Positions 1 through 64,000 of a stretch of 64,000 bases of DNA are shown in pieces. The stretch comes from Dictyobacter formicarum (GTDB taxonomy: Bacteria; Chloroflexota; Ktedonobacteria; Ktedonobacterales; Ktedonobacteraceae), in the NCBI RefSeq assembly GCF_016587435.1, contig NZ_BNJJ01000005.1, forward strand, positions 310,001-374,000, in the 5' to 3' direction. The position numbers were made by a program, and so were the translations under genes. A model generated the notes under the pieces. The model was not told the DNA's origin, made no database searches, and worked only from the letters and a program-made list of their open reading frames with translations. The stretch's first letter is position 1. Each line of letters opens with the position of its first letter.

Positions 1-1
1 G

Positions 2-136
2 TTCATTTACCTGTTCTCCCACGGTGTACTACACTTGATTGGCTATGACGATCATACAGAAGCTGGTTACCAGGCAATGGTGGCTATTCAACAGGCAGTG
101 CTGCAAAAATTGGGGCAAAAGGCATACCGCTCATGA
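2..136 (+). CDS. ybeY: Endoribonuclease YbeY, C-terminal end (partial)
   Basis: Only the last 44 residues lie in the window; the gene begins before base 1. The visible part carries the three-histidine zinc signature of the YbeY/UPF0054 family (HGVLHLIGYDDH), the metal site of this rRNA-maturation and 70S quality-control endoribonuclease. The stop codon TGA overlaps the ATG of the next gene (ATGA, bases 133-136), so the two are probably translationally coupled. A ybeY-dgkA neighbourhood is common in Gram-positive-type bacteria. The motif makes the family call firm despite the truncation. Confidence 0.92.
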   Translation, partial: FIYLFSHGVLHLIGYDDHTEAGYQAMVAIQQAVLQKLGQKAYRS

Positions 137-561
137 AACAGCCAAAGCAAGCACCCAGAGCACCATTACATAAGCATACCTCAAGGAATGAGTTTAGCAA
201 GTTTCTGGCAGGTTTTGGCTTTGCTTTTCAAGGACTCTGGTATGCTATTCGCACACAGCGCAATGTGCGCGTGCATCTGGCGATGGCGATCCTGGCAATT
301 CTGCTGGGCGTGTTTCTCCATATTTCTGCCGTTGAATTTGCCCTGGTCTTTATCGCCATTAGCGGAGTCTTTATTGCTGAGATGATGAACACCGCTATAG
401 AGCTCTGCGTCGATCTGGCTTCACCCAATTACCATCCCCTGGCGAAGGTCGCTAAGGATGTGGCGGCAGGTGCCGTATTAGTGAACGCCATTCTATCAAT
501 CATTATTGCCCTCTTCATCTTCGGGCCACATCTATGGGCTCTGCTCTTCCATACGCTATAA
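133..561 (+). CDS. dgkA: Diacylglycerol/undecaprenol kinase (DgkA family)
   Basis: A 142-residue integral membrane kinase. The family signature is complete: Glu83, then NTAIE at 86-90 and Asp94, followed by the KVAKDVAAGAVL stretch at 105-116 that forms the active-site helix. Three hydrophobic segments are visible near 47-63, 66-82 and 113-135, as expected for the trimeric DgkA fold. In bacteria with Gram-positive-type envelopes this family mostly phosphorylates undecaprenol, recycling the lipid carrier for wall and polysaccharide synthesis, while the E. coli enzyme uses diacylglycerol. Substrate cannot be settled from sequence. The start overlaps the ybeY stop by four bases. Confidence 0.9.
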   Translation: MKQPKQAPRAPLHKHTSRNEFSKFLAGFGFAFQGLWYAIRTQRNVRVHLAMAILAILLGVFLHISAVEFALVFIAISGVFIAEMMNTAIELCVDLASPNYHPLAKVAKDVAAGAVLVNAILSIIIALFIFGPHLWALLFHTL

Positions 562-596
562 ATAGCGTCCTATACCTGTTCCTTCTCGGCCACAAG

Positions 597-872
597 ATGA
601 TGAAGACAGGCAACAAGAATAGAAAGATGTTTTTTTTATCTATGTCTTTTCTTGCAAATCCACTTACCGTCATTATGCTGTGGATCGTAGTTATTATTCT
701 CTTCGCGCTGTTCATTGTAATCCGCATTGCGCGAACGCCTCAAGAGCGCCGAGGACAGATAACGCTGGAAATCATTCCTACCGTGCTAGGCTTTGTGGTT
801 CTCATGGTGTTGATTTTATTTTTTCCGGGCATCTTTGCCTATGTGCGAGGATTGATCGTACACAAACCCTGA
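597..872 (+). CDS. Small two-helix membrane protein, unknown
   Basis: The open frame extends back to 534, overlapping dgkA by 28 bases, but an internal Met is more likely. In-frame ATGs lie at 597, 600, 627 and 642, and none has a strong ribosome site. The product has two clear transmembrane segments, one around the LTVIMLWIVVIILFALF stretch and one around VLGFVVLMVLILFFPG, separated by a short polar loop containing RIARTPQERRGQ. I do not recognise a family. It ends just before a strong hairpin terminator. The start, and to a lesser degree the reality of the gene, are uncertain. Confidence 0.5.
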   Translation: MMKTGNKNRKMFFLSMSFLANPLTVIMLWIVVIILFALFIVIRIARTPQERRGQITLEIIPTVLGFVVLMVLILFFPGIFAYVRGLIVHKP

Positions 873-881
873 AGATAATGC

Positions 882-926
882 TTCAATAAAAGAGGGCCAG
901 CAGTCAGCTGGCTCTCTTTTATTGAA
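882..926. terminator. Strong hairpin terminator after the dgkA group
   Basis: Twenty-base arms (882-901 and 907-926) pair around the loop agtca with a single G-T wobble. The outer arms are A/T-rich, giving a U-tract on either strand, so the hairpin should work in both directions. It lies ten bases after the small membrane-protein gene. Confidence 0.85.
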
Positions 927-975
927 TATATGCATCTCTATAGCATCATGCATAAATGTCCTTCGATCACGCCTC

Positions 976-1057
976 GCGCCTGCGGCGCTCGCTTCTGTTT
1001 GTGTAGTGAAATTGCCGGGCAGGTACACCCGCCCGGCAATTTCACTACACAAACAGA
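976..1057 (+). repeat. Palindromic element E1: mini-hairpin plus long palindrome
   Basis: A mini-hairpin at 976-988 (GCGCC-TGC-GGCGC) is followed by a long inverted repeat with perfect 27-base arms at 994-1020 and 1031-1057. The long repeat extends further inward with one mismatch. There is no U-tract after it. It lies between convergent genes (membrane protein and efp). Related elements occur at 6599, 6733, 8034 and 34292. Confidence 0.75.
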
Positions 1058-1108
1058 TAATGAAAAAGTTACACATGACGTTGTATAGATATTTAACAGG
1101 AGCAATTC

Positions 1109-1675
1109 TTACTTGACACGCTCAACGTATTGACCGGTGCGGGTATCAATACGGATGCGGTCACCAGGATTAACGAACAGGGGAACGTTGACCACTGCGC
1201 CGCTCTCCAGAGTGGCGGGTTTGGTGACGTTGTTAGCCGTGTCACCGCGTACACCTGGCTCAGCGCTCTCGACGGTCAGTTCCAGGAAGTTTGGCAACTG
1301 CACGGCAATGATGTTCTCTCCGTCCACCAGCATCTCAACTTCATCTTGTTCTTTCAGAAATCTGATAGCATCGCCCAGCATCTCTTTTGGGATAGGCTGC
1401 TGATCAAAGGTCTCAGTGTTCATAAAGACATAATCGTCGCCATCAATATACAGGAATTGCCAGTTTTGATGTTCAACACGTACCTCATCAACCTCTTCAC
1501 CGGCCCGGAAACGCTGCTCGATCACGCGACCATTTTTGAGATTTTTTAAGCGTGTGCGTACAAAAGCACGCCAGTTACCTGGACTGACATGATGGAATTC
1601 AGTAATCGTCCAGAGATCGTTGTTGTAACGAATAACCATGCCATTACGAAAATCGGTAGTAGTTGCATTAGCCAA
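1109..1675 (-). CDS. efp: Translation elongation factor P
   Basis: At 188 residues this has the standard EF-P length and all three domains: the KOW-like N-terminal barrel, the OB domain with the DYVFMN segment, and the C-terminal domain ending GDRIRIDTRTGQYVERVK. EF-P binds between the P and E sites and helps ribosomes stalled at polyproline. The tip of domain I reads VSPGNWRAF, so residue 34, which is a modified lysine or arginine in the best-studied EF-Ps, is asparagine. No lysylation or rhamnosylation gene is visible nearby. A good ribosome site (AAGGGAG-like on the minus strand) precedes the ATG at 1675. Confidence 0.95.
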   Translation of the reverse strand: MANATTTDFRNGMVIRYNNDLWTITEFHHVSPGNWRAFVRTRLKNLKNGRVIEQRFRAGEEVDEVRVEHQNWQFLYIDGDDYVFMNTETFDQQPIPKEMLGDAIRFLKEQDEVEMLVDGENIIAVQLPNFLELTVESAEPGVRGDTANNVTKPATLESGAVVNVPLFVNPGDRIRIDTRTGQYVERVK

Positions 1676-1786
1676 GGGAGTAATCTCCTCTCTTCATTCT
1701 TTACTATTGTTCTTTATACAAGAGCTATGCAGCAACATTCTCAAAGAGAACGCTGGAAACATCCGGCTCTATCTTGCATACGAAGA

Positions 1787-2863
1787 TTATGCCCGCTCCG
1801 ACACAAAAATACTGGCTGGTTGACCAAGCACCACAAAGACAACTTTTTTCTGGGTTCTCCATCCATGCTCCTGGATGATGCGATCCCATAAGCGGTCCTC
1901 ACTGGTTAGCGAAACCATTAAACCACCAGGGGCCAGCACGCGGTCAAACTCACGTATCAATGCAGTATACAACGCTTCGTTATCTTCACGTGTGCCAATT
2001 TGCTTACCAAAGGGTAGATTGGTAATGATACGTGTCACACTGGAGGCTTCGAGGGGAAGCGTGCGCGCATCCCAGCGTTTCCAGCTAATGTCAACGTCGG
2101 CTGCCCGGGCGTTGCGCCGCGCCAGATTAACCGCCTGATCGCGTATGTCGCCACCCAGCGCTTGCTTTACCGGACCCAACAACGCGCGCTCGATCAGAAT
2201 CGTACCAGCCCCACAGAGGGGGTCCAGGACGATATCGTCGTCGGTAGGCTGAGATAGCCAGCTCATAGAGGCGGCAACGGTGGGTCGTAGGGAAGCAGGA
2301 AGGTGCTCGCGCTTGTATGGTCGATGGCGCATTGTAGCATCACTGAGCCGCACACCAATCAGAACGTCACCTCCACCTAACCAGAGCCAGATCTCTAGGT
2401 CAGCATCATCTTCAACCAGGCGCATACTACGGGGCATGCTTTTACGCAACGCATCGGTTACCGCCTGGCCCGCGTCAACACGACGAAAATCGTAGGAACC
2501 GACCATCTGGCTCACGACACGCCATGTACTAGGACGCGCCCCGTGATGCCCACGGCGCCAGCTCGCCACGGCGCTGCTGAGATCAGCATTTAAGGTTGCG
2601 CTATGCAAAACACGCAATGCATCGGGTCCACGTCGCAAGCCCTTAATATGAGCAAGGGCGGCAAAAACATCCTCGGTAGTATGTAAGTCTAGCAGATTTT
2701 CAGGTAATGCCGAGGTCCGAAAGAGCGCGATACCACGCATAAATTTTACAAGTGTGGACTCAGGTATAGTGGCGCGAATCTCGCTAAAAGCCAGTGTTTC
2801 TAGTCCTGGCATAGTCATTGCATAGAAAAGATCTGACATGTATCCTAATTTTCTTCCAACCAT
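1787..2863 (-). CDS. THUMP-domain RNA N2-guanine methyltransferase
   Basis: A class I SAM-dependent RNA methyltransferase with an N-terminal THUMP region and a C-terminal Rossmann domain. The SAM-binding signature DPLCGAGTILIE and the catalytic NLPFGK motif (an NPPY-type motif) are both present, placing it in the Trm14/TrmN and RlmL-like group that methylates guanine N2 in tRNA or rRNA. The open frame reaches 2968, but the first 35 residues have no family-like features. Starts at 2863 or 2839 (MSDLFYAMTMPG) are more likely; neither has a strong ribosome site. It is followed by efp on the same strand after about 110 bases. tRNA versus rRNA substrate is not decided. Confidence 0.82.
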   Translation of the reverse strand: MVGRKLGYMSDLFYAMTMPGLETLAFSEIRATIPESTLVKFMRGIALFRTSALPENLLDLHTTEDVFAALAHIKGLRRGPDALRVLHSATLNADLSSAVASWRRGHHGARPSTWRVVSQMVGSYDFRRVDAGQAVTDALRKSMPRSMRLVEDDADLEIWLWLGGGDVLIGVRLSDATMRHRPYKREHLPASLRPTVAASMSWLSQPTDDDIVLDPLCGAGTILIERALLGPVKQALGGDIRDQAVNLARRNARAADVDISWKRWDARTLPLEASSVTRIITNLPFGKQIGTREDNEALYTALIREFDRVLAPGGLMVSLTSEDRLWDRIIQEHGWRTQKKVVFVVLGQPASIFVSERA

Positions 2864-3144
2864 GACGCCTTCAGTGCGTATAGGCGGGGCCGTACTCTGA
2901 TAAAAACGCAGCTGAATTGCAGACAATACGCAATATTTATGTGCGCAACATAGAGGTGCATACCTCAATCATTCGAGAGGGAATAAGAGAGTAAAGGAAC
3001 TCAACCACACTTTTTGGGATTTCCTTCTGTTGCCCATCAGCGTGTCATGATATCATAGACGCTCTGATCTCGCAATCCCTGCCACTTAACGCGCAGCTAG
3101 CAGTGGAAAGCTATCTCTTCTCATGTACAGGCTAACAGGGACCT

Positions 3145-3942
3145 TTACATGAGAAGGTCAGTCACCACGGCAATTTCCTGGGGATATTTGGCCAGGCGCT
3201 TCTTTTTGAGATTTTCACGTAAGATCCAGTTAACATCGGTATCATTCCATAAGGCGCACTCACGCATAAACGCAAAGCCTTTTGCGGGCAGCGCGGCAGC
3301 GACAACGCTCAGAGTATAACCCAGCGTGCGTCGTAAAATGCGAAAATCTTCACATTTGCGCTCTGTAGCAGGCACATGTGAGATGTGCTCTAATACTGTG
3401 CGCTGCAACTGTAAGGCGCCTTCGATCAGCTCGGGAACATAGAGCAGTCGTGGCTCGGCAATGGCAGCGACCGCGGCCCGCTGCTGCAAAAAACTATCAC
3501 TGATTGCCAGTTGAGAGAGATACGGCATGATTGTCTGGGCGTCGGCGCTTAAAAGATGTTGAAAGGCTGTCGCTACGGCCTCTCTGACACGCCAGGAAGG
3601 GCTACAGGCATAATGGCTGAGCATGTCAACCACTTGCTCGCGCCACTCACTGCGCACAGCTGCGCAGGCGCCAGCCGCCACCACGCCACAAAGTATAACG
3701 AACTCGGACGGCGTATCATCAGCAATCAGCATCCGATTGCTATTGGAAAATGCGTATATGAGGGACAGAACGTTATCAGGATGCTTCGTGCTGGCCGAGG
3801 CCAATAAATAGGCGAAGTCATTGGCCAATTCAAGATTGGCCCGGGGGCCAGGGAGACGGCTATGCTCACGCAAATAAAACTCAAGCGGGCGATGATGCCC
3901 GGTAATAGCTCTCTCAACCAGAGAAGATAATGTATCATGCAT
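3145..3942 (-). CDS. HEAT-like helical repeat protein, unknown
   Basis: A 265-residue protein that appears all alpha-helical, with HEAT-like segments such as WRVREAVATAFQHLL and LQQRAAVAAIAEPRLL. Its layout resembles DNA-alkylation-repair/HEAT-repeat proteins, but I see no catalytic motif. The frame opens at 3972, yet the ATG at 3942 is favoured because AAGG sits nine bases before it. Basic residues (ENLKKKRLAKYP) lie near the C-terminus. Its role is unknown; protein or nucleic-acid binding would be typical of the fold. Confidence 0.6.
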   Translation of the reverse strand: MHDTLSSLVERAITGHHRPLEFYLREHSRLPGPRANLELANDFAYLLASASTKHPDNVLSLIYAFSNSNRMLIADDTPSEFVILCGVVAAGACAAVRSEWREQVVDMLSHYACSPSWRVREAVATAFQHLLSADAQTIMPYLSQLAISDSFLQQRAAVAAIAEPRLLYVPELIEGALQLQRTVLEHISHVPATERKCEDFRILRRTLGYTLSVVAAALPAKGFAFMRECALWNDTDVNWILRENLKKKRLAKYPQEIAVVTDLLM

Positions 3943-4357
3943 ATCAATTATCCTTGCATCAAAAAACAACAACGGCTCTGGTTTGACTATTTCCGACTGC
4001 GCTATGCAACACCTTTAGAAGTATGTTTGTCCTGCGCATATTCCAACCTCCCAGTTCACTTTCCACCACCACGCTACATCCAGCGAGGGTCAGGACATTT
4101 CTACACTCATCATTTTACCATACATCTAATAATTTTAGATTTGTTTCCTGACATAAAACTCTTCCTTAACATTGACGTGAACGTTAATGAGATGAGATAA
4201 TAAACTGTTACCAGTTAGCAGTATTGTTAAGGTTATGCCGATGCTTTTCCAGGTCATGACTTGATGATATTTCAAGATGGGCGAGGGAATATAAGCAATA
4301 AAACTCAAAGCATTCCTAATCAATTCCTGACAGCAACATAAAAGAGAGTCGACACAT
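3943..4357. other. Divergent intergenic region upstream of the MerR gene
   Basis: This 415-base gap holds no convincing gene. Its notable content is a promoter with an embedded ACGT dyad near 4170-4201, listed separately. The rest is AT-rich. Confidence 0.6.
4170..4201 (+). promoter_or_regulatory. Promoter with embedded ACGT dyad, likely for the MerR operon
   Basis: TTGACG (4172-4177) and GATAAT (4196-4201) are separated by 18 bases, slightly longer than the 17-base optimum, as is common for MerR-controlled promoters. The dyad cattgacgt-ga-acgttaatg (4170-4189) has nine-base arms with one mismatch and overlaps the -35 box and spacer. This suggests a regulator site, most simply autoregulation by the downstream MerR protein. 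That is inference; there is also a 155-base leader before the gene. Confidence 0.5.
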
Positions 4358-4837
4358 ATGACACATTCCGATGATGACGAGGAAGATCAAAACACAACAA
4401 CGCAGAATTACTATTCAATTGAGCAGGTAGCAACTCGTGCCCAGTTGACGAAACGTACGTTGCGCTACTATGAAGAGATGGGGTTACTGCCTCAGGCTGA
4501 GCGTACTGAAGGTAATTATCGGCGCTATACTGAAGAAGATTTACAACGTATAATTTACATCAAGTCACTACGCGAGCTGATGGGTCTTTCGCTCGGGGAA
4601 ATTCGCAAGTTTTTACAGGCCGAAGATGAACGCGAGCAGGAGAGAACAGCCTTTCGCCAGGGCGCAGATATACAGCAAAAATTGGTCCACCTGGATCGAT
4701 CCGATGAGATTATCCGTGAGCAACTGACCCTGATTGAGCAAAAAATGAATGGCCTCAAAAGTATGCAGCAACAGTTATTCGAGCGCATGGAAAAGCATGC
4801 ACTCAAGCGGCAAGCGTTACAAGAGCGAGATTTTTAG
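4358..4837 (+). CDS. MerR-family transcriptional regulator
   Basis: A 159-residue MerR protein. The winged helix-turn-helix begins with YYSIEQVATRAQLTKRTLRYYEEMG and continues through GNYRRYTEEDLQRI, followed by the typical GLSLGEIRKFL helix. A long dimerising coiled coil (about residues 90-150) ends the protein. There is no cysteine-rich metal loop and no added effector domain, so the inducer is unknown; a role in general or fatty/branched-acid metabolism is as likely as metal sensing. The highly acidic N-terminus (SDDDEEDQ) is unusual. It is followed on the same strand by lipoate ligase and PIG-L genes. Confidence 0.88.
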   Translation: MTHSDDDEEDQNTTTQNYYSIEQVATRAQLTKRTLRYYEEMGLLPQAERTEGNYRRYTEEDLQRIIYIKSLRELMGLSLGEIRKFLQAEDEREQERTAFRQGADIQQKLVHLDRSDEIIREQLTLIEQKMNGLKSMQQQLFERMEKHALKRQALQERDF

Positions 4838-4925
4838 CGCACTGCTTTATGTGACACCAAAGCACCAGCGTGATAAAATAATAAGCAAAATTCTAAAATC
4901 AAAAGAGAAAAGTACAAAAGCGCCT

Positions 4926-5711
4926 ATGAGTAACTGGCTCATCTATCCGCTAACGATTGCTGACCAGCAACAACACATTGAGCATAGTGAGCAACTTTTG
5001 AGCAATGTCCAATCTGGTGATCCTGCCACAATCTATTGGTCTCTGGCCCAGCCCGCCGGATTGGTACTCGGGTTTTCCCAGAAGGAAAGCATTCTTAATC
5101 CAGCTGCCAGGGCAGCTGGATCATTTCCTGTCTATCACCGGCGCGCCGGGGGGACCGCGGTGCTGGTCGGGCCAACATTGCTCAGCTTAGATGTGGTGTT
5201 ACCAGCCGATCATCCTCTCCATTTACCCGATCTGGTAGAGTCTTATCGCTGGTTCGGCGAATCCTGGGTAGCCACACTGGCCCAACTGGGGGCTCACACG
5301 CGCATGGTTACGCCAGCCGAGGCCCATGCCCAGCGTGCGCTGCGCAGACAGTCAGAGACACGGGAATATGAGATGTTGATGAATCGTGCCTGCTATGGCT
5401 CTCTCTCTCCCTATGAGGTCGTGGTTGGTCAACGCAAAGTCGTTGGCTTTGATATGATTCGCAGAAGAGCCGGCAGCCTGCTTCAGGCAGGTGTACTCTT
5501 GCAATGGGATAGCCAGCTGCTAGCATATTTATTGGGCCACACACCAACAGAACAGAAACTCCTACAAAAAGGTCTACTTGACCGGGCTGTGGGATTAGAT
5601 ACTCTACTCGGGCGTGTTATTACATGTGACGAGGTGATCAGCACCTTTGAGCGTGTTCTCATTAATGATGAACGCCAGCGCCTGATGGTTGATCCTTTAT
5701 CCTCTTTTTAA
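4926..5711 (+). CDS. Lipoate-protein ligase A / octanoyltransferase family protein
   Basis: A 261-residue protein of the BPL/LplA/LipB fold that attaches lipoate or octanoate to carrier domains of 2-oxoacid dehydrogenases and GcvH. The acyl-binding signature HRRAGGTAV lies at 71-79 and the catalytic lysine is probably K171 in VVGQRKVVGF, followed by RRRAGSLLQAG. The open frame runs back to 4749 within merR, but the Met at 4926 fits the family N-terminus and clears merR. Its ribosome site (AAGAGAAAAG) is weak. LplA-type, LipM and LipL enzymes are hard to separate by eye, so I leave the symbol blank. Confidence 0.82.
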   Translation: MSNWLIYPLTIADQQQHIEHSEQLLSNVQSGDPATIYWSLAQPAGLVLGFSQKESILNPAARAAGSFPVYHRRAGGTAVLVGPTLLSLDVVLPADHPLHLPDLVESYRWFGESWVATLAQLGAHTRMVTPAEAHAQRALRRQSETREYEMLMNRACYGSLSPYEVVVGQRKVVGFDMIRRRAGSLLQAGVLLQWDSQLLAYLLGHTPTEQKLLQKGLLDRAVGLDTLLGRVITCDEVISTFERVLINDERQRLMVDPLSSF

Positions 5712-5736
5712 ATGCAATGAAAGGTTTGTTTATACA

Positions 5737-6579
5737 ATGGGAGATCGAACTGCTCAGGGCGCAGTCGAAATGTTGACTGAGCCTGATTACGAGGCTATGG
5801 TAATTGGGGCACATCCGGACGATAATGATTTTGGTACGGCAGCTACCTGTGCTCTCTGGGCCAGCCAGGGGAAAAAGATTGTCTGGGTCGTCATGACCGA
5901 TGGCACAGAAGGTAGCGAAATTCCTAGCCAGAGCGATGAAGAGTTGATGCTGCTGCGCGAGCAGGAGCAGCGAGCCGCCGCCGAGGTCTATGGCATTAAG
6001 GCGGTCGAGTTCCTGCGCAATCGCGATGGACATCTGGTCAATACAGAAGATGCGCGCCACAATGTGGTCAGGTTGATTCGAAAATATCGCCCCCGCGTCA
6101 TCTTTACCCATGATCCAACATCTCATATCATGGCTCCAGATCCAGACGAGAAACCAGATGCGACCGGCTATCTCAACCATCCCGATCACCGGGCGACTGG
6201 TAATATCGTGGTAGATTCCATTTTTCCTTTCGCGGGCAATCCTCGCTCGTTCCGTGAGCTGCTGGCGGAAGGACTGCAGCCCTATCGTGTACATGAAGTA
6301 TATTTCTTCGGTACCACTCAGACAAACACCTATGTGGATGTCACCGAGAGCATCGATAAAAAGGGTCAGGGCCTGATGTGCCACGCGTCTCAGTTTAATC
6401 CCGAGGATAACCAACGCATGGCTGAGCGCATGCGCGAGCGTGCCGCCTCGGTTGCTAAAGAGGCAAAAGAGAAAAAAGGGTTGGAGATGCGCTATGCCGA
6501 ATCCTTCCGCCGCATGAAACTACATATTCCACCCGCACCTAAAGAGGAGGTCGCAGTGCCTGCCGGCAGCGAGGAATAA
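5737..6579 (+). CDS. PIG-L/LmbE-family deacetylase
   Basis: A 280-residue zinc-dependent N-deacetylase of the PIG-L family. The family's metal and catalytic motifs are intact: AHPDD at 25-29 and HPDH at 148-151. Members remove N-acetyl groups from GlcNAc conjugates, for example in mycothiol or bacillithiol synthesis or lipid-linked GlcNAc, or act in natural-product routes. The substrate here is unknown. The C-terminus is rich in charged residues (RMRERAASVAKEAKEKKG) and probably helical. The frame opens at 5689, overlapping the previous gene, but the Met at 5737 begins the family-like region and follows a GAAAGG stretch. Confidence 0.85.
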   Translation: MGDRTAQGAVEMLTEPDYEAMVIGAHPDDNDFGTAATCALWASQGKKIVWVVMTDGTEGSEIPSQSDEELMLLREQEQRAAAEVYGIKAVEFLRNRDGHLVNTEDARHNVVRLIRKYRPRVIFTHDPTSHIMAPDPDEKPDATGYLNHPDHRATGNIVVDSIFPFAGNPRSFRELLAEGLQPYRVHEVYFFGTTQTNTYVDVTESIDKKGQGLMCHASQFNPEDNQRMAERMRERAASVAKEAKEKKGLEMRYAESFRRMKLHIPPAPKEEVAVPAGSEE

Positions 6580-6598
6580 GTCATAGGTTTTTTTACAG

Positions 6599-6723
6599 GG
6601 TGTCAGACGCCCACGTCTATCGTGGTCTCTCTGCCTCACACTACGCTCCTGCGGAGCTCAAAAGAGGTTTTTATATTGATGCGAAACGCGCGCTGTGCGC
6701 GCGTTTCGCATCAATATAAAAAA
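6599..6723 (+). repeat. Palindromic element E2: three hairpins in a row
   Basis: Starts with GTGTCAGACGCC, then a five-base-pair hairpin at 6611-6625, a mini-hairpin at 6645-6657 (GCTCC-TGC-GGAGC), the spacer TCAAAAGAGG, and a perfect palindrome with 26-base arms at 6669-6694 and 6698-6723 around a three-base loop. The same order is seen in E3 on the other strand. It lies between convergent genes. Confidence 0.75.
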
Positions 6724-6732
6724 AGAGATTGG

Positions 6733-6853
6733 GGGCGTCAGCACCCCCCGGCTGGTGCATAACGTGATTCCCATGATCATGGGGAAACTGAGCCCCCGCT
6801 TTCGGGCGGGTGCACACGCCCCCCAGGCTGGTGGCTTATCGCACCTACGGTGC
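6733..6853. repeat. GC-rich structured region E2b
   Basis: The outer segments GGGGGCGT (6733-6740) and ACGCCCCC (near 6816) can pair around several smaller hairpins, including CCCATGATCATGGG. Two copies of a CCCCCC(g/a)GGCTGGTG-like word occur near 6756 and 6820. It ends with a mini-hairpin GCACC-TAC-GGTGC at 6841-6853, which matches the E-family mini-hairpin with compensatory base changes. Its function is unknown. Confidence 0.55.
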
Positions 6854-6862
6854 GAGCTACTA

Positions 6863-7936
6863 CTATTTCTTGGGGGTCACTACTACAGCGAAACCATCCC
6901 AGAGAGATAAGAACTTTGTCCGCGACATTGTCGTCTGGTTGAGGATCGAGGAATCTGCCAGATAGACCTGGTCGCCCTGACCACCACGCAAGACCAGAAT
7001 GTGACCACCAGGTACGCGCGAAGGCGGAAAACTGACAATCACGGGACGCCCCTGGTTGGCGATCTTTACCACTTCATCCAGGGAGGGATTATTCAAATGG
7101 ACAGCATTGAAGCCGAACCTGTCAACAGTGATATCAATACCACTGGACTGTAATAACCCTTGCTCTGGCGTGATCTGGTGGAGATTGGATTCAACTTTTA
7201 AGATATCAGTGACGCGAAAATGATTGCCACTGTAAGCATTGATCACTTCGGTCATGGATGCGGCTGAACAGGCAGACGCTGCCCAACGATCAAACTCGCT
7301 TTGCGACTGATACTGGTCGACCGACATCTGGTTGAGCCGTACCAGCGCCTTGGATGCCCCCACCACACCCACAAACAACGGCTGAGAGGGATTGTTGGCG
7401 GGCTTCGAAACAGTTTTGGGGGCTGCTGGTGCCGGGAGGTCAGACGTGATTACGGTCCAGAAGGATGGGACGGTACTGGAAGGTGCGAACAAGAGCGGCT
7501 GCAATGCAATCATACCAGCACCGAAGAGCGCAATCAGAATTAAGCAGATGCCTAACCAGGGAGTTGCTTCACCTCGCCGGGGCTGGATTAATTGTTTTAC
7601 ATTGAATAAAGCTAAAATCTGGGTCCATCCACCTGCCACTGGAGCAACAGGCTCAACTATTTCATAGGCCCCATAATTCATTTGCACGCGTGGTTGCTGT
7701 AAACGTGTTACACGCTGTGTCCGCGCTGGTTTCTGCACCTTGCGCATGCTGGCCGCTCTTCCATAAGCCTGGCCGCTCGTACCGCGACGATTCATCCGTG
7801 CCCGCGCTGCTTCCCGGGAAGCATATGAGGAGGCCTCGCGTTGCTGTTCGACGGCACTGGATCGCGGTGAAAGGAATAATCCTGCAACTACTAGCGTAAG
7901 AGCAATAGCCAACAGCATAAGCAGGACAATAATCAT
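6863..7936 (-). CDS. Membrane-anchored C39-like peptidase-fold protein
   Basis: A 357-residue protein with an N-terminal membrane helix (about 3-22), an Arg/Gln/Ser-rich linker (about 25-95), a second helix near 126-148, and a C-terminal papain-like C39-type domain. The likely catalytic triad is Cys223 in ASACSAAS, His312 in GGHILVLRG and Asp328 in YLADSS. Such domains cleave or bind peptides outside the membrane; their substrates are usually unknown. The frame opens at 8005, but AGGGGAG sits six to seven bases before the ATG at 7936. The longer reading would run into a palindromic element. Confidence 0.75.
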   Translation of the reverse strand: MIIVLLMLLAIALTLVVAGLFLSPRSSAVEQQREASSYASREAARARMNRRGTSGQAYGRAASMRKVQKPARTQRVTRLQQPRVQMNYGAYEIVEPVAPVAGGWTQILALFNVKQLIQPRRGEATPWLGICLILIALFGAGMIALQPLLFAPSSTVPSFWTVITSDLPAPAAPKTVSKPANNPSQPLFVGVVGASKALVRLNQMSVDQYQSQSEFDRWAASACSAASMTEVINAYSGNHFRVTDILKVESNLHQITPEQGLLQSSGIDITVDRFGFNAVHLNNPSLDEVVKIANQGRPVIVSFPPSRVPGGHILVLRGGQGDQVYLADSSILNQTTMSRTKFLSLWDGFAVVVTPKK

Positions 7937-8740
7937 TAACAACTCCCCTATAGCATAATGTTTGACATAAGAATGTTTCTGCTTCCCTACGGTGATAGGA
8001 AGCAACGCGCCCCCATGCGGGCATCCGCATCTTTTTTATTTAGTGGTGAAATTGCGCAACGCGCAATTTCACCACTAAATAAAACTAACCTCTTTTTGAG
8101 CGCCGCAGGTGCGAACCGTCATAGGTGCTGACGAGCATGTCGGGGACATGCTCTCCTCCTCCTCGCCTCAGCTTGAAGGCACGAAGCGTATGGCGTTCAG
8201 ACACTTTTTCAGAGCATGTAATACAATTTGGCGACCATGAACATAGTGAAGATACTACTGAATAAACGTCGTATTCACTATTTCCAACGTGTCTAAATAT
8301 ACTACTCTATATGACATTTGCTTTACTTTCAACATTCGTAATTAGAGGCATGTGATAACCTCAACTATTAAGCCTGAAGCCGCTTCACTCCTAGCTTTAA
8401 ATCGATGTAAAGCTCTATTATTATAACATACAAAACGCGTATATGCTATCAAGATTACAGCGAAATGCAGCAATCTACATTAAAAAATATTAATATCATA
8501 CTCAATATTTGCCGGGCGGAACATGGTGATAACGGACAACAATAGTACTACATCTCACATTGATGAGAAGTCAAAAAAAGGAGACAACGATGCTGACTTA
8601 ACAGTAGCCAGAGATCATGATATGATGATCCAGATAGGTTCTATTCTGGTAGGCGAGTATGCAAACGAGCTACATCCACAAACCATATCGAGGGATAAAA
8701 CTATCAGTGCATCAAACGATGAGAGAAGAGAGGGACAACT
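7937..8740. other. Long intergenic region containing element E3
   Basis: About 800 bases without a secure gene. The left third contains palindromic element E3; 8214-8520 is AT-rich with no clear structure. An open frame at 8523-8807 is listed separately as doubtful. Confidence 0.6.
8034..8204 (-). repeat. Palindromic element E3 (reverse orientation)
   Basis: Read on the minus strand: GTGTCTGAACGCC (8204-8192), a nine-base-pair hairpin (8153-8133), a mini-hairpin GCACC-TGC-GGCGC (8112-8100), the spacer TCAAAAAGAGG, and a perfect palindrome with 24-base arms at 8061-8084 and 8034-8057 around the loop aac. The order and spacer match E2, but the arm sequences of the long palindrome do not. Confidence 0.75.
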
Positions 8741-8807
8741 ATGTACGTGTACTATATTTTGCGCGGGACCGCAAACAAGCAGGCAGTTGAATTTGAAGGC
8801 GATATAG
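8523..8807 (+). CDS. Doubtful small open frame, unknown
   Basis: A 94-codon frame with a possible ribosome site (GGGCGGAAC) before its ATG. The composition is low in hydrophobic residues and resembles no family I know, and its last 67 bases overlap the better-supported small gene at 8741 in another frame. It may simply be leader sequence. It is listed so that the gap is not read as empty. Confidence 0.2.
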   Translation: MVITDNNSTTSHIDEKSKKGDNDADLTVARDHDMMIQIGSILVGEYANELHPQTISRDKTISASNDERREGQLCTCTIFCAGPQTSRQLNLKAI

Positions 8808-9013
8808 ATGACGAGCAATTTCCCAATGTAGATCGTACCGAGGGTCCAGATGTGGTTAACGCGGTAGTTCAAAAGCTGGCTGCTGAGGGCACACATGGTG
8901 AATGGACCGAGTGCGATTTGACCAATGAATACTATGATCGCGACGATACCTATGTATTTTTCAATAAAAAATGGATACGCCGCTCAGATATTCCATTGAC
9001 CAATACTCGCTGA
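8741..9013 (+). CDS. Small acidic protein, unknown
   Basis: A 90-residue acidic protein starting MYVYYILRGTANKQ and rich in Asp, Glu and Tyr, with an NEYYDRDDTYVFFNKKW segment near the C-terminus. A clear ribosome site (AGAGGGA) lies six bases before the ATG. There is no membrane segment or known motif. It lies 59 bases upstream of the asparagine-synthetase-like gene on the same strand, so the two may be co-transcribed. I do not recognise a family. Confidence 0.6.
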   Translation: MYVYYILRGTANKQAVEFEGDIDDEQFPNVDRTEGPDVVNAVVQKLAAEGTHGEWTECDLTNEYYDRDDTYVFFNKKWIRRSDIPLTNTR

Positions 9014-9072
9014 GGATATTTCGGCCTCGGAAAACATAGTGAAACAAGCGCACAACAAGAAAGGCTATCGCT

Positions 9073-10662
9073 ATGGCCGTACTCGCAGGCTGGTTAACTG
9101 GCGAACAGGTGCCGCAGGAGATAATTGAGCAGACGCTAACGGCGATGGGCGAAGTACTGGCACATCACGGTGGTACGCCAGCCCGCTCTATCTATCCTGG
9201 CGCGGGCTTGATCGCCTTTGCTGATACAGCCTACGCGCAACAGCAATCAAAGGAGCCCCCGGTGCTGGATTGGGTGCCCGACCGGCGTACTCTTGTCTAT
9301 CGGCGTCCACTCTCAGGTGTTCACCCACTTTTTTATATTGAAAACTGGCCGGCCGAGGGCAATTTACTCTTCGCCAGCGAGATAAAAGCCCTCTTTGCAG
9401 TGGGAGTTCCCAGGCGTTTGCACGTGGCGGCTCTGGATGCGCTCTGGCACTATGGCTCGATTCCAGCTCCATGGACCGCTCTTAAAGATATCCACGTGGT
9501 GCCTGCCGGTTCCATTCTGCGCTGGCAGCACGCCAAAACTGTTGTCAATGCGGCCGGAGATTTCTCGCTTGAGGCGGCCCGTTCTTCTACTGACGCCCTG
9601 GAACAACTGGATGCCTTGCTCAATCAGATCAGTCACGACCATTTACCCCCACACGAACAGGTAGTGGCTCTGCTCAGCGGGAGTCGCGCTTCATCGCTGG
9701 CTGCGGCCTTGAGCGCTCGGCAAAAAGGCCAGGGCTTTGCCAGTGCTGTTCTGAGCACCAGCGAAACTTTGACGACGAAAGGATGGAAAGAGGTACAAGC
9801 TGTTGCTGATACGTATGATCTACCATTGCTGGCAATTACCGCGGTAGATCAACCCACCTACTGGCAGGCTGCAGTACTGGGCCTGGAAGCACCTTGCTGC
9901 GATAGTCGTCCCCTGGCCATCCACCAATTGTTGCATACGATTATGGCTGAAACAGGTGCCCGCGTCGCCATCAGTGGACTGGGAGCACAAACCCTGCTGG
10001 GATTGAGCGCCAGCCAGCTCGCAATCGGTTCGGCTGACAATCTGCTGGCCAGCTATCGCCAGCGACAAAATCCACACCAGGCGCTGGCTGTAGAGCAGTT
10101 ATGGTCTCCATCCACCAGACAGTTGCTGCAGACCACTGAAGGCTGGGAAGATACGCTGCATGCTCGTAAGTTACAACGGCGGGCACAGCAATATCCAGAT
10201 AGCCGTCAGGGTCTCTATTATTTAGACCTGCACCTGCGGCTGGCAAATGAGCTGGTTTACCCCTTTTATCAACTTGCCATCCAGGAACGCATGGCGATCC
10301 GCTCACCCTATCTTAATGCTCATATCATCACATCCCTGATCTCTATCTCGCCCCTGCTCAGCGACGATCCCGAGACCCCAAACGCGCTGGATAGCCTGCT
10401 CCAACGCTATATGCCTGGCTTATCCAGCACGCCTAACGTGCTGCCCCTGACCATCCCGACTACATCTATTGCTCACGACAATGAGCTGTTCGAGCTTACG
10501 CTTGCTCCAGCAGCCATCCAGCGGCGAGGCATCTTTGATCTGGAGGCAGTGCAAGATCTACAGCGGCGTGCCGCCAAAGACCCAGCCGTCATCCGGGCGC
10601 TAATCTTTGTCTTCACTACCCAGCTGTTCTGCCACCTCTTTGGCATCGAAGAACAGGCATAA
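9073..10662 (+). CDS. Asparagine-synthetase-like pseudoenzyme
   Basis: A 529-residue protein with the two-domain layout of glutamine-dependent asparagine synthetase (AsnB). The N-terminal Ntn domain is recognisable from PLFYIEN...LLFASEIKALFA and VVPAGSILRW, and the C-terminal half aligns with the ATP-pyrophosphatase domain. The catalytic residues are gone. The family start MCGIAG is MAVLAG, so the nucleophile Cys2 is Ala. The pyrophosphate loop SGGxDSS is SGSRASS at 202-208, and SGxGADE is SGLGAQT at 301-307. It is therefore unlikely to make asparagine and may bind, scaffold or regulate. The frame is long and intact, which suggests a retained function rather than decay. Confidence 0.8.
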   Translation: MAVLAGWLTGEQVPQEIIEQTLTAMGEVLAHHGGTPARSIYPGAGLIAFADTAYAQQQSKEPPVLDWVPDRRTLVYRRPLSGVHPLFYIENWPAEGNLLFASEIKALFAVGVPRRLHVAALDALWHYGSIPAPWTALKDIHVVPAGSILRWQHAKTVVNAAGDFSLEAARSSTDALEQLDALLNQISHDHLPPHEQVVALLSGSRASSLAAALSARQKGQGFASAVLSTSETLTTKGWKEVQAVADTYDLPLLAITAVDQPTYWQAAVLGLEAPCCDSRPLAIHQLLHTIMAETGARVAISGLGAQTLLGLSASQLAIGSADNLLASYRQRQNPHQALAVEQLWSPSTRQLLQTTEGWEDTLHARKLQRRAQQYPDSRQGLYYLDLHLRLANELVYPFYQLAIQERMAIRSPYLNAHIITSLISISPLLSDDPETPNALDSLLQRYMPGLSSTPNVLPLTIPTTSIAHDNELFELTLAPAAIQRRGIFDLEAVQDLQRRAAKDPAVIRALIFVFTTQLFCHLFGIEEQA

Positions 10663-10723
10663 AAAGTAATCATTCTGCCAAAGCTCAGGCGCTCCAGCAC
10701 CTGTTCGCAAAGGCGCGAAATGA

Positions 10724-12142
10724 TTAGTGATCTACTCCTTCGATCTCGGATGCAGCCTGGGCATCGCCATGATCAGCCGCCCAGCGCAGGGCTTCACCGG
10801 CCAGGTAAAGCGACCCCGTTGCGCAGATCAAGTCCGCAGTATCAGCCAGGTCTGTGGCCAGGTCCAGCGCCTGCTCACAGGTCTCGGCCAGGCGAACAGA
10901 CACGCCGGGGGCATATTGCTGCAATAAGGCCTGCAATTCCTCGGGTCGCATGGCACGCGGATTATTCGCATGGGTCAGGATGATTGTATCTACATCTGTC
11001 AGCTCTTGTAGCATGTGCGAGATGTCTTTATCTTTATTCACGCCCAGCACGATTAGCAGGCGATGTGGATCAAAGGTGGTGCGCAGGGCACGCAGCAACT
11101 TGTGCATAGAATCGGCATTATGTGCTCCATCTACCACGATGGTTGGCTCACGTCCCACAATCTGTATGCGCGCGGGCCAGTGAACGGCAGCCAGTCCTGT
11201 ACGCAGAGCTTGCTCATCCCATTCGATTCCTTGCTTACGCAACTCTTCGAGGGTCGCGACTGCCACTGTAGCATTTTCTACCTGATATGCCCCAAGCAAC
11301 GGCGTCGTCAGGTTGGTATAACTACCGGTGGGTGTCTGTATTGAGAAGCGTTGCCCATCTTCGCGCTGCTCATGGATTTGATAGCGATAATCAAGCGGCG
11401 GAACCTGGCCAGCCACTACCTCAGCCTGGGCTGGATCTTCTCCCGTGGCTCCAATTCGTACGATACGCGCATTACGCTGGCGGGCGATGGCTGTAATCGC
11501 CACCAGCGCTTCGGGAGACTGCGCGGAAGTAACAACCAGTCCATTGGGTTTGATGATGCCTGCTTTCTCAGTGGCAATTTTGGTCAGAGTGTCACCCAGG
11601 ACACTCATATGATCATAGCTGATAGAGGTAATTACCGAGACTAGAGGTTGCGTCACATTGGTGGCGTCCAGGCGTCCTCCCAAGCCAACTTCAACCACGG
11701 CATGCTGGACATGCTGACGCGCAAAATATAATAAGGCCAGGGCTGTGCCAATCTCATAGGTAATAAAAGGGCCATACTGCTGGCTGGCTTGCACCTTCTC
11801 AACCGCGGCCTGGATCTCGGGTACCAGATCTGCCAGTTCTTGCTCACCAATTAAATGGCCGTTGGTCTGCGAGCGCTCACGAAAGGTATGCAGGTCCGGC
11901 TGCGTATAGAGGCCGGTACGCAGGCCCGCTTCGCGCAAGACACGCTCAATGTAAGCCGCCGTTGATCCTTTTCCCTTTGTGCCTGCAATCAGTGTATTAC
12001 TATATTGCAAATGGGGATTACCCAGCTGCTTTAATAGTTCAACCTCGCGCAAAATATTTTCATTGCGATCTCTAGTATATTTGCCGCTACGCTCATAATC
12101 AGTAAAACTATAAATATATTCTAGTGCTTCTTTATAATTCAC
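10724..12142 (-). CDS. folC: Folylpolyglutamate synthase / dihydrofolate synthase
   Basis: A 472-residue Mur-ligase-fold enzyme that joins glutamate to dihydropteroate and/or tetrahydrofolate. The ATP-binding loop GTKGKGS lies at 54-60, and the family stretches VEVGLGGRLDATN, SYDHMSVLGDT, EKAGIIK and VDGAHN are all present. The start is GTG at 12142, preceded by GGAG with a seven-base gap. It begins 14 bases after the end of folP on the same strand, giving a folP-folC operon for two consecutive steps of folate synthesis. Whether it is mono- or bifunctional is not visible, though bacteria with one folC usually use it for both. Confidence 0.95.
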   Translation of the reverse strand: MNYKEALEYIYSFTDYERSGKYTRDRNENILREVELLKQLGNPHLQYSNTLIAGTKGKGSTAAYIERVLREAGLRTGLYTQPDLHTFRERSQTNGHLIGEQELADLVPEIQAAVEKVQASQQYGPFITYEIGTALALLYFARQHVQHAVVEVGLGGRLDATNVTQPLVSVITSISYDHMSVLGDTLTKIATEKAGIIKPNGLVVTSAQSPEALVAITAIARQRNARIVRIGATGEDPAQAEVVAGQVPPLDYRYQIHEQREDGQRFSIQTPTGSYTNLTTPLLGAYQVENATVAVATLEELRKQGIEWDEQALRTGLAAVHWPARIQIVGREPTIVVDGAHNADSMHKLLRALRTTFDPHRLLIVLGVNKDKDISHMLQELTDVDTIILTHANNPRAMRPEELQALLQQYAPGVSVRLAETCEQALDLATDLADTADLICATGSLYLAGEALRWAADHGDAQAASEIEGVDH

Positions 12143-12156
12143 TATAATGCTCCGTT

Positions 12157-13035
12157 CTATGCATCCGGTTGCTGAAATGTGCCGCGCACAATAGCATCGC
12201 TCATTTTCACGACCCGCATCATCTCGCGCACGTCATGCACACGCACGATATCGGCTCCTTGCGCAATGCCCAGCGCCACCGTTGCTGCGGTTCCTTCCAG
12301 GCGTTCTTCAGGAGGCAAATCACCTAACACCTTTCCAATCGTGGATTTCCGCGATGTCCCCAGCAATAGCGGTCGGCCTAATAGGCGTAACTCACCTAGG
12401 CGTCGCAATAAGGTCAGATTTTCCAGGGCGGTGGTGCCAAAACCAATGCCGGGATCGATGATGATATGCTCCCAGGGAATACCAGCTGCTAAGGCCCGAT
12501 CGATGGCGGCGGACAAAAAGCGCGTTACGTCGCTGACAATCTCGTGCTTTTGATAGCCACGCATATTGGCCATGAGCACCACGGGAACGCCGTAAGAGCG
12601 GGCAACCTCTGCCATGGAAGGATCGTGCTTGAGTCCCCAGATGTCATTGATCAGGTTGGCGCCCGCCTCCAGGGCCCTGGATGCCACTTCAGCTTTGTAG
12701 GTGTCGATCGAAATAATAACTTGCGCGGGCAGGTGCGCTCGCAGCGCCTGAATCACCGGTACCACGCGCTCGATTTCCTGCTCTATGGTCACGGTGGCAG
12801 CATTGGGGCGTGTCGACTCCCCACCGACATCTATAAATAGGGCACCTTCCGCTACAAAGTGTTCGGCCTGAGCGGTGGCGCGCTCGATCCAATCATCGCT
12901 CGTTCGCAAGCCATCACCGGAAAAAGAGTCCGGAGTCGCGTTGATAATACCCATCACATAGGTCTGCTGGCCCCATGTAATACTATGGTCGGCCCATTGT
13001 GTTGGAGGAAAAGTAACAGCCGTTGATAAAGACAT
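12157..13035 (-). CDS. folP: Dihydropteroate synthase
   Basis: A 292-residue TIM-barrel enzyme that condenses p-aminobenzoate with hydroxymethyl-dihydropterin diphosphate; it is the sulfonamide target. The signatures are complete: VMGIINATPDSFSGDG, DVGGESTRPNA, SIDTYKAEVA, NDIWG, DPGIGFGTT and GTSRKSTIG. The frame opens at 13047, but AAGGATGG lies eight bases before the second ATG at 13035, which I prefer. It is the first gene of the folP-folC pair. No folB, folK or pab gene is in the window. Confidence 0.95.
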   Translation of the reverse strand: MSLSTAVTFPPTQWADHSITWGQQTYVMGIINATPDSFSGDGLRTSDDWIERATAQAEHFVAEGALFIDVGGESTRPNAATVTIEQEIERVVPVIQALRAHLPAQVIISIDTYKAEVASRALEAGANLINDIWGLKHDPSMAEVARSYGVPVVLMANMRGYQKHEIVSDVTRFLSAAIDRALAAGIPWEHIIIDPGIGFGTTALENLTLLRRLGELRLLGRPLLLGTSRKSTIGKVLGDLPPEERLEGTAATVALGIAQGADIVRVHDVREMMRVVKMSDAIVRGTFQQPDA

Positions 13036-13348
13036 CTGTGAAACCATCCTTTTATTGCGCCAAGAGAACTTTTATCATCATACTCTGTCATATAATTCAA
13101 AGGCAAGACTCTCTCAACGCTTGCCTGTATACGATACATAAAGATATGAGGGAGCTACTGGTGACCAACCAACAACATCCATAGGTCTTTCAGGTCGGTT
13201 GACAACGAGTTAGCTATCTGATTCGTTATATCACACAGATCACTCGATGCTATACTTACCTATAAGCGCACATTTAAGCATCTTATTGTACAGATATCGA
13301 TCACGACCAACACGTGATCGCACAATAGCGACATGGAAGAAGAAAATC
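13036..13348. other. Divergent intergenic region folP / zinc-finger gene
   Basis: About 310 bases between divergent genes. TTGACA occurs at 13199-13204 but lacks a well-spaced -10 box, so I do not call a promoter. No other structure is seen. Confidence 0.5.
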
Positions 13349-13843
13349 ATGCCAAAAAGCAGTGAGGCCAAACAGTATCAGCGCAGTGTGAGCGCCGCTC
13401 GCCGTTGTCATGAATGTAGTGAAGAGGCGCTCGGACGTTGTCCTGATTGCCATATGTGCTTCTGCCAGGAGCATTTTCCGAAACAGCAGCATTCTCCCTG
13501 TGCTGAAAAGCAAATGAAGTTGTCACAAACACAGGTCTGCTATGTCTGTGGCACACAGGTTTATCCTGATCAGTGGTCCCTATCTAAAACCACCCACTAC
13601 GTGGACCAATCCACCTGTCGCGGCTGTGGTCGCTACATTTGTGACGACCTGCATACCCAGAGCAAAGATGAGGATGTTATTATCTCACGCGAGGGGCTAC
13701 GCGGACATCGCTATCAATATATTAATCGTTACTGCGATATGTGCTCACCGCTCAGTCGCGTTGGAGGCATCAGAGGAATAGCCCGTGGAGTGGTGGTCGT
13801 TGGCACTATAGCTGCCGCGGTGTTCTTCTATTTGCATCCGTAA
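13349..13843 (+). CDS. Cysteine-rich zinc-binding protein with C-terminal membrane anchor
   Basis: A 164-residue protein with many CxxC pairs: CHEC and CPDC followed by CFCQEHF (a B-box/AN1-like start), then CYVC, CRGCGRYIC and CDMC. These fit two to three small zinc ribbons. A hydrophobic C-terminal segment (GVVVVGTIAAAVFFYL) looks like a tail anchor, so the zinc domains would face the cytoplasm. The frame opens at 13247, but the Met at 13349 follows a GGAAGAAG ribosome site. I cannot name a family. It precedes a polyprenyl synthase on the same strand by about 90 bases. Confidence 0.6.
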   Translation: MPKSSEAKQYQRSVSAARRCHECSEEALGRCPDCHMCFCQEHFPKQQHSPCAEKQMKLSQTQVCYVCGTQVYPDQWSLSKTTHYVDQSTCRGCGRYICDDLHTQSKDEDVIISREGLRGHRYQYINRYCDMCSPLSRVGGIRGIARGVVVVGTIAAAVFFYLHP

Positions 13844-13931
13844 ATACAATTCTCATTGCAGATTTTGAGGAGAGAAAGGGGACGAGGGCGCATAGCGGAT
13901 ACGCGCTATACCATCTCGTATCATCATATTC

Positions 13932-15050
13932 ATGGTCTTATCGACAACTCTACAATCTATGTTGCTCCGGCATCAGCATTCGATTGACACCGCATTGCGG
14001 ACAACGCTGGACAAGGTCGCCTCGGGGTCCAGGGTAGCGGCTCTGGACACCTACTATGGGCAAATGCGCTATCATCTGGGCTGGGTGGATACCCGGCTGC
14101 ACCCCACCAGAAGCAATCCAGGCAAGCTCTTGCGGCCAACCCTGCTCTTACTGGCTTATGAAGCTGCTGGAGCCTGGGGATTGACAGATGGTGCGGACGT
14201 AACCGACAATAGCTATTTGCGACGTGCGCTGGCTGCCGCGGTCTCAGTTGAGCTAACCCATAATTTTACGCTCATTCACGATGATATCGAAGATGGCGAT
14301 ACTGAGCGCCGCCATCGTCCCACAATGTGGACGATCTGGGGAGTTCCTCAGGCTATCAATACCGGCGATGGCATGTTTGGACTGGCACGCTTTACCCTGT
14401 GGGGCGTGCTGGAAAACGGCGTGGAAGGTGATATCGCGGCCCGCCTGGGAGCCGTGCTGGATCGCACAATCTTGGAGGTTGCAGAAGGACAATACCTGGA
14501 TATTAGCTTTGAGCGGCGCCAGGATATTTCGGCCTCTATGTATATCGATATGATCAGCCGCAAGACCGCGGCCTTGATGCGCTGTTCAGCTGAAATGGGG
14601 GCGATGCTCGGGACACGCGATGCGGGCACAATCCAACGCCTGGCCAGCTTTGGTCAGGCCATTGGCGTAGCGTTCCAGGTGCGCGACGATCTATTGGGTG
14701 TCTGGGCTTCGGCAGCAGAGCTGGGAAAAACGCGGGCCGGCGATGTCTATCGTCGCAAGAAGAGCTTGCCAATTCTGCATGCCCTGGAACAGGCTAATCC
14801 ACAGGACCTTCAGACGCTGCAGGATATTTATCAACAAGAGTCACCGGTCAGCGATGAGCAGGTGGAACAAGTGCTGGCAATTTTCGAGCGCACGCAGACT
14901 CGGGCCTATTGCCAGGCTTTCTTGCAACAGCAATGCGACGCCGCCTATGAGGCCTTAAACGCTGTCCCCCACATCAATAGCGTGGTCACTACACGCGCGC
15001 TTGGAGATATGCGCGCCATGGTGCAATTTATCGAAGCCGCTACGCATTAA
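13932..15050 (+). CDS. Polyprenyl diphosphate synthase
   Basis: A 372-residue trans-isoprenyl diphosphate synthase. The first Asp-rich motif is HDDIEDGD with the usual downstream RRHRPTMW. The second is the DDLLGVW form seen in actinobacterial-type IdsA enzymes, followed by GKTRAGDVYRRKKSLP. These enzymes condense IPP onto allylic diphosphates to make geranyl-geranyl or longer chains for quinones, carotenoids or membrane lipids. Chain length cannot be read from the sequence. GKLLRPTLLLL supplies the IPP-binding Lys/Arg. The start at 13932 lacks a strong ribosome site; 13959 is the alternative. Confidence 0.88.
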   Translation: MVLSTTLQSMLLRHQHSIDTALRTTLDKVASGSRVAALDTYYGQMRYHLGWVDTRLHPTRSNPGKLLRPTLLLLAYEAAGAWGLTDGADVTDNSYLRRALAAAVSVELTHNFTLIHDDIEDGDTERRHRPTMWTIWGVPQAINTGDGMFGLARFTLWGVLENGVEGDIAARLGAVLDRTILEVAEGQYLDISFERRQDISASMYIDMISRKTAALMRCSAEMGAMLGTRDAGTIQRLASFGQAIGVAFQVRDDLLGVWASAAELGKTRAGDVYRRKKSLPILHALEQANPQDLQTLQDIYQQESPVSDEQVEQVLAIFERTQTRAYCQAFLQQQCDAAYEALNAVPHINSVVTTRALGDMRAMVQFIEAATH

Positions 15051-15114
15051 ACTTCTTGGAATTGTGGTGATGTCGTGTATTTTGAGGCCCTTACAATAGC
15101 TATTCACCAGAATT

Positions 15115-16629
15115 TCACACGACATCCCACAATATAACCTGGTTGCCAGTTGCTGTGGCCAGTTGCTTGCTGGTAGGCGCCCAGGTAATACTATGAACAG
15201 TGTTCGTCAGTTTCTTCTGGAAGATCTGCTTCATCCCCTGGTTGACCTGGAACAAAGTGAGTGTACCATCATGGGTGCCGACCGCCAGAAAACGTGCATC
15301 AGGAGACCAGGAAATAGATCGGATGGGGAATTCAGATAGGTGCAGGCGCTGCGGAACGTCCCGGCATATTTGCCCGTTATTGCCGCATATCAGGGCATGC
15401 CAGATGCGCACAATACCATCATCTCCACCAACAGCCAATTGGACTCCATCAGGCGCAAAGGCCAGTGCGCGCATCGGCTTTGGAACATCGAAGTAATAGC
15501 CATGGATATCCTGGCCCAGCGTTGCATTCCAGACACGTACAACGCCCCCTTGCGAGGCTGTGGCTATCGTTTTGCCGTCAGCGCTCCACGAGACGGCCTC
15601 AATGGCAGCAGTGTGGCCCAGATAGGTCAGAAGCGCATTGTACTGATTGCCATCCCAGACGACTGCTCGCTTATCGTCACCCACCGAAACTACGCGCATC
15701 CCATTCTGGGTCGCCCACGCCAGCCCATTAACTATCTGCGCATGTCGATGGGTTGAACGAGCCAGGCGATTACCGTTAGCGGCATCCCAGAAAGCTACCT
15801 GTGTGTTGGCACCGGTCACCAGGCGTGTGCTATCTGGCGACCAGGCCAGAGCTTTGACTGCGGCGGGATGCTGAATATCACGCTGCACATTGCCCTGCAT
15901 ATCCCAGATAAAAACATGGGTGTCATCCGAACAACTGGCTAACAGGTTCTCCGTTGGTGCCCAGCTAACAGTGCGGACAATTTGCTGATGTCTGGTAAAG
16001 GTCAGGCGTGCTTTCAGGGTTGTGTTATGAACGGCGGGGGTTTTGGATATGGATGGTGTATGCGGTATAACGTGAGCGGCTGTGTTCTTTTGGGCAAGCC
16101 CTATATTTAACCAGCCGCGATATGCCGCATAGCCAACCCCGATGCCACCCACTCCGCATAGAGTTCCAAAGGCAGCTAGAAATACACGCCTGGATACCTT
16201 GCCAGGTTTCTTGCTATCTGTCTCTGGTCCAGCATCTGGCTGTTTGCGCCCAAGAGGAGGCAATAGAGTATCGTCGGCCAGAGTCTCAGATGTATGCAGT
16301 GCGGGGTCAGGCAGCGGTTTCGACTCCAGTTGAGATGAAATTGGAGCAATAGGCACAGGCATACCTTCAGTGATCGAAGAATCTAGCATCAAACGCATGC
16401 CAGGAAGAATACCAGAAGCGGTCAAGGTTTTCTCTGGTGCAAGAATACGACCACTGGAGGCATGACGCAAAGTATAGACAAGAGGCTTCCCAAACAGGTC
16501 ATACAACGGTAATTGTAAAGTTACTACCAATTTAGGAAGCAGCATAGCAACTGGAACATCCATTGCTACTATTACAGGACGTGCTGCGCCAAAAGTACCT
16601 TCCTCTATGAGAATCTCAGATTTCTGCAT
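15115..16629 (-). CDS. Ubiquitin-like (YukD/EsaB type) domain fused to WD40 repeats
   Basis: A 504-residue protein in three parts. Residues about 1-85 form a beta-grasp-like domain resembling the YukD/EsaB ubiquitin-like proteins linked to type VII secretion (KLVVTLQLPLYDLFGKPLVY ... GILPGMRLML). Then comes a linker and one membrane helix starting SRRVFLAAFGTLCG, a twin-arginine-like start placed internally. Residues about 205-504 hold around seven WD40 repeats (SWAPTENLLASCSDD, AWSPDSTRLVTGA, SWSADGKTIATAS, AFAPDGVQLAVGG, SWSPDARFLAVGT). The repeats would face outside if the N-terminus is cytoplasmic. It probably acts as a binding scaffold; no type VII secretion gene is in the window. Confidence 0.72.
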   Translation of the reverse strand: MQKSEILIEEGTFGAARPVIVAMDVPVAMLLPKLVVTLQLPLYDLFGKPLVYTLRHASSGRILAPEKTLTASGILPGMRLMLDSSITEGMPVPIAPISSQLESKPLPDPALHTSETLADDTLLPPLGRKQPDAGPETDSKKPGKVSRRVFLAAFGTLCGVGGIGVGYAAYRGWLNIGLAQKNTAAHVIPHTPSISKTPAVHNTTLKARLTFTRHQQIVRTVSWAPTENLLASCSDDTHVFIWDMQGNVQRDIQHPAAVKALAWSPDSTRLVTGANTQVAFWDAANGNRLARSTHRHAQIVNGLAWATQNGMRVVSVGDDKRAVVWDGNQYNALLTYLGHTAAIEAVSWSADGKTIATASQGGVVRVWNATLGQDIHGYYFDVPKPMRALAFAPDGVQLAVGGDDGIVRIWHALICGNNGQICRDVPQRLHLSEFPIRSISWSPDARFLAVGTHDGTLTLFQVNQGMKQIFQKKLTNTVHSITWAPTSKQLATATGNQVILWDVV

Positions 16630-16842
16630 CTATATACCCCAATCCATCTTTCGCTGTCTATAGTGTATCATGGAATCTTTGCCTTTTTCACCCCTGTAAG
16701 CAAAAAAGGCTAGTGAGAATTCAAGCAAACATAAGACCTCTCAATCATGGGAAAGATGAAGCAAACGCGCATAAATAATGAACAGCTTCTGTGGTATGAT
16801 AGAGATACACATTTTCGAATGTATTTAATCAGGAGAGATGGC

Positions 16843-18633
16843 ATGAGTGACCGGGTTCAACGGGTGTTTATCTGTGCAATGCTTTTCCTCGGCAGCACAT
16901 TGATAGCAATCAGCAATCCAGTACATGCGCATAGCGCCGTGACGCAGCAATCGACAAACGCGGCAATACCAGTGGTAGAGCCCGATTATATTTACAATCA
17001 GCTCTATACCATGGCCACCAGCTTTCAACATCGTGAATCTGGCTACGATAAACAACTCCCGGTTAGCATCAACGGACACGATGAGTTCGCGAACTATTGG
17101 TCACAGGAAATACTGCGCAACCTTCAGGGTTTTGGAGCCGCTACCTATCACGATAATTTTCCGCTGCGTGGCTGGCGCTCACGGCCCAGCACAACGCCAG
17201 CGACCAATGTCGAGGTTACTGTGCCCGGCGCCATCCATCCTGAGCAAGTCATCATTATTGGTTGCCACTACGATGGTATGGCTACCTCCACCCAATCCGC
17301 CAACGATGATGCCAGCGGCTGCGCAATCGAGCTAGGCATTGCGAGAGCCTTGGGGACTTACTGGCAGCAACAGCATGTCGCGCCCCAGCGCACCTTGCGC
17401 TTTGTCTTGTTCGATACCGAAGAACAGGGCCTCTACGGCTCCTATCACTATGTCAATGCAACAGTCAATGGAGATCTCAAAAATATCGTGGCCATGTTTA
17501 ATGAAGAACAAAATGGTATTGCTTATCCTCTACGTTACCTGGGGCAACTGCAAAATGCCTTGATGCCATTCTATATTGAGCTCTCACCTGTCACCGGTCC
17601 GCAAAGCGCTCAAATTAAACAATTCAGAGCGTTGATGGCCACAGCAGTGCCAGCCGTTTTTCAACAAATGCGCACGCTAGGCGTACAGACCCTGAGCTAT
17701 CATGACAAGAATAAGAATGATGTGCTGCAACCGATCTTTACGCCCAATCAGATGAACAATGTAAAACAGGAAGATGATAAGATAGGCTCTAGCGACCAGG
17801 TACCCTTCACCCAGGCTGGCATTCCTTGCGCCACCTTTGTAGGAAACTCAACGTATTACAAATACAATGCTCCGGCGGGCTCTTATCCTTATGATCAACC
17901 CACAGATACGATTCAATTAATGAACACCTTTGCTTCGGGCAACTCGACGAAATCCGCCGCATTGACGCTGGCCCTGTCTCTCCCGGCCATGCTTACAACA
18001 TGGATGCTCCAGCAACCATCCATGTTGGGAGAGACAGCCAGTAATGGATATCCTTTAACGACTATTGGCGATATCAGCAGGCTCCAGACCGGAGGCAACC
18101 TGCTCTTCTCGGCCCAGACGGCCCGGTCACTCAAACAAGAGAGCGCTCCCACTTATCACTGGGACTTTGGCGATGGCCAGAGCGCCAGCGGCATGACTGT
18201 CCACCATACCTACACCAGCGATGGCAACTACACACTTACGCTGACCGTCACATCTCACGCAGCTGTGCAGCGTATAACCAAGGGGCTTATAGTGAGCACC
18301 CATAATCCAACCTATCCCAATCAGTATGATCATTTTTATGCAACAGGCATTCCTCCCAGGAACGCAACGGTGACACTACCCGCACCAGATGAAACGCTAT
18401 CCGATAAAGTACAGCTTGCGCCACATGCACTCTGGACGGCCACTCTTACCTCTGGACCAACAGGTGCGGAGAAAGCGCATCTGCAACAGGCAACAACTGC
18501 CCCCTTGTCATCCAACAAAAAAGAGTCTATGATACCTGAGCCCTTCCACTTCTTGATAATTGTATTGGTGCTTTTGCTAATTCCTGGTATCATTGGTAGC
18601 GTCCTCTTGCGCAAACGCAGGCAACCAGATTGA
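16843..18633 (+). CDS. Secreted M28-family peptidase with PKD domain and membrane anchor
   Basis: A 596-residue exported protein: signal peptide (about 1-31, ending near VHAHS), an M28 aminopeptidase domain, a PKD domain (YHWDFGDG ... HTYTSDGNYTLTLTV) and a C-terminal helix followed by RKRRQPD. Zinc-ligand regions visible are GCHYDG, NDDASG and DTEEQG. The last two ligand positions look altered: the usual LDM is FNEEQ, and the usual YHxPxDT is YDQPTDT. AGGAG lies seven bases before the ATG at 16843; the open frame reaches back to 16747. It probably trims peptides at the cell surface, if active. Confidence 0.8.
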   Translation: MSDRVQRVFICAMLFLGSTLIAISNPVHAHSAVTQQSTNAAIPVVEPDYIYNQLYTMATSFQHRESGYDKQLPVSINGHDEFANYWSQEILRNLQGFGAATYHDNFPLRGWRSRPSTTPATNVEVTVPGAIHPEQVIIIGCHYDGMATSTQSANDDASGCAIELGIARALGTYWQQQHVAPQRTLRFVLFDTEEQGLYGSYHYVNATVNGDLKNIVAMFNEEQNGIAYPLRYLGQLQNALMPFYIELSPVTGPQSAQIKQFRALMATAVPAVFQQMRTLGVQTLSYHDKNKNDVLQPIFTPNQMNNVKQEDDKIGSSDQVPFTQAGIPCATFVGNSTYYKYNAPAGSYPYDQPTDTIQLMNTFASGNSTKSAALTLALSLPAMLTTWMLQQPSMLGETASNGYPLTTIGDISRLQTGGNLLFSAQTARSLKQESAPTYHWDFGDGQSASGMTVHHTYTSDGNYTLTLTVTSHAAVQRITKGLIVSTHNPTYPNQYDHFYATGIPPRNATVTLPAPDETLSDKVQLAPHALWTATLTSGPTGAEKAHLQQATTAPLSSNKKESMIPEPFHFLIIVLVLLLIPGIIGSVLLRKRRQPD

Positions 18634-18765
18634 GAGGTATGGATAAAATACACAGTAAAGCTTGACGACGCTACTCATAATAGACGTAGGTTGACTAGAT
18701 GGTCACGCAAAAAAAACCGAAAAAAAGAACGCAAACAACTTGACCCTAAGCCGGAGATCTACTGT

Positions 18766-20418
18766 ATGACAAAACCAATTTATGTAATGGGACATAAAAA
18801 TTCCGATATGGATTCTGTCGCTTCTGCCTATGCATATGCGCATTTATTGCGCGCACAAGGAGAAGATGAGGCAATTCCAGTACGCCATGGAGACCTGAAG
18901 CCTGAGATTCGCTTTGTCCTCGATCGCTTCCATGTGGAAGCACCTGAGGCGATTGAAGATGTATACTTGCAAGTACGTGACGTTATGCGCCGCGGCATTA
19001 TTTCTGTGTATGTTGATCAACCAGTGTTTGAAGCCGGACAACTACTGCAGGAACATAATCGAGGCTCCATGCCGGTTGTCGATCAAGATAATTATGTTAA
19101 AGGCATGATTGCACACGATGACCTGGCCAAATTGTTCTTTAATGATCTGGATCCTTTATCCCTCAATCGCATCCCTTTGATTCGCGATAATCTGGTGCGT
19201 GTGCTTAAAGGCCGTATACTGGTCGAGGGGCGCCGCGAATTGGGCAATCGTGTCCTGGTGGGGGCCATGGAAGCCGAGACGATGGTCGATTATATTGAGC
19301 CCGGATGCCTGGTCATTATTGGCGACCGTGAAAATGCTCAGATCAGGGCTATTGAGGCCGGGGCGGCCGCGCTGGTGATTACTGGCGATCTGCTGGTCTC
19401 CGAGCGCACGCTGGCTGCAGCTCGTCAGCATGGCGTCATGGTTATCAGTACCGCCCACCATACGTTTACGACGATTCGCCTTATCAACCTGAGCATTAAG
19501 ACTCAAGAGATTATGAACCGCGAGTTTGCGTTTTGCCATCCCGACGATCATATGAGCGATATCCAGCCAACACTGATACGCTTGCGCTCTATGCCTGTGG
19601 TAGATAATCAAGGTAAGCTGATGGGCTATATCTCACGCACAGATTTGATTAAAGCCCGTCCGAAGCGCGTCTACCTGGTAGACCATAATGAGCAGTCACA
19701 GGCGGTAGATGGGATCGAAGAAGCTGAATTGCTAGGTATTATCGACCATCACCGTATCGCTGATGTGCACACGAGTAAGCCAATCTTTTTCCGCGCTGAG
19801 CCGGTTGGTTGTACGGGTACCATCATTACAGGTCTCTATCATGAGGCCGATGTCGAGATACCAAAAGATGTGGCGGGCTTATTATTAGCTGGCCTGCTCT
19901 ACGATACATTGATCCTGCGTTCACCTACCTGCACCGTGCGCGATGAGCGCGTCGCCGCTGAATTGGCCGCGATCGCGGGCGAAGATATCGAAGAGTATGG
20001 ACAGGCAATCTTTGCCGCCGCTGCTCAGGATCTGGCCGAGAAGCCTGCGGAGGCCTTGATTACCTCCGACTTCAAAGAATTTACGGTCCGCGATCATAAG
20101 TTTGCCGTTGGTACGGTCGAAACCGCCAGTCCGGCTAGCATTGAGTCACGCATGGCTGAGCTGAAAGAAACCATGAAGCGTATCGCACAAGAGCGAGGAT
20201 ACGTTTCATTCCTCTTTATGATCGTTGACATCATTAATATGCGCTGCCATCTACTGATCTCTGGTGTTGAACAAGCTGTCGCCGAAGCTTTCAATCGGCT
20301 TCTTGAGCCCGATGGTGGTTCTATTATCGTTGAGGGTCTGGTGTCGCGCAAGAAACAAGTAGTGCCACAGCTTCCACGCATTGAAGCCTTACTCACGGAA
20401 ACAACTAACGTACGGTAA
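18766..20418 (+). CDS. Family II Mn-dependent inorganic pyrophosphatase with CBS and DRTGG domains
   Basis: A 550-residue regulated soluble pyrophosphatase. The catalytic DHH domain is split: it starts with MGHKNSDMDSVASA and resumes with the IDHHR motif at 326-330, then the DHHA2 domain (SRKKQ near the end). Between them lie a CBS motif, a DRTGG-like domain (about 145-245) and a second CBS motif. In known members (CBS-PPases) AMP/ADP inhibit, while ATP and diadenosine polyphosphates activate. The start at 18766 follows CCGGAG; the frame opens at 18691. It sits directly before the membrane proton-pumping pyrophosphatase. Confidence 0.92.
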   Translation: MTKPIYVMGHKNSDMDSVASAYAYAHLLRAQGEDEAIPVRHGDLKPEIRFVLDRFHVEAPEAIEDVYLQVRDVMRRGIISVYVDQPVFEAGQLLQEHNRGSMPVVDQDNYVKGMIAHDDLAKLFFNDLDPLSLNRIPLIRDNLVRVLKGRILVEGRRELGNRVLVGAMEAETMVDYIEPGCLVIIGDRENAQIRAIEAGAAALVITGDLLVSERTLAAARQHGVMVISTAHHTFTTIRLINLSIKTQEIMNREFAFCHPDDHMSDIQPTLIRLRSMPVVDNQGKLMGYISRTDLIKARPKRVYLVDHNEQSQAVDGIEEAELLGIIDHHRIADVHTSKPIFFRAEPVGCTGTIITGLYHEADVEIPKDVAGLLLAGLLYDTLILRSPTCTVRDERVAAELAAIAGEDIEEYGQAIFAAAAQDLAEKPAEALITSDFKEFTVRDHKFAVGTVETASPASIESRMAELKETMKRIAQERGYVSFLFMIVDIINMRCHLLISGVEQAVAEAFNRLLEPDGGSIIVEGLVSRKKQVVPQLPRIEALLTETTNVR

Positions 20419-20440
20419 TTAGCTTATAAAGCTTGTGCTC

Positions 20441-20469
20441 TTGCCATGTGACATTTGCTATGTTACACT
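20441..20469 (+). promoter_or_regulatory. Possible promoter for the membrane pyrophosphatase
   Basis: TTGCCA (20441-20446) and TACACT (20464-20469) are 17 bases apart, in the gap between the two pyrophosphatase genes. If real, hppA can be expressed independently of the soluble enzyme. Confidence 0.3.
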
Positions 20470-20670
20470 ATGATACGACTTGGATACTCCTTGTTAGGTA
20501 GAAGTAACTATTGCAAAATTTTAACAAACGCTCCGCAGTACGCAGTATGTTCATTTTTGTAGTTAAAATTCAATAGTGTGCTTCTACCATGGTTCGGTCA
20601 CGATGTACCTGCTATCAATGTTGATAAGCAAACCAGCTTCTTATCTTATTATAAGGAGGACATTTTTGTC

Positions 20671-22929
20671 GTGAGCAACTATATCTGGGTTCCAATCGTA
20701 GTGGGAGTTCTTGCTGTAGCGTTTGCTGGCTACCTGGCCAGCTATGTATTGCGCAAAGATACCGGCACTCCTGCCATGCAAAAGGTTGCAGACGCTATTT
20801 TTAAAGGGGCAATGGCGTTTCTCAACCGACAGTATCGTACTATCGCTCTCCTTTCAGTAGTGGCAGCGGTGGTGGTTGCAGGGGTACTCTATCTACTTAG
20901 TAATGGAAGCGAAGCCGCAAAAGTTGACCTTGCCTGGCGCACGGCTATCGCCTTCCTGATTGGCGCGCTATGTTCAGGAATTGCCGGCTACATTGGCATG
21001 TATGTTGCGGTAAAATCTAATAGTCGCACGGCCAGTGCAGCGACACGTAGTCTGGGCGAAGCCTTGATGGTTTCGCTACGTGGAGGGGCGGTATCTGGTT
21101 TTCTGGTGGTGGCCCTCTCACTACTGGGTGTTTCCCTCATCTTTCTGCTCTATAGTATCGGTAACAGCATCGATAAGGTTCCTTCCCTGATTGTTGGCTT
21201 CGGTTTTGGGGCAAGCTTCGTCGCGCTTTTCGCGCAGCTTGGTGGTGGAATCTATACGAAGGCGGCCGATGTAGGAGCTGACCTGGTAGGTAAAGTCGAA
21301 GCAGGTATTCCAGAGGACGATCCGCGCAATCCAGCCGTTATCGCCGATCTGGTGGGCGATAACGTCGGTGACTGTGCCGGTCGTGGTGCCGACCTCTTCG
21401 AGTCTACAGCCGCCGAAAATATTGGCGCGATGATTCTGGGTGTTGCGCTCTACCTGGCCACCAAAAATCCTGGCTGGATTCTCTTCCCGCTGGTGGTGCG
21501 CGCCTTTGGTTTGATTGCCTCCGCCATTGGTCTCCTCTATGTCAGGCCATCGGTCGTGATCGAGCCGGACAAAGCGGCCGGTCGCGACCCGGGCGAGATC
21601 GCCATGAAACAGCTCAACATTGGCTACTACATCACCTGCGCCCTTTCGGTGATTGGGGTCTTTCTGGTGAGCTACCTGATGCTCGGTGGGGAGTCACTAC
21701 ATAGCGTCAGCCTGCCCGCCTGGGCCTGGTTTGGTCTGTCTGGCACAGTGGGTATCCTTCTCAGTATTGCTTTCGTTTATATTACTCAGTATTACACCGC
21801 TGGCACCTGGCGACCGGTACGCGAAATCGCCAGTGCTACGCTGACTGGACCAGCCACAACTATCATTACTGGTATCGCGGTTGGTTTTGAATGTACCGCA
21901 TTACCAGTGCTGGCCATCGCCGCTGCCCTGGGACTCTCCTTTTTCTTTGGCAGTCAGGTAACCATTCCTGTCAGTTCCTCCATTAATCCAGGCGTGATCA
22001 ACGTTGGTGGCATCTTCGGAACTGCGGTGGCTACGATGGGTATGCTGATGAGTTGTGCCTACATTCTGGCTATGGATACCTTCGGGCCCATTACCGATAA
22101 CGCCGGTGGCATTACGGAAATGAGTGGCGAAGCAGAGTCCGTGCGCGATATCACTGATGCCCTGGATGGCGTTGGCAATACAACCAAGGCTCTGACCAAA
22201 GGCTATGGCATTGGCTCGGCCGCCCTGGCTGCCTTCCTGCTCTTCAGCGCTTACCTGGATGTGCTTTACGCCTACAAGAAAACACCAGATGTGTATCGCG
22301 TTGACCTGGCCAATATTCTGGTTTTCATTGCGGCCCTGATCGGGCTGACCTTGATCTTCTTCTTCAGCTCCCTGGCTATCCGTGCTGTAGGAGAGGCGGC
22401 CAAGCGCATGATCGAAGAGGTGCGACGACAGTTCCGTGAGAATCCCAAGATTATGGCCGAACGGGTTGAAGATAGGGTCGATCCTGATTATGCTCGTTGT
22501 GTCGATATCAGTACTCGCGGTGCGCTACGGGCCATGGTTCTTCCTGGTGTCGTGGCTGTCTTTACACCTGTCCTGATTGGTGTCATTCTGGGACCACAGG
22601 CGGAAGCGGGCTTGCTGATGGTAGGCACGATGGGTGGTATTGTGCTGGCCCTGGTACTCAATAATGGTGGTGGCGCCTGGGATAATGCGAAAAAATATAT
22701 CGAAGCCGGCTATCTGCGTGTCAGTGCAGACGGCGAGATGGTGGATCGCAATGATGCCAATGGCGTGATTTTGGGCAAGAAGAGTGAACCGCATAAAGCT
22801 AGCGTTGTTGGCGATACCGTCGGCGATCCTTTTAAGGATACGGCCGGCCCTTCGCTGCACGTGCTGATCAAGCTTTTAAGCACCATCACCCTGGTGCTTG
22901 CGCCATTGTTTATTGCTCTCCATCCTTAG
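20671..22929 (+). CDS. hppA: K+-independent H+-translocating membrane pyrophosphatase
   Basis: A 752-residue polytopic membrane protein (about 16 helices) that couples PPi hydrolysis to proton pumping. The substrate-site motifs are present: DVGADLVGKVEAGIPEDDPRNP, GDNVGDCAGRGADLF, TDNAGG and GDTVGDPFKDTAGPS. The segment GNTTKALTKGY has Lys506 where K+-dependent enzymes have Ala, so this belongs to the K+-independent, Rhodospirillum-like H+ subgroup. The frame opens at 20578, but GTG at 20671 follows a strong AAGGAGGA with a ten-base gap, and the family begins there. The CBS-regulated soluble pyrophosphatase lies just upstream. Confidence 0.95.
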   Translation: MSNYIWVPIVVGVLAVAFAGYLASYVLRKDTGTPAMQKVADAIFKGAMAFLNRQYRTIALLSVVAAVVVAGVLYLLSNGSEAAKVDLAWRTAIAFLIGALCSGIAGYIGMYVAVKSNSRTASAATRSLGEALMVSLRGGAVSGFLVVALSLLGVSLIFLLYSIGNSIDKVPSLIVGFGFGASFVALFAQLGGGIYTKAADVGADLVGKVEAGIPEDDPRNPAVIADLVGDNVGDCAGRGADLFESTAAENIGAMILGVALYLATKNPGWILFPLVVRAFGLIASAIGLLYVRPSVVIEPDKAAGRDPGEIAMKQLNIGYYITCALSVIGVFLVSYLMLGGESLHSVSLPAWAWFGLSGTVGILLSIAFVYITQYYTAGTWRPVREIASATLTGPATTIITGIAVGFECTALPVLAIAAALGLSFFFGSQVTIPVSSSINPGVINVGGIFGTAVATMGMLMSCAYILAMDTFGPITDNAGGITEMSGEAESVRDITDALDGVGNTTKALTKGYGIGSAALAAFLLFSAYLDVLYAYKKTPDVYRVDLANILVFIAALIGLTLIFFFSSLAIRAVGEAAKRMIEEVRRQFRENPKIMAERVEDRVDPDYARCVDISTRGALRAMVLPGVVAVFTPVLIGVILGPQAEAGLLMVGTMGGIVLALVLNNGGGAWDNAKKYIEAGYLRVSADGEMVDRNDANGVILGKKSEPHKASVVGDTVGDPFKDTAGPSLHVLIKLLSTITLVLAPLFIALHP

Positions 22930-22956
22930 TTATTCCATGCGTAACTAACTAGCAAG

Positions 22957-22996
22957 GCGTTCCTGACACCCGAAAAAGGAATCAGGAACGCTTTTT
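22957..22996 (+). terminator. Terminator after hppA
   Basis: Ten-base arms gcgttcctga (22957-22966) and tcaggaacgc (22982-22991) pair perfectly and are followed by TTTTT. It begins about 28 bases after the hppA stop. Confidence 0.85.
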
Positions 22997-23099
22997 GTGT
23001 GCGCTTCTTTTGGTGCGCAAAGTACTATAATATTCCACTTTCTCCATCCATCCTGGCATATAACATATTGAAGAAGTATATAAAAAATGAGGAGGAATG

Positions 23100-24185
23100 A
23101 TGGAGCATTCATCATCACGCCAGCGAGTCTATGCATTCCAGTGGCTATGTGCGTGTCTTCTACTCTGCCTGACATTGGCAGCTTGCAGCAATTCACAGAC
23201 AATCACGATCAGCAGCACCGCAACCCAGATGCCTTCAGCGGCGACCGATATAAGCATAAGCACTTCCGGTGCAGAAAACCAGGGAGTCAACCTGTATATC
23301 GAACCAAGTGCAGGCGAACAGGTCATCACAGGAGCGATCGATGGTGCAAAAAAATCGGTATGGGTAGAAATGTATCTCCTGACAGACAAAAAAGTTATTA
23401 ATGCGCTGGAAAATGCCGCCTATCGTCAGGTGGATGTGCGCGTCATGCTAGAAACGCATCCTTATGGTAATGGTTCCTCTTCTCCCACACAGACAATGGA
23501 GAAGTTACGGGCAGCCGGCATTAAAACGCAGGCTACCAGTCCTGATTTCGCCTTAACCCATGAAAAGGGCATGGTTATCGACGGTCAGACAGCCTATATT
23601 ATGACCAGCAATTTTACCAATGCGGCCCTTGGTAACAGCAAATATACACTCAATCGCGAGTACGGCATTATTGATAGCAATGCACAGGATGTCAGGACTA
23701 TACAGGATATCTTTACCGCTGACTGGAATCGCCAGCCGGCCACAATCAATAATCCACGCCTGGTTGTCAGTCCGGTTAACTCGCTTGGCACATTTCTCTC
23801 ACTCATCCATAATGCCAAAAAATCTATTGCCATCGAAGCGGAAGAAATGCAGGATAGCCAGGTGGAACAGGCACTGACTGCTGCCTCCCACCTTGGCGTT
23901 CAGATTCGCGTTATCCTTCCTGCCTCATCCTCTAGCGATAACAATCGTGAGGGTATCACTACCATCAAACAGGGCGGCATACAGGTGAAGCAAGATCAGC
24001 GCTTGTATATGCATGCGAAAATCATTATAGTTGATCAGCTAAAAGCTTTTGTGGGCTCCGAAAATATCTCAGCTGCCTCGCTTGAAAAGAACCGCGAGCT
24101 TGGCATCATCGTTACAGATAATTCAGTCATCAATGCTTTAAACCAGACATTTCAAACAGACTGGCTGGCTTCTCAACCAGCGTGA
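23100..24185 (+). CDS. Phospholipase D-like lipoprotein
   Basis: A 361-residue secreted lipoprotein. The signal peptide ends in the lipobox LAAC with Cys29 as the lipidated residue. Two HKD motifs are visible: His154-x-Lys156-x4-Asp161 (HEKGMVID) and His305-x-Lys307-x4-Asp312 (HAKIIIVD), each followed by the family's SNFT/SENI stretch. Two motifs form one active site in PLD enzymes (phospholipase, cardiolipin synthase or nuclease). With no transmembrane cardiolipin-synthase N-terminus, a secreted hydrolase or nuclease is more likely. GGAGG precedes two adjacent ATGs (23097, 23100); I use the second. Confidence 0.85.
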   Translation: MEHSSSRQRVYAFQWLCACLLLCLTLAACSNSQTITISSTATQMPSAATDISISTSGAENQGVNLYIEPSAGEQVITGAIDGAKKSVWVEMYLLTDKKVINALENAAYRQVDVRVMLETHPYGNGSSSPTQTMEKLRAAGIKTQATSPDFALTHEKGMVIDGQTAYIMTSNFTNAALGNSKYTLNREYGIIDSNAQDVRTIQDIFTADWNRQPATINNPRLVVSPVNSLGTFLSLIHNAKKSIAIEAEEMQDSQVEQALTAASHLGVQIRVILPASSSSDNNREGITTIKQGGIQVKQDQRLYMHAKIIIVDQLKAFVGSENISAASLEKNRELGIIVTDNSVINALNQTFQTDWLASQPA

Positions 24186-24399
24186 TGGGCACGCAGATAA
24201 ACGAACAAACAGCGATCAGTAACGCTGTTAAGACAATCGCTATTGATGGACATGATCTTATAGATCGTGGTAGGATAACATCCAGCAACCAGGATATCGG
24301 CTAGGATTAGTCTGATAAACAACGTCACACAATGTTTACCTGTTTTGAGGGCGAAAAGCGCTCCAATATTCTTAAAAAGAAACGCAAAGGAGTTTTAGC

Positions 24400-24687
24400 A
24401 TGGTTACTGAGGTCGCTTTTTTTAATGCGCTACCAGGCAAAGAGGAAGAGCTAGGTCAGGGTATTATTCAGGGCATCGAGTTTATTCGACAACATCCAGA
24501 ATGCATTTCAGCCAATGCTACCCGCTGCCTTGAAAAGCCTGGTCGCTATATGCTATCCGTTGTCTGGTCTTCACTTGAAGCCCACGTCAATGATTTCCGC
24601 AATAGTGCTTTGTTCGCGCAGTGGCGCGCTCCCATTGAGGGTTTATTTGAAGAAAAACCAGAAGTTTTCCACTATCAGGCGTACTAA
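24400..24687 (+). CDS. ABM-domain (antibiotic biosynthesis monooxygenase-like) protein
   Basis: A 95-residue single-domain protein of the dimeric alpha/beta-barrel type. It begins with a strand (VTEVAFFNALPGKEEELGQGI) and has the central CLEKPGRYMLSVVWSSLEAHVNDFRNS segment typical of ABM proteins. Relatives include quinol monooxygenases, heme-degrading enzymes and proteins of unknown role; no specific haem ligand is evident. AAAGGAG lies seven bases before the ATG. It sits between the PLD lipoprotein and ligA on the same strand. Confidence 0.75.
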   Translation: MVTEVAFFNALPGKEEELGQGIIQGIEFIRQHPECISANATRCLEKPGRYMLSVVWSSLEAHVNDFRNSALFAQWRAPIEGLFEEKPEVFHYQAY

Positions 24688-24718
24688 AAAGAATTACACA
24701 GAGAGAGAAAGTACGTAA

Positions 24719-26833
<2,115 letters not shown>

Positions 26834-26849
26834 GCGCTGCAACGCTGTG

Positions 26850-26884
26850 GGGATGATGAACTTGCCATCATCCCTTCTTTTTTT
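26850..26884 (+). terminator. Terminator after ligA
   Basis: A nine-base-pair stem (26850-26858 with 26866-26874, loop aacttgc) is followed by a run of T residues interrupted by one C. It separates ligA from the convergent kinase gene. Confidence 0.85.
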
Positions 26885-26901
26885 GGGCTCCTGCTGCTAA
26901 A

Positions 26902-28701
26902 TTATGCCGGTAACACGCGCGACTGGGATAAGAGATGCTGTGCGCCCTGGTCTATGCCTACAATATAGGTTCCCTGGAAGTTCTTCATCACGGTTGCGCC
27001 TGTATCGTCCACCTCGGTTGCCACAAAATGCACACTGACCTTGTAGCTGCCATTATCTCCCGCTGCTACATCGGTAATAGTTACATCATCATGACTGGTG
27101 TGAGCAAAACCGCTGACAAATTGATCATATGAGTTCTTATCCCGGTAGTCCTTTGCCCAGTGGTCATAGGCGCCTTTGTAATTGCGTTGATTAATATCGT
27201 CAAAATAACTCTGTACAAAAGCCCTTGCGGTATCAGCGGTGACCACAACTGGCGTGGGTGTGGCGGTTGGCTCGGGTGTAGATGGAGTCGTAGGTACAGC
27301 AGTTGGCCTGACTTGTTGAGTAGGAGTTGGTTGATTGGCCTGCCCGAATGAGCCTTCGATAATACGGGGACCAAAGATCACACCGACAACACACAATGCC
27401 ACAATAACAACGATGGCCAGTAACCAGCCCTTCCAGGCCGAAGATTTACGTGGTTCTACATATTGAGAAAACGCAGTATCTGCTTCTTGCAAGTCATAGT
27501 GCGGGGACAGCCCCTGGGAGTACGAGTGGGCATTGACAGCAGGATAAGAAGATCCTCCATACGGTGTCTGTCCAGAGCCAACCGGCTGGGTATATGGAAT
27601 CTGCCCTTGAGGAGCATTTGATGGATAAGAGATGGAAGTGTTTGGCATGTCGCCATAAGGCGTGTTGGGCGCGTAGCCAGCCTGTGATGCATCAACTGGA
27701 GAATAGTTGGGCGCAGACGGATGAGAATTGGCAGGAGGATAACTACTATGCGGATGAAACGCTTCTGGCGAAGAGATGGGATGCGAGACGTGGACCGGCG
27801 ATTCGGTATACAGTCCTTGCGCTATAGCGTTGGAGACACCAATGGCCTGGCGCACAGCTGCGACCATCTCACGCGCGGATTGATAGCGGGCAGCAGGATC
27901 TTTGGCAATGGCTTTCTGTACTACGGCATTGAGAGCCAGTGAAATGCCAGGATTCAACTGCAACAGCGACGGTGGTTGTTCGTTAATGTGCATAGCTGCA
28001 ATAAACAGTGGTGAACCACCTTGAAAAGGTAGCCGGCCAGTCAGCATCTGAAACAGGACGATGCCTAACTCGTAGAGGTCGGCACGATAGTCAACGTTGT
28101 GTCCCTGGACCATTTCCGGCGCCATATATTCAACCGAACCAAGAAACTGTCCAACGGCCGTCAAAGAAGGATCAGACAGGTTACTCACACTGCTGTCTCG
28201 TGTGATGCGCGCGATACCAAAATCAACTAACACCAGGCGGCCATCCGCGTGAAAGAGCATATTGCCCGGCTTAATGTCACGATGCACAATATTATGTTCA
28301 TGAGCGTACTGCAGAGCCGAGCCCGCTTGCTCGATATACTTAAATGCTTCTAAAGGAGACAGTCGGCCTTGTTTTTCTAGCAAAGTACGCAAACTGCCGC
28401 CTTTAAGATAGGGCATTACGAGATAGGCCAATCCATCTTGCTCCGCATACTCATAGATTGGTAGAATGTTCACATGATCGAGCTGAGCAATAACATTGGC
28501 CTCACGACGAAAACGCGCTAGGAATTCCTGGTGCGCCTCAGAATATATGCCTGCTCCCGATCTTAAAACCTTGACCGCGACATCACGTACGGGGCGCGTC
28601 TGGTGAGCAAGATAGACCACTCCCATCCCACCAGAGCCAATTACTTGCTCCAGGACACAGGTTCCAAGTTGTTTCCCGATGAGGTGATCATTACTTTCCA
28701 T
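26902..28701 (-). CDS. Membrane Ser/Thr protein kinase (PknB type) with NTF2-like extracellular domain
   Basis: A 599-residue Hanks-type kinase. Visible motifs are the glycine loop GSGGMGVVY (22-30), Lys44 in VAVKVL, HRDIKPGNML (140-149, catalytic Asp142), DFG at 160-162 and MAPEMVQG. After the kinase comes a long Pro/Ser/Tyr-rich linker, a membrane helix (about 422-444), a Pro/Thr linker and a C-terminal region beginning TADTARAFVQSYFDDINQRN that looks like an NTF2/DUF4878-type domain outside the cell. There are no PASTA repeats. The ligand and target are unknown. Confidence 0.92.
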   Translation of the reverse strand: MESNDHLIGKQLGTCVLEQVIGSGGMGVVYLAHQTRPVRDVAVKVLRSGAGIYSEAHQEFLARFRREANVIAQLDHVNILPIYEYAEQDGLAYLVMPYLKGGSLRTLLEKQGRLSPLEAFKYIEQAGSALQYAHEHNIVHRDIKPGNMLFHADGRLVLVDFGIARITRDSSVSNLSDPSLTAVGQFLGSVEYMAPEMVQGHNVDYRADLYELGIVLFQMLTGRLPFQGGSPLFIAAMHINEQPPSLLQLNPGISLALNAVVQKAIAKDPAARYQSAREMVAAVRQAIGVSNAIAQGLYTESPVHVSHPISSPEAFHPHSSYPPANSHPSAPNYSPVDASQAGYAPNTPYGDMPNTSISYPSNAPQGQIPYTQPVGSGQTPYGGSSYPAVNAHSYSQGLSPHYDLQEADTAFSQYVEPRKSSAWKGWLLAIVVIVALCVVGVIFGPRIIEGSFGQANQPTPTQQVRPTAVPTTPSTPEPTATPTPVVVTADTARAFVQSYFDDINQRNYKGAYDHWAKDYRDKNSYDQFVSGFAHTSHDDVTITDVAAGDNGSYKVSVHFVATEVDDTGATVMKNFQGTYIVGIDQGAQHLLSQSRVLPA

Positions 28702-29120
28702 GAAAAAATATCCACTTCTTTGATTTTTATGTATGCTTGAGCAAACATTTAGCTACTACACTCACTAACCATACACCCCTCATCTGCATAGACGTGGTAT
28801 CCAACCACTATTTGCTTGCCACTTACAACATCTGCGCCATGTCATCTGATATACTAGCAGCCGTTCATTCATCACCAGACTCCACATTGCCCTAATTATA
28901 TAGGAGCCTTGATGAAACGACGCCAATAATTGCTTTTCATATCTGAAAGTACACGAGGGCTTCTTCTTCTATAAACGAGAAAGTGTTTGCGAATGTATCA
29001 AATAGGCACCATCCTGACGCACTATGGCTACTACTTCCGCAACCAATCTATAAGCGATGGACCAGGCTAGCTGACACAATATGTCCCTGCCTGGTCCATC
29101 ACTGTTCACATACTACTGGA
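28702..29120. other. Intergenic region between glyA and the kinase gene
   Basis: About 420 bases between two genes on the minus strand. The only structure seen is a 12-base-pair hairpin at 29056-29100 just after glyA. The remainder shows no gene, RNA or clear promoter. Confidence 0.5.
29056..29100 (-). terminator. Probable 3' hairpin of glyA
   Basis: Perfect arms gatggaccaggc (29056-29067) and gcctggtccatc (29089-29100) flank a 21-base loop, 20 bases after the glyA stop. There is no U-tract, so it may be a factor-dependent end or an mRNA-stabilising hairpin. Confidence 0.5.
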
Positions 29121-30416
29121 TCAAACGTATTTCATTTCTACGTAATGGGCACGTAAGGCATTGACCTGCTGTTTGACATTTTTACCGCGTACGCTCTCAT
29201 GAATCAGTTGCGCCAGCTCGCCCATGGCCCGCTCATCCATACCAAAGCGCGTCATCTCGGATACGCCAATGCGCAGGCCCGAGGGATTCCGTGGGTCGGC
29301 GTCTCCTGGGAGCATATTATAGTTAAGGATAATATCGCTCTCTTCTAGCCGCTTTGCGACTGCGACTCCGCCGCCCCATTGGGCTACATTGACGGCAATC
29401 ATGTGGCTCTGAGTATAGCCAAACTCACGGGCTTCCACTGGCGTGCCCAACTCATCCAGGCTACGACCCAGCGCCTGCGCATTGCGCACAATCTGGGCCG
29501 CATATTCACGTCCATAGCGCTGCATCTCACGTGTGGCCACCAGTAAGGCAGGCAGTGTATGCAAATGATGGTTGCTCGATGAGCCCGGAAAAACGCCCCG
29601 ATCGGCGGGTTGCCAGTATTTTTTGATCGCGGCGGCATCTTTCAGATTTGATAAGATGATACCGCGTTGAGGACCGGGAAAAGTTTTATGCGTGCTTCCG
29701 GTCATCCAGGTCGCACCTTCCTGTAATGGTGATTGAAACTGCCCACCAGCGATTAAGCCCAGCACATGCGCACCATCATAAAGGACCGGAATATCTTTGG
29801 TTTTACAGAAAGCTGCAATTTCTGAGACTGGCTCGGGAAATAAAAACAGGCTCTTTCCCAGGATTACTAGTTGTGGATTAAGCTGATCAATCAGTTCGAT
29901 GGTTTTCTCGGCATCTACGTGATAGCGATCTTCAGTCAAAGGCAGGTAATGGAGGTTAATCGAGTGTTCTCCACCAACTTTGAGCGATTGACCGCGACTT
30001 TGAATGCGCCGTCCAAACACACCTACCGCGCCGTGGCTGATATGTCCGCCCGCATCGGTTGAATTGGCAATAACAGTATCTCCACCGCGCAAAATGCTCA
30101 GGGCCAGGGCGGTATTGGCCGCATTCCCACTGATCGGGCGCACATCCGCTTGCCTGGCGCCAAAGAGCGTCAGAAGCTCCTGCTCGGCCATGCTCTCAAT
30201 TTGATCGATGTAGCGCGTTCCCTGATAATAGCGATTCACCTGCTCGCCCTCGTTGGGATGGCCTTCTGCGTAGCGACCCATAAAATCAGAGGTTTGTACA
30301 CGCCGCACTGCCTCGCTTGGAGTGTTCTCGCTGGCAATTAAATTGATTGTCTGCGTCTGACGCCATGTATCCTGCTGCTGAATAATAGCTTCGATGTCAT
30401 GTATGTCAATAGTCAT
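29121..30416 (-). CDS. glyA: Serine hydroxymethyltransferase, archaeal-like type
   Basis: A 431-residue PLP enzyme that moves the one-carbon unit between serine and a folate-type carrier. The PLP lysine is Lys244 in STHKTFPGPQ, and PISGNAANTAL, GGHISH, SLFLFPEPV and YDGAHVLGLIAGG are visible. These segments look like the archaeal branch of the family (for example GASLFLFP, STHKTFxGPQGG) rather than the usual bacterial enzyme, whose lysine motif is TTHKTLRGPRGG. AGGGAG lies eight bases before the ATG. I cannot tell whether the genome also has a standard glyA. Confidence 0.85.
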   Translation of the reverse strand: MTIDIHDIEAIIQQQDTWRQTQTINLIASENTPSEAVRRVQTSDFMGRYAEGHPNEGEQVNRYYQGTRYIDQIESMAEQELLTLFGARQADVRPISGNAANTALALSILRGGDTVIANSTDAGGHISHGAVGVFGRRIQSRGQSLKVGGEHSINLHYLPLTEDRYHVDAEKTIELIDQLNPQLVILGKSLFLFPEPVSEIAAFCKTKDIPVLYDGAHVLGLIAGGQFQSPLQEGATWMTGSTHKTFPGPQRGIILSNLKDAAAIKKYWQPADRGVFPGSSSNHHLHTLPALLVATREMQRYGREYAAQIVRNAQALGRSLDELGTPVEAREFGYTQSHMIAVNVAQWGGGVAVAKRLEESDIILNYNMLPGDADPRNPSGLRIGVSEMTRFGMDERAMGELAQLIHESVRGKNVKQQVNALRAHYVEMKYV

Positions 30417-30882
30417 CTACAAAGCTCCCTTCCGCTAACCGCGTCGAACAAATATGTTTTCAGTATAGCACAACGTTTTTATGAACAAATACCTGCGCAG
30501 ACGGTAACAATTATCCGCCAGGCAAGCATTAAATATATACAGGCGATACGCCGATGACATTGAAAAGAGAGCATCGATGCGGTTCTCATCAGTAGAGTCG
30601 TATATGCCCATAAAATAATCTATGCAGCAAATAAACAAAAACGCATAAAATAATGATGAAAACACCGCAATGTTGTGATTTGATGTGCTGTTGAACATGT
30701 TGCATAATTTTGATATACTAGGTCTACACCTACGAAATGAGAAGGGATAAGTGCATAACTTTTTCTCTGTACCGCAAACAGCCATTCGCGTGGCCGCGTC
30801 GCACCGATGGTCTACGACAGATCCCTCGGCACTAGTCTGATCCAGACCATTGCTGCGTAGAAACTCAGGAGGATTGGGTTTT
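30417..30882. other. Divergent control region glyA / EF-G-like gene
   Basis: About 465 bases with no secure gene. It contains a good promoter toward the EF-G-like gene (30691-30719) and a weaker one toward glyA (a TATACT -10 box on the minus strand at 30467-30462). The 160-base leader of the EF-G-like gene has no structure I recognise. Confidence 0.5.
30691..30719 (+). promoter_or_regulatory. Sigma-70-type promoter for the EF-G-like gene
   Basis: TTGAAC (30691-30696) and TATACT (30714-30719) are separated by exactly 17 bases. The match is close to the vegetative consensus and lies upstream of the gene starting at 30883. Confidence 0.65.
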
Positions 30883-32934
30883 ATGAAGGTTTATCGGGCG
30901 GAACACATTCGCAACGTAGCGCTCATTTCTCACGTTGGAGCTGGCAAAACCTCCCTCATCGATGCTGCATTATATGATAGTGGTGCAGTAACCCGTCATG
31001 GAAAAGTAGATGAAGGCACATCTGTTGTTGACTATGATCCTGAAGAACTGAAACGACGTATGTCTTTGCAGGTTAAAGCCTTGCCAGTTGAATGGAAAGA
31101 TCACAAAATCAATTTTATTGACACTCCCGGCTATCCCGATTTCGTTGGAGAGGTGAAGGCAGGCCTACGTGTGGCCGATGCAGCATTGGTGGTGGTAACC
31201 GCAGAAAAAGGTGTTGAAGTAGGAACCGAACTTACCTGGCAATATGCTGATGAACGCAACCTTCCCCGTATCGTCCTGGTCAATAAACTCGATCGCGAGA
31301 ATACTTCATTTGAGCAAGCACTGACTTCATTGCGCAATCAATTTGGCTCCAAAATTGTTCCTCTACAACTCCCTATCGGCGAACAGGCAACCTTTAAGGG
31401 CGTGGTTGATCTGGTGACGCGCAAAGGTTATACATTTGAGGGCGGCAATAGCGTACAGGAGATTTCTGTTCCATCTCAACTCGATGAGCAGATCACCATG
31501 TATCGCGATCAGTTACTCGAGGCAGCCGTGGAGAGCGACGATACCATCATGGAAAAGTTTTTGGATGGTGAGACGCTCAGTGATGAAGAGATCAATGCCG
31601 TCATTAAGCAGGGGACTCATACCGGCACGATTATTCCGGTTTTATGTGGCTCGGCCGGCAAAAATATTGGCATTCAGACGCTGCTGGACACTATTGTGAA
31701 TTACTTACCCAGTCCACTAGATGTCGTAGCGGAAGATGTGGCAGCATTTGGCGACAATATATCTGCTTTTATCTTTAAGACCACCAACGCGCAGGTAGGC
31801 ACGATATCTTCCTTCCGCGTTTTCAGTGGGACGCTCAAATCAGATATGCACCTCACCAATGTAGAAACCAGGGCCGATGAACGTATGAGCCAGTTGATTA
31901 TTCAACATGGTAAGACTCAGGAGCCAGCCACGGAGATTCCTACGGGCGATTTTGGGGCGGTCGCCAAGTTGTCAAATAGCCATACTGGCGATACGCTAAC
32001 AAATAGTAAAGAGGCCACACAACCCCTCGATCCCATTATGTTTCCGCTCCCTTGCTATACTGTCGCGATTGTGCCGCATAGCCAGGCCGACCTGGATAAG
32101 ATGAGTAATGCCCTGGCGCGTATCGTTGAAGAGGATCGTACCATCCGCGTCTCGCGCGATCCTGAGACGGCCGAAGTGCTGCTTTCAGGCATGGGCGAAA
32201 CGCATATTCAAATCCTGGTCGAGAGCATAAAACGCAAATACTCGGTTGATCTGCAGACCCACGATCAACGCATCTCGTATCGCGAAACGATTCGTAAGAA
32301 AGTGCGCGCGAACGGACGCCATAAGCGCCAGAGTGGTGGACATGGACAGTTTGGTGATGTGTGGCTGGAGATCGAGCCATTGTCACGCGATAGTGAGCAG
32401 TCCTTTGTATTCGAGGATAAAATTGTGGGTGGCGTTGTGCCGGGACAATTTATCCCTGGCGTAGAAAAGGGCATTCGCGAATCGCTCAAGCGCGGCTTTA
32501 TTTCAGGACACCCTATGGTGTATGTCAAGGTAGCACTGGTTGATGGTAAATATCATCCGGTGGACTCCTCGGCTCAATCTTTCGAGGTCGCCGCCTCCCT
32601 GGGTATGCAGGAGGGGGTGCCACAGGCCAATCCTGTGCTCCTGGAACCGATCATGAATGTGACTGTTGATATTCCAGAGCAAAATATGGGCGATGTCATG
32701 AGTGATATCAATACCAAGCGTGGCCATGTCATGGGTATGGAGTCGCTGGAAAATGGTATGCAGCGTATCACGGCCGCTGTTCCGCAGGCGGAAATGCTGC
32801 ATTACGCCACCGATCTGCGCTCCATTACACAGGGGCGTGGCAGTTTTACGATGGAGTTCACCCAGTATGCGGAGGTGCCGGCGAACGTCCAACAAGAAAT
32901 CATTAAGAAATACGAAGAAGCCGCCCACAAATAA
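30883..32934 (+). CDS. EF-G-like translational GTPase
   Basis: A 683-residue, five-domain EF-G paralogue. The GTPase motifs are SHVGAGKTSL (G1), DTPGY (G3), NKLD at 134-137 (G4) and GSAGK (G5); the C-terminal EF-G domains IV and V follow (PGQFIPGVEKGI, RGSFTMEFTQYAEVP). The G1 motif differs from the AHIDAGKTT of the main EF-G, and the catalytic His of DTPGH is Tyr84. Both features fit the EF-G-like/FusA2 group of actinobacteria and relatives, whose exact role is not settled. The start at 30883 follows AGGAGG with a ten-base gap. It is not the sole EF-G. Confidence 0.88.
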   Translation: MKVYRAEHIRNVALISHVGAGKTSLIDAALYDSGAVTRHGKVDEGTSVVDYDPEELKRRMSLQVKALPVEWKDHKINFIDTPGYPDFVGEVKAGLRVADAALVVVTAEKGVEVGTELTWQYADERNLPRIVLVNKLDRENTSFEQALTSLRNQFGSKIVPLQLPIGEQATFKGVVDLVTRKGYTFEGGNSVQEISVPSQLDEQITMYRDQLLEAAVESDDTIMEKFLDGETLSDEEINAVIKQGTHTGTIIPVLCGSAGKNIGIQTLLDTIVNYLPSPLDVVAEDVAAFGDNISAFIFKTTNAQVGTISSFRVFSGTLKSDMHLTNVETRADERMSQLIIQHGKTQEPATEIPTGDFGAVAKLSNSHTGDTLTNSKEATQPLDPIMFPLPCYTVAIVPHSQADLDKMSNALARIVEEDRTIRVSRDPETAEVLLSGMGETHIQILVESIKRKYSVDLQTHDQRISYRETIRKKVRANGRHKRQSGGHGQFGDVWLEIEPLSRDSEQSFVFEDKIVGGVVPGQFIPGVEKGIRESLKRGFISGHPMVYVKVALVDGKYHPVDSSAQSFEVAASLGMQEGVPQANPVLLEPIMNVTVDIPEQNMGDVMSDINTKRGHVMGMESLENGMQRITAAVPQAEMLHYATDLRSITQGRGSFTMEFTQYAEVPANVQQEIIKKYEEAAHK

Positions 32935-32955
32935 TATGCTTTAAGGGCAACAAAG

Positions 32956-32988
32956 GTGCCTTCTCCAGGCTGGAGAAGGCACTTTTTT
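32956..32988. terminator. Bidirectional terminator between EF-G-like and MFS genes
   Basis: Perfect 11-base arms (32956-32966 and 32972-32982) with a five-base loop are followed by TTTTTT. It lies between convergent genes, and its T-run reaches the MFS stop codon at 32987. Confidence 0.88.
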
Positions 32989-34234
32989 ATCTTGAACCCA
33001 TCAGATGCTGACGCATGCTACGAGCATTGAACACATAAAATGCCAGGGCAAACAGGATCAGCAGACAGGCCACAGCACATACACCATTCCACCTGGCCAT
33101 GCTCCAACCGACGGTACCCAGAATAGAGCCGATGGAGCCACCCACAAAGTAGATAAACATGTATACAGTATTCAAACGATTGCGGGCTGCAGGCTGTAAG
33201 CTATAGACGCGAGCCTGGCTGGAAATCTGGTTGGATTGCGTGCCCAGGTCGAGCAGAATAGTGCCGACAACCAGACCAAACAGCCACTGACCGGTCAGCC
33301 ACATCAGCACGAACGAAACCAGGATAATGACCAGACCCATACCATTGGCCAGCCGTGGGTCCCGGCGATCGGCAAACTTGCCGACAAACGAGGCCGCCAA
33401 TGCGCCAGCAACTCCCACCAATCCAAACAGTCCGGCCACCTCACTACCAAAGTGATAGGGTGGGGTTTCCAGGAAGAATGATAGTGACACCCAGAAGACG
33501 CTAAATGCGGCAAAGGCCAACGCTCCAAACAGCATCGTTTCGCGTAAAACTGGCTCGTCCCGCACCAGCCCCCATAATGAACGCAGCAACTGCGGATAGC
33601 TCATTGAGTCTTTCTTAACCCGATCATCAGGCAGAAGGATACGCATAGCTACGGCCAGCAAGATCATCATAGCGGCCGCAATCCAATACATTGCCCGCCA
33701 CCCCAGGTAGGTAGCGACGATGCCGCTCACAGTACGCGCCAGCAAAATACCAATTAACAGGCCACTCATAACAGTACCGACAACCTGGCCACGAGCCTTA
33801 GCAGGCGCCAGATGCGCCGAATAGGGAATAATCAATTGCGGCACCACCGTCGTCACACCAACCAGGAAGCTGGCGATCCCTACCATTACAATTGATGAGG
33901 CGCTGGCCATCCCGATCAAGGCCAGGGTAACAGCGATCAACGTACCCACAATCAATGTGCGCTGATTATATTTGTCTCCCAGAGGAATAATAAATAACAG
34001 ACCGCAGGCATAACCAATCTGACTCAGTGTAGCAATAATTCCCATCTGGTTGGCAGAAACGGCGAATTCATGGCCCATGTTCGCCAGTAGCGGCTGGATA
34101 TAATATAAGTTCGCGACCGAGATAGCACATGCGACAGACATAATCAATACTAATCGTCTATCCACCGTGGCAGATTCATCCAGCCGCTCCTCAACAACCT
34201 CAAGTTTTGCAGCCTCAAGCAGCTCTTTATCCAA
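32987..34234 (-). CDS. MFS transporter, DHA1-like
   Basis: A 415-residue major facilitator with about 12 membrane helices and a charged cytoplasmic N-terminus. Family-type stretches include LGDKYNQRTLIVG (loop 2-3), and GKFADRRDPRLANG in the second half. It resembles the drug/metabolite efflux (DHA1-like) group often annotated as arabinose- or multidrug-efflux; the substrate is unknown. The start codon is TTG at 34234, with AAGGA eight bases upstream. No regulator gene lies next to it. Palindromic element E4 lies immediately upstream. Confidence 0.85.
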   Translation of the reverse strand: MDKELLEAAKLEVVEERLDESATVDRRLVLIMSVACAISVANLYYIQPLLANMGHEFAVSANQMGIIATLSQIGYACGLLFIIPLGDKYNQRTLIVGTLIAVTLALIGMASASSIVMVGIASFLVGVTTVVPQLIIPYSAHLAPAKARGQVVGTVMSGLLIGILLARTVSGIVATYLGWRAMYWIAAAMMILLAVAMRILLPDDRVKKDSMSYPQLLRSLWGLVRDEPVLRETMLFGALAFAAFSVFWVSLSFFLETPPYHFGSEVAGLFGLVGVAGALAASFVGKFADRRDPRLANGMGLVIILVSFVLMWLTGQWLFGLVVGTILLDLGTQSNQISSQARVYSLQPAARNRLNTVYMFIYFVGGSIGSILGTVGWSMARWNGVCAVACLLILFALAFYVFNARSMRQHLMGSR

Positions 34235-34291
34235 TCAATAATTCCTTCCTCACTGTGCAACATCCATCAATGTCTCTATAACAAAGAGAAG

Positions 34292-34456
34292 CCACCATTT
34301 TATTGCATGCTTCATGCATAAAATGGTGGTGCAGGGTGTGTGTTTTGTGCCTGCGGCCCCTGACGCTACGCGCCTGTGGCGCTCACAAGCGAGAGGAGGT
34401 CATGCTGCAAAATTGGGTGCTCAGCACCCAATTTTGCAGCATGACCTCCTCTCGCT
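34292..34456 (+). repeat. Palindromic element E4: three hairpins, longest palindrome
   Basis: A first hairpin (34292-34329, arms ccaccatttta/taaaatggtgg) is followed by CTACGC, a mini-hairpin GCGCC-TGT-GGCGC (34370-34382), TCACAAGC, and a palindrome with perfect 34-base arms at 34388-34421 and 34423-34456. It lies between two minus-strand genes, right after the stop of the oxidoreductase fusion, without a U-tract in that gene's direction. Confidence 0.75.
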
Positions 34457-34465
34457 GATGTTTTT

Positions 34466-36457
34466 TTAAGACTCCAGATTCAGCCAGCGTACTTCCTCGG
34501 GGGTCAGTTCCACTGTCAGAGCGGGCAGCGAGGTGCGCGTCTCCGAGAGTTGGCGTGGGCCGATCAGAGGGAAGGTCGGAAATGGCTGATTTAAAACATA
34601 GGCCAGAGCAATATTAATGGGGAGCACCCCGCGCTCTTTGGCCATTTGATTCACGCGCTCCAGACGTTTGAAGTTGTCTTCGCTGTACCAGCAGCGTACT
34701 AACTCTGCATCTGAATGATCATCAGGGTGGGCTCGACCGGTAAAGAAGCCGCGGGCCTGGCTCGACCAGGGCATAATAGGCATCTGCGTCTTCTCTAACC
34801 AGGCACGTGACTTGGGATCGGAGGCTGCGATACAGCCAGCCCAGACCGGATCAACCATGCGTGCCAGGCTAAAGTTGTTGCTCATGGCCGAAAAACCACT
34901 CATGCCATGGGCGGCCGCCCAATCGTTGGCTTCCTGCAGACGTTCAATCGACCAGTTAGAAGCGCCAAATATACGCATGCGTCCAGCGTTCTTGTGCTCG
35001 TTGAGAACGGTGATGAACTCGCCCACAGGAATGTCAGTGTTGTCACGATGCATCATGTAGATATCTACATAATCGGTCTGCAAGCGATCCAGGCTCTGCA
35101 TGAATTGAGAGGAGAGAGCCTGAGGATTACAGTGGGGTGTATGTGCACCTTTATCCAGTATTACCACCTGCTCACGCAGGCCACGATTTTTGATCCATTG
35201 ACCCAGAATCTTTTCACACAGGCCGCCACCATAGATATAGGCGCTGTCGAAACAGTTGCCACCCTGTTCGATGAAATCATCGAACATGACTGATGAATGT
35301 GGCCAGTTGGCCTGATTATCCACACCCATCACCAAACGTGAAATAGGCTTCTCTACGCCAGCAATATGGCCATACTTCATGATATTCTGTGGGCGCACGG
35401 TCAAAGGGCGTTTATGGATTGGGAGATGCTGGTCTGGCCCCTGTGGCTGCTCGGATGGATAGCTCAAGCCCAGCGCGGCGCGCCATTGATCCAGCGTGCG
35501 CATATTGCCTAGCGTATCTTCCCAGCTCATGGTAGGTGATTGGCGCTCCGCCAGGTGCGCCGCGACCGTATCGGCTTCCAACCCATAGAGGTCCTCGGTC
35601 TCAAAACTATGCTCGGTCACCTCGCCATTATGTTTCACAATGATCTTTGAGGTCTGGCCGGCACGTGGATTCCAGGGAGGTGGTATGGTGATTGAGCCTT
35701 CAGAACCATAAATGCGTATCTCGTTCTCGGCATTGACGCGCACACCTGTCAGCAACTGAGCGACGATGCCACCAGGAAAGGCCAGCGAGGCCACGGTATA
35801 TTCATCGACATGGCTGGCTTCACCGATATGGCCGGTAGCGGTAACCTTCGTTGGCTCGACAAATGGTTTGCCGTTGGCTGCACCAGCCACCAGGCGGGCC
35901 AGAGAGGTACAGTAGCCACCAACATCCAGAATACCACCGCCACCCAGTTCATTCTTCAACAGGCGGCCTTCCAGATTATTGCCGGCATTGAAGGCAAAGC
36001 TTGCCTGGATAACGCGCACTTCTCCGATGGCCCCTCCGCGAATCAGCTCGACCAGTTTGGCAATTTGTGGATGACAGCGATACATATACGCTTCCATCAA
36101 GAAAACATCATTGCGCACTGCGGCTTCCACGATTGCCATAGCATCAGCATGATTGAGGGCAATTGGCTTTTCACATAAAATATGCTTGCCGGCTTCAGCA
36201 GCCTTAATCGCCCATTCAGCGTGCATTGGATGAGGAGTAGAAATATAGACGGCTTGCACATCATCATCGGCAAGTAGATCATTATAGCTACTATAACGCC
36301 GTGGTACATTCCACTTATCGCCAAAACGATCGGCGGCTTCCTGGGTCCGGCTTCCGACAGCCAGAAGCTTTCCTGTCTTAGAATTTGCTAGACCTCTCGC
36401 AAAGATACCTGCAATGTTCCCAGCTCCAAGGATACCCCAGGTTAGCGTTTGACTCAT
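34466..36457 (-). CDS. Gfo/Idh/MocA oxidoreductase fused to aldo/keto reductase
   Basis: A 663-residue natural fusion. Residues about 1-325 form a Gfo/Idh/MocA NAD(P) dehydrogenase: dinucleotide motif GILGAGNIAG at 8-17, STPHPMHAEWA, and CEKPIA with its conserved Lys. Residues about 345-663 form an aldo/keto reductase with the expected tetrad: Asp and Tyr in FDSAYIYGGG, Lys in ILDKGAHT, and His in MMHRDN. Both families oxidise or reduce sugars and cyclitols, so one chain may carry out two linked redox steps or an epimerisation via an oxidised intermediate. GGAGG lies seven bases before the ATG at 36457. The substrate is unknown. Confidence 0.9.
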   Translation of the reverse strand: MSQTLTWGILGAGNIAGIFARGLANSKTGKLLAVGSRTQEAADRFGDKWNVPRRYSSYNDLLADDDVQAVYISTPHPMHAEWAIKAAEAGKHILCEKPIALNHADAMAIVEAAVRNDVFLMEAYMYRCHPQIAKLVELIRGGAIGEVRVIQASFAFNAGNNLEGRLLKNELGGGGILDVGGYCTSLARLVAGAANGKPFVEPTKVTATGHIGEASHVDEYTVASLAFPGGIVAQLLTGVRVNAENEIRIYGSEGSITIPPPWNPRAGQTSKIIVKHNGEVTEHSFETEDLYGLEADTVAAHLAERQSPTMSWEDTLGNMRTLDQWRAALGLSYPSEQPQGPDQHLPIHKRPLTVRPQNIMKYGHIAGVEKPISRLVMGVDNQANWPHSSVMFDDFIEQGGNCFDSAYIYGGGLCEKILGQWIKNRGLREQVVILDKGAHTPHCNPQALSSQFMQSLDRLQTDYVDIYMMHRDNTDIPVGEFITVLNEHKNAGRMRIFGASNWSIERLQEANDWAAAHGMSGFSAMSNNFSLARMVDPVWAGCIAASDPKSRAWLEKTQMPIMPWSSQARGFFTGRAHPDDHSDAELVRCWYSEDNFKRLERVNQMAKERGVLPINIALAYVLNQPFPTFPLIGPRQLSETRTSLPALTVELTPEEVRWLNLES

Positions 36458-36741
36458 GATAATCCTCCAAACCACTGTGAAACCTGATAATCAATGTGTC
36501 AATTTCGTCATACCTGTAGCGAAACAATATGATCAGCACATGCATATGTTACAATCTGCGCCAATGCCAGTTACACCTTAGTATGATCCAGTCAAACAGG
36601 CAAAAATGCAGGAGCAACTTTGATCTATGCATTTTACTTTCTCTACCCATTCCGAATGAAGTATTCGGTTTTTGACTTATTCTGGAGGTTATACCACGAA
36701 ATCAGTCCGTGCGTCAAATCATGTGTAGCCAAAAATACACT

Positions 36742-37107
36742 TTATTTCTGGCGTTGTGAGCGAGAAGGGAATTTCTGAGGCTTACTCTTATGCTGCGCTG
36801 GACGCTTTGGCCCTCCATTTTTTTGACCTCGCGTCTTTTGTGGCCCTTTACGGGAAGAAGTTTCTTTGCCAAAGATGGCCTGGGCCTCATCGCTGTGGCC
36901 ATGCCCTATCAACCATTCCTTCGCTTGAGGGTGTAAATCTTTTAAGGTCTGACTGCCTGCGATCATCATCCACATCGCAAACTCAGGATCGGCTGGTGCC
37001 TCCTCGCTCCAATGGCCTTCCGAAATTAAAAAATCTCTCACCTTATTGACATCTAATGTCCGCAACACTGTATCCAGCTGTTGCCGAAATTTATGATAGT
37101 CGGTCAT
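36742..37107 (-). CDS. Small protein with basic, disordered C-terminal tail
   Basis: A 121-residue protein. The first 75 residues are helical and acidic-to-neutral (TVLRTLDVNKVRDFLISEG, EFAMWMMIAGSQTLKDL). The last 40 are Lys/Arg/Gln/Ser-rich (SSRKGPQKTRGQKNGGPKRP and on), a likely disordered nucleic-acid- or ribosome-binding tail. I do not recognise the family. The 284-base gap between it and the oxidoreductase gene shows nothing notable. Confidence 0.6.
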   Translation of the reverse strand: MTDYHKFRQQLDTVLRTLDVNKVRDFLISEGHWSEEAPADPEFAMWMMIAGSQTLKDLHPQAKEWLIGHGHSDEAQAIFGKETSSRKGPQKTRGQKNGGPKRPAQHKSKPQKFPSRSQRQK

Positions 37108-37274
37108 TTTTTTATCTACTCACTTTCGCGTTAGGTATGCTGCGGCCTGACCCTGCACCAAACAGCGTATGCAGGATACCAACTGTCTATAATACAGAGA
37201 AAGCAAGGTCAGCACTGACTGTTAAGTCTGACCCCGGATATGTATTACTTCCTCTGCGCCTGGATGGTTCTGCT

Positions 37275-37928
37275 TTAGTTTAACATAGTAAGATCATCAT
37301 CGGGCCGTTTAAAAAGTAACTGGCGCATAAATGGTACCTCACGCCGTAACACAGCTATCTCTTCGTCCAGGCGCTGGTGGGTCGAGGTGAGCTCTAGATA
37401 ATGCTGCTTCTTGGTATCTTCGATTTCCAAAAAGTAGGCAATAAAGTGTGATAGATCTTCGGGCACTTCAGGCAGGTTCGCATGCAGATCGCTCTCCTCT
37501 GGTGTATCCAGTAACATACTCAAGTAGGTATCAAACAGGCTACGGGCCTGCTGGGCCATGTGCGTCAATGCCTCTTCGGGCTCGAGCTTATCTTCATAAA
37601 CCTCTACCAGTCCCGATAGATAGGACTTTTCACGGCTCTGACTGAGAATACGAAAACGCCTGATACCCACTGCCATTAAGTCATAACAACCATCTTCTAG
37701 TGGTCGCAGGTTATGAATTTCAGCCAGAGTACCAATTTCATAAGGCTCTTCCCGCATAAACTTGCTGCCAGCTTTTACCAGCACCACGCCAAAGGGTTTA
37801 TTTTCTTTCTGGCAATCCATCACCATCTCTCGATAACGTGGCTCGAAAATATGCAATGGCAGGACCGTGCCAGGGAAGAGCACGACATTTAATGGGAATA
37901 GCGGCAATTCAATTGCGTCTGTAGACAT
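37275..37928 (-). CDS. LON substrate-binding-domain protein
   Basis: A 217-residue protein made of the N-terminal domain of Lon protease without ATPase or protease domains. The signature LPLFPLNVVLFPGTVLPLHIFEPRYREM is complete, and GTLAEIHNLRPLEDGCYDLMAVGIRRFRI follows. A helical C-terminal region (to MRQLLFKRPDDD) replaces the rest of Lon. Stand-alone LON proteins are common and their role is unclear; they may be adaptors. The frame opens at 38012, but GGAGG lies nine bases before the ATG at 37928. Confidence 0.88.
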   Translation of the reverse strand: MSTDAIELPLFPLNVVLFPGTVLPLHIFEPRYREMVMDCQKENKPFGVVLVKAGSKFMREEPYEIGTLAEIHNLRPLEDGCYDLMAVGIRRFRILSQSREKSYLSGLVEVYEDKLEPEEALTHMAQQARSLFDTYLSMLLDTPEESDLHANLPEVPEDLSHFIAYFLEIEDTKKQHYLELTSTHQRLDEEIAVLRREVPFMRQLLFKRPDDDLTMLN

Positions 37929-38342
37929 ATCAGGAATCCTCCAAGGTGAAGAAACCGACACCTCTTGGTTTATGATACGCACAGATAGTCCCTTAGCCAA
38001 AATCAGACTCATCTTGTGCTATATGACTTATCGTACCTTGAGACGCCGCTGGCATGTGTTATGGGGCAAATTATGCATGCAAATGAACCCTAATCAGAAG
38101 GAACTACAAACCCCATCTATCATTATCAAGATAATTAATATACTGTATACATTATATTTTGGGAGTTCTGCAAGTGCATTTCACGCATATTAATCACAAC
38201 AAGCTACCAGCAATCCAATGGCATATAGCATTATTCCAACGGCATTGAACAAGGAAATTCAGCTCCCCCGTCTGTATCACCTAAAAAAAATCCGAAGAGT
38301 CTTGTGTGCGACTCTTCGGAATGCCTCAGCATATACCATCGG
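37929..38342. other. Intergenic region with GatB/YqeY terminator
   Basis: About 410 bases between two minus-strand genes. The right end carries the terminator of the GatB/YqeY gene (38283-38320). The rest is AT-rich and featureless. Confidence 0.5.
38283..38320 (-). terminator. Terminator of the GatB/YqeY gene
   Basis: Perfect 11-base arms (38291-38301 and 38310-38320, loop ttgtgtgc) are followed, on the minus strand, by eight T residues. This is a classic intrinsic terminator, 22 bases after the stop codon. Confidence 0.9.
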
Positions 38343-38822
38343 CTATTGGACTAATTCTTTGACCATACGCTGTACACGGGCGCCATCAGCGTGCCCTTTG
38401 GTCTCTTTCGCTGCCAGAGGCATAACCTTGCGGAACTCTTTGCCGTTTGCCTCTATCAGGCGTGTGATAATCGCCCGCAGTTCCTCGTCGCTTAACTGAG
38501 AAGATTGCAGGTATGACTGTAAAATCTCCATCTCACGCTGCTCTTTTTCAGCCAGGTCGGTACGCCCACCCTGTTTGTAGAGAGGAATGGCCTGGTTGCG
38601 TTTCTTCACTTCTTGCTCGAGAACTTTCATACAGTCGGCCTCGGTCAGGGGCTGTCCATATTCTGCATGTTTGCGATCGGTACGTGCCACCTCAAGGTTA
38701 TGGATCGCGCCCAACGCCATACGTAATGTATCCAGGCGAGTTTGATCGCGATTACGCTGCGCCTCACGGATGTCTGTTTTTAACTGTTGCTCAATAGGGA
38801 AATCCTGCCGTGCTTCCGCCAT
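38343..38822 (-). CDS. GatB/YqeY-domain protein
   Basis: A 159-residue YqeY-family protein. The start LKTDIREAQRNRDQTRLDTLRMALGAI and the later LTEADCMKVLEQEVKKRNQAI and EILQSYLQSSQLSDEEL are family-typical. The domain also ends the GatB subunit of the tRNA amidotransferase, where it contacts tRNA; the stand-alone protein's function is not established. AGGAG lies eight bases before the ATG, and a strong terminator follows. Confidence 0.92.
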   Translation of the reverse strand: MAEARQDFPIEQQLKTDIREAQRNRDQTRLDTLRMALGAIHNLEVARTDRKHAEYGQPLTEADCMKVLEQEVKKRNQAIPLYKQGGRTDLAEKEQREMEILQSYLQSSQLSDEELRAIITRLIEANGKEFRKVMPLAAKETKGHADGARVQRMVKELVQ

Positions 38823-38917
38823 CTGTCGTACTCCTACATTGCTAATATACTAAGTTTATGCGCCTCTTAGTATACTACGAAGGAGTGAAAAAAGCACCTG
38901 TGAGTTGTCTCCCATTC

Positions 38918-38979
38918 CGCCTGGACACAACATGACAGCCCCCGGCAGGTGCCGGGGGCTGTCATGTTGTGTCCAGGCG
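38918..38979. repeat. 62-base perfect palindrome E5
   Basis: Thirty-base arms (38918-38947 and 38950-38979) are perfectly complementary around two bases (gg). It starts seven bases after the stop of the small membrane-protein gene on the minus strand and has no adjacent U-tract. The mini-hairpin of the other elements is absent. Confidence 0.8.
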
Positions 38980-38986
38980 AAACTGG

Positions 38987-39259
38987 CTATGCGGCTTTAC
39001 TTCGACGGCCTGAAATGAAGCCACCAATACCCATAATGAGCCCAAAGATCACCAGCAGCAGTCCCCACCACAAGTTGATATTGATATTTGCACTCTGTGC
39101 ATAATTGACGTTGCCAACCAGGCCGTAGATGACAAGGATCAGGCCAATGGCGCCAATCGTCGCGCCAATCGTCAAGGCAATAGACATTCGGTGCGTCTGC
39201 GTACCCCCATCCGGGGTCTGCACTTTCTCTCGCTGCACCTCTTCTTGTTGTTGACTCAT
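38987..39259 (-). CDS. Small two-helix membrane protein
   Basis: A 90-residue protein with a charged Gln/Glu-rich N-terminus (MSQQQEEVQREKVQ), two membrane helices (SIALTIGATIGAIGLILVIYG and LWWGLLLVIFGLIMGIGGFI) and a basic tail SGRRSKAA. It begins 22 bases after the sodium-symporter gene on the same strand, so the two are probably one transcript. It may be a small partner of the transporter, but nothing beyond proximity supports this. Confidence 0.65.
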   Translation of the reverse strand: MSQQQEEVQREKVQTPDGGTQTHRMSIALTIGATIGAIGLILVIYGLVGNVNYAQSANININLWWGLLLVIFGLIMGIGGFISGRRSKAA

Positions 39260-39281
39260 AGTATTATCACCCTCTTGCTTC

Positions 39282-40934
39282 CTAGAAGAATATGATATTC
39301 AGGACAACGAAGATGGCCAGGGCCGCGCCCGCCAGCACCATTGGTCGTTTATACCAGACAGTCTCAACAACATCCGCCTTTGGCGTCATGCTATAGACCA
39401 ATCCTTTTAATTCTTCATCTGGTTTTCGTTCGGTAAAGAACGAGACGATAATGGTGACTACGAAACAAACCGCCCAGGCAATCAATGCACGCCACATGCT
39501 GGAACCTTCGGAGCTACCCAGCGAAAAGAGATGCATATACTGCTCGCCGATCCAGAGCGCAATCGAAGCAAGGGTACCAATCAGCAAGCCGACAAATCCA
39601 CCCCAGGGTGTCGTGCGCTTCCAGAACATGCCCAGCAGGAACGTAGCAAGCAGGGGCGCATTGAAGATGGAGAAGAGTGCTTGCACGTAGTCCATAATAC
39701 TGGTGAAGCTGGCCGCGATATACGCTGTAGCAACGCTCAACAGAATACCAACTACGGTCACGACGCGCCCCATCCACAGATAGTGGTTGTCGCTGCCGTC
39801 GCGTTTAAAGTAGGCGCGGTAGATGTCATACGTCCAAACAGTATTAAAGGCGGTTACGTTACCGGCCATACCTGACATAAACGATGCCAGGAGCGCGGTC
39901 AGGCCCAGACCAAGAATACCATTGGGGAAGTAGCGAGCCATCGCGATCGGAATGGCCATATTATACGAGTTCTGGAATGTGCCTCCTTTACCCAGGTTGG
40001 GCAGAACCGAAATGATCACCAGACCAGGAATAATAGCCAAAAACGGGAAAAACAGTTTTGGGAACGCGGCAATCAGCGGGGTGCGCTCAGCCGCTGCTTC
40101 ATCCTCAGCGGCCAGCGCGCGCTGTACCACCAGGAAGTCGGTACACCAATAGCCAAAGCTTAGAACGAAGCCCAGACCCAGCACAATACCGATAAAGTTG
40201 ACGCCAAAAGGATTGCCATTCGAGGCGGTGTTCGCCCACAGGTGGAAGAACTGAGGATTGTTTACTTTGGCCTGCAAACCTGACCAACCACCAACACTGG
40301 TCAACCCGATAATCGTCAATGGTAAAAGTCCGGCCACAATCAGGAAGAATTGCAGTGTCTCGTTGTAAATCGAGGATGTCAGTCCACCCAGGATGATATA
40401 AAGCATGATGAATAAAGCAGCCACCCAGATACACGTATTTAGCGACCAGCCCAACAGGAGATTGAAGACAAGTGCGGCTGCATACATGTTGATGCCACTG
40501 GTCAACAGGGTCAGAATAGCAAATGAGATAGCGTTGAAGCCACGTGTGGCCTCGTTATAACGCAATTTCAAGAATCCAGGAACCGAGTGTGCCTTACTAC
40601 CATAATAGAATGGCATCATAAAAATAGCTACAAATAACATAGCCGGGATAGCGCCAATCCAGTAAAAGTGCGCCTGCAAAAAACCATACTGGGCCGCATT
40701 AGCGCCCATACCAAGGATTTCTAGCGCACCCAGGTTAGCTCCAACAAAAGCTAATCCAGTCACCCAGCTAGGTAGTGAACGCCCTGAAAGGAAAAAATCT
40801 TCCGATGATTTCATCCGCCTTCTCAGCGCAAAGCCAATACCAAGCGTTACGAGGAAGTAGACCGCAATAATGAGGTAGTCTATCCAGTTCGCATTAGCAA
40901 TGACTTTGGCAGATACCGCTGTCAAAGTAAGCAT
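39282..40934 (-). CDS. Sodium:solute symporter (SSS family, sugar-type)
   Basis: A 550-residue transporter with about 14 membrane helices. The family start IDYLIIAVYFLVTLGIGF, then SSEDFFLSGRSLPSWVTGLAFVGANLGALEILGMGA, matches the SGLT-like branch that imports sugars or myo-inositol with Na+. The later LTALLASFMSGMAGNVTAFNTVWTYDIYR carries the Ser/Thr-rich Na2 region (helix 8). The substrate is not readable. AGGGAG lies seven bases before the ATG. It heads a two-gene unit with the small membrane protein. Confidence 0.9.
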   Translation of the reverse strand: MLTLTAVSAKVIANANWIDYLIIAVYFLVTLGIGFALRRRMKSSEDFFLSGRSLPSWVTGLAFVGANLGALEILGMGANAAQYGFLQAHFYWIGAIPAMLFVAIFMMPFYYGSKAHSVPGFLKLRYNEATRGFNAISFAILTLLTSGINMYAAALVFNLLLGWSLNTCIWVAALFIMLYIILGGLTSSIYNETLQFFLIVAGLLPLTIIGLTSVGGWSGLQAKVNNPQFFHLWANTASNGNPFGVNFIGIVLGLGFVLSFGYWCTDFLVVQRALAAEDEAAAERTPLIAAFPKLFFPFLAIIPGLVIISVLPNLGKGGTFQNSYNMAIPIAMARYFPNGILGLGLTALLASFMSGMAGNVTAFNTVWTYDIYRAYFKRDGSDNHYLWMGRVVTVVGILLSVATAYIAASFTSIMDYVQALFSIFNAPLLATFLLGMFWKRTTPWGGFVGLLIGTLASIALWIGEQYMHLFSLGSSEGSSMWRALIAWAVCFVVTIIVSFFTERKPDEELKGLVYSMTPKADVVETVWYKRPMVLAGAALAIFVVLNIIFF

Positions 40935-41198
40935 GAGAGATCTCCCTTAGTTAGCAACTCTATAAGTAAAGATTATCCTCTCTAACAGGAAAAGATAGAC
41001 CTGAAATAAAGAAGTAATCTTCACCTATATTGATGGGGCCAAAATTCGACAAAAAGAAGCAGAGATTAGTTTTATATCTCTACCTTCACAGGAATACTTG
41101 TTTTAGTCACGAAACAGATCCATAAATCGCTTCAGCTAAAAGTGACATAATGAGTAAAGGAAAGACACCTGTTGATACACGAGAAAGGAGCAAGGCGG

Positions 41199-42704
41199 AT
41201 GAGCAAGCCACAATTTCGCGGCGAGGTGCGAGCACCAGATTTTCCTACCAATCTGGATTGGATCAATAGTGATCATCCATTGAGTATGACTGAACTACGC
41301 GGTCAGATGGTAATACTTCATTTCTGGACTTTTTGCTGCGTCAATTGTATGCATGCGCTGGCCCAATTGCGCATCATAGCCGCCGCTTTTCCCGATACGC
41401 TGACCGTAATCAGTGTGCATTCGCCCAAATTCCCTCGCGAGCAATTTACAAATAGTGTACGCGATGCGGTTTTACGTTATGGCATCGAGCATCCTGTGGT
41501 TAATGATCGCAGCATGTACCTCTGGCAGCAATACGCCGTACGCGCCTGGCCGAGCCTGGTATTTATCGATCCAGAGGGTCGCGTAATTCAACGCCGCGAG
41601 GGCGAGATTGAGCCCACGCAGGCCATTGCTCTCATCAAGCCAATGCTTGAAGAATTCGAGGCTCGTGGCCTGCTCTCCCACCAACCACTACGCTTCACTC
41701 ACGAAGTGGCAACTCAATCGCTACTAGCCTTTCCAGGCAAAATCGCCGTCGATAGCGCGGCCGATCGTCTGGTGATCAGCGACTCGGCCCATCATCGGAT
41801 CATTGAGACCGGTCTGGATGGTCACATACGCCAGGTTATCGGCACGGGCAACATGGGCAGAGCAGATGGCGGCTTTGATCAAGCACAATTCAATCGTCCT
41901 CAGGGTGTCCACCTGGTAGGTAATCTGCTCTATGTGGCCGATACCGACAATCATTTAATCCGCAAAGTTGACCTGACTATAAGACATGTGGCCACTATCG
42001 CGGGCACTGGAGAGCAATATGGCTTGAGTCGCACACCAGCCAGTGGGCCCGCCCATAGCATTGCACTCAATTCTCCCTGGGATCTCCAATGGCGACACGA
42101 TGCCCCTGACGACCGCGATGATCTCTTTATCGCTATGGCGGGCAATCACCAGATCGCAGTTCTCCACCTGAACGAGGAAAAGATAGAACCTTTTGCGGGC
42201 AGAGGACCAGAAGGGATCGGAGACGGTCCTTACCAGGAAGCTTTTTTCGCTCAGCCTAATAGCCTGGCCCTGGCTGAAAACATCCTGTACGTGGCAGATA
42301 GCGAAACGAGCGCAGTGCGCGCCATTGATTTAAGCGCATCCAAACAGGTGCATACCCTGGTTGGACAGGGACTCTTTGTCTTCGGAGATCAGGATGGTAT
42401 AGGCGACGAGGTGCTCTTGCAGCATGTTCAGGCGCTCTGTGTCTGGCAACAGCAAATTTATCTGGCAGATACATACAACAATCGCATTAAAATCCTTAAC
42501 CCTGCCACAAGACAGGTAAGAATGTTGGCGGGAACTGGCACAGCTGGCCTAAAAAATGGTACATTCAAAGAGGCACAGTTTAATGAGCCCGCTGGCATTG
42601 CCGCCGCTAATGGAAAACTTTATGTAGCCGACACGAATAACTCGGTTATCCGCGTTCTGGACCTGGACACACAGACTGTGTCCACGCTACACATTCACTC
42701 GTAG
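41199..42704 (+). CDS. Thioredoxin-like domain fused to NHL repeats (NHLRC2-like)
   Basis: A 501-residue protein. The N-terminal 160 residues are a thioredoxin fold with redox-type motif FCCVNC (Cys47 and Cys50), a cis-Pro region ([14 protein letters not shown]), and an extra Cys46. The remainder is an NHL beta-propeller ([70 protein letters not shown]). The layout matches NHLRC2-like proteins, whose precise role is unsettled. There is no signal peptide, so it is likely cytoplasmic. AAAGGAG precedes the ATG at 41199; the frame opens at 41172. Confidence 0.88.
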
Positions 42705-42969
42705 TCCAGGCACTACTCTCCAGCGGCCACGCGGCAATTACAGTCAGACACATTCTCCTAAACAGAAGAGAGATAAAGCGAGGGTAAAATCCTCTATTGG
42801 AGAATGCGTTGTAATTCGATAATAAGGGGGCATATTTCGATTTGCCACCAGAAAGTCGCACAGCCAAGCATCTGACGCATAAAATGCTTTCATCTCTCTC
42901 ATGCTATGAGATACAATGGAATATATGATCGTTTACTCATGACAGTGAAGTGTTTATAAGGAGCTTCCC

Positions 42970-44547
42970 ATGACAACCGTATTTGAAAATGCTATCACCC
43001 ACGCGCAAAAATCATTTGTGAATGAACCCTTCACTGATTTTTCACAAGAATCCAATCGACATGCTCAGGAGTCCGCGCTTGAGCAGGTGAAGAATGAATT
43101 AGGGCGCGCTTATCCTTTAATTATTGGTGACAAAAAAATATATAGCGAACAAACCTTTAACTCGGTCAATCCTGGCCAGCCAGAGCAGGTTATCGGAACT
43201 TTCTCAGCTGCTACCCGGGAACAGACCAACGAGGCTATCCAGGCCGCAGCCACCGCTTTCGAGAGCTGGAAACGCGTGCCTGCCTCTGAACGAGCTGGTT
43301 ATCTATTTGCGGCCGCGGACCTGATGCGTCAACGCCGCTTTTTGATCAACGCCTGGATGATCTATGAGGTTGGGAAAAGCTGGGTTGAGGCCGATGTCGA
43401 AACGGCTGAAGCCATCGATTTTCTCGAGTTCTATGGGCGTGAAATGCTCAGGTTAGCCGATAAGCAGCCAATCACCCCTTTTCCTGGTGAGGAGAATGAG
43501 CTAGTCTATATCCCGCTGGGTGTAGCTGCCGTCATTCCCCCCTGGAACTTTCCCAATGCCATTATGACCGGCATGACCAGTGCTGCCTTCGTATCAGGCA
43601 ATACTGTGGTCCTGAAACCAGCCAGTACCGCTCCGGCCATCGCGTACCAGTTCCTACAAATCCTGGAAGAGGTCGGGCTACCCGCTGGAGTGGTCAACTA
43701 TCTGACAGGTTCAGGCTCAACCATTGGAGATACCCTGGTCGATAGTCCACAGGTACGCTTTGTCTCCTTCACAGGCTCACGAGAGGTAGGCACGCATATC
43801 TACGAACGGGCCTCAAAGGTACATCCAGGGCAGCGCTGGCTCAAACGCTCCATTCTCGAAATGGGTGGTAAAGACGCCATTATCGTCGACGAAACCGCCG
43901 ATCTCGAGGATGCAGCCACCAACATTGTCTTCTCCGCCTTTGGTTTCCAGGGACAGAAGTGTTCAGCGGGCTCACGCGCAATTATAGTCGACGCCGTTTA
44001 TGACGACGTATTACAAAAGGTAGTTGAAAAAGCGAAAAAGCTAACGCTCGGAGATGTCACTCAGGCTGGGACATACATGGGTGCAGTTGTCGACGCCAAT
44101 GCGAAGAAAAAAATCCTCGAATACATCGAGATTGGGAAAAACGAAGGCCAACTAGTCCTTGGTGGAGGAGAACAGGGACCAGGCTACTTTGTGGAACCAA
44201 CCATTTTCGCCGATGTAGGCCCGCATGCGCGCATCGCGCAGGAAGAAATCTTTGGTCCAGTGCTAGCCGTAATTAAAGCAAATGACTTTGATCAGGCACT
44301 TGCGATCGCCAACGATACTGAATATGGCCTGACTGGCTCGCTCTATTCTACCAATGCCGAGCATATTGCTCGTGCCAAAGAAGAGTATCATGTCGGCAAC
44401 CTTTACTTTAATCGCAAATGCACAGGCGCGTTAGTAGGTGTACATCCGTTTGGTGGCTTTAATATGTCAGGTACTGATTCTAAAGCTGGCGGACGGGACT
44501 ACCTGCTTCTCTTTACACAGGCCAAAGCCATCTCAGTAAAGAAATAA
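42970..44547 (+). CDS. L-glutamate gamma-semialdehyde (P5C) dehydrogenase
   Basis: A 525-residue aldehyde dehydrogenase of the RocA/PruA type that oxidises glutamate semialdehyde to glutamate, the second step of proline breakdown. The catalytic Cys331 lies in GQKCSAGSR and the general base Glu297 in ILEMGGKD. The cofactor loop is FTGSREVG, and IPPWNFPNAIMTGMTSAAFVSGNTVVLKP is typical of this subfamily. AAGGAG lies six bases before the ATG. Proline dehydrogenase (putA/fadM-type) is not in the window. The next gene starts 16 bases on. Confidence 0.93.
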   Translation: MTTVFENAITHAQKSFVNEPFTDFSQESNRHAQESALEQVKNELGRAYPLIIGDKKIYSEQTFNSVNPGQPEQVIGTFSAATREQTNEAIQAAATAFESWKRVPASERAGYLFAAADLMRQRRFLINAWMIYEVGKSWVEADVETAEAIDFLEFYGREMLRLADKQPITPFPGEENELVYIPLGVAAVIPPWNFPNAIMTGMTSAAFVSGNTVVLKPASTAPAIAYQFLQILEEVGLPAGVVNYLTGSGSTIGDTLVDSPQVRFVSFTGSREVGTHIYERASKVHPGQRWLKRSILEMGGKDAIIVDETADLEDAATNIVFSAFGFQGQKCSAGSRAIIVDAVYDDVLQKVVEKAKKLTLGDVTQAGTYMGAVVDANAKKKILEYIEIGKNEGQLVLGGGEQGPGYFVEPTIFADVGPHARIAQEEIFGPVLAVIKANDFDQALAIANDTEYGLTGSLYSTNAEHIARAKEEYHVGNLYFNRKCTGALVGVHPFGGFNMSGTDSKAGGRDYLLLFTQAKAISVKK

Positions 44548-44563
44548 AACGAAGGAGCAGCTC

Positions 44564-45499
44564 TTGGCAACCGTTAGTAAACACAGTCCAGGTCTCTGGC
44601 ATATCTCCCTGCCTTTTCAAGGAGAATCCGAGGTCATTGGGACATATGTCCTGGCCGGGCAAGATGAGGTCACACTCATAGATCCCGGTCCAGAAACAAC
44701 GATTGAATCTCTGCTGGCCTCCTTACAGGAAGCAGAGTTTAATCCTCAGGCGATTACCCACATCCTCCTGACCCATATTCATCTGGATCATGCCGGGGGC
44801 GTGGGGACATTGCTGCACCACATGCCTGATGCCAAAGTCCTTGTGTATAGCAAGGGAGCCCCACACCTGAAAGATCCGACGAAACTGATTACCAGTGCCA
44901 GTCGGGTCTATAAAGAGCGTATGCAAGAGCTTTGGGGCAAGGTTGAGGCGGTACCCACCGAGAATATACAAACCATCGATGGTGGGGATGTACTGAATGT
45001 CGCTGGTCGTCGGTTAGAGGTGCACTATACACCCGGACATGCCAGCCACCATGTCGTTTTCTATGATGTACATGCTGGAGAGCTGTTCGCAGGCGATGCC
45101 GCAGGTGTACACTTGCCCGGCATCGATTATGTGCGACCACCAACCCCGCCACCCGATGTAGATATCGAAACCTGGTCAACTACTATCGATCTGCTCAAAA
45201 AGCTGCGTCCAGATGTGCTCTACCTGGCACATTTCGGACCGGTACGCAACACAATCCCTTACCTGGAAAGATTGCGTGCGCAACTCTTCGCCTGGGGTGA
45301 TATTGTGCTGGAGGCAATGCAGGAGGGGAAAAACGAAGAAGAAATCATTCAGATTCTCATCGACAAAACGACACCCGAGCTTAAACGTAAGGGAGCAGAT
45401 GATAAGGCATTCAAACGCTTCGACCTGGCCACCAATTATCCCATGACTGTCCAGGGCTATATACGCTACTGGCGGAAAAAACACCCTGAAAAGTTCTAG
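44564..45499 (+). CDS. Metallo-beta-lactamase-fold hydrolase
   Basis: A 311-residue MBL-fold protein with the metal motif THIHLDHAGG (His71, His73, Asp75, His76), then HYTPGHASHHVVF and GELFAGDAAG. It looks like the glyoxalase-II-like/SoxH group, which hydrolyses thioesters or related esters. The start is TTG at 44564, supported by AAGGAG six bases upstream. It lies 16 bases after the P5C dehydrogenase gene, so the two are probably co-transcribed; a metabolic link is not evident from sequence. Confidence 0.85.
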   Translation: MATVSKHSPGLWHISLPFQGESEVIGTYVLAGQDEVTLIDPGPETTIESLLASLQEAEFNPQAITHILLTHIHLDHAGGVGTLLHHMPDAKVLVYSKGAPHLKDPTKLITSASRVYKERMQELWGKVEAVPTENIQTIDGGDVLNVAGRRLEVHYTPGHASHHVVFYDVHAGELFAGDAAGVHLPGIDYVRPPTPPPDVDIETWSTTIDLLKKLRPDVLYLAHFGPVRNTIPYLERLRAQLFAWGDIVLEAMQEGKNEEEIIQILIDKTTPELKRKGADDKAFKRFDLATNYPMTVQGYIRYWRKKHPEKF

Positions 45500-45523
45500 T
45501 TAGTATACCTGCCTGACAGGAAT

Positions 45524-45573
45524 AATGACAGCAAGAATGCACCCCTTCGGGAACGCATGCTTGCTGTTGTCAT
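45524..45573. terminator. Hairpin between convergent genes
   Basis: Imperfect arms ATGACAGCAAG and CTTGCTGTTGTCAT, with a bulge of a few bases, pair around a tetraloop-like ccccttcgggaa centre. It lies between the MBL-fold gene and the acetyltransferase gene. There is no strong U-tract, so termination strength is uncertain. Confidence 0.5.
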
Positions 45574-45662
45574 ACCTTCAACTCTACGGCACTCATCTGT
45601 TGTTTATCTCATTGGCGCAAAGGGGCATCCAGAATATTACACATCCTTATACTTAATTCCAG

Positions 45663-46259
45663 CTAGCCAGGGAAAACACAGAGGGTACCACAGGCCTCAC
45701 ACCAGCCTGAGAGCTTGCCATCATCTAATGCGTGAACATTGGACAGACGGCGAGCACAGCGACATACATGGCCGTGCACACGCGCAGGATTGCCAAAAAC
45801 CAGCGTGTACGGTGGCACATCTCTGGTGACAACAGATCCCGCTCCGATCAAAGCGAATTCGCCAATCGTGACTCCACAGACAATCACCGAGCCAGCTCCC
45901 AGCGAAGCTCCATATTTGACCAGCGTAGGTGTCACCTCCCAATCCTCGGCACTCTTCAATTGACCGTCAGGTGTGATCGCCCGTGGGAACATATCGTTGG
46001 TAAAACATACATGCGGACCAATAAAAACGCCATCTTCGATCGTGACTCCCTCGAAGAGCGAAACGTGGTTCTGAATTTTAACGCGCGAACCAATAGAGAC
46101 ATGCGATTCAACATAGACCCCCTTGCCGATGTTGCACTGTTCTCCAATGCGGGACTGGGAACGCACGTGTGCCTGGCGCCAGATGCGGGTGCCAGCGCCA
46201 ACCTGCGCTCCTTCCTCTACTTCGGCCTGAGGATGAACATAAAATGATGTTGCTTGCAT
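45663..46259 (-). CDS. WbpD-like sugar N-acetyltransferase (left-handed beta-helix)
   Basis: A 198-residue hexapeptide-repeat acetyltransferase (repeats from VEEGAQVGAGTRIW to GEFALIGAGSVVTRDVPPYTLVFGNPAR). The CFTNDMFPRAITPDGQLKSAEDWEVTPTLVKYGASLGAGSVIVCG segment is that of UDP-3-amino-GlcNAcA N-acetyltransferases (WbpD/WlbB). The usual WbpB and WbpE partners are not in the window. The C-terminus adds a possible zinc site (CRC and CEACGTLC). Its ATG overlaps the stop of the deacetylase gene (TAATG), so it closes the left-arm operon. Confidence 0.85.
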   Translation of the reverse strand: MQATSFYVHPQAEVEEGAQVGAGTRIWRQAHVRSQSRIGEQCNIGKGVYVESHVSIGSRVKIQNHVSLFEGVTIEDGVFIGPHVCFTNDMFPRAITPDGQLKSAEDWEVTPTLVKYGASLGAGSVIVCGVTIGEFALIGAGSVVTRDVPPYTLVFGNPARVHGHVCRCARRLSNVHALDDGKLSGWCEACGTLCVFPG

Positions 46260-47326
46260 TATTTTCCTTTTACGCGACGAGCATTGGTAAAATTATTACG
46301 AATGAAGGGCAGCCAGCGCAAACGGGAAATAAAACCCCATAGTCCTGCCGCCTCAGCCGCCACGACCAACCAGTGCTGGTCAATATCTGCTTCAATACGG
46401 CACAAGCGATATGGATCGCTGGTCGGCGTGTTAATACCATAGGTAGTGGTAACGGCCCAATCATAGCCAGCATCTTTGACTGCCTGGACCACAGCGTCGC
46501 TGATATGCTGGGCCTGCCCGACAGGATAGGCAAAACTACGCACAGGGTGCCCAAGCTTATTTTTCAGTACCCGACGACATTCGGTTACTTCATAGCGCAT
46601 TTCAGCCGTGTCAGTAATATAAGAAAGAATTGGATGATGCATGGTATGGGCACCGAAAGTAATCCAACCACTTTTATCCATCTCCAGCGCCTGCTCCCAG
46701 GTAACCGAAAGCAGATCTTCATCCCGATCCTGCTTATCAGCCTTGGACGATACATCCAGCGCTGCTCTGGCCTCGGACAAAAAGTTCTCGCGCTGAGCTA
46801 CCGAGGTTGCAAAACGAGCATGGTCATCGATAAATTGAGCCAGAACCGGCCGGGCCCCCTCTTGCTCTAGATTGAAATGTTTCTTATCCAGGGTAAACTC
46901 GCGGGCACGTGCCCGGCGAGCCATGCTCTGGCCTTCAAACCACCAGAAGCGCTGATGGGTTTCGATATAGCCCGGAACAAGATAAATAGTTAAAGGAATA
47001 TAATAATCGCGGGCCACATTCATGGCATAGGTATAATTGTCAGTATAACCATCATCTAAGCTAATAACGAGTGGTGTACGTCGATCATTTTGATACTTAG
47101 GATCTTTCTGTCCGCTGTAGAGTTCTTCCAGTGCGGCGTCTAATGACATAATACGATAGTGACGACGCAGATACCGCAGGTGTTGTAAAAAGTTGCCACC
47201 CACCGAAGAGTGGTAGGTTAAGATGGCGACTCGCCGTCCCGCTCGCTGCGTCCACCGGCGAGCCAGAGCAATCAGGCCGCTGTAATAGAAGAAGCCAGCC
47301 AGCATTATCAGAATTCGTCTACTCAT
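46259..47326 (-). CDS. Polysaccharide deacetylase, cassette copy 3 (deacetylase only)
   Basis: A 355-residue CE4-type deacetylase. A membrane-associated N-terminus (ILIMLAGFFYYSGLIAL) is followed by ILTYH and the metal motif SLDDGY (Asp91, Asp92) and then HTMHH (His227, His231). These residues bind the metal used to remove N-acetyl groups from aminosugars. Motif 1 has Ser-Leu in place of the Thr-Phe of the other two copies. The Met at 47326 is preceded by AAGGAAG; the frame opens at 47362. It follows flavoprotein copy 2 after a 92-base gap containing a hairpin, and its own ATP-grasp and flavoprotein partners are missing. Confidence 0.88.
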   Translation of the reverse strand: MSRRILIMLAGFFYYSGLIALARRWTQRAGRRVAILTYHSSVGGNFLQHLRYLRRHYRIMSLDAALEELYSGQKDPKYQNDRRTPLVISLDDGYTDNYTYAMNVARDYYIPLTIYLVPGYIETHQRFWWFEGQSMARRARAREFTLDKKHFNLEQEGARPVLAQFIDDHARFATSVAQRENFLSEARAALDVSSKADKQDRDEDLLSVTWEQALEMDKSGWITFGAHTMHHPILSYITDTAEMRYEVTECRRVLKNKLGHPVRSFAYPVGQAQHISDAVVQAVKDAGYDWAVTTTYGINTPTSDPYRLCRIEADIDQHWLVVAAEAAGLWGFISRLRWLPFIRNNFTNARRVKGK

Positions 47327-47362
47327 CCTAACTTCCTTTGACACTACTTCCATCGACCACAT

Positions 47363-47394
47363 ATGAGTTATCTCGCTTGTGTGAGATAACTCAT
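47363..47394 (-). other. Hairpin separating the second cassette from the third deacetylase
   Basis: Perfect 12-base arms (47363-47374 and 47383-47394, loop gcttgtgt) lie between the flavoprotein stop and the deacetylase start. Without a U-tract it may slow RNA decay or partly end transcription. Confidence 0.55.
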
Positions 47395-47418
47395 GCTAGC
47401 AATCTGGGTAGATGAGGT

Positions 47419-48645
47419 TTAGCGCGAACGCACCACCTGTTTGGCAATAGCGCCGGAAGCTCGGCGAGCAGCAGCATCAGCTCCCACAACGAAGCGATAG
47501 AAAGGACCGAAGCTACGTGCAGACGAGAAGCCAACAAAGTAGAGACCTGGTACGCTGGTCTCAAAATGGCTGTTCAGGACTGGTGAGCCACGATGGGTCT
47601 GCAATGAATCCTTAATGTTCTCGTCCAGCATCGGCAATGCTTTCACGTCTGGGCGATAACCGGTACCAAGGATAACATGATCATAGACCTCTTCCTGACC
47701 ATTGGCCAGCGTCAGCTTTACTTTTCCGTCTACTTCCTCAATCTTTGCGATAGATGTATTCTCGCGCAGATCGACCTGTCCAATGATGCGCGGCCTCAAC
47801 CAGTGCGATCCAGCCGGTCCATGTGTATTGTCGACGATGTCATCGCGGCGAGCGCGGGACGCGCTATGCAGGGAGTAAGGATACTTCTCCTGAATCAAGT
47901 TGGACCAGCCATAGCCCATACCAGCCTTTGGAGCTCGCAGATTGCGCACCCAGGCTGGGTATTTCGTGTTCTGAAGGGTGAGCCAGCGCACTTTACGACG
48001 CACGAATACGGATACTTTGGTACCCTGCTCATTCAATAGCGCCGCCGTCTCCAGGGCTCCCTGGCCGCCACCAATAACCGCGACTCTCTTGTTTTTGAAT
48101 GACTCCAGCGTAGCATGGTCAGCCTGGTGCGAAACCAGGTGCTTGGGCATATGCGCATAATCTTCTGGAGAATAGATATAGTAGTGTAGTCCAGGAGCAA
48201 CAACTACTACTTTGCTCGTCACTACACGTCCATCTTCCAGGGTCACGCGATAGTGATCATCGACACGTTCGATGTTACTGATATATGTTTCATCGACATC
48301 AGGTACAGCATGTTTCTGGAACCAATTGACATAATCCAGGAAAGTTTCGCGCGGCATCGGATCAACCGGAGTTTTGCCGTGCGCCTCATAATAGCGGGCA
48401 ATCGCATATTTCCCCTGTGGATCTGAAAGGCTGGAAGCCCACCAGAAGGAACGCAGCAACATGCCATCAGGCATATGATTGCGCCAGAAATAATTCACTT
48501 TTCCAAAGGTAGCTACTTTGAGCCCATGACCCATTAAATGGGCAGACACAGAGAGACCATAAGGGCCGGCGCCCATAACGACCACATCATATTGAGTAGA
48601 AGGTGTAGAAGCCTGATTCTTTTTAGCGTTTAAAGAGACACTCAC
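47419..48645 (-). CDS. FAD/NAD(P) flavoprotein, N-hydroxylase-like, cassette copy 2
   Basis: A 408-residue two-dinucleotide-domain flavoenzyme. The FAD motif is GAGPYGL (25-31), the NADP motif is VIGGGQGALE, and the C-terminal LGTGY matches the (A/L)TGY motif of lysine/ornithine N-monooxygenases and class B flavin monooxygenases. The stretch MLLRSFWWASSLSDPQGKY follows the FAD domain in both copies. It probably hydroxylates an amine or other nucleophile, though a plain oxidoreductase is possible. The start is GTG, with GGAGG eight bases upstream. It follows ATP-grasp copy 2 by 19 bases. Confidence 0.82.
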   Translation of the reverse strand: MSVSLNAKKNQASTPSTQYDVVVMGAGPYGLSVSAHLMGHGLKVATFGKVNYFWRNHMPDGMLLRSFWWASSLSDPQGKYAIARYYEAHGKTPVDPMPRETFLDYVNWFQKHAVPDVDETYISNIERVDDHYRVTLEDGRVVTSKVVVVAPGLHYYIYSPEDYAHMPKHLVSHQADHATLESFKNKRVAVIGGGQGALETAALLNEQGTKVSVFVRRKVRWLTLQNTKYPAWVRNLRAPKAGMGYGWSNLIQEKYPYSLHSASRARRDDIVDNTHGPAGSHWLRPRIIGQVDLRENTSIAKIEEVDGKVKLTLANGQEEVYDHVILGTGYRPDVKALPMLDENIKDSLQTHRGSPVLNSHFETSVPGLYFVGFSSARSFGPFYRFVVGADAAARRASGAIAKQVVRSR

Positions 48646-48664
48646 GATAAATTCCTCCAGAGAG

Positions 48665-49963
48665 TTATTTACTCAATTTGCGTACGGAACGATAAGAAAA
48701 ATCCTTTGCCGCACTCCAAACAGGTTTTAGGTCCTTCAAATCAACATAATCATAACCAGTAGGCATAAAAAAACTTGAACAAAATTGTAAAATAGTCTGA
48801 GCCGGTGACGGCACGCCTGGTCGGCCACGCTGGGCCAGGGCCTCAGCAGTTGTAACGATGTCGCCTTCCAGAAAACGCATCCACCCTCCGGTTTGATAAC
48901 CATCAACAGGCTCGATAGCTTCTCCCGCTGCCCATTGATAGAGCAGATAGGGAAAATCAATGCCAGAACGTACCGCAACTTCGACGGAGGCCGAGAGCCG
49001 GGGATTAATTTCCATCAGGTATGGTTTTCCAGCTTCGTCACGGCGAAACTCTACTTCAGAATAGCCTTCCAGTTCAATTTCCCGCACCAGTCTCTCTGAC
49101 TGCTGCCCGATATCATCTGGAATAGCGATACTCTGTCGTAAGACCGAAGTACCACCCAGTGGTGGCTGGGTGCGCTTAGCCCACTGGGCAAAGCGTGCAT
49201 AGAAGGTGCCCTGTCCATAAAGCAGGCTGACCGCTTCCCGGCGACCAGTCAGGAACTGCTGAAACAGGGTACTACCACCAAATTGGGTTAACTTTTCGAC
49301 AGCCTGATACGCTTCATCCGGCGTTGTTACCAACTCACAAATCAAGCGCACTCCTTGTTGTTCTCCCCATAACCAGGTTTCGATTGGTTTGACGACGGCA
49401 GGCAAACCAATCTCACGTATGGCTTCCTTGACCTCACTGGTAGAAGAGACTGTCACGCCTTTGGGAATGTCCAGACCTAACCGCTCAGCAATTGACAGGG
49501 TGAGATCCTTGTTAATCGCCACTTCCAGAGCAGGCTCCCTGGCCAGAGCAATACGTGTGTATTTTTCAATCTCCTCCCGGTGCTCGCGAATAACCGCTAG
49601 CGTACCATCTGAAGAGGTCAACAATACCCGCGCACCCATATAGGCCAATATCTGGTGCAGATAGGCCAGATAGGGCTCCACCTGTTGATCATAGGCCGGT
49701 GCCACATAGGCGCGCTCACACCAACGCGACGCGAACGTAGGGATAGCGCGAGACCTTCTAGATGGCTGCGCAGTCTCAAGAGCGGCTACATGCATCCCTC
49801 GTTTTCCTAGCGAACGCACTGCCACCAAAGATTGACGCAAATTGGCATCTAATACCAGTGCGTCATACGTCGGCGACCGCGTCACAAGGTCTTCGGCATA
49901 TTGTGACTGCGGAATAGCTGCCTTCCGACCTTTCGCGTCATTATTTTTTAAAGAGTTTGGCAT
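48665..49963 (-). CDS. ATP-grasp carboxylate-amine ligase-like enzyme, cassette copy 2
   Basis: A 432-residue ATP-grasp protein of the carbamoyl-phosphate-synthetase-like type. It has a Rossmann-like pre-domain (YDALVLDANLRQSLVAVRSLGKRG), a central AINKDLTLSIAERLGLDIPKG, the ATP-binding AVVKPIETWLWG and the Mg-binding MEINPRLSAS. Such enzymes join a carboxylate to an amine or thiol via an acyl phosphate. The nearby deacetylase suggests a sugar amine as acceptor (inference). The ATG at 49963 lies within the end of the deacetylase gene (23-base overlap) after an AGGAAA site, so translation is coupled. Confidence 0.82.
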   Translation of the reverse strand: MPNSLKNNDAKGRKAAIPQSQYAEDLVTRSPTYDALVLDANLRQSLVAVRSLGKRGMHVAALETAQPSRRSRAIPTFASRWCERAYVAPAYDQQVEPYLAYLHQILAYMGARVLLTSSDGTLAVIREHREEIEKYTRIALAREPALEVAINKDLTLSIAERLGLDIPKGVTVSSTSEVKEAIREIGLPAVVKPIETWLWGEQQGVRLICELVTTPDEAYQAVEKLTQFGGSTLFQQFLTGRREAVSLLYGQGTFYARFAQWAKRTQPPLGGTSVLRQSIAIPDDIGQQSERLVREIELEGYSEVEFRRDEAGKPYLMEINPRLSASVEVAVRSGIDFPYLLYQWAAGEAIEPVDGYQTGGWMRFLEGDIVTTAEALAQRGRPGVPSPAQTILQFCSSFFMPTGYDYVDLKDLKPVWSAAKDFSYRSVRKLSK

Positions 49964-50984
49964 ACTTTTTCCTGATTCGAGATACGATACCCAGCAGTCC
50001 AACAAGTTCGGCTGCCATGACCATCCAATTCACTTCGGTATCGCCAGGCATACGGCCTAGCAATAAGGGATTTGACTCGCTGGTATTGAGCGTTTCCAGG
50101 GTCGTTACCGCCCAGGTAAAACCTGCTGCCTTAACAGCCTCAATTCCTTGCTCACCAATGTGTTGCATTTTCCCAACGGGATAGGCAAACAAGCGAACCG
50201 AATGGCCCAGATTCTCTTCTAGAAGCTGGCGTGAAGCCTGCACTTCGTGCAATATTTCCGCTGGATCTGATAAATAAGCCAGAATAGGATGATTGACTGT
50301 ATGAGCACCGTAAGAAACCAGTCCGCTGGCTTCCATTTCGCGAATCTGTTCCCAGGTCATCGGTAAATCAGTATCGTTGGGAGTCAGATCGCGACATGGC
50401 AGTGCTAGCTGCAAAGCCAATTGCACATCTGAGAGAAATTGCTCTCGCTCAGCAATTGACGTCGCGTGCCGTGCTCGTCCATCAATGATATCGATTAATG
50501 CCTGGCGTTCGTGCGGTACCGACAGGTGATAGGTGCAGCCATCAAAGCACACCTGCTCACACTTGAGCAGGCTAATCAATTTGCTGGCCGCTAACCACCA
50601 GAAGTAGCGGCCACTTTCGACATAACCAGGAATTAAAAAGATCGTTATCGGTACTTGATAGCGCTGCGCCAGTCGAAATCCTTCGGTGTAGTTATCAATA
50701 TAACCATCATCAAAGGTTAAAACGAGCAGACGACGGCGATCACGTTTACTAGCAACGCTTTTTTGTGTTCTTTTTATAAAAAGCTCTTCCAGAGCCTCCT
50801 CTAAATGTACAATGCGATAGTGACGCTGCAGGTAACGCATGTGCGCCTCCAGGCCACCGTCCGCATTATGATAGTTAAGAATAAGCAACCGTTGGTCAAA
50901 CCGCTCATTGATCCGCAAAGCCAGATAAGTAATACCCAGGTAGTAAAACATTGCCGCAATTACTACGCGCATGCGTTCGTACAT
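49941..50984 (-). CDS. Polysaccharide deacetylase, cassette copy 2
   Basis: A 347-residue CE4-type deacetylase with the same layout as the other copies: an N-terminal hydrophobic segment (VVIAAMFYYLGITYLAL), ILNYH, TFDDGY (Asp92, Asp93) and HTVNH (His228, His232). A cysteine pair (CEQVCFDGC) occurs only in this copy. It was probably exported or membrane-held, since the first helix has no clear cleavage site. GAGGGG precedes its ATG, in a leader resembling that of copy 1. It begins 57 bases after flavoprotein copy 1 and overlaps the next ATP-grasp gene. Confidence 0.9.
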   Translation of the reverse strand: MYERMRVVIAAMFYYLGITYLALRINERFDQRLLILNYHNADGGLEAHMRYLQRHYRIVHLEEALEELFIKRTQKSVASKRDRRRLLVLTFDDGYIDNYTEGFRLAQRYQVPITIFLIPGYVESGRYFWWLAASKLISLLKCEQVCFDGCTYHLSVPHERQALIDIIDGRARHATSIAEREQFLSDVQLALQLALPCRDLTPNDTDLPMTWEQIREMEASGLVSYGAHTVNHPILAYLSDPAEILHEVQASRQLLEENLGHSVRLFAYPVGKMQHIGEQGIEAVKAAGFTWAVTTLETLNTSESNPLLLGRMPGDTEVNWMVMAAELVGLLGIVSRIRKKYAKLFKK

Positions 50985-51041
50985 AATAAACCCCTCACAC
51001 CCTTAATACTTCTGGCAGCAATTGTGTTGCACGCATCACAC

Positions 51042-52280
51042 CTATCTATGGTGAGCTACATAGCGTGCAGCTCCGACAGCCACTCGCTTTCCAGCAGCTT
51101 TCGCACCCACAACAAAACGATACAATGGACCAAAGGCACGCACAGAACTGAGACCAATAAAAAACAATCCCGGGACGCTACTTTCAAACCAGTGACTTAA
51201 AATCGGAATATGCTGGTCTTCTCGGATCTGGGATAACAGAGATGGGTCGATCATCGAAAGGTTCTTTACCGTGACCTCGTAACCGGTACCAAGCAGCAGA
51301 TGGTCAACCTGAATTCGCTGTCCATCCGAAAGCAATACATCCAGTTTGCCGTCTCGTTCTTTAAGCTCTTTGATTGCCGTGCGCTCATGTACTTTGACCT
51401 TATCTTCGCCCATTACCCGCTCACGCAGCCAGTGGGAAGCCGCAGCCTGGTAATGCGATTTAATAAAGCGGTCTTTGCGATCCTGCGAGAAGAGATAGAA
51501 TAGATATGGCATATATTCCAATACCCAGTTTTCCCAGCCAGGAGCAATACCGGCCGACGGAGCCTGAATTTTTTCCCACAATGTGCGCTCATCGTGGCGA
51601 TCTCGTGGCAACCAGTTAATTGAACGACGAACGACCAGGTGCACATCAGCGGCTTCTCCATCCTCCAGGAGCAACGCAGAATATTCAACAGCGCTTTGCC
51701 CACCTCCCAGAACCATGATATTTTTACCTTTAAACTGACTATAATCACCATGATCGAAGGCATGGGAGACCAGCTCTTTAGGGAAACCGCTAAATTCCTG
51801 CGGCCGTCGACTGAAATAATACACTCCAATCGCCATCACCACCGATGTTGCCTGCACCTCACGCCCATCTTCCAGGGTTACGATAAAACGTTCATTTTGC
51901 CGTTTAATTGAAGTTACATAGGTCTCATCCACATTAGGTACAGCATTTTTTTGGAACCAGAAAGCATAATCTAAAAAGAGTTTCATCGGAACAGGATAAG
52001 GATTTTTTATATTCCTCATCTTTAAGTAACGCGCAAAACTATACTTTTTTTGTGGATCAGAAAGACTTGTCGCCCACCAGTGAGAGCGCAAGTACATTCC
52101 CGCAGGCATATGCCTGGTCCACAACTCCATTGGCTTGCCAAAGACAGCTACATTTAATCCTTTGCCGATCAAATGAGCAGCCGTAGTAAGACCATAAGGG
52201 CCGGCCCCAACAACAATCACATCGTATTGCGCGACCGGTGTCAACTGCTGAGATTCTTGTAAGTCAGACACAACACTCAT
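51042..52280 (-). CDS. FAD/NAD(P) flavoprotein, N-hydroxylase-like, cassette copy 1
   Basis: A 412-residue homologue of the flavoprotein at 47419. The FAD motif GAGPYGL is at the same residues (25-31), the NADP motif reads LGGGQSAVE, closer to the GxGQSAxE form of ornithine N5-hydroxylases, and LLGTGYE closes the domain. MYLRSHWWATSLSDPQKKY replaces the corresponding segment of copy 2. AAAGGAG lies seven bases before the ATG at 52280, and its ATG overlaps the ATP-grasp stop by four bases (ATGA). The frame opens at 52334. Confidence 0.82.
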   Translation of the reverse strand: MSVVSDLQESQQLTPVAQYDVIVVGAGPYGLTTAAHLIGKGLNVAVFGKPMELWTRHMPAGMYLRSHWWATSLSDPQKKYSFARYLKMRNIKNPYPVPMKLFLDYAFWFQKNAVPNVDETYVTSIKRQNERFIVTLEDGREVQATSVVMAIGVYYFSRRPQEFSGFPKELVSHAFDHGDYSQFKGKNIMVLGGGQSAVEYSALLLEDGEAADVHLVVRRSINWLPRDRHDERTLWEKIQAPSAGIAPGWENWVLEYMPYLFYLFSQDRKDRFIKSHYQAAASHWLRERVMGEDKVKVHERTAIKELKERDGKLDVLLSDGQRIQVDHLLLGTGYEVTVKNLSMIDPSLLSQIREDQHIPILSHWFESSVPGLFFIGLSSVRAFGPLYRFVVGAKAAGKRVAVGAARYVAHHR

Positions 52281-53593
52281 AAGGAACTCCTTTTGATACG
52301 TGACAACCTTTTGGCAATAGCCCCTCCTACCCACTCAAACGTGAATTCCGTTGATGCTTTTATAGCAGGGGTCAAATCATTCCAATCCACGTAGTCATAA
52401 TTCATAGGTTGAAAAAAAGAGAGGGTAAAACCTAGTACAGCCTGGCCTGGTGGGGTTATGCCGGGACGCCCACGTTTCTGTAGAGCTTCAATCGTCGTCA
52501 TAATATCCCCTTTAAGGTAGCGCATCCAGCCCCCTACGCGATACGAACGAACCTTATCGATCTTTTCGCCATTTGCCCATTGATAGAGCAGATGAGGAAA
52601 ATCAACGCCAGAACGTACGGCAATTTCTACCGACGCTGATAAACGAGGATTGATCTCCATAAGATAGGGGATGCCTGCCTGGTCGCGCCGAAATTCGACC
52701 TCGGAATAGCCCTCCAGGTCGATTTCACGGATCAACCGCTCAGACTGAGCGCCAATGTCTTGCGGCACAGCAATGCTCTGGCGTAGGACCGAGGTTCCGC
52801 CTAGTTGGGGCTCGGTACGCCTGGCCCATTGAGCAAAACTGGCATGCACCTCTCGGTTCGCATACATAATGCTTACCGCCTCACGCCGACCAGTTAAGAA
52901 CTGCTGAAACAGGATGGTACCACCCAGTTGAGTCAATTCTTCCACAGCTCGGCGCGCTTCATCTGCTGTAGTTACCAGTCGAGAAGCAAAGCGGGCACCG
53001 CCCCCTTGCTGCTCATCCCATAACCAGGACTCAACTGGCTTGATAACAGCTGGTAAGCCAATCTCTTTGACAGCAGCTGACACTTCATCTACGGAGCTGA
53101 TCGTTGCGCCACGCGGGATACCCAATCCCAGTTGTCTGGCGACATCCAGTGTTAGCTCCTTGTTGATGGCAATCCCCATCGCAGGATCACGTGCCAGAGC
53201 AATCTTTACGTGCTTTTCCAGCCGCTCCCGATGCTGGCGCAAGAGAGCTACTGTACTATCAGAAGATGCGATGGCGACGCGAGCACCGCTACGCTCTAAC
53301 CATTGTTCGAGGAAGTTAAGATAGGCCGCAGTTCCAGCACTACTGGGACAGACAATACCTTGCTGGCACCAACGTGAAGAAAACGCCGGAACCTGGTTCT
53401 CTGCCTCCAGAGCTGCCACCTTCAATCCACGTTTACCCAATGAGCGTATCGACACCAGTGACTGACGCAAGGCCGCGTCCAACACCACTGCATCGTATAT
53501 TTTCGGCTTGCCTCCACCATTATTGACAGATTGCTCATTTAGAGTAGATTGAGTAGCGCCAATGCTATCTACATCAGATGAATGACGTAACAC
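52277..53593 (-). CDS. ATP-grasp carboxylate-amine ligase-like enzyme, cassette copy 1
   Basis: A 438-residue homologue of the ATP-grasp enzyme at 48665, with YDAVVLDAALRQSLVSIRSLGKRG, AINKELTLDVARQLGLGIPRG, AVIKPVESWLWD and MEINPRLSAS. It lacks about ten residues of the pre-domain loop present in the other copy and has a GGGAR insertion after the ATP-binding stretch. The frame opens at 53707 inside the deacetylase gene. I prefer GTG at 53593, because it gives a length similar to its homologue and follows GAGGTG. The stop overlaps the flavoprotein start. Confidence 0.82.
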   Translation of the reverse strand: MLRHSSDVDSIGATQSTLNEQSVNNGGGKPKIYDAVVLDAALRQSLVSIRSLGKRGLKVAALEAENQVPAFSSRWCQQGIVCPSSAGTAAYLNFLEQWLERSGARVAIASSDSTVALLRQHRERLEKHVKIALARDPAMGIAINKELTLDVARQLGLGIPRGATISSVDEVSAAVKEIGLPAVIKPVESWLWDEQQGGGARFASRLVTTADEARRAVEELTQLGGTILFQQFLTGRREAVSIMYANREVHASFAQWARRTEPQLGGTSVLRQSIAVPQDIGAQSERLIREIDLEGYSEVEFRRDQAGIPYLMEINPRLSASVEIAVRSGVDFPHLLYQWANGEKIDKVRSYRVGGWMRYLKGDIMTTIEALQKRGRPGITPPGQAVLGFTLSFFQPMNYDYVDWNDLTPAIKASTEFTFEWVGGAIAKRLSRIKRSSL

Positions 53594-53627
53594 GCAACAC
53601 CTCAAAGATAAAAAGATATTTATTGCT

Positions 53628-54674
53628 CTATATATCTGCTTTTTCGTTAATAAAAGGTTTCCATAGTGGTGCGAATATACTCCAGATACCCGAGGTTTCT
53701 GCAGCAATTAAGAGCCAGTGGCGCCGCACATCTACCAGAACACGTTCCAGACGATAGGGGTCGCTCTGTGGCGTTGCAATCCCTTTTGTAGTTGTTACAG
53801 CCCAACAATATTCCGCCTCACGCACTGCCTTGAGGGCCTCCGTTCCAATATGTTCGGTGCGGCCGATAGGATAGGCAAAAGTTCGGATAGGCTTGCCCAG
53901 CCGCTCCTGCAACACCTGACGGCAGGTGGCGATTTCATAGCGCACCTCCGCTGGATCTGATAAACAGGCTAATACCGGATGATGCATGGTGTGAGCTCCA
54001 AAGGAGACAAAACCACTTTTCTGCATTTTCAGTACTTCCCCCCACGACAGGGGAATATTAACATCTTTTACCTCTTCTTCGCAAGTATTTGGTGCTATTA
54101 TAGCTAAATCGTGCCTCACCTGCGTCAAAAACTGCTCTCGTTCTGCCACCGAGCGGGCGATGCGCAAACGAGCATCAATTGATTGGGCCAGAGCTTTCTG
54201 TGACTCGGGCTGCTGCAAATGATATGTCTGACCATCAAGGATAAATTCATCGAGTTGAGTCTGCTTCACCAGGCGCTCACCTTCACCCCACCAGAAATAA
54301 TCTCCACTATCGATATAGCTGGGGATCAAAAAAATGGTAATAGGTACCTGCAGTTCAACGGCCGCTTGAAAAGCATGGGTATAATTATCGTGATAGCCAT
54401 CATCAAACGTTATCACGACCGGTGTACGTTGCTTACTCGACTTTCTGGCAGGCGGCTGTGGAGCATATAGTTCCTCCAAGGCCTCTTCCAGATGCAGAAT
54501 TCGATAATGTCGATTCAAATATTGCATATGCCGCCGGATATCACCCAGGCTCGCACGATGGTAATTTAAGATAAGCAAACGCGGCCCCCGCCGACGCATA
54601 CGCCAGCGACTGAGCTTCACCAGGCCAGAATAGTAGAAAAATGCCGCAACCAGTAAACGTGCTGCTCTACGCAT
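53628..54674 (-). CDS. Polysaccharide deacetylase, cassette copy 1
   Basis: A 348-residue CE4-type deacetylase, first of the three. It carries the N-terminal segment RLLVAAFFYYSGLVKL, ILNYH, TFDDGY (Asp91, Asp92) and HTMHH (His228, His232), so the metal site is intact. The conserved EEALEELY helix after the first strand is shared by all copies. AAGGGG precedes the ATG at 54674; the frame opens at 54698. The preceding gene on the same strand is the dimethylformamidase-like secreted protein, 108 bases upstream. Confidence 0.9.
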   Translation of the reverse strand: MRRAARLLVAAFFYYSGLVKLSRWRMRRRGPRLLILNYHRASLGDIRRHMQYLNRHYRILHLEEALEELYAPQPPARKSSKQRTPVVITFDDGYHDNYTHAFQAAVELQVPITIFLIPSYIDSGDYFWWGEGERLVKQTQLDEFILDGQTYHLQQPESQKALAQSIDARLRIARSVAEREQFLTQVRHDLAIIAPNTCEEEVKDVNIPLSWGEVLKMQKSGFVSFGAHTMHHPVLACLSDPAEVRYEIATCRQVLQERLGKPIRTFAYPIGRTEHIGTEALKAVREAEYCWAVTTTKGIATPQSDPYRLERVLVDVRRHWLLIAAETSGIWSIFAPLWKPFINEKADI

Positions 54675-54782
54675 AAACCCCTTTTCCCTCACAGTCAATT
54701 ACCAGATAGTATGGATGCTTCCCTCGTCTAGCCAGCAAAAAGTTGCCACCATTTGTCTGCTGAGACAGTCCCCGTCCCTCGC

Positions 54783-56444
54783 TTAAAAACTATTGGGATT
54801 ATGCTTCACAATCAGTGCTGCCATCACGTTAGCCATCAAGGATTGCATTTCCGGAACGGCAGTGCTTTTGTCTCCACATTTTGGATCAACATGTGCCCGA
54901 TAGTTGTCCAGGGTTGTTTCCCAATATATTGATCCGGTAGCAAAGACCAGAGCACCTGAGGGAGCAATATAGTAAGATGAATTGCTGACATCAGTCTGCT
55001 TAGTTTCGCTGCTGACTGTGGGTGATGCGCTAATAATATGCAAATTCTTTGGTGTGGTACTACTATAGGATGGATTGTCTGGTGTGCCATTAGGATCAAG
55101 ATGTGCTCGATCCCATTCATAACCAACAACTCCACAGCCGTAATCCTGGTTAGGCTGTAAGTTAGTGCCCTTGAGCAATGGCAATGAGGCAGCCTGAGGC
55201 GCTACACGCCAGGGAAAACCATTTTGATCGTGGGTAAGGTTAGAGAATAAAACCCCTACCACGGCATTCTCGGGCCGACCTACCACAGGATCGCGCCACA
55301 TACTGGTAACGACGGAATTATCTTTACCATACATTGGATCGCGCGCAAGGTCCTGGTTGGCGGTCTGAACCTTGTAAGAGACAATGGTACGGTTGGCACC
55401 ACCAGCAGAATCAGGCTCAAAACGCATTTGCCAGTAGATAGCATTGGCCCCCATAAAGGCTAAACCAATCCCTTTGTTACGCGCATTCTCTATTGTTGTG
55501 CGCATACTCTTCGTCCAGTATTCATCATGGCCTAGAGAGATATAAGCTTTATGTTTATCCAATAGATGGGGATTCGTCTGCATATCAATGTCACTTGCGT
55601 ATGAAACGTCGTAGTTGTGCTGCTCCATCCACCGCACTGTCTGCACAATAAATACCAGCACCTGACTGGCACCATTTTCGATATCATAGGGTTTATCCAT
55701 GGAAACTTTGACAGCTCTCTTGGCAACCGCCGTTCCCAGGAACGCATCATCAGCATCATACAGGCTGGAACCGCCCCAATCATTATAGGCAGCATACGTA
55801 GTATCCGGCGTAACAGCGATGTATGGCGAGGTTGTTGACCCCAACACATCAAAAGGGGCGTAGGACTGCTTACCATTGGCATCAGTAAATTTCGCCAGAT
55901 AAATCCCGGTAGTCCAATCTTTGGGAATATGCAAGGTATATGATGGCTTCCAGTGCGTCTCAACCAGGCCGCTATCCTTTGCCAATGTGCAGGTAGTACA
56001 GTTTACGAGATGACTACCAACGCTATCGTAGTATCCCTGGGCCTGTCCAGAAAGATTGGGAACTGAAGTCATCAAGCGCCCACCCAGGCCGCTGTACCAT
56101 CCCAGTCGAAAAATATCAATACGATAAGAAGTCTGAGCCACCTGAGTGCTGATATAAAAAGTTAGAGACTTCCCTGGTTTGACAGAAGTCGCGCTCACGT
56201 ACCCCTGGATTTGCGTGGTAGCTTCACTGCCTGGAGGAATCTTCCACGATGTCGTACCAGTCAATGCATTTTCACGCGTTATAGCATTATCTGAGCCCGA
56301 AGAGGCATTATCACGGCCATAGTTGAGCGTAGGCGATTGATCATTCGAGCCAACCATTAAAGATGGCGACAAGAAATAAAAACTGATCAGAGCTCCTGCA
56401 ATAATAAAGATAGTCACAATCGTGACAACAGACTTGAACCTCAT
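54783..56444 (-). CDS. Secreted N,N-dimethylformamidase-beta-like protein
   Basis: A 553-residue protein with an N-terminal helix or uncleaved signal (VVTIVTIFIIAGALISFYFL) and a large extracytoplasmic region. IQGYVSATSVKPGKSLTFYIST, YRIDIFRLGWYSGLGGRLM and LGHDEYWTKSMRTTIENARNKG belong to the family annotated as N,N-dimethylformamidase beta-subunit-like. Most secreted members have no known substrate; an amidase-type role on a surface polymer is possible here. GGAGG lies seven bases before the ATG. It opens the left arm of the polysaccharide locus, divergent from the right arm. Confidence 0.8.
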   Translation of the reverse strand: MRFKSVVTIVTIFIIAGALISFYFLSPSLMVGSNDQSPTLNYGRDNASSGSDNAITRENALTGTTSWKIPPGSEATTQIQGYVSATSVKPGKSLTFYISTQVAQTSYRIDIFRLGWYSGLGGRLMTSVPNLSGQAQGYYDSVGSHLVNCTTCTLAKDSGLVETHWKPSYTLHIPKDWTTGIYLAKFTDANGKQSYAPFDVLGSTTSPYIAVTPDTTYAAYNDWGGSSLYDADDAFLGTAVAKRAVKVSMDKPYDIENGASQVLVFIVQTVRWMEQHNYDVSYASDIDMQTNPHLLDKHKAYISLGHDEYWTKSMRTTIENARNKGIGLAFMGANAIYWQMRFEPDSAGGANRTIVSYKVQTANQDLARDPMYGKDNSVVTSMWRDPVVGRPENAVVGVLFSNLTHDQNGFPWRVAPQAASLPLLKGTNLQPNQDYGCGVVGYEWDRAHLDPNGTPDNPSYSSTTPKNLHIISASPTVSSETKQTDVSNSSYYIAPSGALVFATGSIYWETTLDNYRAHVDPKCGDKSTAVPEMQSLMANVMAALIVKHNPNSF

Positions 56445-57233
56445 GCAGGATCCTCCGCATTCATTCTTTTAAGCATAGATTTATTTCTTTACAATAATAC
56501 AATACAAGTAAGAGATTATTCTCCACTAGAATATAGCATTAGAAAATGATGGAGCAATGAATAATACGTTACCCCTTACAAAAATACCATAGATGTTGTG
56601 AAAAATAGATGTTCATATCGGTAGAGAATCAGTGAATCATCTGGCAAAAGTGTAGAGAAATTCATGAGATAACTTCCACCGTGGTGATTATTTAACCACG
56701 AAATACATTCAAACGTAGGAATATTTTCCTCATGGTTACATTATCTGATTGTTATCTACTATACTGTGCAAAGTATGAAATTTATGCAAAAAGTACGATA
56801 TGCGGAAATGGATGCCCTGAGTGTCGTTACTATATATTGACGGCTTACTCTGGTAGCGTTATCCAGGTGATGAGTGCATAAAAATACAGTAGGGCTCATC
56901 AAATATACGAGTAAAAACCCTTACTCCCTTGCAATAGCATAAATAGTTTTATTTAGTCTCGTCCCTAAAAATAGGAGGAAACAAACATAAACCTCATGGG
57001 GTCATTATCTCAACAAAGGAGTGCTATTTTCAACGTCTTCTCAACACGAGCGACAACCTGATTCTCATCTATAGAAGGTAAGCTTTTAAGAAGAACATTG
57101 GTAAAATCAACCTTTATGTTGTTGATGTATCATAGGCAAATTTATTCATTAGTACTACACAATAGACATTTTTATGGTAATCTGACATTGTCATTTATAG
57201 ATGACTAAAAAATCTGGTAAGGACGGTATTTCA
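56445..57233. other. Divergent AT-rich control region of the polysaccharide locus
   Basis: About 790 bases between the two arms, markedly more AT-rich than the flanking genes and without a secure gene. Two purine-rich, ribosome-site-like stretches (near 56972 and 57016) precede only very short frames. No known riboswitch pattern was recognised. It probably holds both promoters and long leaders. Confidence 0.6.
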
Positions 57234-58670
57234 ATGCGGAGTACGCTAAGTCGCTATATACTACTCGCAAAACGTTGGGCATGGGTCATAATACTTGGTA
57301 TGGTTATTTGTGGCGGTACAACCTACCTCGTCACCAAACTGCTGATGCAACCCGTCTATGAAGCACAAACACGCCTCCTGATTACGCTGGCGGGTACGTC
57401 ACAAAACGATAGTACGACAGCGGCTATTGCTCAGCAACCAACCTATACTCAGTTGATCACCAACCCCAATGTCCTTAGTCCTGTGGCTGCCAAACACAAT
57501 ATGACACTTAAACAATTGAGCAGCATGGTCAAAACACAGCCTGGCACTAACACTCCTATTATTGATATTCTGGTTGATAGCACTGATCCACAGCTGGCAG
57601 CACAACTCTCCAGAGAGGTCGCACGCAGCTTCACCGATTATGCCAATACCCGTCTGGGTAGTCAGGCAAACTTTAATATCATTGACCCGGTAGTTCCAAC
57701 GGACCCGGTTAGACCACGTCCTTCACAGGATTCACTGATTGGTGCTCTGGTTGGCCTGGGTCTGGCACTGGCCATTATTGTTATATTTGAATGGATAGAT
57801 GATCGTCTAACCGCTCCTGAAGAGGTCAATAAATTACTGGGTATTGATGCACTAACAATCATCCCTGAGCTTTCCCGCAAACAGCGTTCACGCAATGCAG
57901 AAGAGACTCCAGAGTTGGCTGAGGGATGCCGCATTCTATGCGCCAATCTGAATATGGCACAGATGCTTCGTCCATTTAAATTAGTAATGGTAACCAGCTC
58001 AATGGCCGGCGAGGGTAAAAGCACGATCGCTGCTAATATGGCTTCATTCCTGGCTATGTCTGGCAAACGAGTGCTGCTTGTAGATGCCGATCTACGCCAT
58101 CCTGTGCTGGACCAACACTTTCAGCTGGCGAATCAAAAGGGGCTCTCAAATGCTTTCCTGGAGATGTGGGCCCAGATTGAAACGGAGCTAGATGGACAGC
58201 CAACTGAGATTCCTTCACTGCGTGTCTTGACCGCTGGCGTGCTCCCATCCAATCCATCAGAGTTGCTGCAGTCCCAACTGGCCAGTCAACTCTTCAATCA
58301 TTTCCGCAATACACCCAAATTTGACTATATCATTTTCGATACTCCACCTCTGCTTCCGATTGCCGATGCTCAAATTATGGCGGCATATATGCAAGTAACG
58401 ATTTTGGTCGTTGATGCCTCACGCACACCACGCAAAGCAATGCTACGGGCGAAGCAAGCGCTCGCTCGAACAGGTACACGTATTCTGGGTGTGGCGCTCA
58501 ATAAAAGCTACTGGCCTGAATATGGTGAGGTGCATGATTATCTGAGCAATATTCAATCGCGCCCACGGGCTGATATTGCTATGGCTATGCCGCCCCATAC
58601 ACCTGTTATCAATCACGCTATTGATGCCACCAATACCGCTATTCTCCCTTCTACTAACAATAAACGTTAA
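57234..58670 (+). CDS. Polysaccharide co-polymerase / BY-kinase-like protein (Wzz-Wzc type)
   Basis: A 478-residue protein combining an N-terminal Wzz domain (membrane helices near 15-40 and 165-190, with the proline-rich VPTDPVRPRP before the second) and a CpsD/CapB-type ATPase. Walker A is SSMAGEGKST, Walker A' is VLLVDADLRHP and Walker B is IIFDTPP. It should set chain length and export of the polymer. The C-terminus lacks the tyrosine cluster that BY-kinases autophosphorylate; only two Tyr occur, in WPEYGEVHDYL. The frame opens at 57201; the Met at 57234 follows AAGGACGG. Confidence 0.88.
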   Translation: MRSTLSRYILLAKRWAWVIILGMVICGGTTYLVTKLLMQPVYEAQTRLLITLAGTSQNDSTTAAIAQQPTYTQLITNPNVLSPVAAKHNMTLKQLSSMVKTQPGTNTPIIDILVDSTDPQLAAQLSREVARSFTDYANTRLGSQANFNIIDPVVPTDPVRPRPSQDSLIGALVGLGLALAIIVIFEWIDDRLTAPEEVNKLLGIDALTIIPELSRKQRSRNAEETPELAEGCRILCANLNMAQMLRPFKLVMVTSSMAGEGKSTIAANMASFLAMSGKRVLLVDADLRHPVLDQHFQLANQKGLSNAFLEMWAQIETELDGQPTEIPSLRVLTAGVLPSNPSELLQSQLASQLFNHFRNTPKFDYIIFDTPPLLPIADAQIMAAYMQVTILVVDASRTPRKAMLRAKQALARTGTRILGVALNKSYWPEYGEVHDYLSNIQSRPRADIAMAMPPHTPVINHAIDATNTAILPSTNNKR

Positions 58671-58725
58671 TGAACCGGGATAATAATCAGCAGGCAGGTA
58701 GCATAATAGCGGCAGAAACATTTGG

Positions 58726-58772
58726 CCTGACATGGCTGCTGGTCAAGCATTTGGCCAGCTTACCATGTCAGG
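58726..58772 (+). other. Nested hairpin between the Wzc-like and dehydrogenase genes
   Basis: Outer arms cctgacatgg (58726-58735) and ccatgtcagg (58763-58772) pair perfectly, and an inner gctggtc/ggccagc stem continues the structure. There is no U-tract. It may attenuate or stabilise the operon mRNA. Confidence 0.55.
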
Positions 58773-58875
58773 TATAAAAGCAACATACAGCATATATACG
58801 TCAATTTTATCTTTTTTGTAAATTTCTGTGTTTTTTGAAAAAATGTTTGAGCATATAAAAGGAAAACAAAGGTTA

Positions 58876-60177
58876 ATGAAAAATCAACTCCTGGAGAAGA
58901 TCTCCTCGCGCTCATTACGAGTTGCTATTATTGGACTTGGTTATGTGGGGCTGCCGCTAGCCGTGACTTTCGCCGAGGCCGGTTTTCAGGTTACGGGCAT
59001 CGATGTTGATCAGAAAAAAGTCGATCTGGCCAATGAAGGGCAAAGCTATATCTCAGATATTGAGAGCGATAATCTACAACGCCTGGTCGCTGCAGGTACA
59101 TTAAAATTCACTACCGATTTTGGTGCCCTCGATGAGGTTGACGCCATCAGTATCTGCGTCCCTACTCCGCTACGCAAAACGCGGGAACCAGATGTCTCCT
59201 ATATTATTTCAGCGACCCAACAGGTACGTACCCATCTGCACGAGGGGCAGCTCATCATCCTGGAAAGCACAACCTATCCAGGCACAACAGATGAGGTGTT
59301 GCTCCCAGAGTTAGAGAACTCAGGATTAAAGGTGGGTGAAGACTTTTTCCTGGCATTCTCGCCCGAGCGCATTGACCCGGGCAATCCTAAATTCGGTACT
59401 AAAAATACACCCAAGGTGGTTGGTGGTATCACACCCTCATGCACCGAACTAGCCCAGGCTTACTATAGGGCAGCTATTGAACAGATTGTGCCAGTCACTT
59501 CGGCCCGCGTAGCTGAGATGACCAAGCTGCTTGAGAATACGTTCCGTGCCGTCAATATCGGCCTGGTCAATGAGATCGCTATTATGTGCGAAAAATTAAA
59601 TATCAATGTATGGGAAGTTATTGATGCAGCAGCGACCAAACCGTTTGGCTTTATGCGCTTTCAACCCGGTCCTGGCCTGGGAGGCCACTGCATACCGGTC
59701 GATCCGCATTACCTTTCATGGAAACTAAAGACGCTGGACTACAATGCACGCTTCATCGAGCTGGCAGCTGAGATCAATAGTAGCATGCCACACTATGTGG
59801 TAAACAAGGTTATGTCCGCACTCAATGAACAGCGTCGTAGCCTGAATGGCGCAACCGTTCTGGTACTGGGTATCGCCTATAAACGCAATGTCAGCGATGT
59901 TCGCGAGTCTCCAGCCCTGGATATTATTCAGGAGTTGATTTCACATAAAGCGGTTGTGCTCTATAACGATAATTATGTCCCCTCTCTGGCGCTTCAGGGC
60001 CGCACGCTGCATTCACAACTTGTGAGTAGTGGTTTAATGCAGGCCGCGGATTGTATTGTGCTGGTGACTGACCACGACTATTATGATGTCGCTTCTATAG
60101 TTGAGGAGTCACGCTCTATCGTCGATACACGCAATATGACCAGAGGATTTCAAGACGCCAAAATATTCAGACTTTAG
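58876..60177 (+). CDS. UDP-sugar 6-dehydrogenase (WbpA/WecC-like)
   Basis: A 433-residue nucleotide-sugar dehydrogenase that oxidises the C6 hydroxyl twice to make a UDP-uronate. The NAD motif is IIGLGYVGLPLA, with STTYPGTT and FSPERIDPGN following. The catalytic Cys272 lies in GGHCIPVDPHYLSWK. The sequence style is that of UDP-GlcNAc/ManNAc dehydrogenases more than UDP-Glc dehydrogenase, which would fit the WbpD-like acetyltransferase at the other end of the locus. The frame opens at 58828; the Met at 58876 begins the conserved region and follows AAAGG. Confidence 0.9.
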   Translation: MKNQLLEKISSRSLRVAIIGLGYVGLPLAVTFAEAGFQVTGIDVDQKKVDLANEGQSYISDIESDNLQRLVAAGTLKFTTDFGALDEVDAISICVPTPLRKTREPDVSYIISATQQVRTHLHEGQLIILESTTYPGTTDEVLLPELENSGLKVGEDFFLAFSPERIDPGNPKFGTKNTPKVVGGITPSCTELAQAYYRAAIEQIVPVTSARVAEMTKLLENTFRAVNIGLVNEIAIMCEKLNINVWEVIDAAATKPFGFMRFQPGPGLGGHCIPVDPHYLSWKLKTLDYNARFIELAAEINSSMPHYVVNKVMSALNEQRRSLNGATVLVLGIAYKRNVSDVRESPALDIIQELISHKAVVLYNDNYVPSLALQGRTLHSQLVSSGLMQAADCIVLVTDHDYYDVASIVEESRSIVDTRNMTRGFQDAKIFRL

Positions 60178-60212
60178 ACCCATAAACATCACTGATAGAA
60201 CGGTTAATAAAC

Positions 60213-63158
60213 ATGTCTCAATCTTTGGGCAACGGCAGAAATGATAGTCAACCATTGCTGAGCACGACAAGTGCTCGGCTGGTGGCGGTCAAAATAAAAT
60301 CTGCCAATAAAAATATTTTCCGGGCTCTGCTCAGTCTGGCCTCGGCCAACTTGCTGATTCGCGTTATGGGTCTCCTGAATCAGATAGTGGTAACTGCCAA
60401 GTTTGGGCAAGATCAACATATGGATGCTTACTATGTGGCATCCCTTATTCCGACGACTCTTGCGCCGATGCTGGCCAGTGCGCTGGAGGCTTCGGTCATC
60501 CCTGCCTACTCACGGCTGCGCACTAAGGGAACGCGTGAACAGGCCTCCAAACTCTTTAGCACGCTGCTCAATCTGCTGATCGTGCTCTCCATCGTACTCA
60601 CCTGCGCCATGCTCCTCTTCAAAAGAGAGTTGATATTAGGCCTGGCGAGTGGCACGATCACAGTAAGTCCAGGAACCGTGTTGATAGCGCAGGACCTGGC
60701 CCCCTTTATCTTTCCGGTGCTGGGACTGATGACACTCAATAGCTTTATGGAGTGTCTGCTCAATGCAGAAGGCAAGTTTGGCTGGCCGGCCTATGCAGGT
60801 ATGCTGACTCCCCTGACCACAGCCAGTGTAGTTCTAGTTGGCGGCAATAACTTCGGTGTATTGATGCTTTGTATTGGCACGCTGATAGGACAGGTACTGC
60901 AACTGGGAGTCATTATTTACCGCGCCCATAAATCACAAATTGTCTACCGGCCCATGATAGATTTAAAACTGCCGGAACTGAAACCAATAATGGCTGCGGC
61001 CTGGCCGGCCCTCTTTGGCGGCTTGATCAGCATGGCAAGCCCAATTGTGGATACCATCTTTGGTGCATATCAGAGCGCAGGCACCATTGCAGCACTGAAT
61101 AACGCGCTCAAGCTCAATGGCGTGCCCACGGGTGTTCTGTTCGCGGCCGTCGGTCGGGCAGCCTTGCCGTATCTGGCCAGCCAGGCCGCCATTAAGGATA
61201 TGCGAGCCTTCAAAGGAACGCTACGGCTCTATCTATGGATCGTGGGCATAGCTACGCTGGCCCTGACCTTTGTCATGACGTTTGGGGCCCGGATAATCAT
61301 CGCGATCATCTTTGAGCATGGCCATTTTACGGCGCACGATGCCGATACGACCGCCTGGATTCTAGCTGGCTTATCGATTGGTATGTTCCCAACCGCCATC
61401 GGCTTCATTGTGTCGCGTGCATTCAGCGCCCTGGGCAAAACGCGTGTCTTGATGGGGGTTAGCGTCTTTAGCGTCTTTGCTAATGCCGCTTTTGATGCCA
61501 TCTTTGGCCGCCTATGGGGAGGCTTTGGTATCGCGTTTGGCACCTCCCTCTACTACTTCTGCACGATGATCATTTTGCTCGTTACCCTACGCATGATGAT
61601 TGGAAAATTGAATCTGCTGACCCCACCCAAAGAGTTATTGGATATGATCTGGAAGGTGGGAATGGGACAGTACTATATTAAGTGGGTCAACTGGAAGGAA
61701 GGCGGTATGAGGGATTTTGGCCTGACATATGCTTTCCGCAAAAGGGCAATGCAAGTAATTTTCGCATTATCCATTTTTGCAGCCGGGGCCGCTGGCGCTG
61801 TGCAGAATGCCACCCTCACAGTACGTATAGCCTTTGGGTCTCTGGCGGTTTTCGCCCTCTTGCGTTATCAATACCTGCTAGTCCTGGCCTGGGCCTGTAT
61901 CAATGTATTCATTGGTTCGGCTTTGCCATTGTTTAATGGTAATAATCTACTTTCGGGTCTAACGCTGCCGACACTCTTGCTGCTCTTTTATGTTCCAACC
62001 AAAGAGGCCTTCAAGCGTCTACCAGCGCTTCCATTCTGGTTATTCTACTTCATCTGGATTCTGCTGGGTATGGGCATTTCGCCGATCCCATTATCAGAAT
62101 TTATGACCATCTGGACCACTGAGCTGGATTTCTTTGCTGTTAGTGTGCTGGTTGTGCTGGTGATTGATTCGCGCCAGAAGTTGATTGGCTTTATCGATGC
62201 GATGATTGCGCCCGCCATCTTTATCGCGCTCTATGGACTATATGGCTTTACGATCCACCAGCATGGTGTGGTCGATCCAACCACGGGCTACTTCCGTATT
62301 AGCTCGATTTTCTATGATACGCCACCAACATTGGGTCTCTATCTGTCAGTGCTCATTCCCATTACCATCTATCGTATCTTTACCATGCGTAGCTTCCTCA
62401 AGATATGCGGAGGCATCGCTGTATTGCTCTTATTAATGCTAGCACTGGGACTTACTTTTAATCGAGGCACGTTGCTCGCCGTAGCTGTCGGGTTGGTAGT
62501 TACTGTACTATTCCTGCCTTCCAATAAGATGCGCGGCATCGCTATAGGTGCGGGTACTGCTATCATGGGCCTGGTCTTTCTAGGCACGTCTCTGGCTAAC
62601 ATCCCTCTTCTGAGCCGCTTTTCCAATAGCGATATTTCATCGCTTAATGGCCGTACCTATCTGTGGCAGGCATTGATCAATCACTTTGATCCAGCTCAGC
62701 TTCTGGGATATGGCTTGAAGTCTTCAGATGTTTTGTTGACCCAACTACAGGTTGGTTTCGGCGGCGGCGTCATCGCCACTGCTGCACACAACATCTATCT
62801 GGAATCTATGTTTGAGCATGGCATCATAGGCCTGATACTTATGTCGTTCGGCTTTATCGCCTTTGGCTGGTGCCTGCTAAAAAAATACTTTACGGGCAAA
62901 AGCTTCGAGCAAAAACTGTTACTGGCGATTGCCTTCGGTACGCTGGTGAGCATTGTTATCCAGGGATATGAGTCCAACGACATCTGGAACCAGGGAGTGG
63001 GTATCTATTTCTTCATTCTGATGGCCCTACCATTTTGTCGCTATTGGGATAAAGAACAACAATCAAGCAGAACTTCTGAGGTAGATGCACAGGAACAGGA
63101 TGACCAGGAGAATGCAGAAGGCGCTCAGACAGAGCAAGAAGAGCTTACCATGGCCTGA
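60213..63158 (+). CDS. MurJ-type flippase fused to Wzy/WaaL-type polymerase or ligase
   Basis: A 981-residue membrane protein with two full transporter-sized halves. Residues about 25-480 are a MurJ/MviN-type (MOP) lipid-linked-saccharide flippase: LIRVMGLLNQIVVTAKFG, then DAYYVASLIPTTLAPMLASALEASVIPAYSRL. A short soluble linker (about 480-500) leads to a second multi-helix half (about 505-950) with O-antigen ligase/polymerase features: TFNRGTLLA near 748, and AAHNIYLESMFEHGIIGL near 857, the family's conserved His region. An acidic Glu/Gln tail follows. One polypeptide could flip and then polymerise or ligate the repeat unit. Confidence 0.88.
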   Translation: MSQSLGNGRNDSQPLLSTTSARLVAVKIKSANKNIFRALLSLASANLLIRVMGLLNQIVVTAKFGQDQHMDAYYVASLIPTTLAPMLASALEASVIPAYSRLRTKGTREQASKLFSTLLNLLIVLSIVLTCAMLLFKRELILGLASGTITVSPGTVLIAQDLAPFIFPVLGLMTLNSFMECLLNAEGKFGWPAYAGMLTPLTTASVVLVGGNNFGVLMLCIGTLIGQVLQLGVIIYRAHKSQIVYRPMIDLKLPELKPIMAAAWPALFGGLISMASPIVDTIFGAYQSAGTIAALNNALKLNGVPTGVLFAAVGRAALPYLASQAAIKDMRAFKGTLRLYLWIVGIATLALTFVMTFGARIIIAIIFEHGHFTAHDADTTAWILAGLSIGMFPTAIGFIVSRAFSALGKTRVLMGVSVFSVFANAAFDAIFGRLWGGFGIAFGTSLYYFCTMIILLVTLRMMIGKLNLLTPPKELLDMIWKVGMGQYYIKWVNWKEGGMRDFGLTYAFRKRAMQVIFALSIFAAGAAGAVQNATLTVRIAFGSLAVFALLRYQYLLVLAWACINVFIGSALPLFNGNNLLSGLTLPTLLLLFYVPTKEAFKRLPALPFWLFYFIWILLGMGISPIPLSEFMTIWTTELDFFAVSVLVVLVIDSRQKLIGFIDAMIAPAIFIALYGLYGFTIHQHGVVDPTTGYFRISSIFYDTPPTLGLYLSVLIPITIYRIFTMRSFLKICGGIAVLLLLMLALGLTFNRGTLLAVAVGLVVTVLFLPSNKMRGIAIGAGTAIMGLVFLGTSLANIPLLSRFSNSDISSLNGRTYLWQALINHFDPAQLLGYGLKSSDVLLTQLQVGFGGGVIATAAHNIYLESMFEHGIIGLILMSFGFIAFGWCLLKKYFTGKSFEQKLLLAIAFGTLVSIVIQGYESNDIWNQGVGIYFFILMALPFCRYWDKEQQSSRTSEVDAQEQDDQENAEGAQTEQEELTMA

Positions 63159-63234
63159 AGAAGCAAAATAGCAATGCGTTTTACTCGGATCAGAAAAAAC
63201 GCTGGCGGAACAATAGCATGTAAGGAGAGGCTTC

Positions 63235-64000
63235 GTGGAAAATAATCCGCAGGATCAGCTGCGTATTTGTATGGTCGCTTTCTTGTATGCACCAATTATT
63301 GGCGGGGCGGAAACACGCGCAGCCAAACAGGCTCATCGCCTGCTTGAATTGGGTCATAAAGTTGTCATTGTAACATTACAACATGAAAAATCCTGGAAAA
63401 AATCTGAATTAGTAGATGGCGTTCGGGTTATCCGCATCGGTGGATCTTTTAATCGACGTGGCAGGTTAAGAGTAGGTCGGCTCGGGCATCTGCCGATAGA
63501 CTTACTGATGTTCTTGCAGTTGTGGCGCATGCGTCATCATTATGACATTTTGCATACAATTCAACTCTCGCCCCTATCGGGTGTGGCAGCGTTGATGGGT
63601 AAACTGACGGGAAAGCCAGTTATTGTCAGTATTCCCAGCACAGGACCCGGTAAAAAGCCGAAACCAGAAGAGGCCATCATGATGGTGGACACGCTGGCCG
63701 GTAAGCTGAGCGACACTAGCTTTTTGAAGGTAGACTATGCCGATGTGGTGGTGGGCGATATGCAACATATGAGAAAAACTGCTATTGGTGGTGGGCTAAT
63801 CCTGAATTTCTTGAAAAAATCTGATGCTTTTTACCAAATTCTTAGCACGCGCAGCTTTGGCTATATGACATCCAATGGCTTTCGCAGCAATAAAATTGTC
63901 CATATTCCTAATGGTATCGAAATTGAAAAATTTAATCCTGCCCCCGAACTACGACCGGATCCCAATAGACCTGAGCGCGATATTCTATGTGTGGCGCGCC
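63235..64000 (+). CDS. GT4-type glycosyltransferase, N-terminal part
   Basis: The first 255 residues of a GT-B glycosyltransferase that continues past the window. The N-terminal donor/acceptor pattern is typical of the GT4 family: MVAFLYAPIIGGAETRAAKQAHRLLELGH, then YDILHTIQLSPLSG, and VHIPNGIEIEKFNP at the domain junction. The catalytic E(x7)E region lies beyond base 64,000. The start is GTG at 63235 with AAGGAGAGG seven bases upstream. It is the fourth gene of the right arm and would add one sugar to the lipid-linked repeat. Confidence 0.88.
   Translation, partial: MENNPQDQLRICMVAFLYAPIIGGAETRAAKQAHRLLELGHKVVIVTLQHEKSWKKSELVDGVRVIRIGGSFNRRGRLRVGRLGHLPIDLLMFLQLWRMRHHYDILHTIQLSPLSGVAALMGKLTGKPVIVSIPSTGPGKKPKPEEAIMMVDTLAGKLSDTSFLKVDYADVVVGDMQHMRKTAIGGGLILNFLKKSDAFYQILSTRSFGYMTSNGFRSNKIVHIPNGIEIEKFNPAPELRPDPNRPERDILCVAR

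Follow-up and report, generated by a model that had tools for sequence, protein, structure and literature searches.

The window analysed here consists of 64,000 nt of Dictyobacter formicarum (NZ_BNJJ01000005.1, positions 310,001-374,000, forward strand) and contains, all on the minus strand, the gene order deacetylase, ATP-grasp ligase, flavoprotein two times in succession, followed by a third deacetylase (Table 1). The ORF coordinates agree with the original prediction in this order and in both overlaps that it had named: the ATGA shared by ligase 1 and flavoprotein 1 (52277-52280) and the 23 bases shared by deacetylase 2 and ligase 2 (49941-49963). One base (position 46259) is common to the third deacetylase gene and the gene of a hexapeptide acyltransferase. 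The frame of ligase 1 has no ATG: it opens with TTG at 53707, and TTG 53605 and GTG 53593 are candidate starts inside the frame. In Dictyobacter the gene row is opened by the PF20254 protein, and this position is kept in L001, L002, L003, L005 and L015. A description as three genes twice plus one understates the unit, which is part of a larger locus.

Table 1. Genes of the cassette region and its surroundings (positions in the window; bit scores from Pfam and NCBIfam models)
Feature	Position	Strand	Evidence
Hexapeptide-repeat sugar acyltransferase, WbpD/NeuD-like	45663..46259	-	PF00132; TIGR03570 98.6 bits, below cut-off 160.8
CE4 N-deacetylase copy 3 (deac3)	46259..47362	-	PF01522 68.7 bits; SLDDG, HTMHHP, FAYPVG
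Flavoprotein copy 2	47419..48645	-	PF13738, PF07992, PF13434 above cut-off
ATP-grasp ligase copy 2	48665..49963	-	PF15632 above cut-off; MEINPR
CE4 N-deacetylase copy 2 (deac2)	49941..50984	-	PF01522 76.3 bits; motifs
Flavoprotein copy 1, predicted N-hydroxylating-monooxygenase fold	51042..52280	-	PF13434 54.6 bits, PF13738 97.5 bits; motifs
ATP-grasp carboxylate-amine ligase copy 1	52277..53605	-	PF15632 42.8 bits; MEINPR; start codon uncertain
CE4 polysaccharide/sugar N-deacetylase copy 1 (deac1)	53628..54674	-	PF01522 72.8 bits; TFDDG, HTMHHP, FAYPIG
Protein with N,N-dimethylformamidase-beta C-terminal-like domain	54783..56444	-	PF20254 322 bits
Chain-length/tyrosine kinase, Wzc-like, divergent operon	57201..58670	+	TIGR01007 160.3 bits, above cut-off
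Nucleotide-sugar 6-dehydrogenase, WbpA/WecC-like	58828..60177	+	TIGR03026 455 bits, above cut-off
MurJ-type flippase, long C-terminal extension	60213..63158	+	TIGR01695 207.5 bits (residues 36-495), below cut-off 235.6

All three deacetylases belong to the CE4 family (PF01522 68.7-76.3 bits, Pfam gathering score 23.1), retain the Asp-Asp and HxxxH motifs (TFDDG/SLDDG, HTxxHP) and are 46, 46 and 43% identical in pairwise comparison. An assignment to VimE was rejected: the VimE model NF053580 has no match to any of the three (P0001, P0004, P0007; E up to 1, HMMER filters on). Both ligases score above the PF15632 gathering score, carry the MExNPR motif and have a predicted ATP-grasp fold, which places them in this family; the copies are 60% identical. 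Among the long ligase frames scanned in L013, L024 and L023, no fusion to a flavoprotein was seen and one fusion to a GNAT domain was found.

The two flavoproteins are 46% identical, both score above cut-off for PF13738, PF07992 and PF13434 (for the last 54.6 and 49.2 bits at a gathering score of 21.3, with the other two families scoring higher) and both contain GAGPYG, GxGQxAxE and LGTGY. Fold comparisons were done with predicted models, flavoprotein copy 1 being left out of the modelling. The predicted fold follows that of N-hydroxylating monooxygenases such as PvdA, KtzI, DesB and SidA for most of its length, substrate domain included, and the FAD/NADPH motifs are shared; identity to these enzymes is 16-21%, and the gene setting differs. 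The seven best rows of the ranking are all N-hydroxylating enzymes, with PvdA leading the best FMO by 4.6 Z units; some N-hydroxylases rank below FMO. The label 'N-hydroxylase-like', given to the flavoprotein in the original prediction, is thus supported at the level of the modelled fold. The lysine that binds ornithine in N-hydroxylases appears not to be conserved.

With 43-60% identity between copies, the predicted divergence of 'a third or more' is correct, and the catalytic motifs are intact in every copy, as had been claimed. In three trees the copies cluster by position (these are quick trees with SH-aLRT support only, and several forks are open), indicating that the block is old, as proposed; since the trees favour the block, an unrelated insertion of the cassette copies is rejected for the Ktedonobacteria. 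Comparison of the seven genes with their orthologues from three further Dictyobacter genomes (21 comparisons, many with dS values above 1) gave a dN/dS of 0.059-0.128 in 19 cases; in the remaining two (ATP-grasp ligase 2 and flavoprotein 2 versus L003) dS was saturated. Wherever it could be estimated, dN/dS is therefore low: selection is kept on the copies and the repeats are not decaying.

Among 47 Ktedonobacteria genomes, 14 have both the type A ligase and the deacetylase and each occurs alone in one, so that 14 of the 15 genomes with a type A ligase possess deacetylases; the predicted co-occurrence of the three families holds in this group. As a fixed cassette of three genes, the prediction stands only in part: the families co-occur, but the most widely conserved unit is the pair of ligase and flavoprotein, often without CE4 deacetylase. 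Within 5 kb of the flavoprotein, a CE4 gene is found in 3 of 13 soil MAGs (0.24 expected from a uniform estimate, P 0.002), and CE4 as an obligatory partner was rejected. PIG-L was absent from the flavoprotein's contig in all 13 soil MAGs and is present in 5 of 17 paired type B loci, four of these being close relatives and some loci being read with short flanks.

The gene content of the locus and its relatives supports the surface-polysaccharide setting. All paired type B loci but one (16 of 17) contain at least one gene for Wzc, Wzx, Wzy or a glycosyltransferase, and such genes are also found in all five type A continuations read. The dehydrogenase exceeds the cut-off of TIGR03026 and that of none of the specific substrate models. 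Genes for a WbpB-like oxidoreductase and a DegT aminotransferase lie beyond the end of the window and are linked in 5/5 relatives read; the WbpB-like match reaches 191.6 bits with the WbpB-type model (cut-off 450). Because such matches below cut-off are held by 46 of the 47 genomes, the product of chances from the WbpB-like distance test is only indicative. WbpS-type amidotransferase genes are likewise outside the window: in D. aurantiacus, TIGR03108 is the best family for both (620.6 and 607.6 bits, below the cut-off of 816.9). Thermosporothrix hazakensis has a single cassette and a single amidotransferase. A single-sequence search found no FemAB-like VimA in the type A stretches read, in which several genes are unannotated. 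FemAB-like proteins do occur in type B loci; these loci, like some soil MAGs, carry FemAB/GNAT proteins from the group to which VimA is related, and for one of them TIGR03019 is the sole model among the matches listed.

This gene set resembles the Wbp/Vim pathway known from Porphyromonas gingivalis and Tannerella forsythia (PMC7468200), a route to a diamino-uronic sugar with VimE as proposed deacetylase. The resemblance lies in the sugar dehydrogenase, the WbpB-like and DegT proteins, the hexapeptide acyltransferase, the WbpS-like amidotransferase and the CE4 deacetylase; the deacetylases of the window do not match the VimE model. The term ATP-grasp does not occur in the main text of that paper. 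A capsule ligase of this fold is known from Campylobacter jejuni, where the C-terminal ATP-grasp amide ligase of Cj1438 acts on a capsule sugar and makes, as proposed here, an amide at a uronic acid belonging to a surface polysaccharide; in contrast to the PF15632 ligases of the window, which are paired with a flavoprotein, Cj1438 is described as a TupA-like ATP-grasp joined to a glycosyltransferase (PMC11800379). A similar case is the Caulobacter holdfast, for which the polysaccharide deacetylase HfsH and the putative N-acyltransferase HfsK have been suggested to share a pathway and to work on the same adhesive polysaccharide; the excerpt consulted mentions no pair of ATP-grasp ligase and flavoprotein (PMC5362036). 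Nor was this pair found among the matches listed from the open-licence PMC literature. The statement that no such pathway has been described was thus too strong for Wbp/Vim and the ATP-grasp capsule ligase, and stands for the flavoprotein step in the literature listed.

Probably, two old sets of enzymes in a polysaccharide cluster of this soil bacterium add an unusual nitrogen-containing decoration to its sugars. More specifically, we consider it an even call that the cassette is a Vim-like tailoring system of diamino-uronic sugars with an added step of N-hydroxylation and ligation. Observed are the gene content, its conservation, the predicted folds, the linkage in relatives and a single joint absence; we infer the substrates, the sequence of steps, the N-hydroxylation and the product as follows. 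The locus for the surface polysaccharide would build a 2,3-diamino-uronic sugar in the manner of Wbp, by means of the dehydrogenase, the WbpB-like oxidoreductase, the DegT aminotransferase and the hexapeptide acyltransferase, with the cassette as its tailoring part. In each of the tailoring lines, the CE4 deacetylase would set free a sugar amine, the role proposed for VimE, and the AsnB-type amidotransferase would turn the uronic carboxylate into an amide, as WbpS. The flavoprotein may N-hydroxylate a primary amine, which could belong to a small amine or amino acid or else to the sugar itself, while the ATP-grasp ligase would couple amine and carboxylate in an amide (hydroxamate) bond; deacetylation, amide ligation and N-oxidation, the chain originally predicted, would then be the actual chemistry. 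The two cassettes and two amidotransferases may be divided between two distinct sugar residues or positions.

If the flavoprotein is a class B flavin oxidoreductase of a different sort (a carbon or sulfur oxygenase, for instance, or a dehydrogenase acting on the sugar substituent), locus and tailoring role would stay the same and the product would be a plain amino-acyl or uronamide decoration. This is possible, if somewhat unlikely: the best sequence matches in Pfam and NCBIfam are generic pyridine-nucleotide oxidoreductases, and no N-hydroxylase equivalog was reached among the families listed (the best 25 of 57 and the best 25 of 75; top score of any kind 61.5 bits), histamine N-monooxygenase TIGR04439 giving 26.4 bits for P0003 at a cut-off of 700. 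The presence of some N-hydroxylases below FMO in the fold list points the same way, but the top of that list does not, and the segment L-x-DP-x3-YS-x3-Y of DesB aligns with the flavoprotein.

Two further readings separate the enzymes from each other. The deacetylases may trim the finished polymer outside the cell and tune its charge and adhesion in the manner of PgaB or the holdfast, apart from ligase and flavoprotein; PgaB and IcaB are indeed the closest curated models, with scores far below cut-off, and the deacetylase sequences show a hydrophobic stretch near the N-terminus. We regard this as unlikely, as the deacetylases are interleaved and co-inherited copy by copy with ligase and flavoprotein and accompany nearly every type A ligase. 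Conversely, ligase and flavoprotein could make a small diffusible metabolite, siderophore- or dipeptide-like, leaving the polymer to the deacetylases, with co-location by chance. The predicted folds place the ligases close to L-amino acid ligase and PylC, among tied entries, the pair is found in soil MAGs with no deacetylase close by, and on one Granulicella plasmid it lies outside any obvious polysaccharide cluster; the polysaccharide genes in almost all paired type B loci and in all type A continuations read, together with the interleaved and overlapping genes of the window, make this reading improbable.

Tailoring of the polymer by the whole cassette has a bolder form, which we regard as doubtful: surface polysaccharides would bear hydroxamates, made by flavin N-hydroxylase and ATP-grasp ligase on diamino-uronic sugars, as an iron-chelating coat, each flavoprotein with its own amidotransferase serving one residue or position of the repeat unit. 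If the flavoprotein does N-hydroxylate, chemistry familiar from siderophores would enter bacterial polysaccharides, and the correspondence between the copies of flavoprotein and amidotransferase makes it directly testable which sugar each enzyme serves. Two families of unknown function, flavoprotein and ATP-grasp ligase, are tied together as a conserved pair and placed in a definable setting, Wbp-type biosynthesis of diamino-uronic sugars, in lineages with chemically little-known surface polymers.

In the trees, strong support places the soil-MAG flavoproteins on the side of copy 1, but the soil-MAG ligases form a separate clade; transfer of a pair, with a copy-1-like lineage as donor or as recipient, is therefore likely, judged from the MAG sequences. 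Ktedonosporobacter carries an extra flavoprotein.

The tandem cassette of CE4 deacetylase, ATP-grasp ligase (PF15632) and flavoprotein is a genuine tailoring module, old and conserved, within a surface-polysaccharide locus, and it most closely resembles the Wbp/Vim pathway for tailored diamino-uronic sugars. Re-reading in the window showed the cassette coordinates and gene overlaps of the original prediction to be correct. The position of the DMFA2_C-domain gene is constant in Dictyobacter and Thermosporothrix; in the brp13 locus this gene sits elsewhere (locus L171, 4422-6083).

Genes of the window locus, the cassette row in order of transcription
Feature	Position	Strand	Remark
DMFA2_C-domain protein	54783-56444	minus	head of cassette row
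Deacetylase 1		minus	
ATP-grasp 1		minus	
Flavoprotein 1		minus	
Deacetylase 2		minus	
ATP-grasp 2		minus	
Flavoprotein 2		minus	
Deacetylase 3		minus	
Hexapeptide acyltransferase	ends 45663	minus	last of row
Wzc-like kinase, nucleotide-sugar dehydrogenase, MurJ-type flippase	starts 57201		divergent row

Among 47 Ktedonobacteria genomes, the ligase subfamily of the window (type A; E 1e-40) and the deacetylase (E 1e-60) each occur in 15, together in 14; the ligase of the one ligase-only genome (G025) and the deacetylase of the one deacetylase-only genome (G038) occupy the identical genomic site, with three flanking genes common to both. The flavoprotein is found in 30 genomes (E 1e-60) and scores above 500 bits in 12, all of which have the ligase, while three ligase genomes have no flavoprotein above 500 bits. 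Fisher tests, uncorrected for relatedness, gave P values of 6e-10 (ligase/deacetylase) and 9e-9 (ligase/flavoprotein above 500 bits). When 400 Chloroflexota genomes were drawn, 16 had the ligase (E 1e-60), 15 of them Ktedonobacteria from the 47-genome survey.

The conserved core is the ligase-flavoprotein pair. A flavoprotein adjoins the ligase in 17 of the 25 type A loci of the class (none in seven, contig edge in one), and 17 of the 20 lower-scoring flavoproteins of the class adjoin a ligase of the other subfamily, type B. The G005 flavoprotein has no adjoining type B ligase and the tree places it on the type A side; those of G014 and G030, also among the 20, start or stop at contig edges (G014 being left out of the locus reading). 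In the tree, a branch with support 93 sets sixteen type B rows apart, two partial rows being omitted for length. Soil MAGs have the adjoining flavoprotein at 11 of 14 ligase loci; it is absent in L012, and contigs end in L018 and L019. The ligase is present in seven of 298 Gemmatimonadota genomes, six of which were already known from the search for protein relatives, and in six of the seven a flavoprotein lies within about 120 bases; the flavoprotein itself occurs in 12 of the 298, and in five of these 12 no ligase reached the threshold applied. One Gemmatimonadota pair (L023, 12387-14654) adjoins aminoglycoside N3-acetyltransferase-family and luciferase-like monooxygenase genes, perhaps further sugar-tailoring genes. 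Eight plasmid records carry a flavoprotein homologue (33-38% identity): annotation places an ATP-grasp/carboxylate-amine ligase at most two genes away in five (Mesorhizobium, two Bradyrhizobium, two Granulicella), and three (two Streptomyces, Deinococcus) have no annotated ligase within that distance. Counter to the pair, however, a solo flavoprotein in D. aurantiacus (L149, 8357-9598) and two in tandem in D. kobayashii (L148, 8901-11437) lie away from the cassette and without a ligase neighbour, and an extra Ktedonosporobacter flavoprotein (L150, 8401-9624) has its nearest ligase, type B-like, about 3.5 kb upstream and several genes off, together with a FemAB-like gene. No description of the pair was found in the open-licence literature, among the matches listed. 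Oscillospiraceae MAGs (L040, L043, L044, L045, L049) have a distant ATP-grasp relative in another conserved setting, where genes of ~262, 451 and 388 residues, themselves conserved, come after it.

The deacetylases that accompany the ligase and flavoprotein belong to two families. Type A loci have CE4, and in five of 17 paired type B loci (G004, G039, G040, G041, G044), four of which are close kin, a PIG-L de-N-acetylase adjoins a hexapeptide acyltransferase. Among 13 soil MAGs, three (G401, G402, G412) have a CE4 gene no more than 5 kb from the flavoprotein, and the other ten do not. An acidobacterial MAG (L013, 1438-3855) has a FemAB-like GNAT domain and the ligase in a single 805-residue frame, with the flavoprotein and then a CE4 deacetylase behind it. 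In two haloarchaeal plasmid regions a distant ligase, at about 31-32% identity, occurs with a CE4 deacetylase but no annotated flavoprotein.

The double cassette followed by deacetylase and hexapeptide gene recurs in Dictyobacter aurantiacus, kobayashii and arantiisoli and in Ktedonosporobacter rubrisoli; Thermosporothrix has a single set plus deacetylase, the remaining loci deviate in single members, and in two MAG loci an extra flavoprotein precedes the cassette. Block duplication, as originally predicted, is borne out by quick trees built from 33 ligase, 33 flavoprotein and 32 deacetylase rows: copies from seven double-cassette loci cluster by position in all three, with rows of other loci interspersed, and the duplication is therefore older than these families. 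Pairwise identity between paralogues is 43-46% for deacetylases, 60% for ligases and 46% for flavoproteins. Sequence motifs are complete in the cassette proteins, whose closest relatives are Dictyobacter proteins, which places the window in Chloroflexota, class Ktedonobacteria, and dN/dS was 0.059-0.128 in 19 of 21 ortholog comparisons (seven genes against three Dictyobacter genomes), saturated dS preventing an estimate in two. An additional ligase copy in K. rubrisoli (L029, around 10001-11163), in two frames and with no flavoprotein in the 21 kb covered, is probably a broken gene.

The flavoprotein is generic at the sequence level. The model of flavoprotein 2 (pLDDT 87) best matches N-hydroxylating monooxygenases (Z: PvdA 35.2, KtzI 34.2, DesB 34.1, putrescine hydroxylase 33.7, DfoA 33.1); SidA (30.1-31.4) is level with FMO (30.6), and below FMO come YpdA (29.7), lysine hydroxylase 5cqf (29.1), NbtG (28.2), EtcB (26.4) and thioredoxin reductases (at most 25.5). 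We infer the N-hydroxylation step and the products. The model of ligase 2 (pLDDT 83) matches ATP-grasp enzymes, with the amino acid ligase, PurK and PylC types tied.

The divergent row runs past the window end. In five relatives its remainder encodes glycosyltransferases, Asn-synthase amidotransferases (one or two per genome) and an epimerase, with genes for a WbpB-like oxidoreductase and a DegT aminotransferase coming next; soil-MAG neighbours include O-antigen ligase/polymerase, Asn-synthase amidotransferase, FemAB-like GNAT and DegT. All six long-contig genomes have a WbpB-like match no further than 25 kb from the cassette; the matches score under the model cut-off, and genomes of the class carry up to eight. 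The amidotransferases have TIGR03108 as best model, also under cut-off, the family to which WbpS is assigned (PMC7468200). The route proposed there runs through WbpA/B/E/D, then C-2 deacetylation by VimE, serine/glycine transfer by VimA and amidation by WbpS; the cassette therefore stands where Vim-like tailoring would be expected. Single-sequence search of the type A stretches found no VimA-like gene, so that the ligase may form the amide in place of VimA. An ATP-grasp domain amidating capsule glucuronic acid has been described (PMC11800379). Wbp/Vim is the closest likeness, to which the cassette locus adds the ligase-flavoprotein pair.

Two deep paralogues of the WbpS-like amidotransferase, AsnB-1 and AsnB-2, are both present in genomes with copy-1 and copy-2 flavoproteins (G001, G002, G003, G005, G006, G028, G032). 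Thermosporothrix (G004) has AsnB-2 only, with ligase and flavoprotein of the copy-2 kind and deacetylases of the copy-2 and copy-3 kinds. Flavoprotein and AsnB copies thus agree in eight of eight genomes, though with a single informative absence. Because both AsnB genes are retained in G005, which has no ligase 1, and in G032, which has no visible ligase 2, the match is with the flavoprotein and not the ligase. The AsnB-2 of G028 is truncated by the contig end. In D. kobayashii (G002; L176, L002), AsnB-1 and the epimerase each extend over two frames, alongside a shortened ligase 1; assembly error or decay may be the cause.
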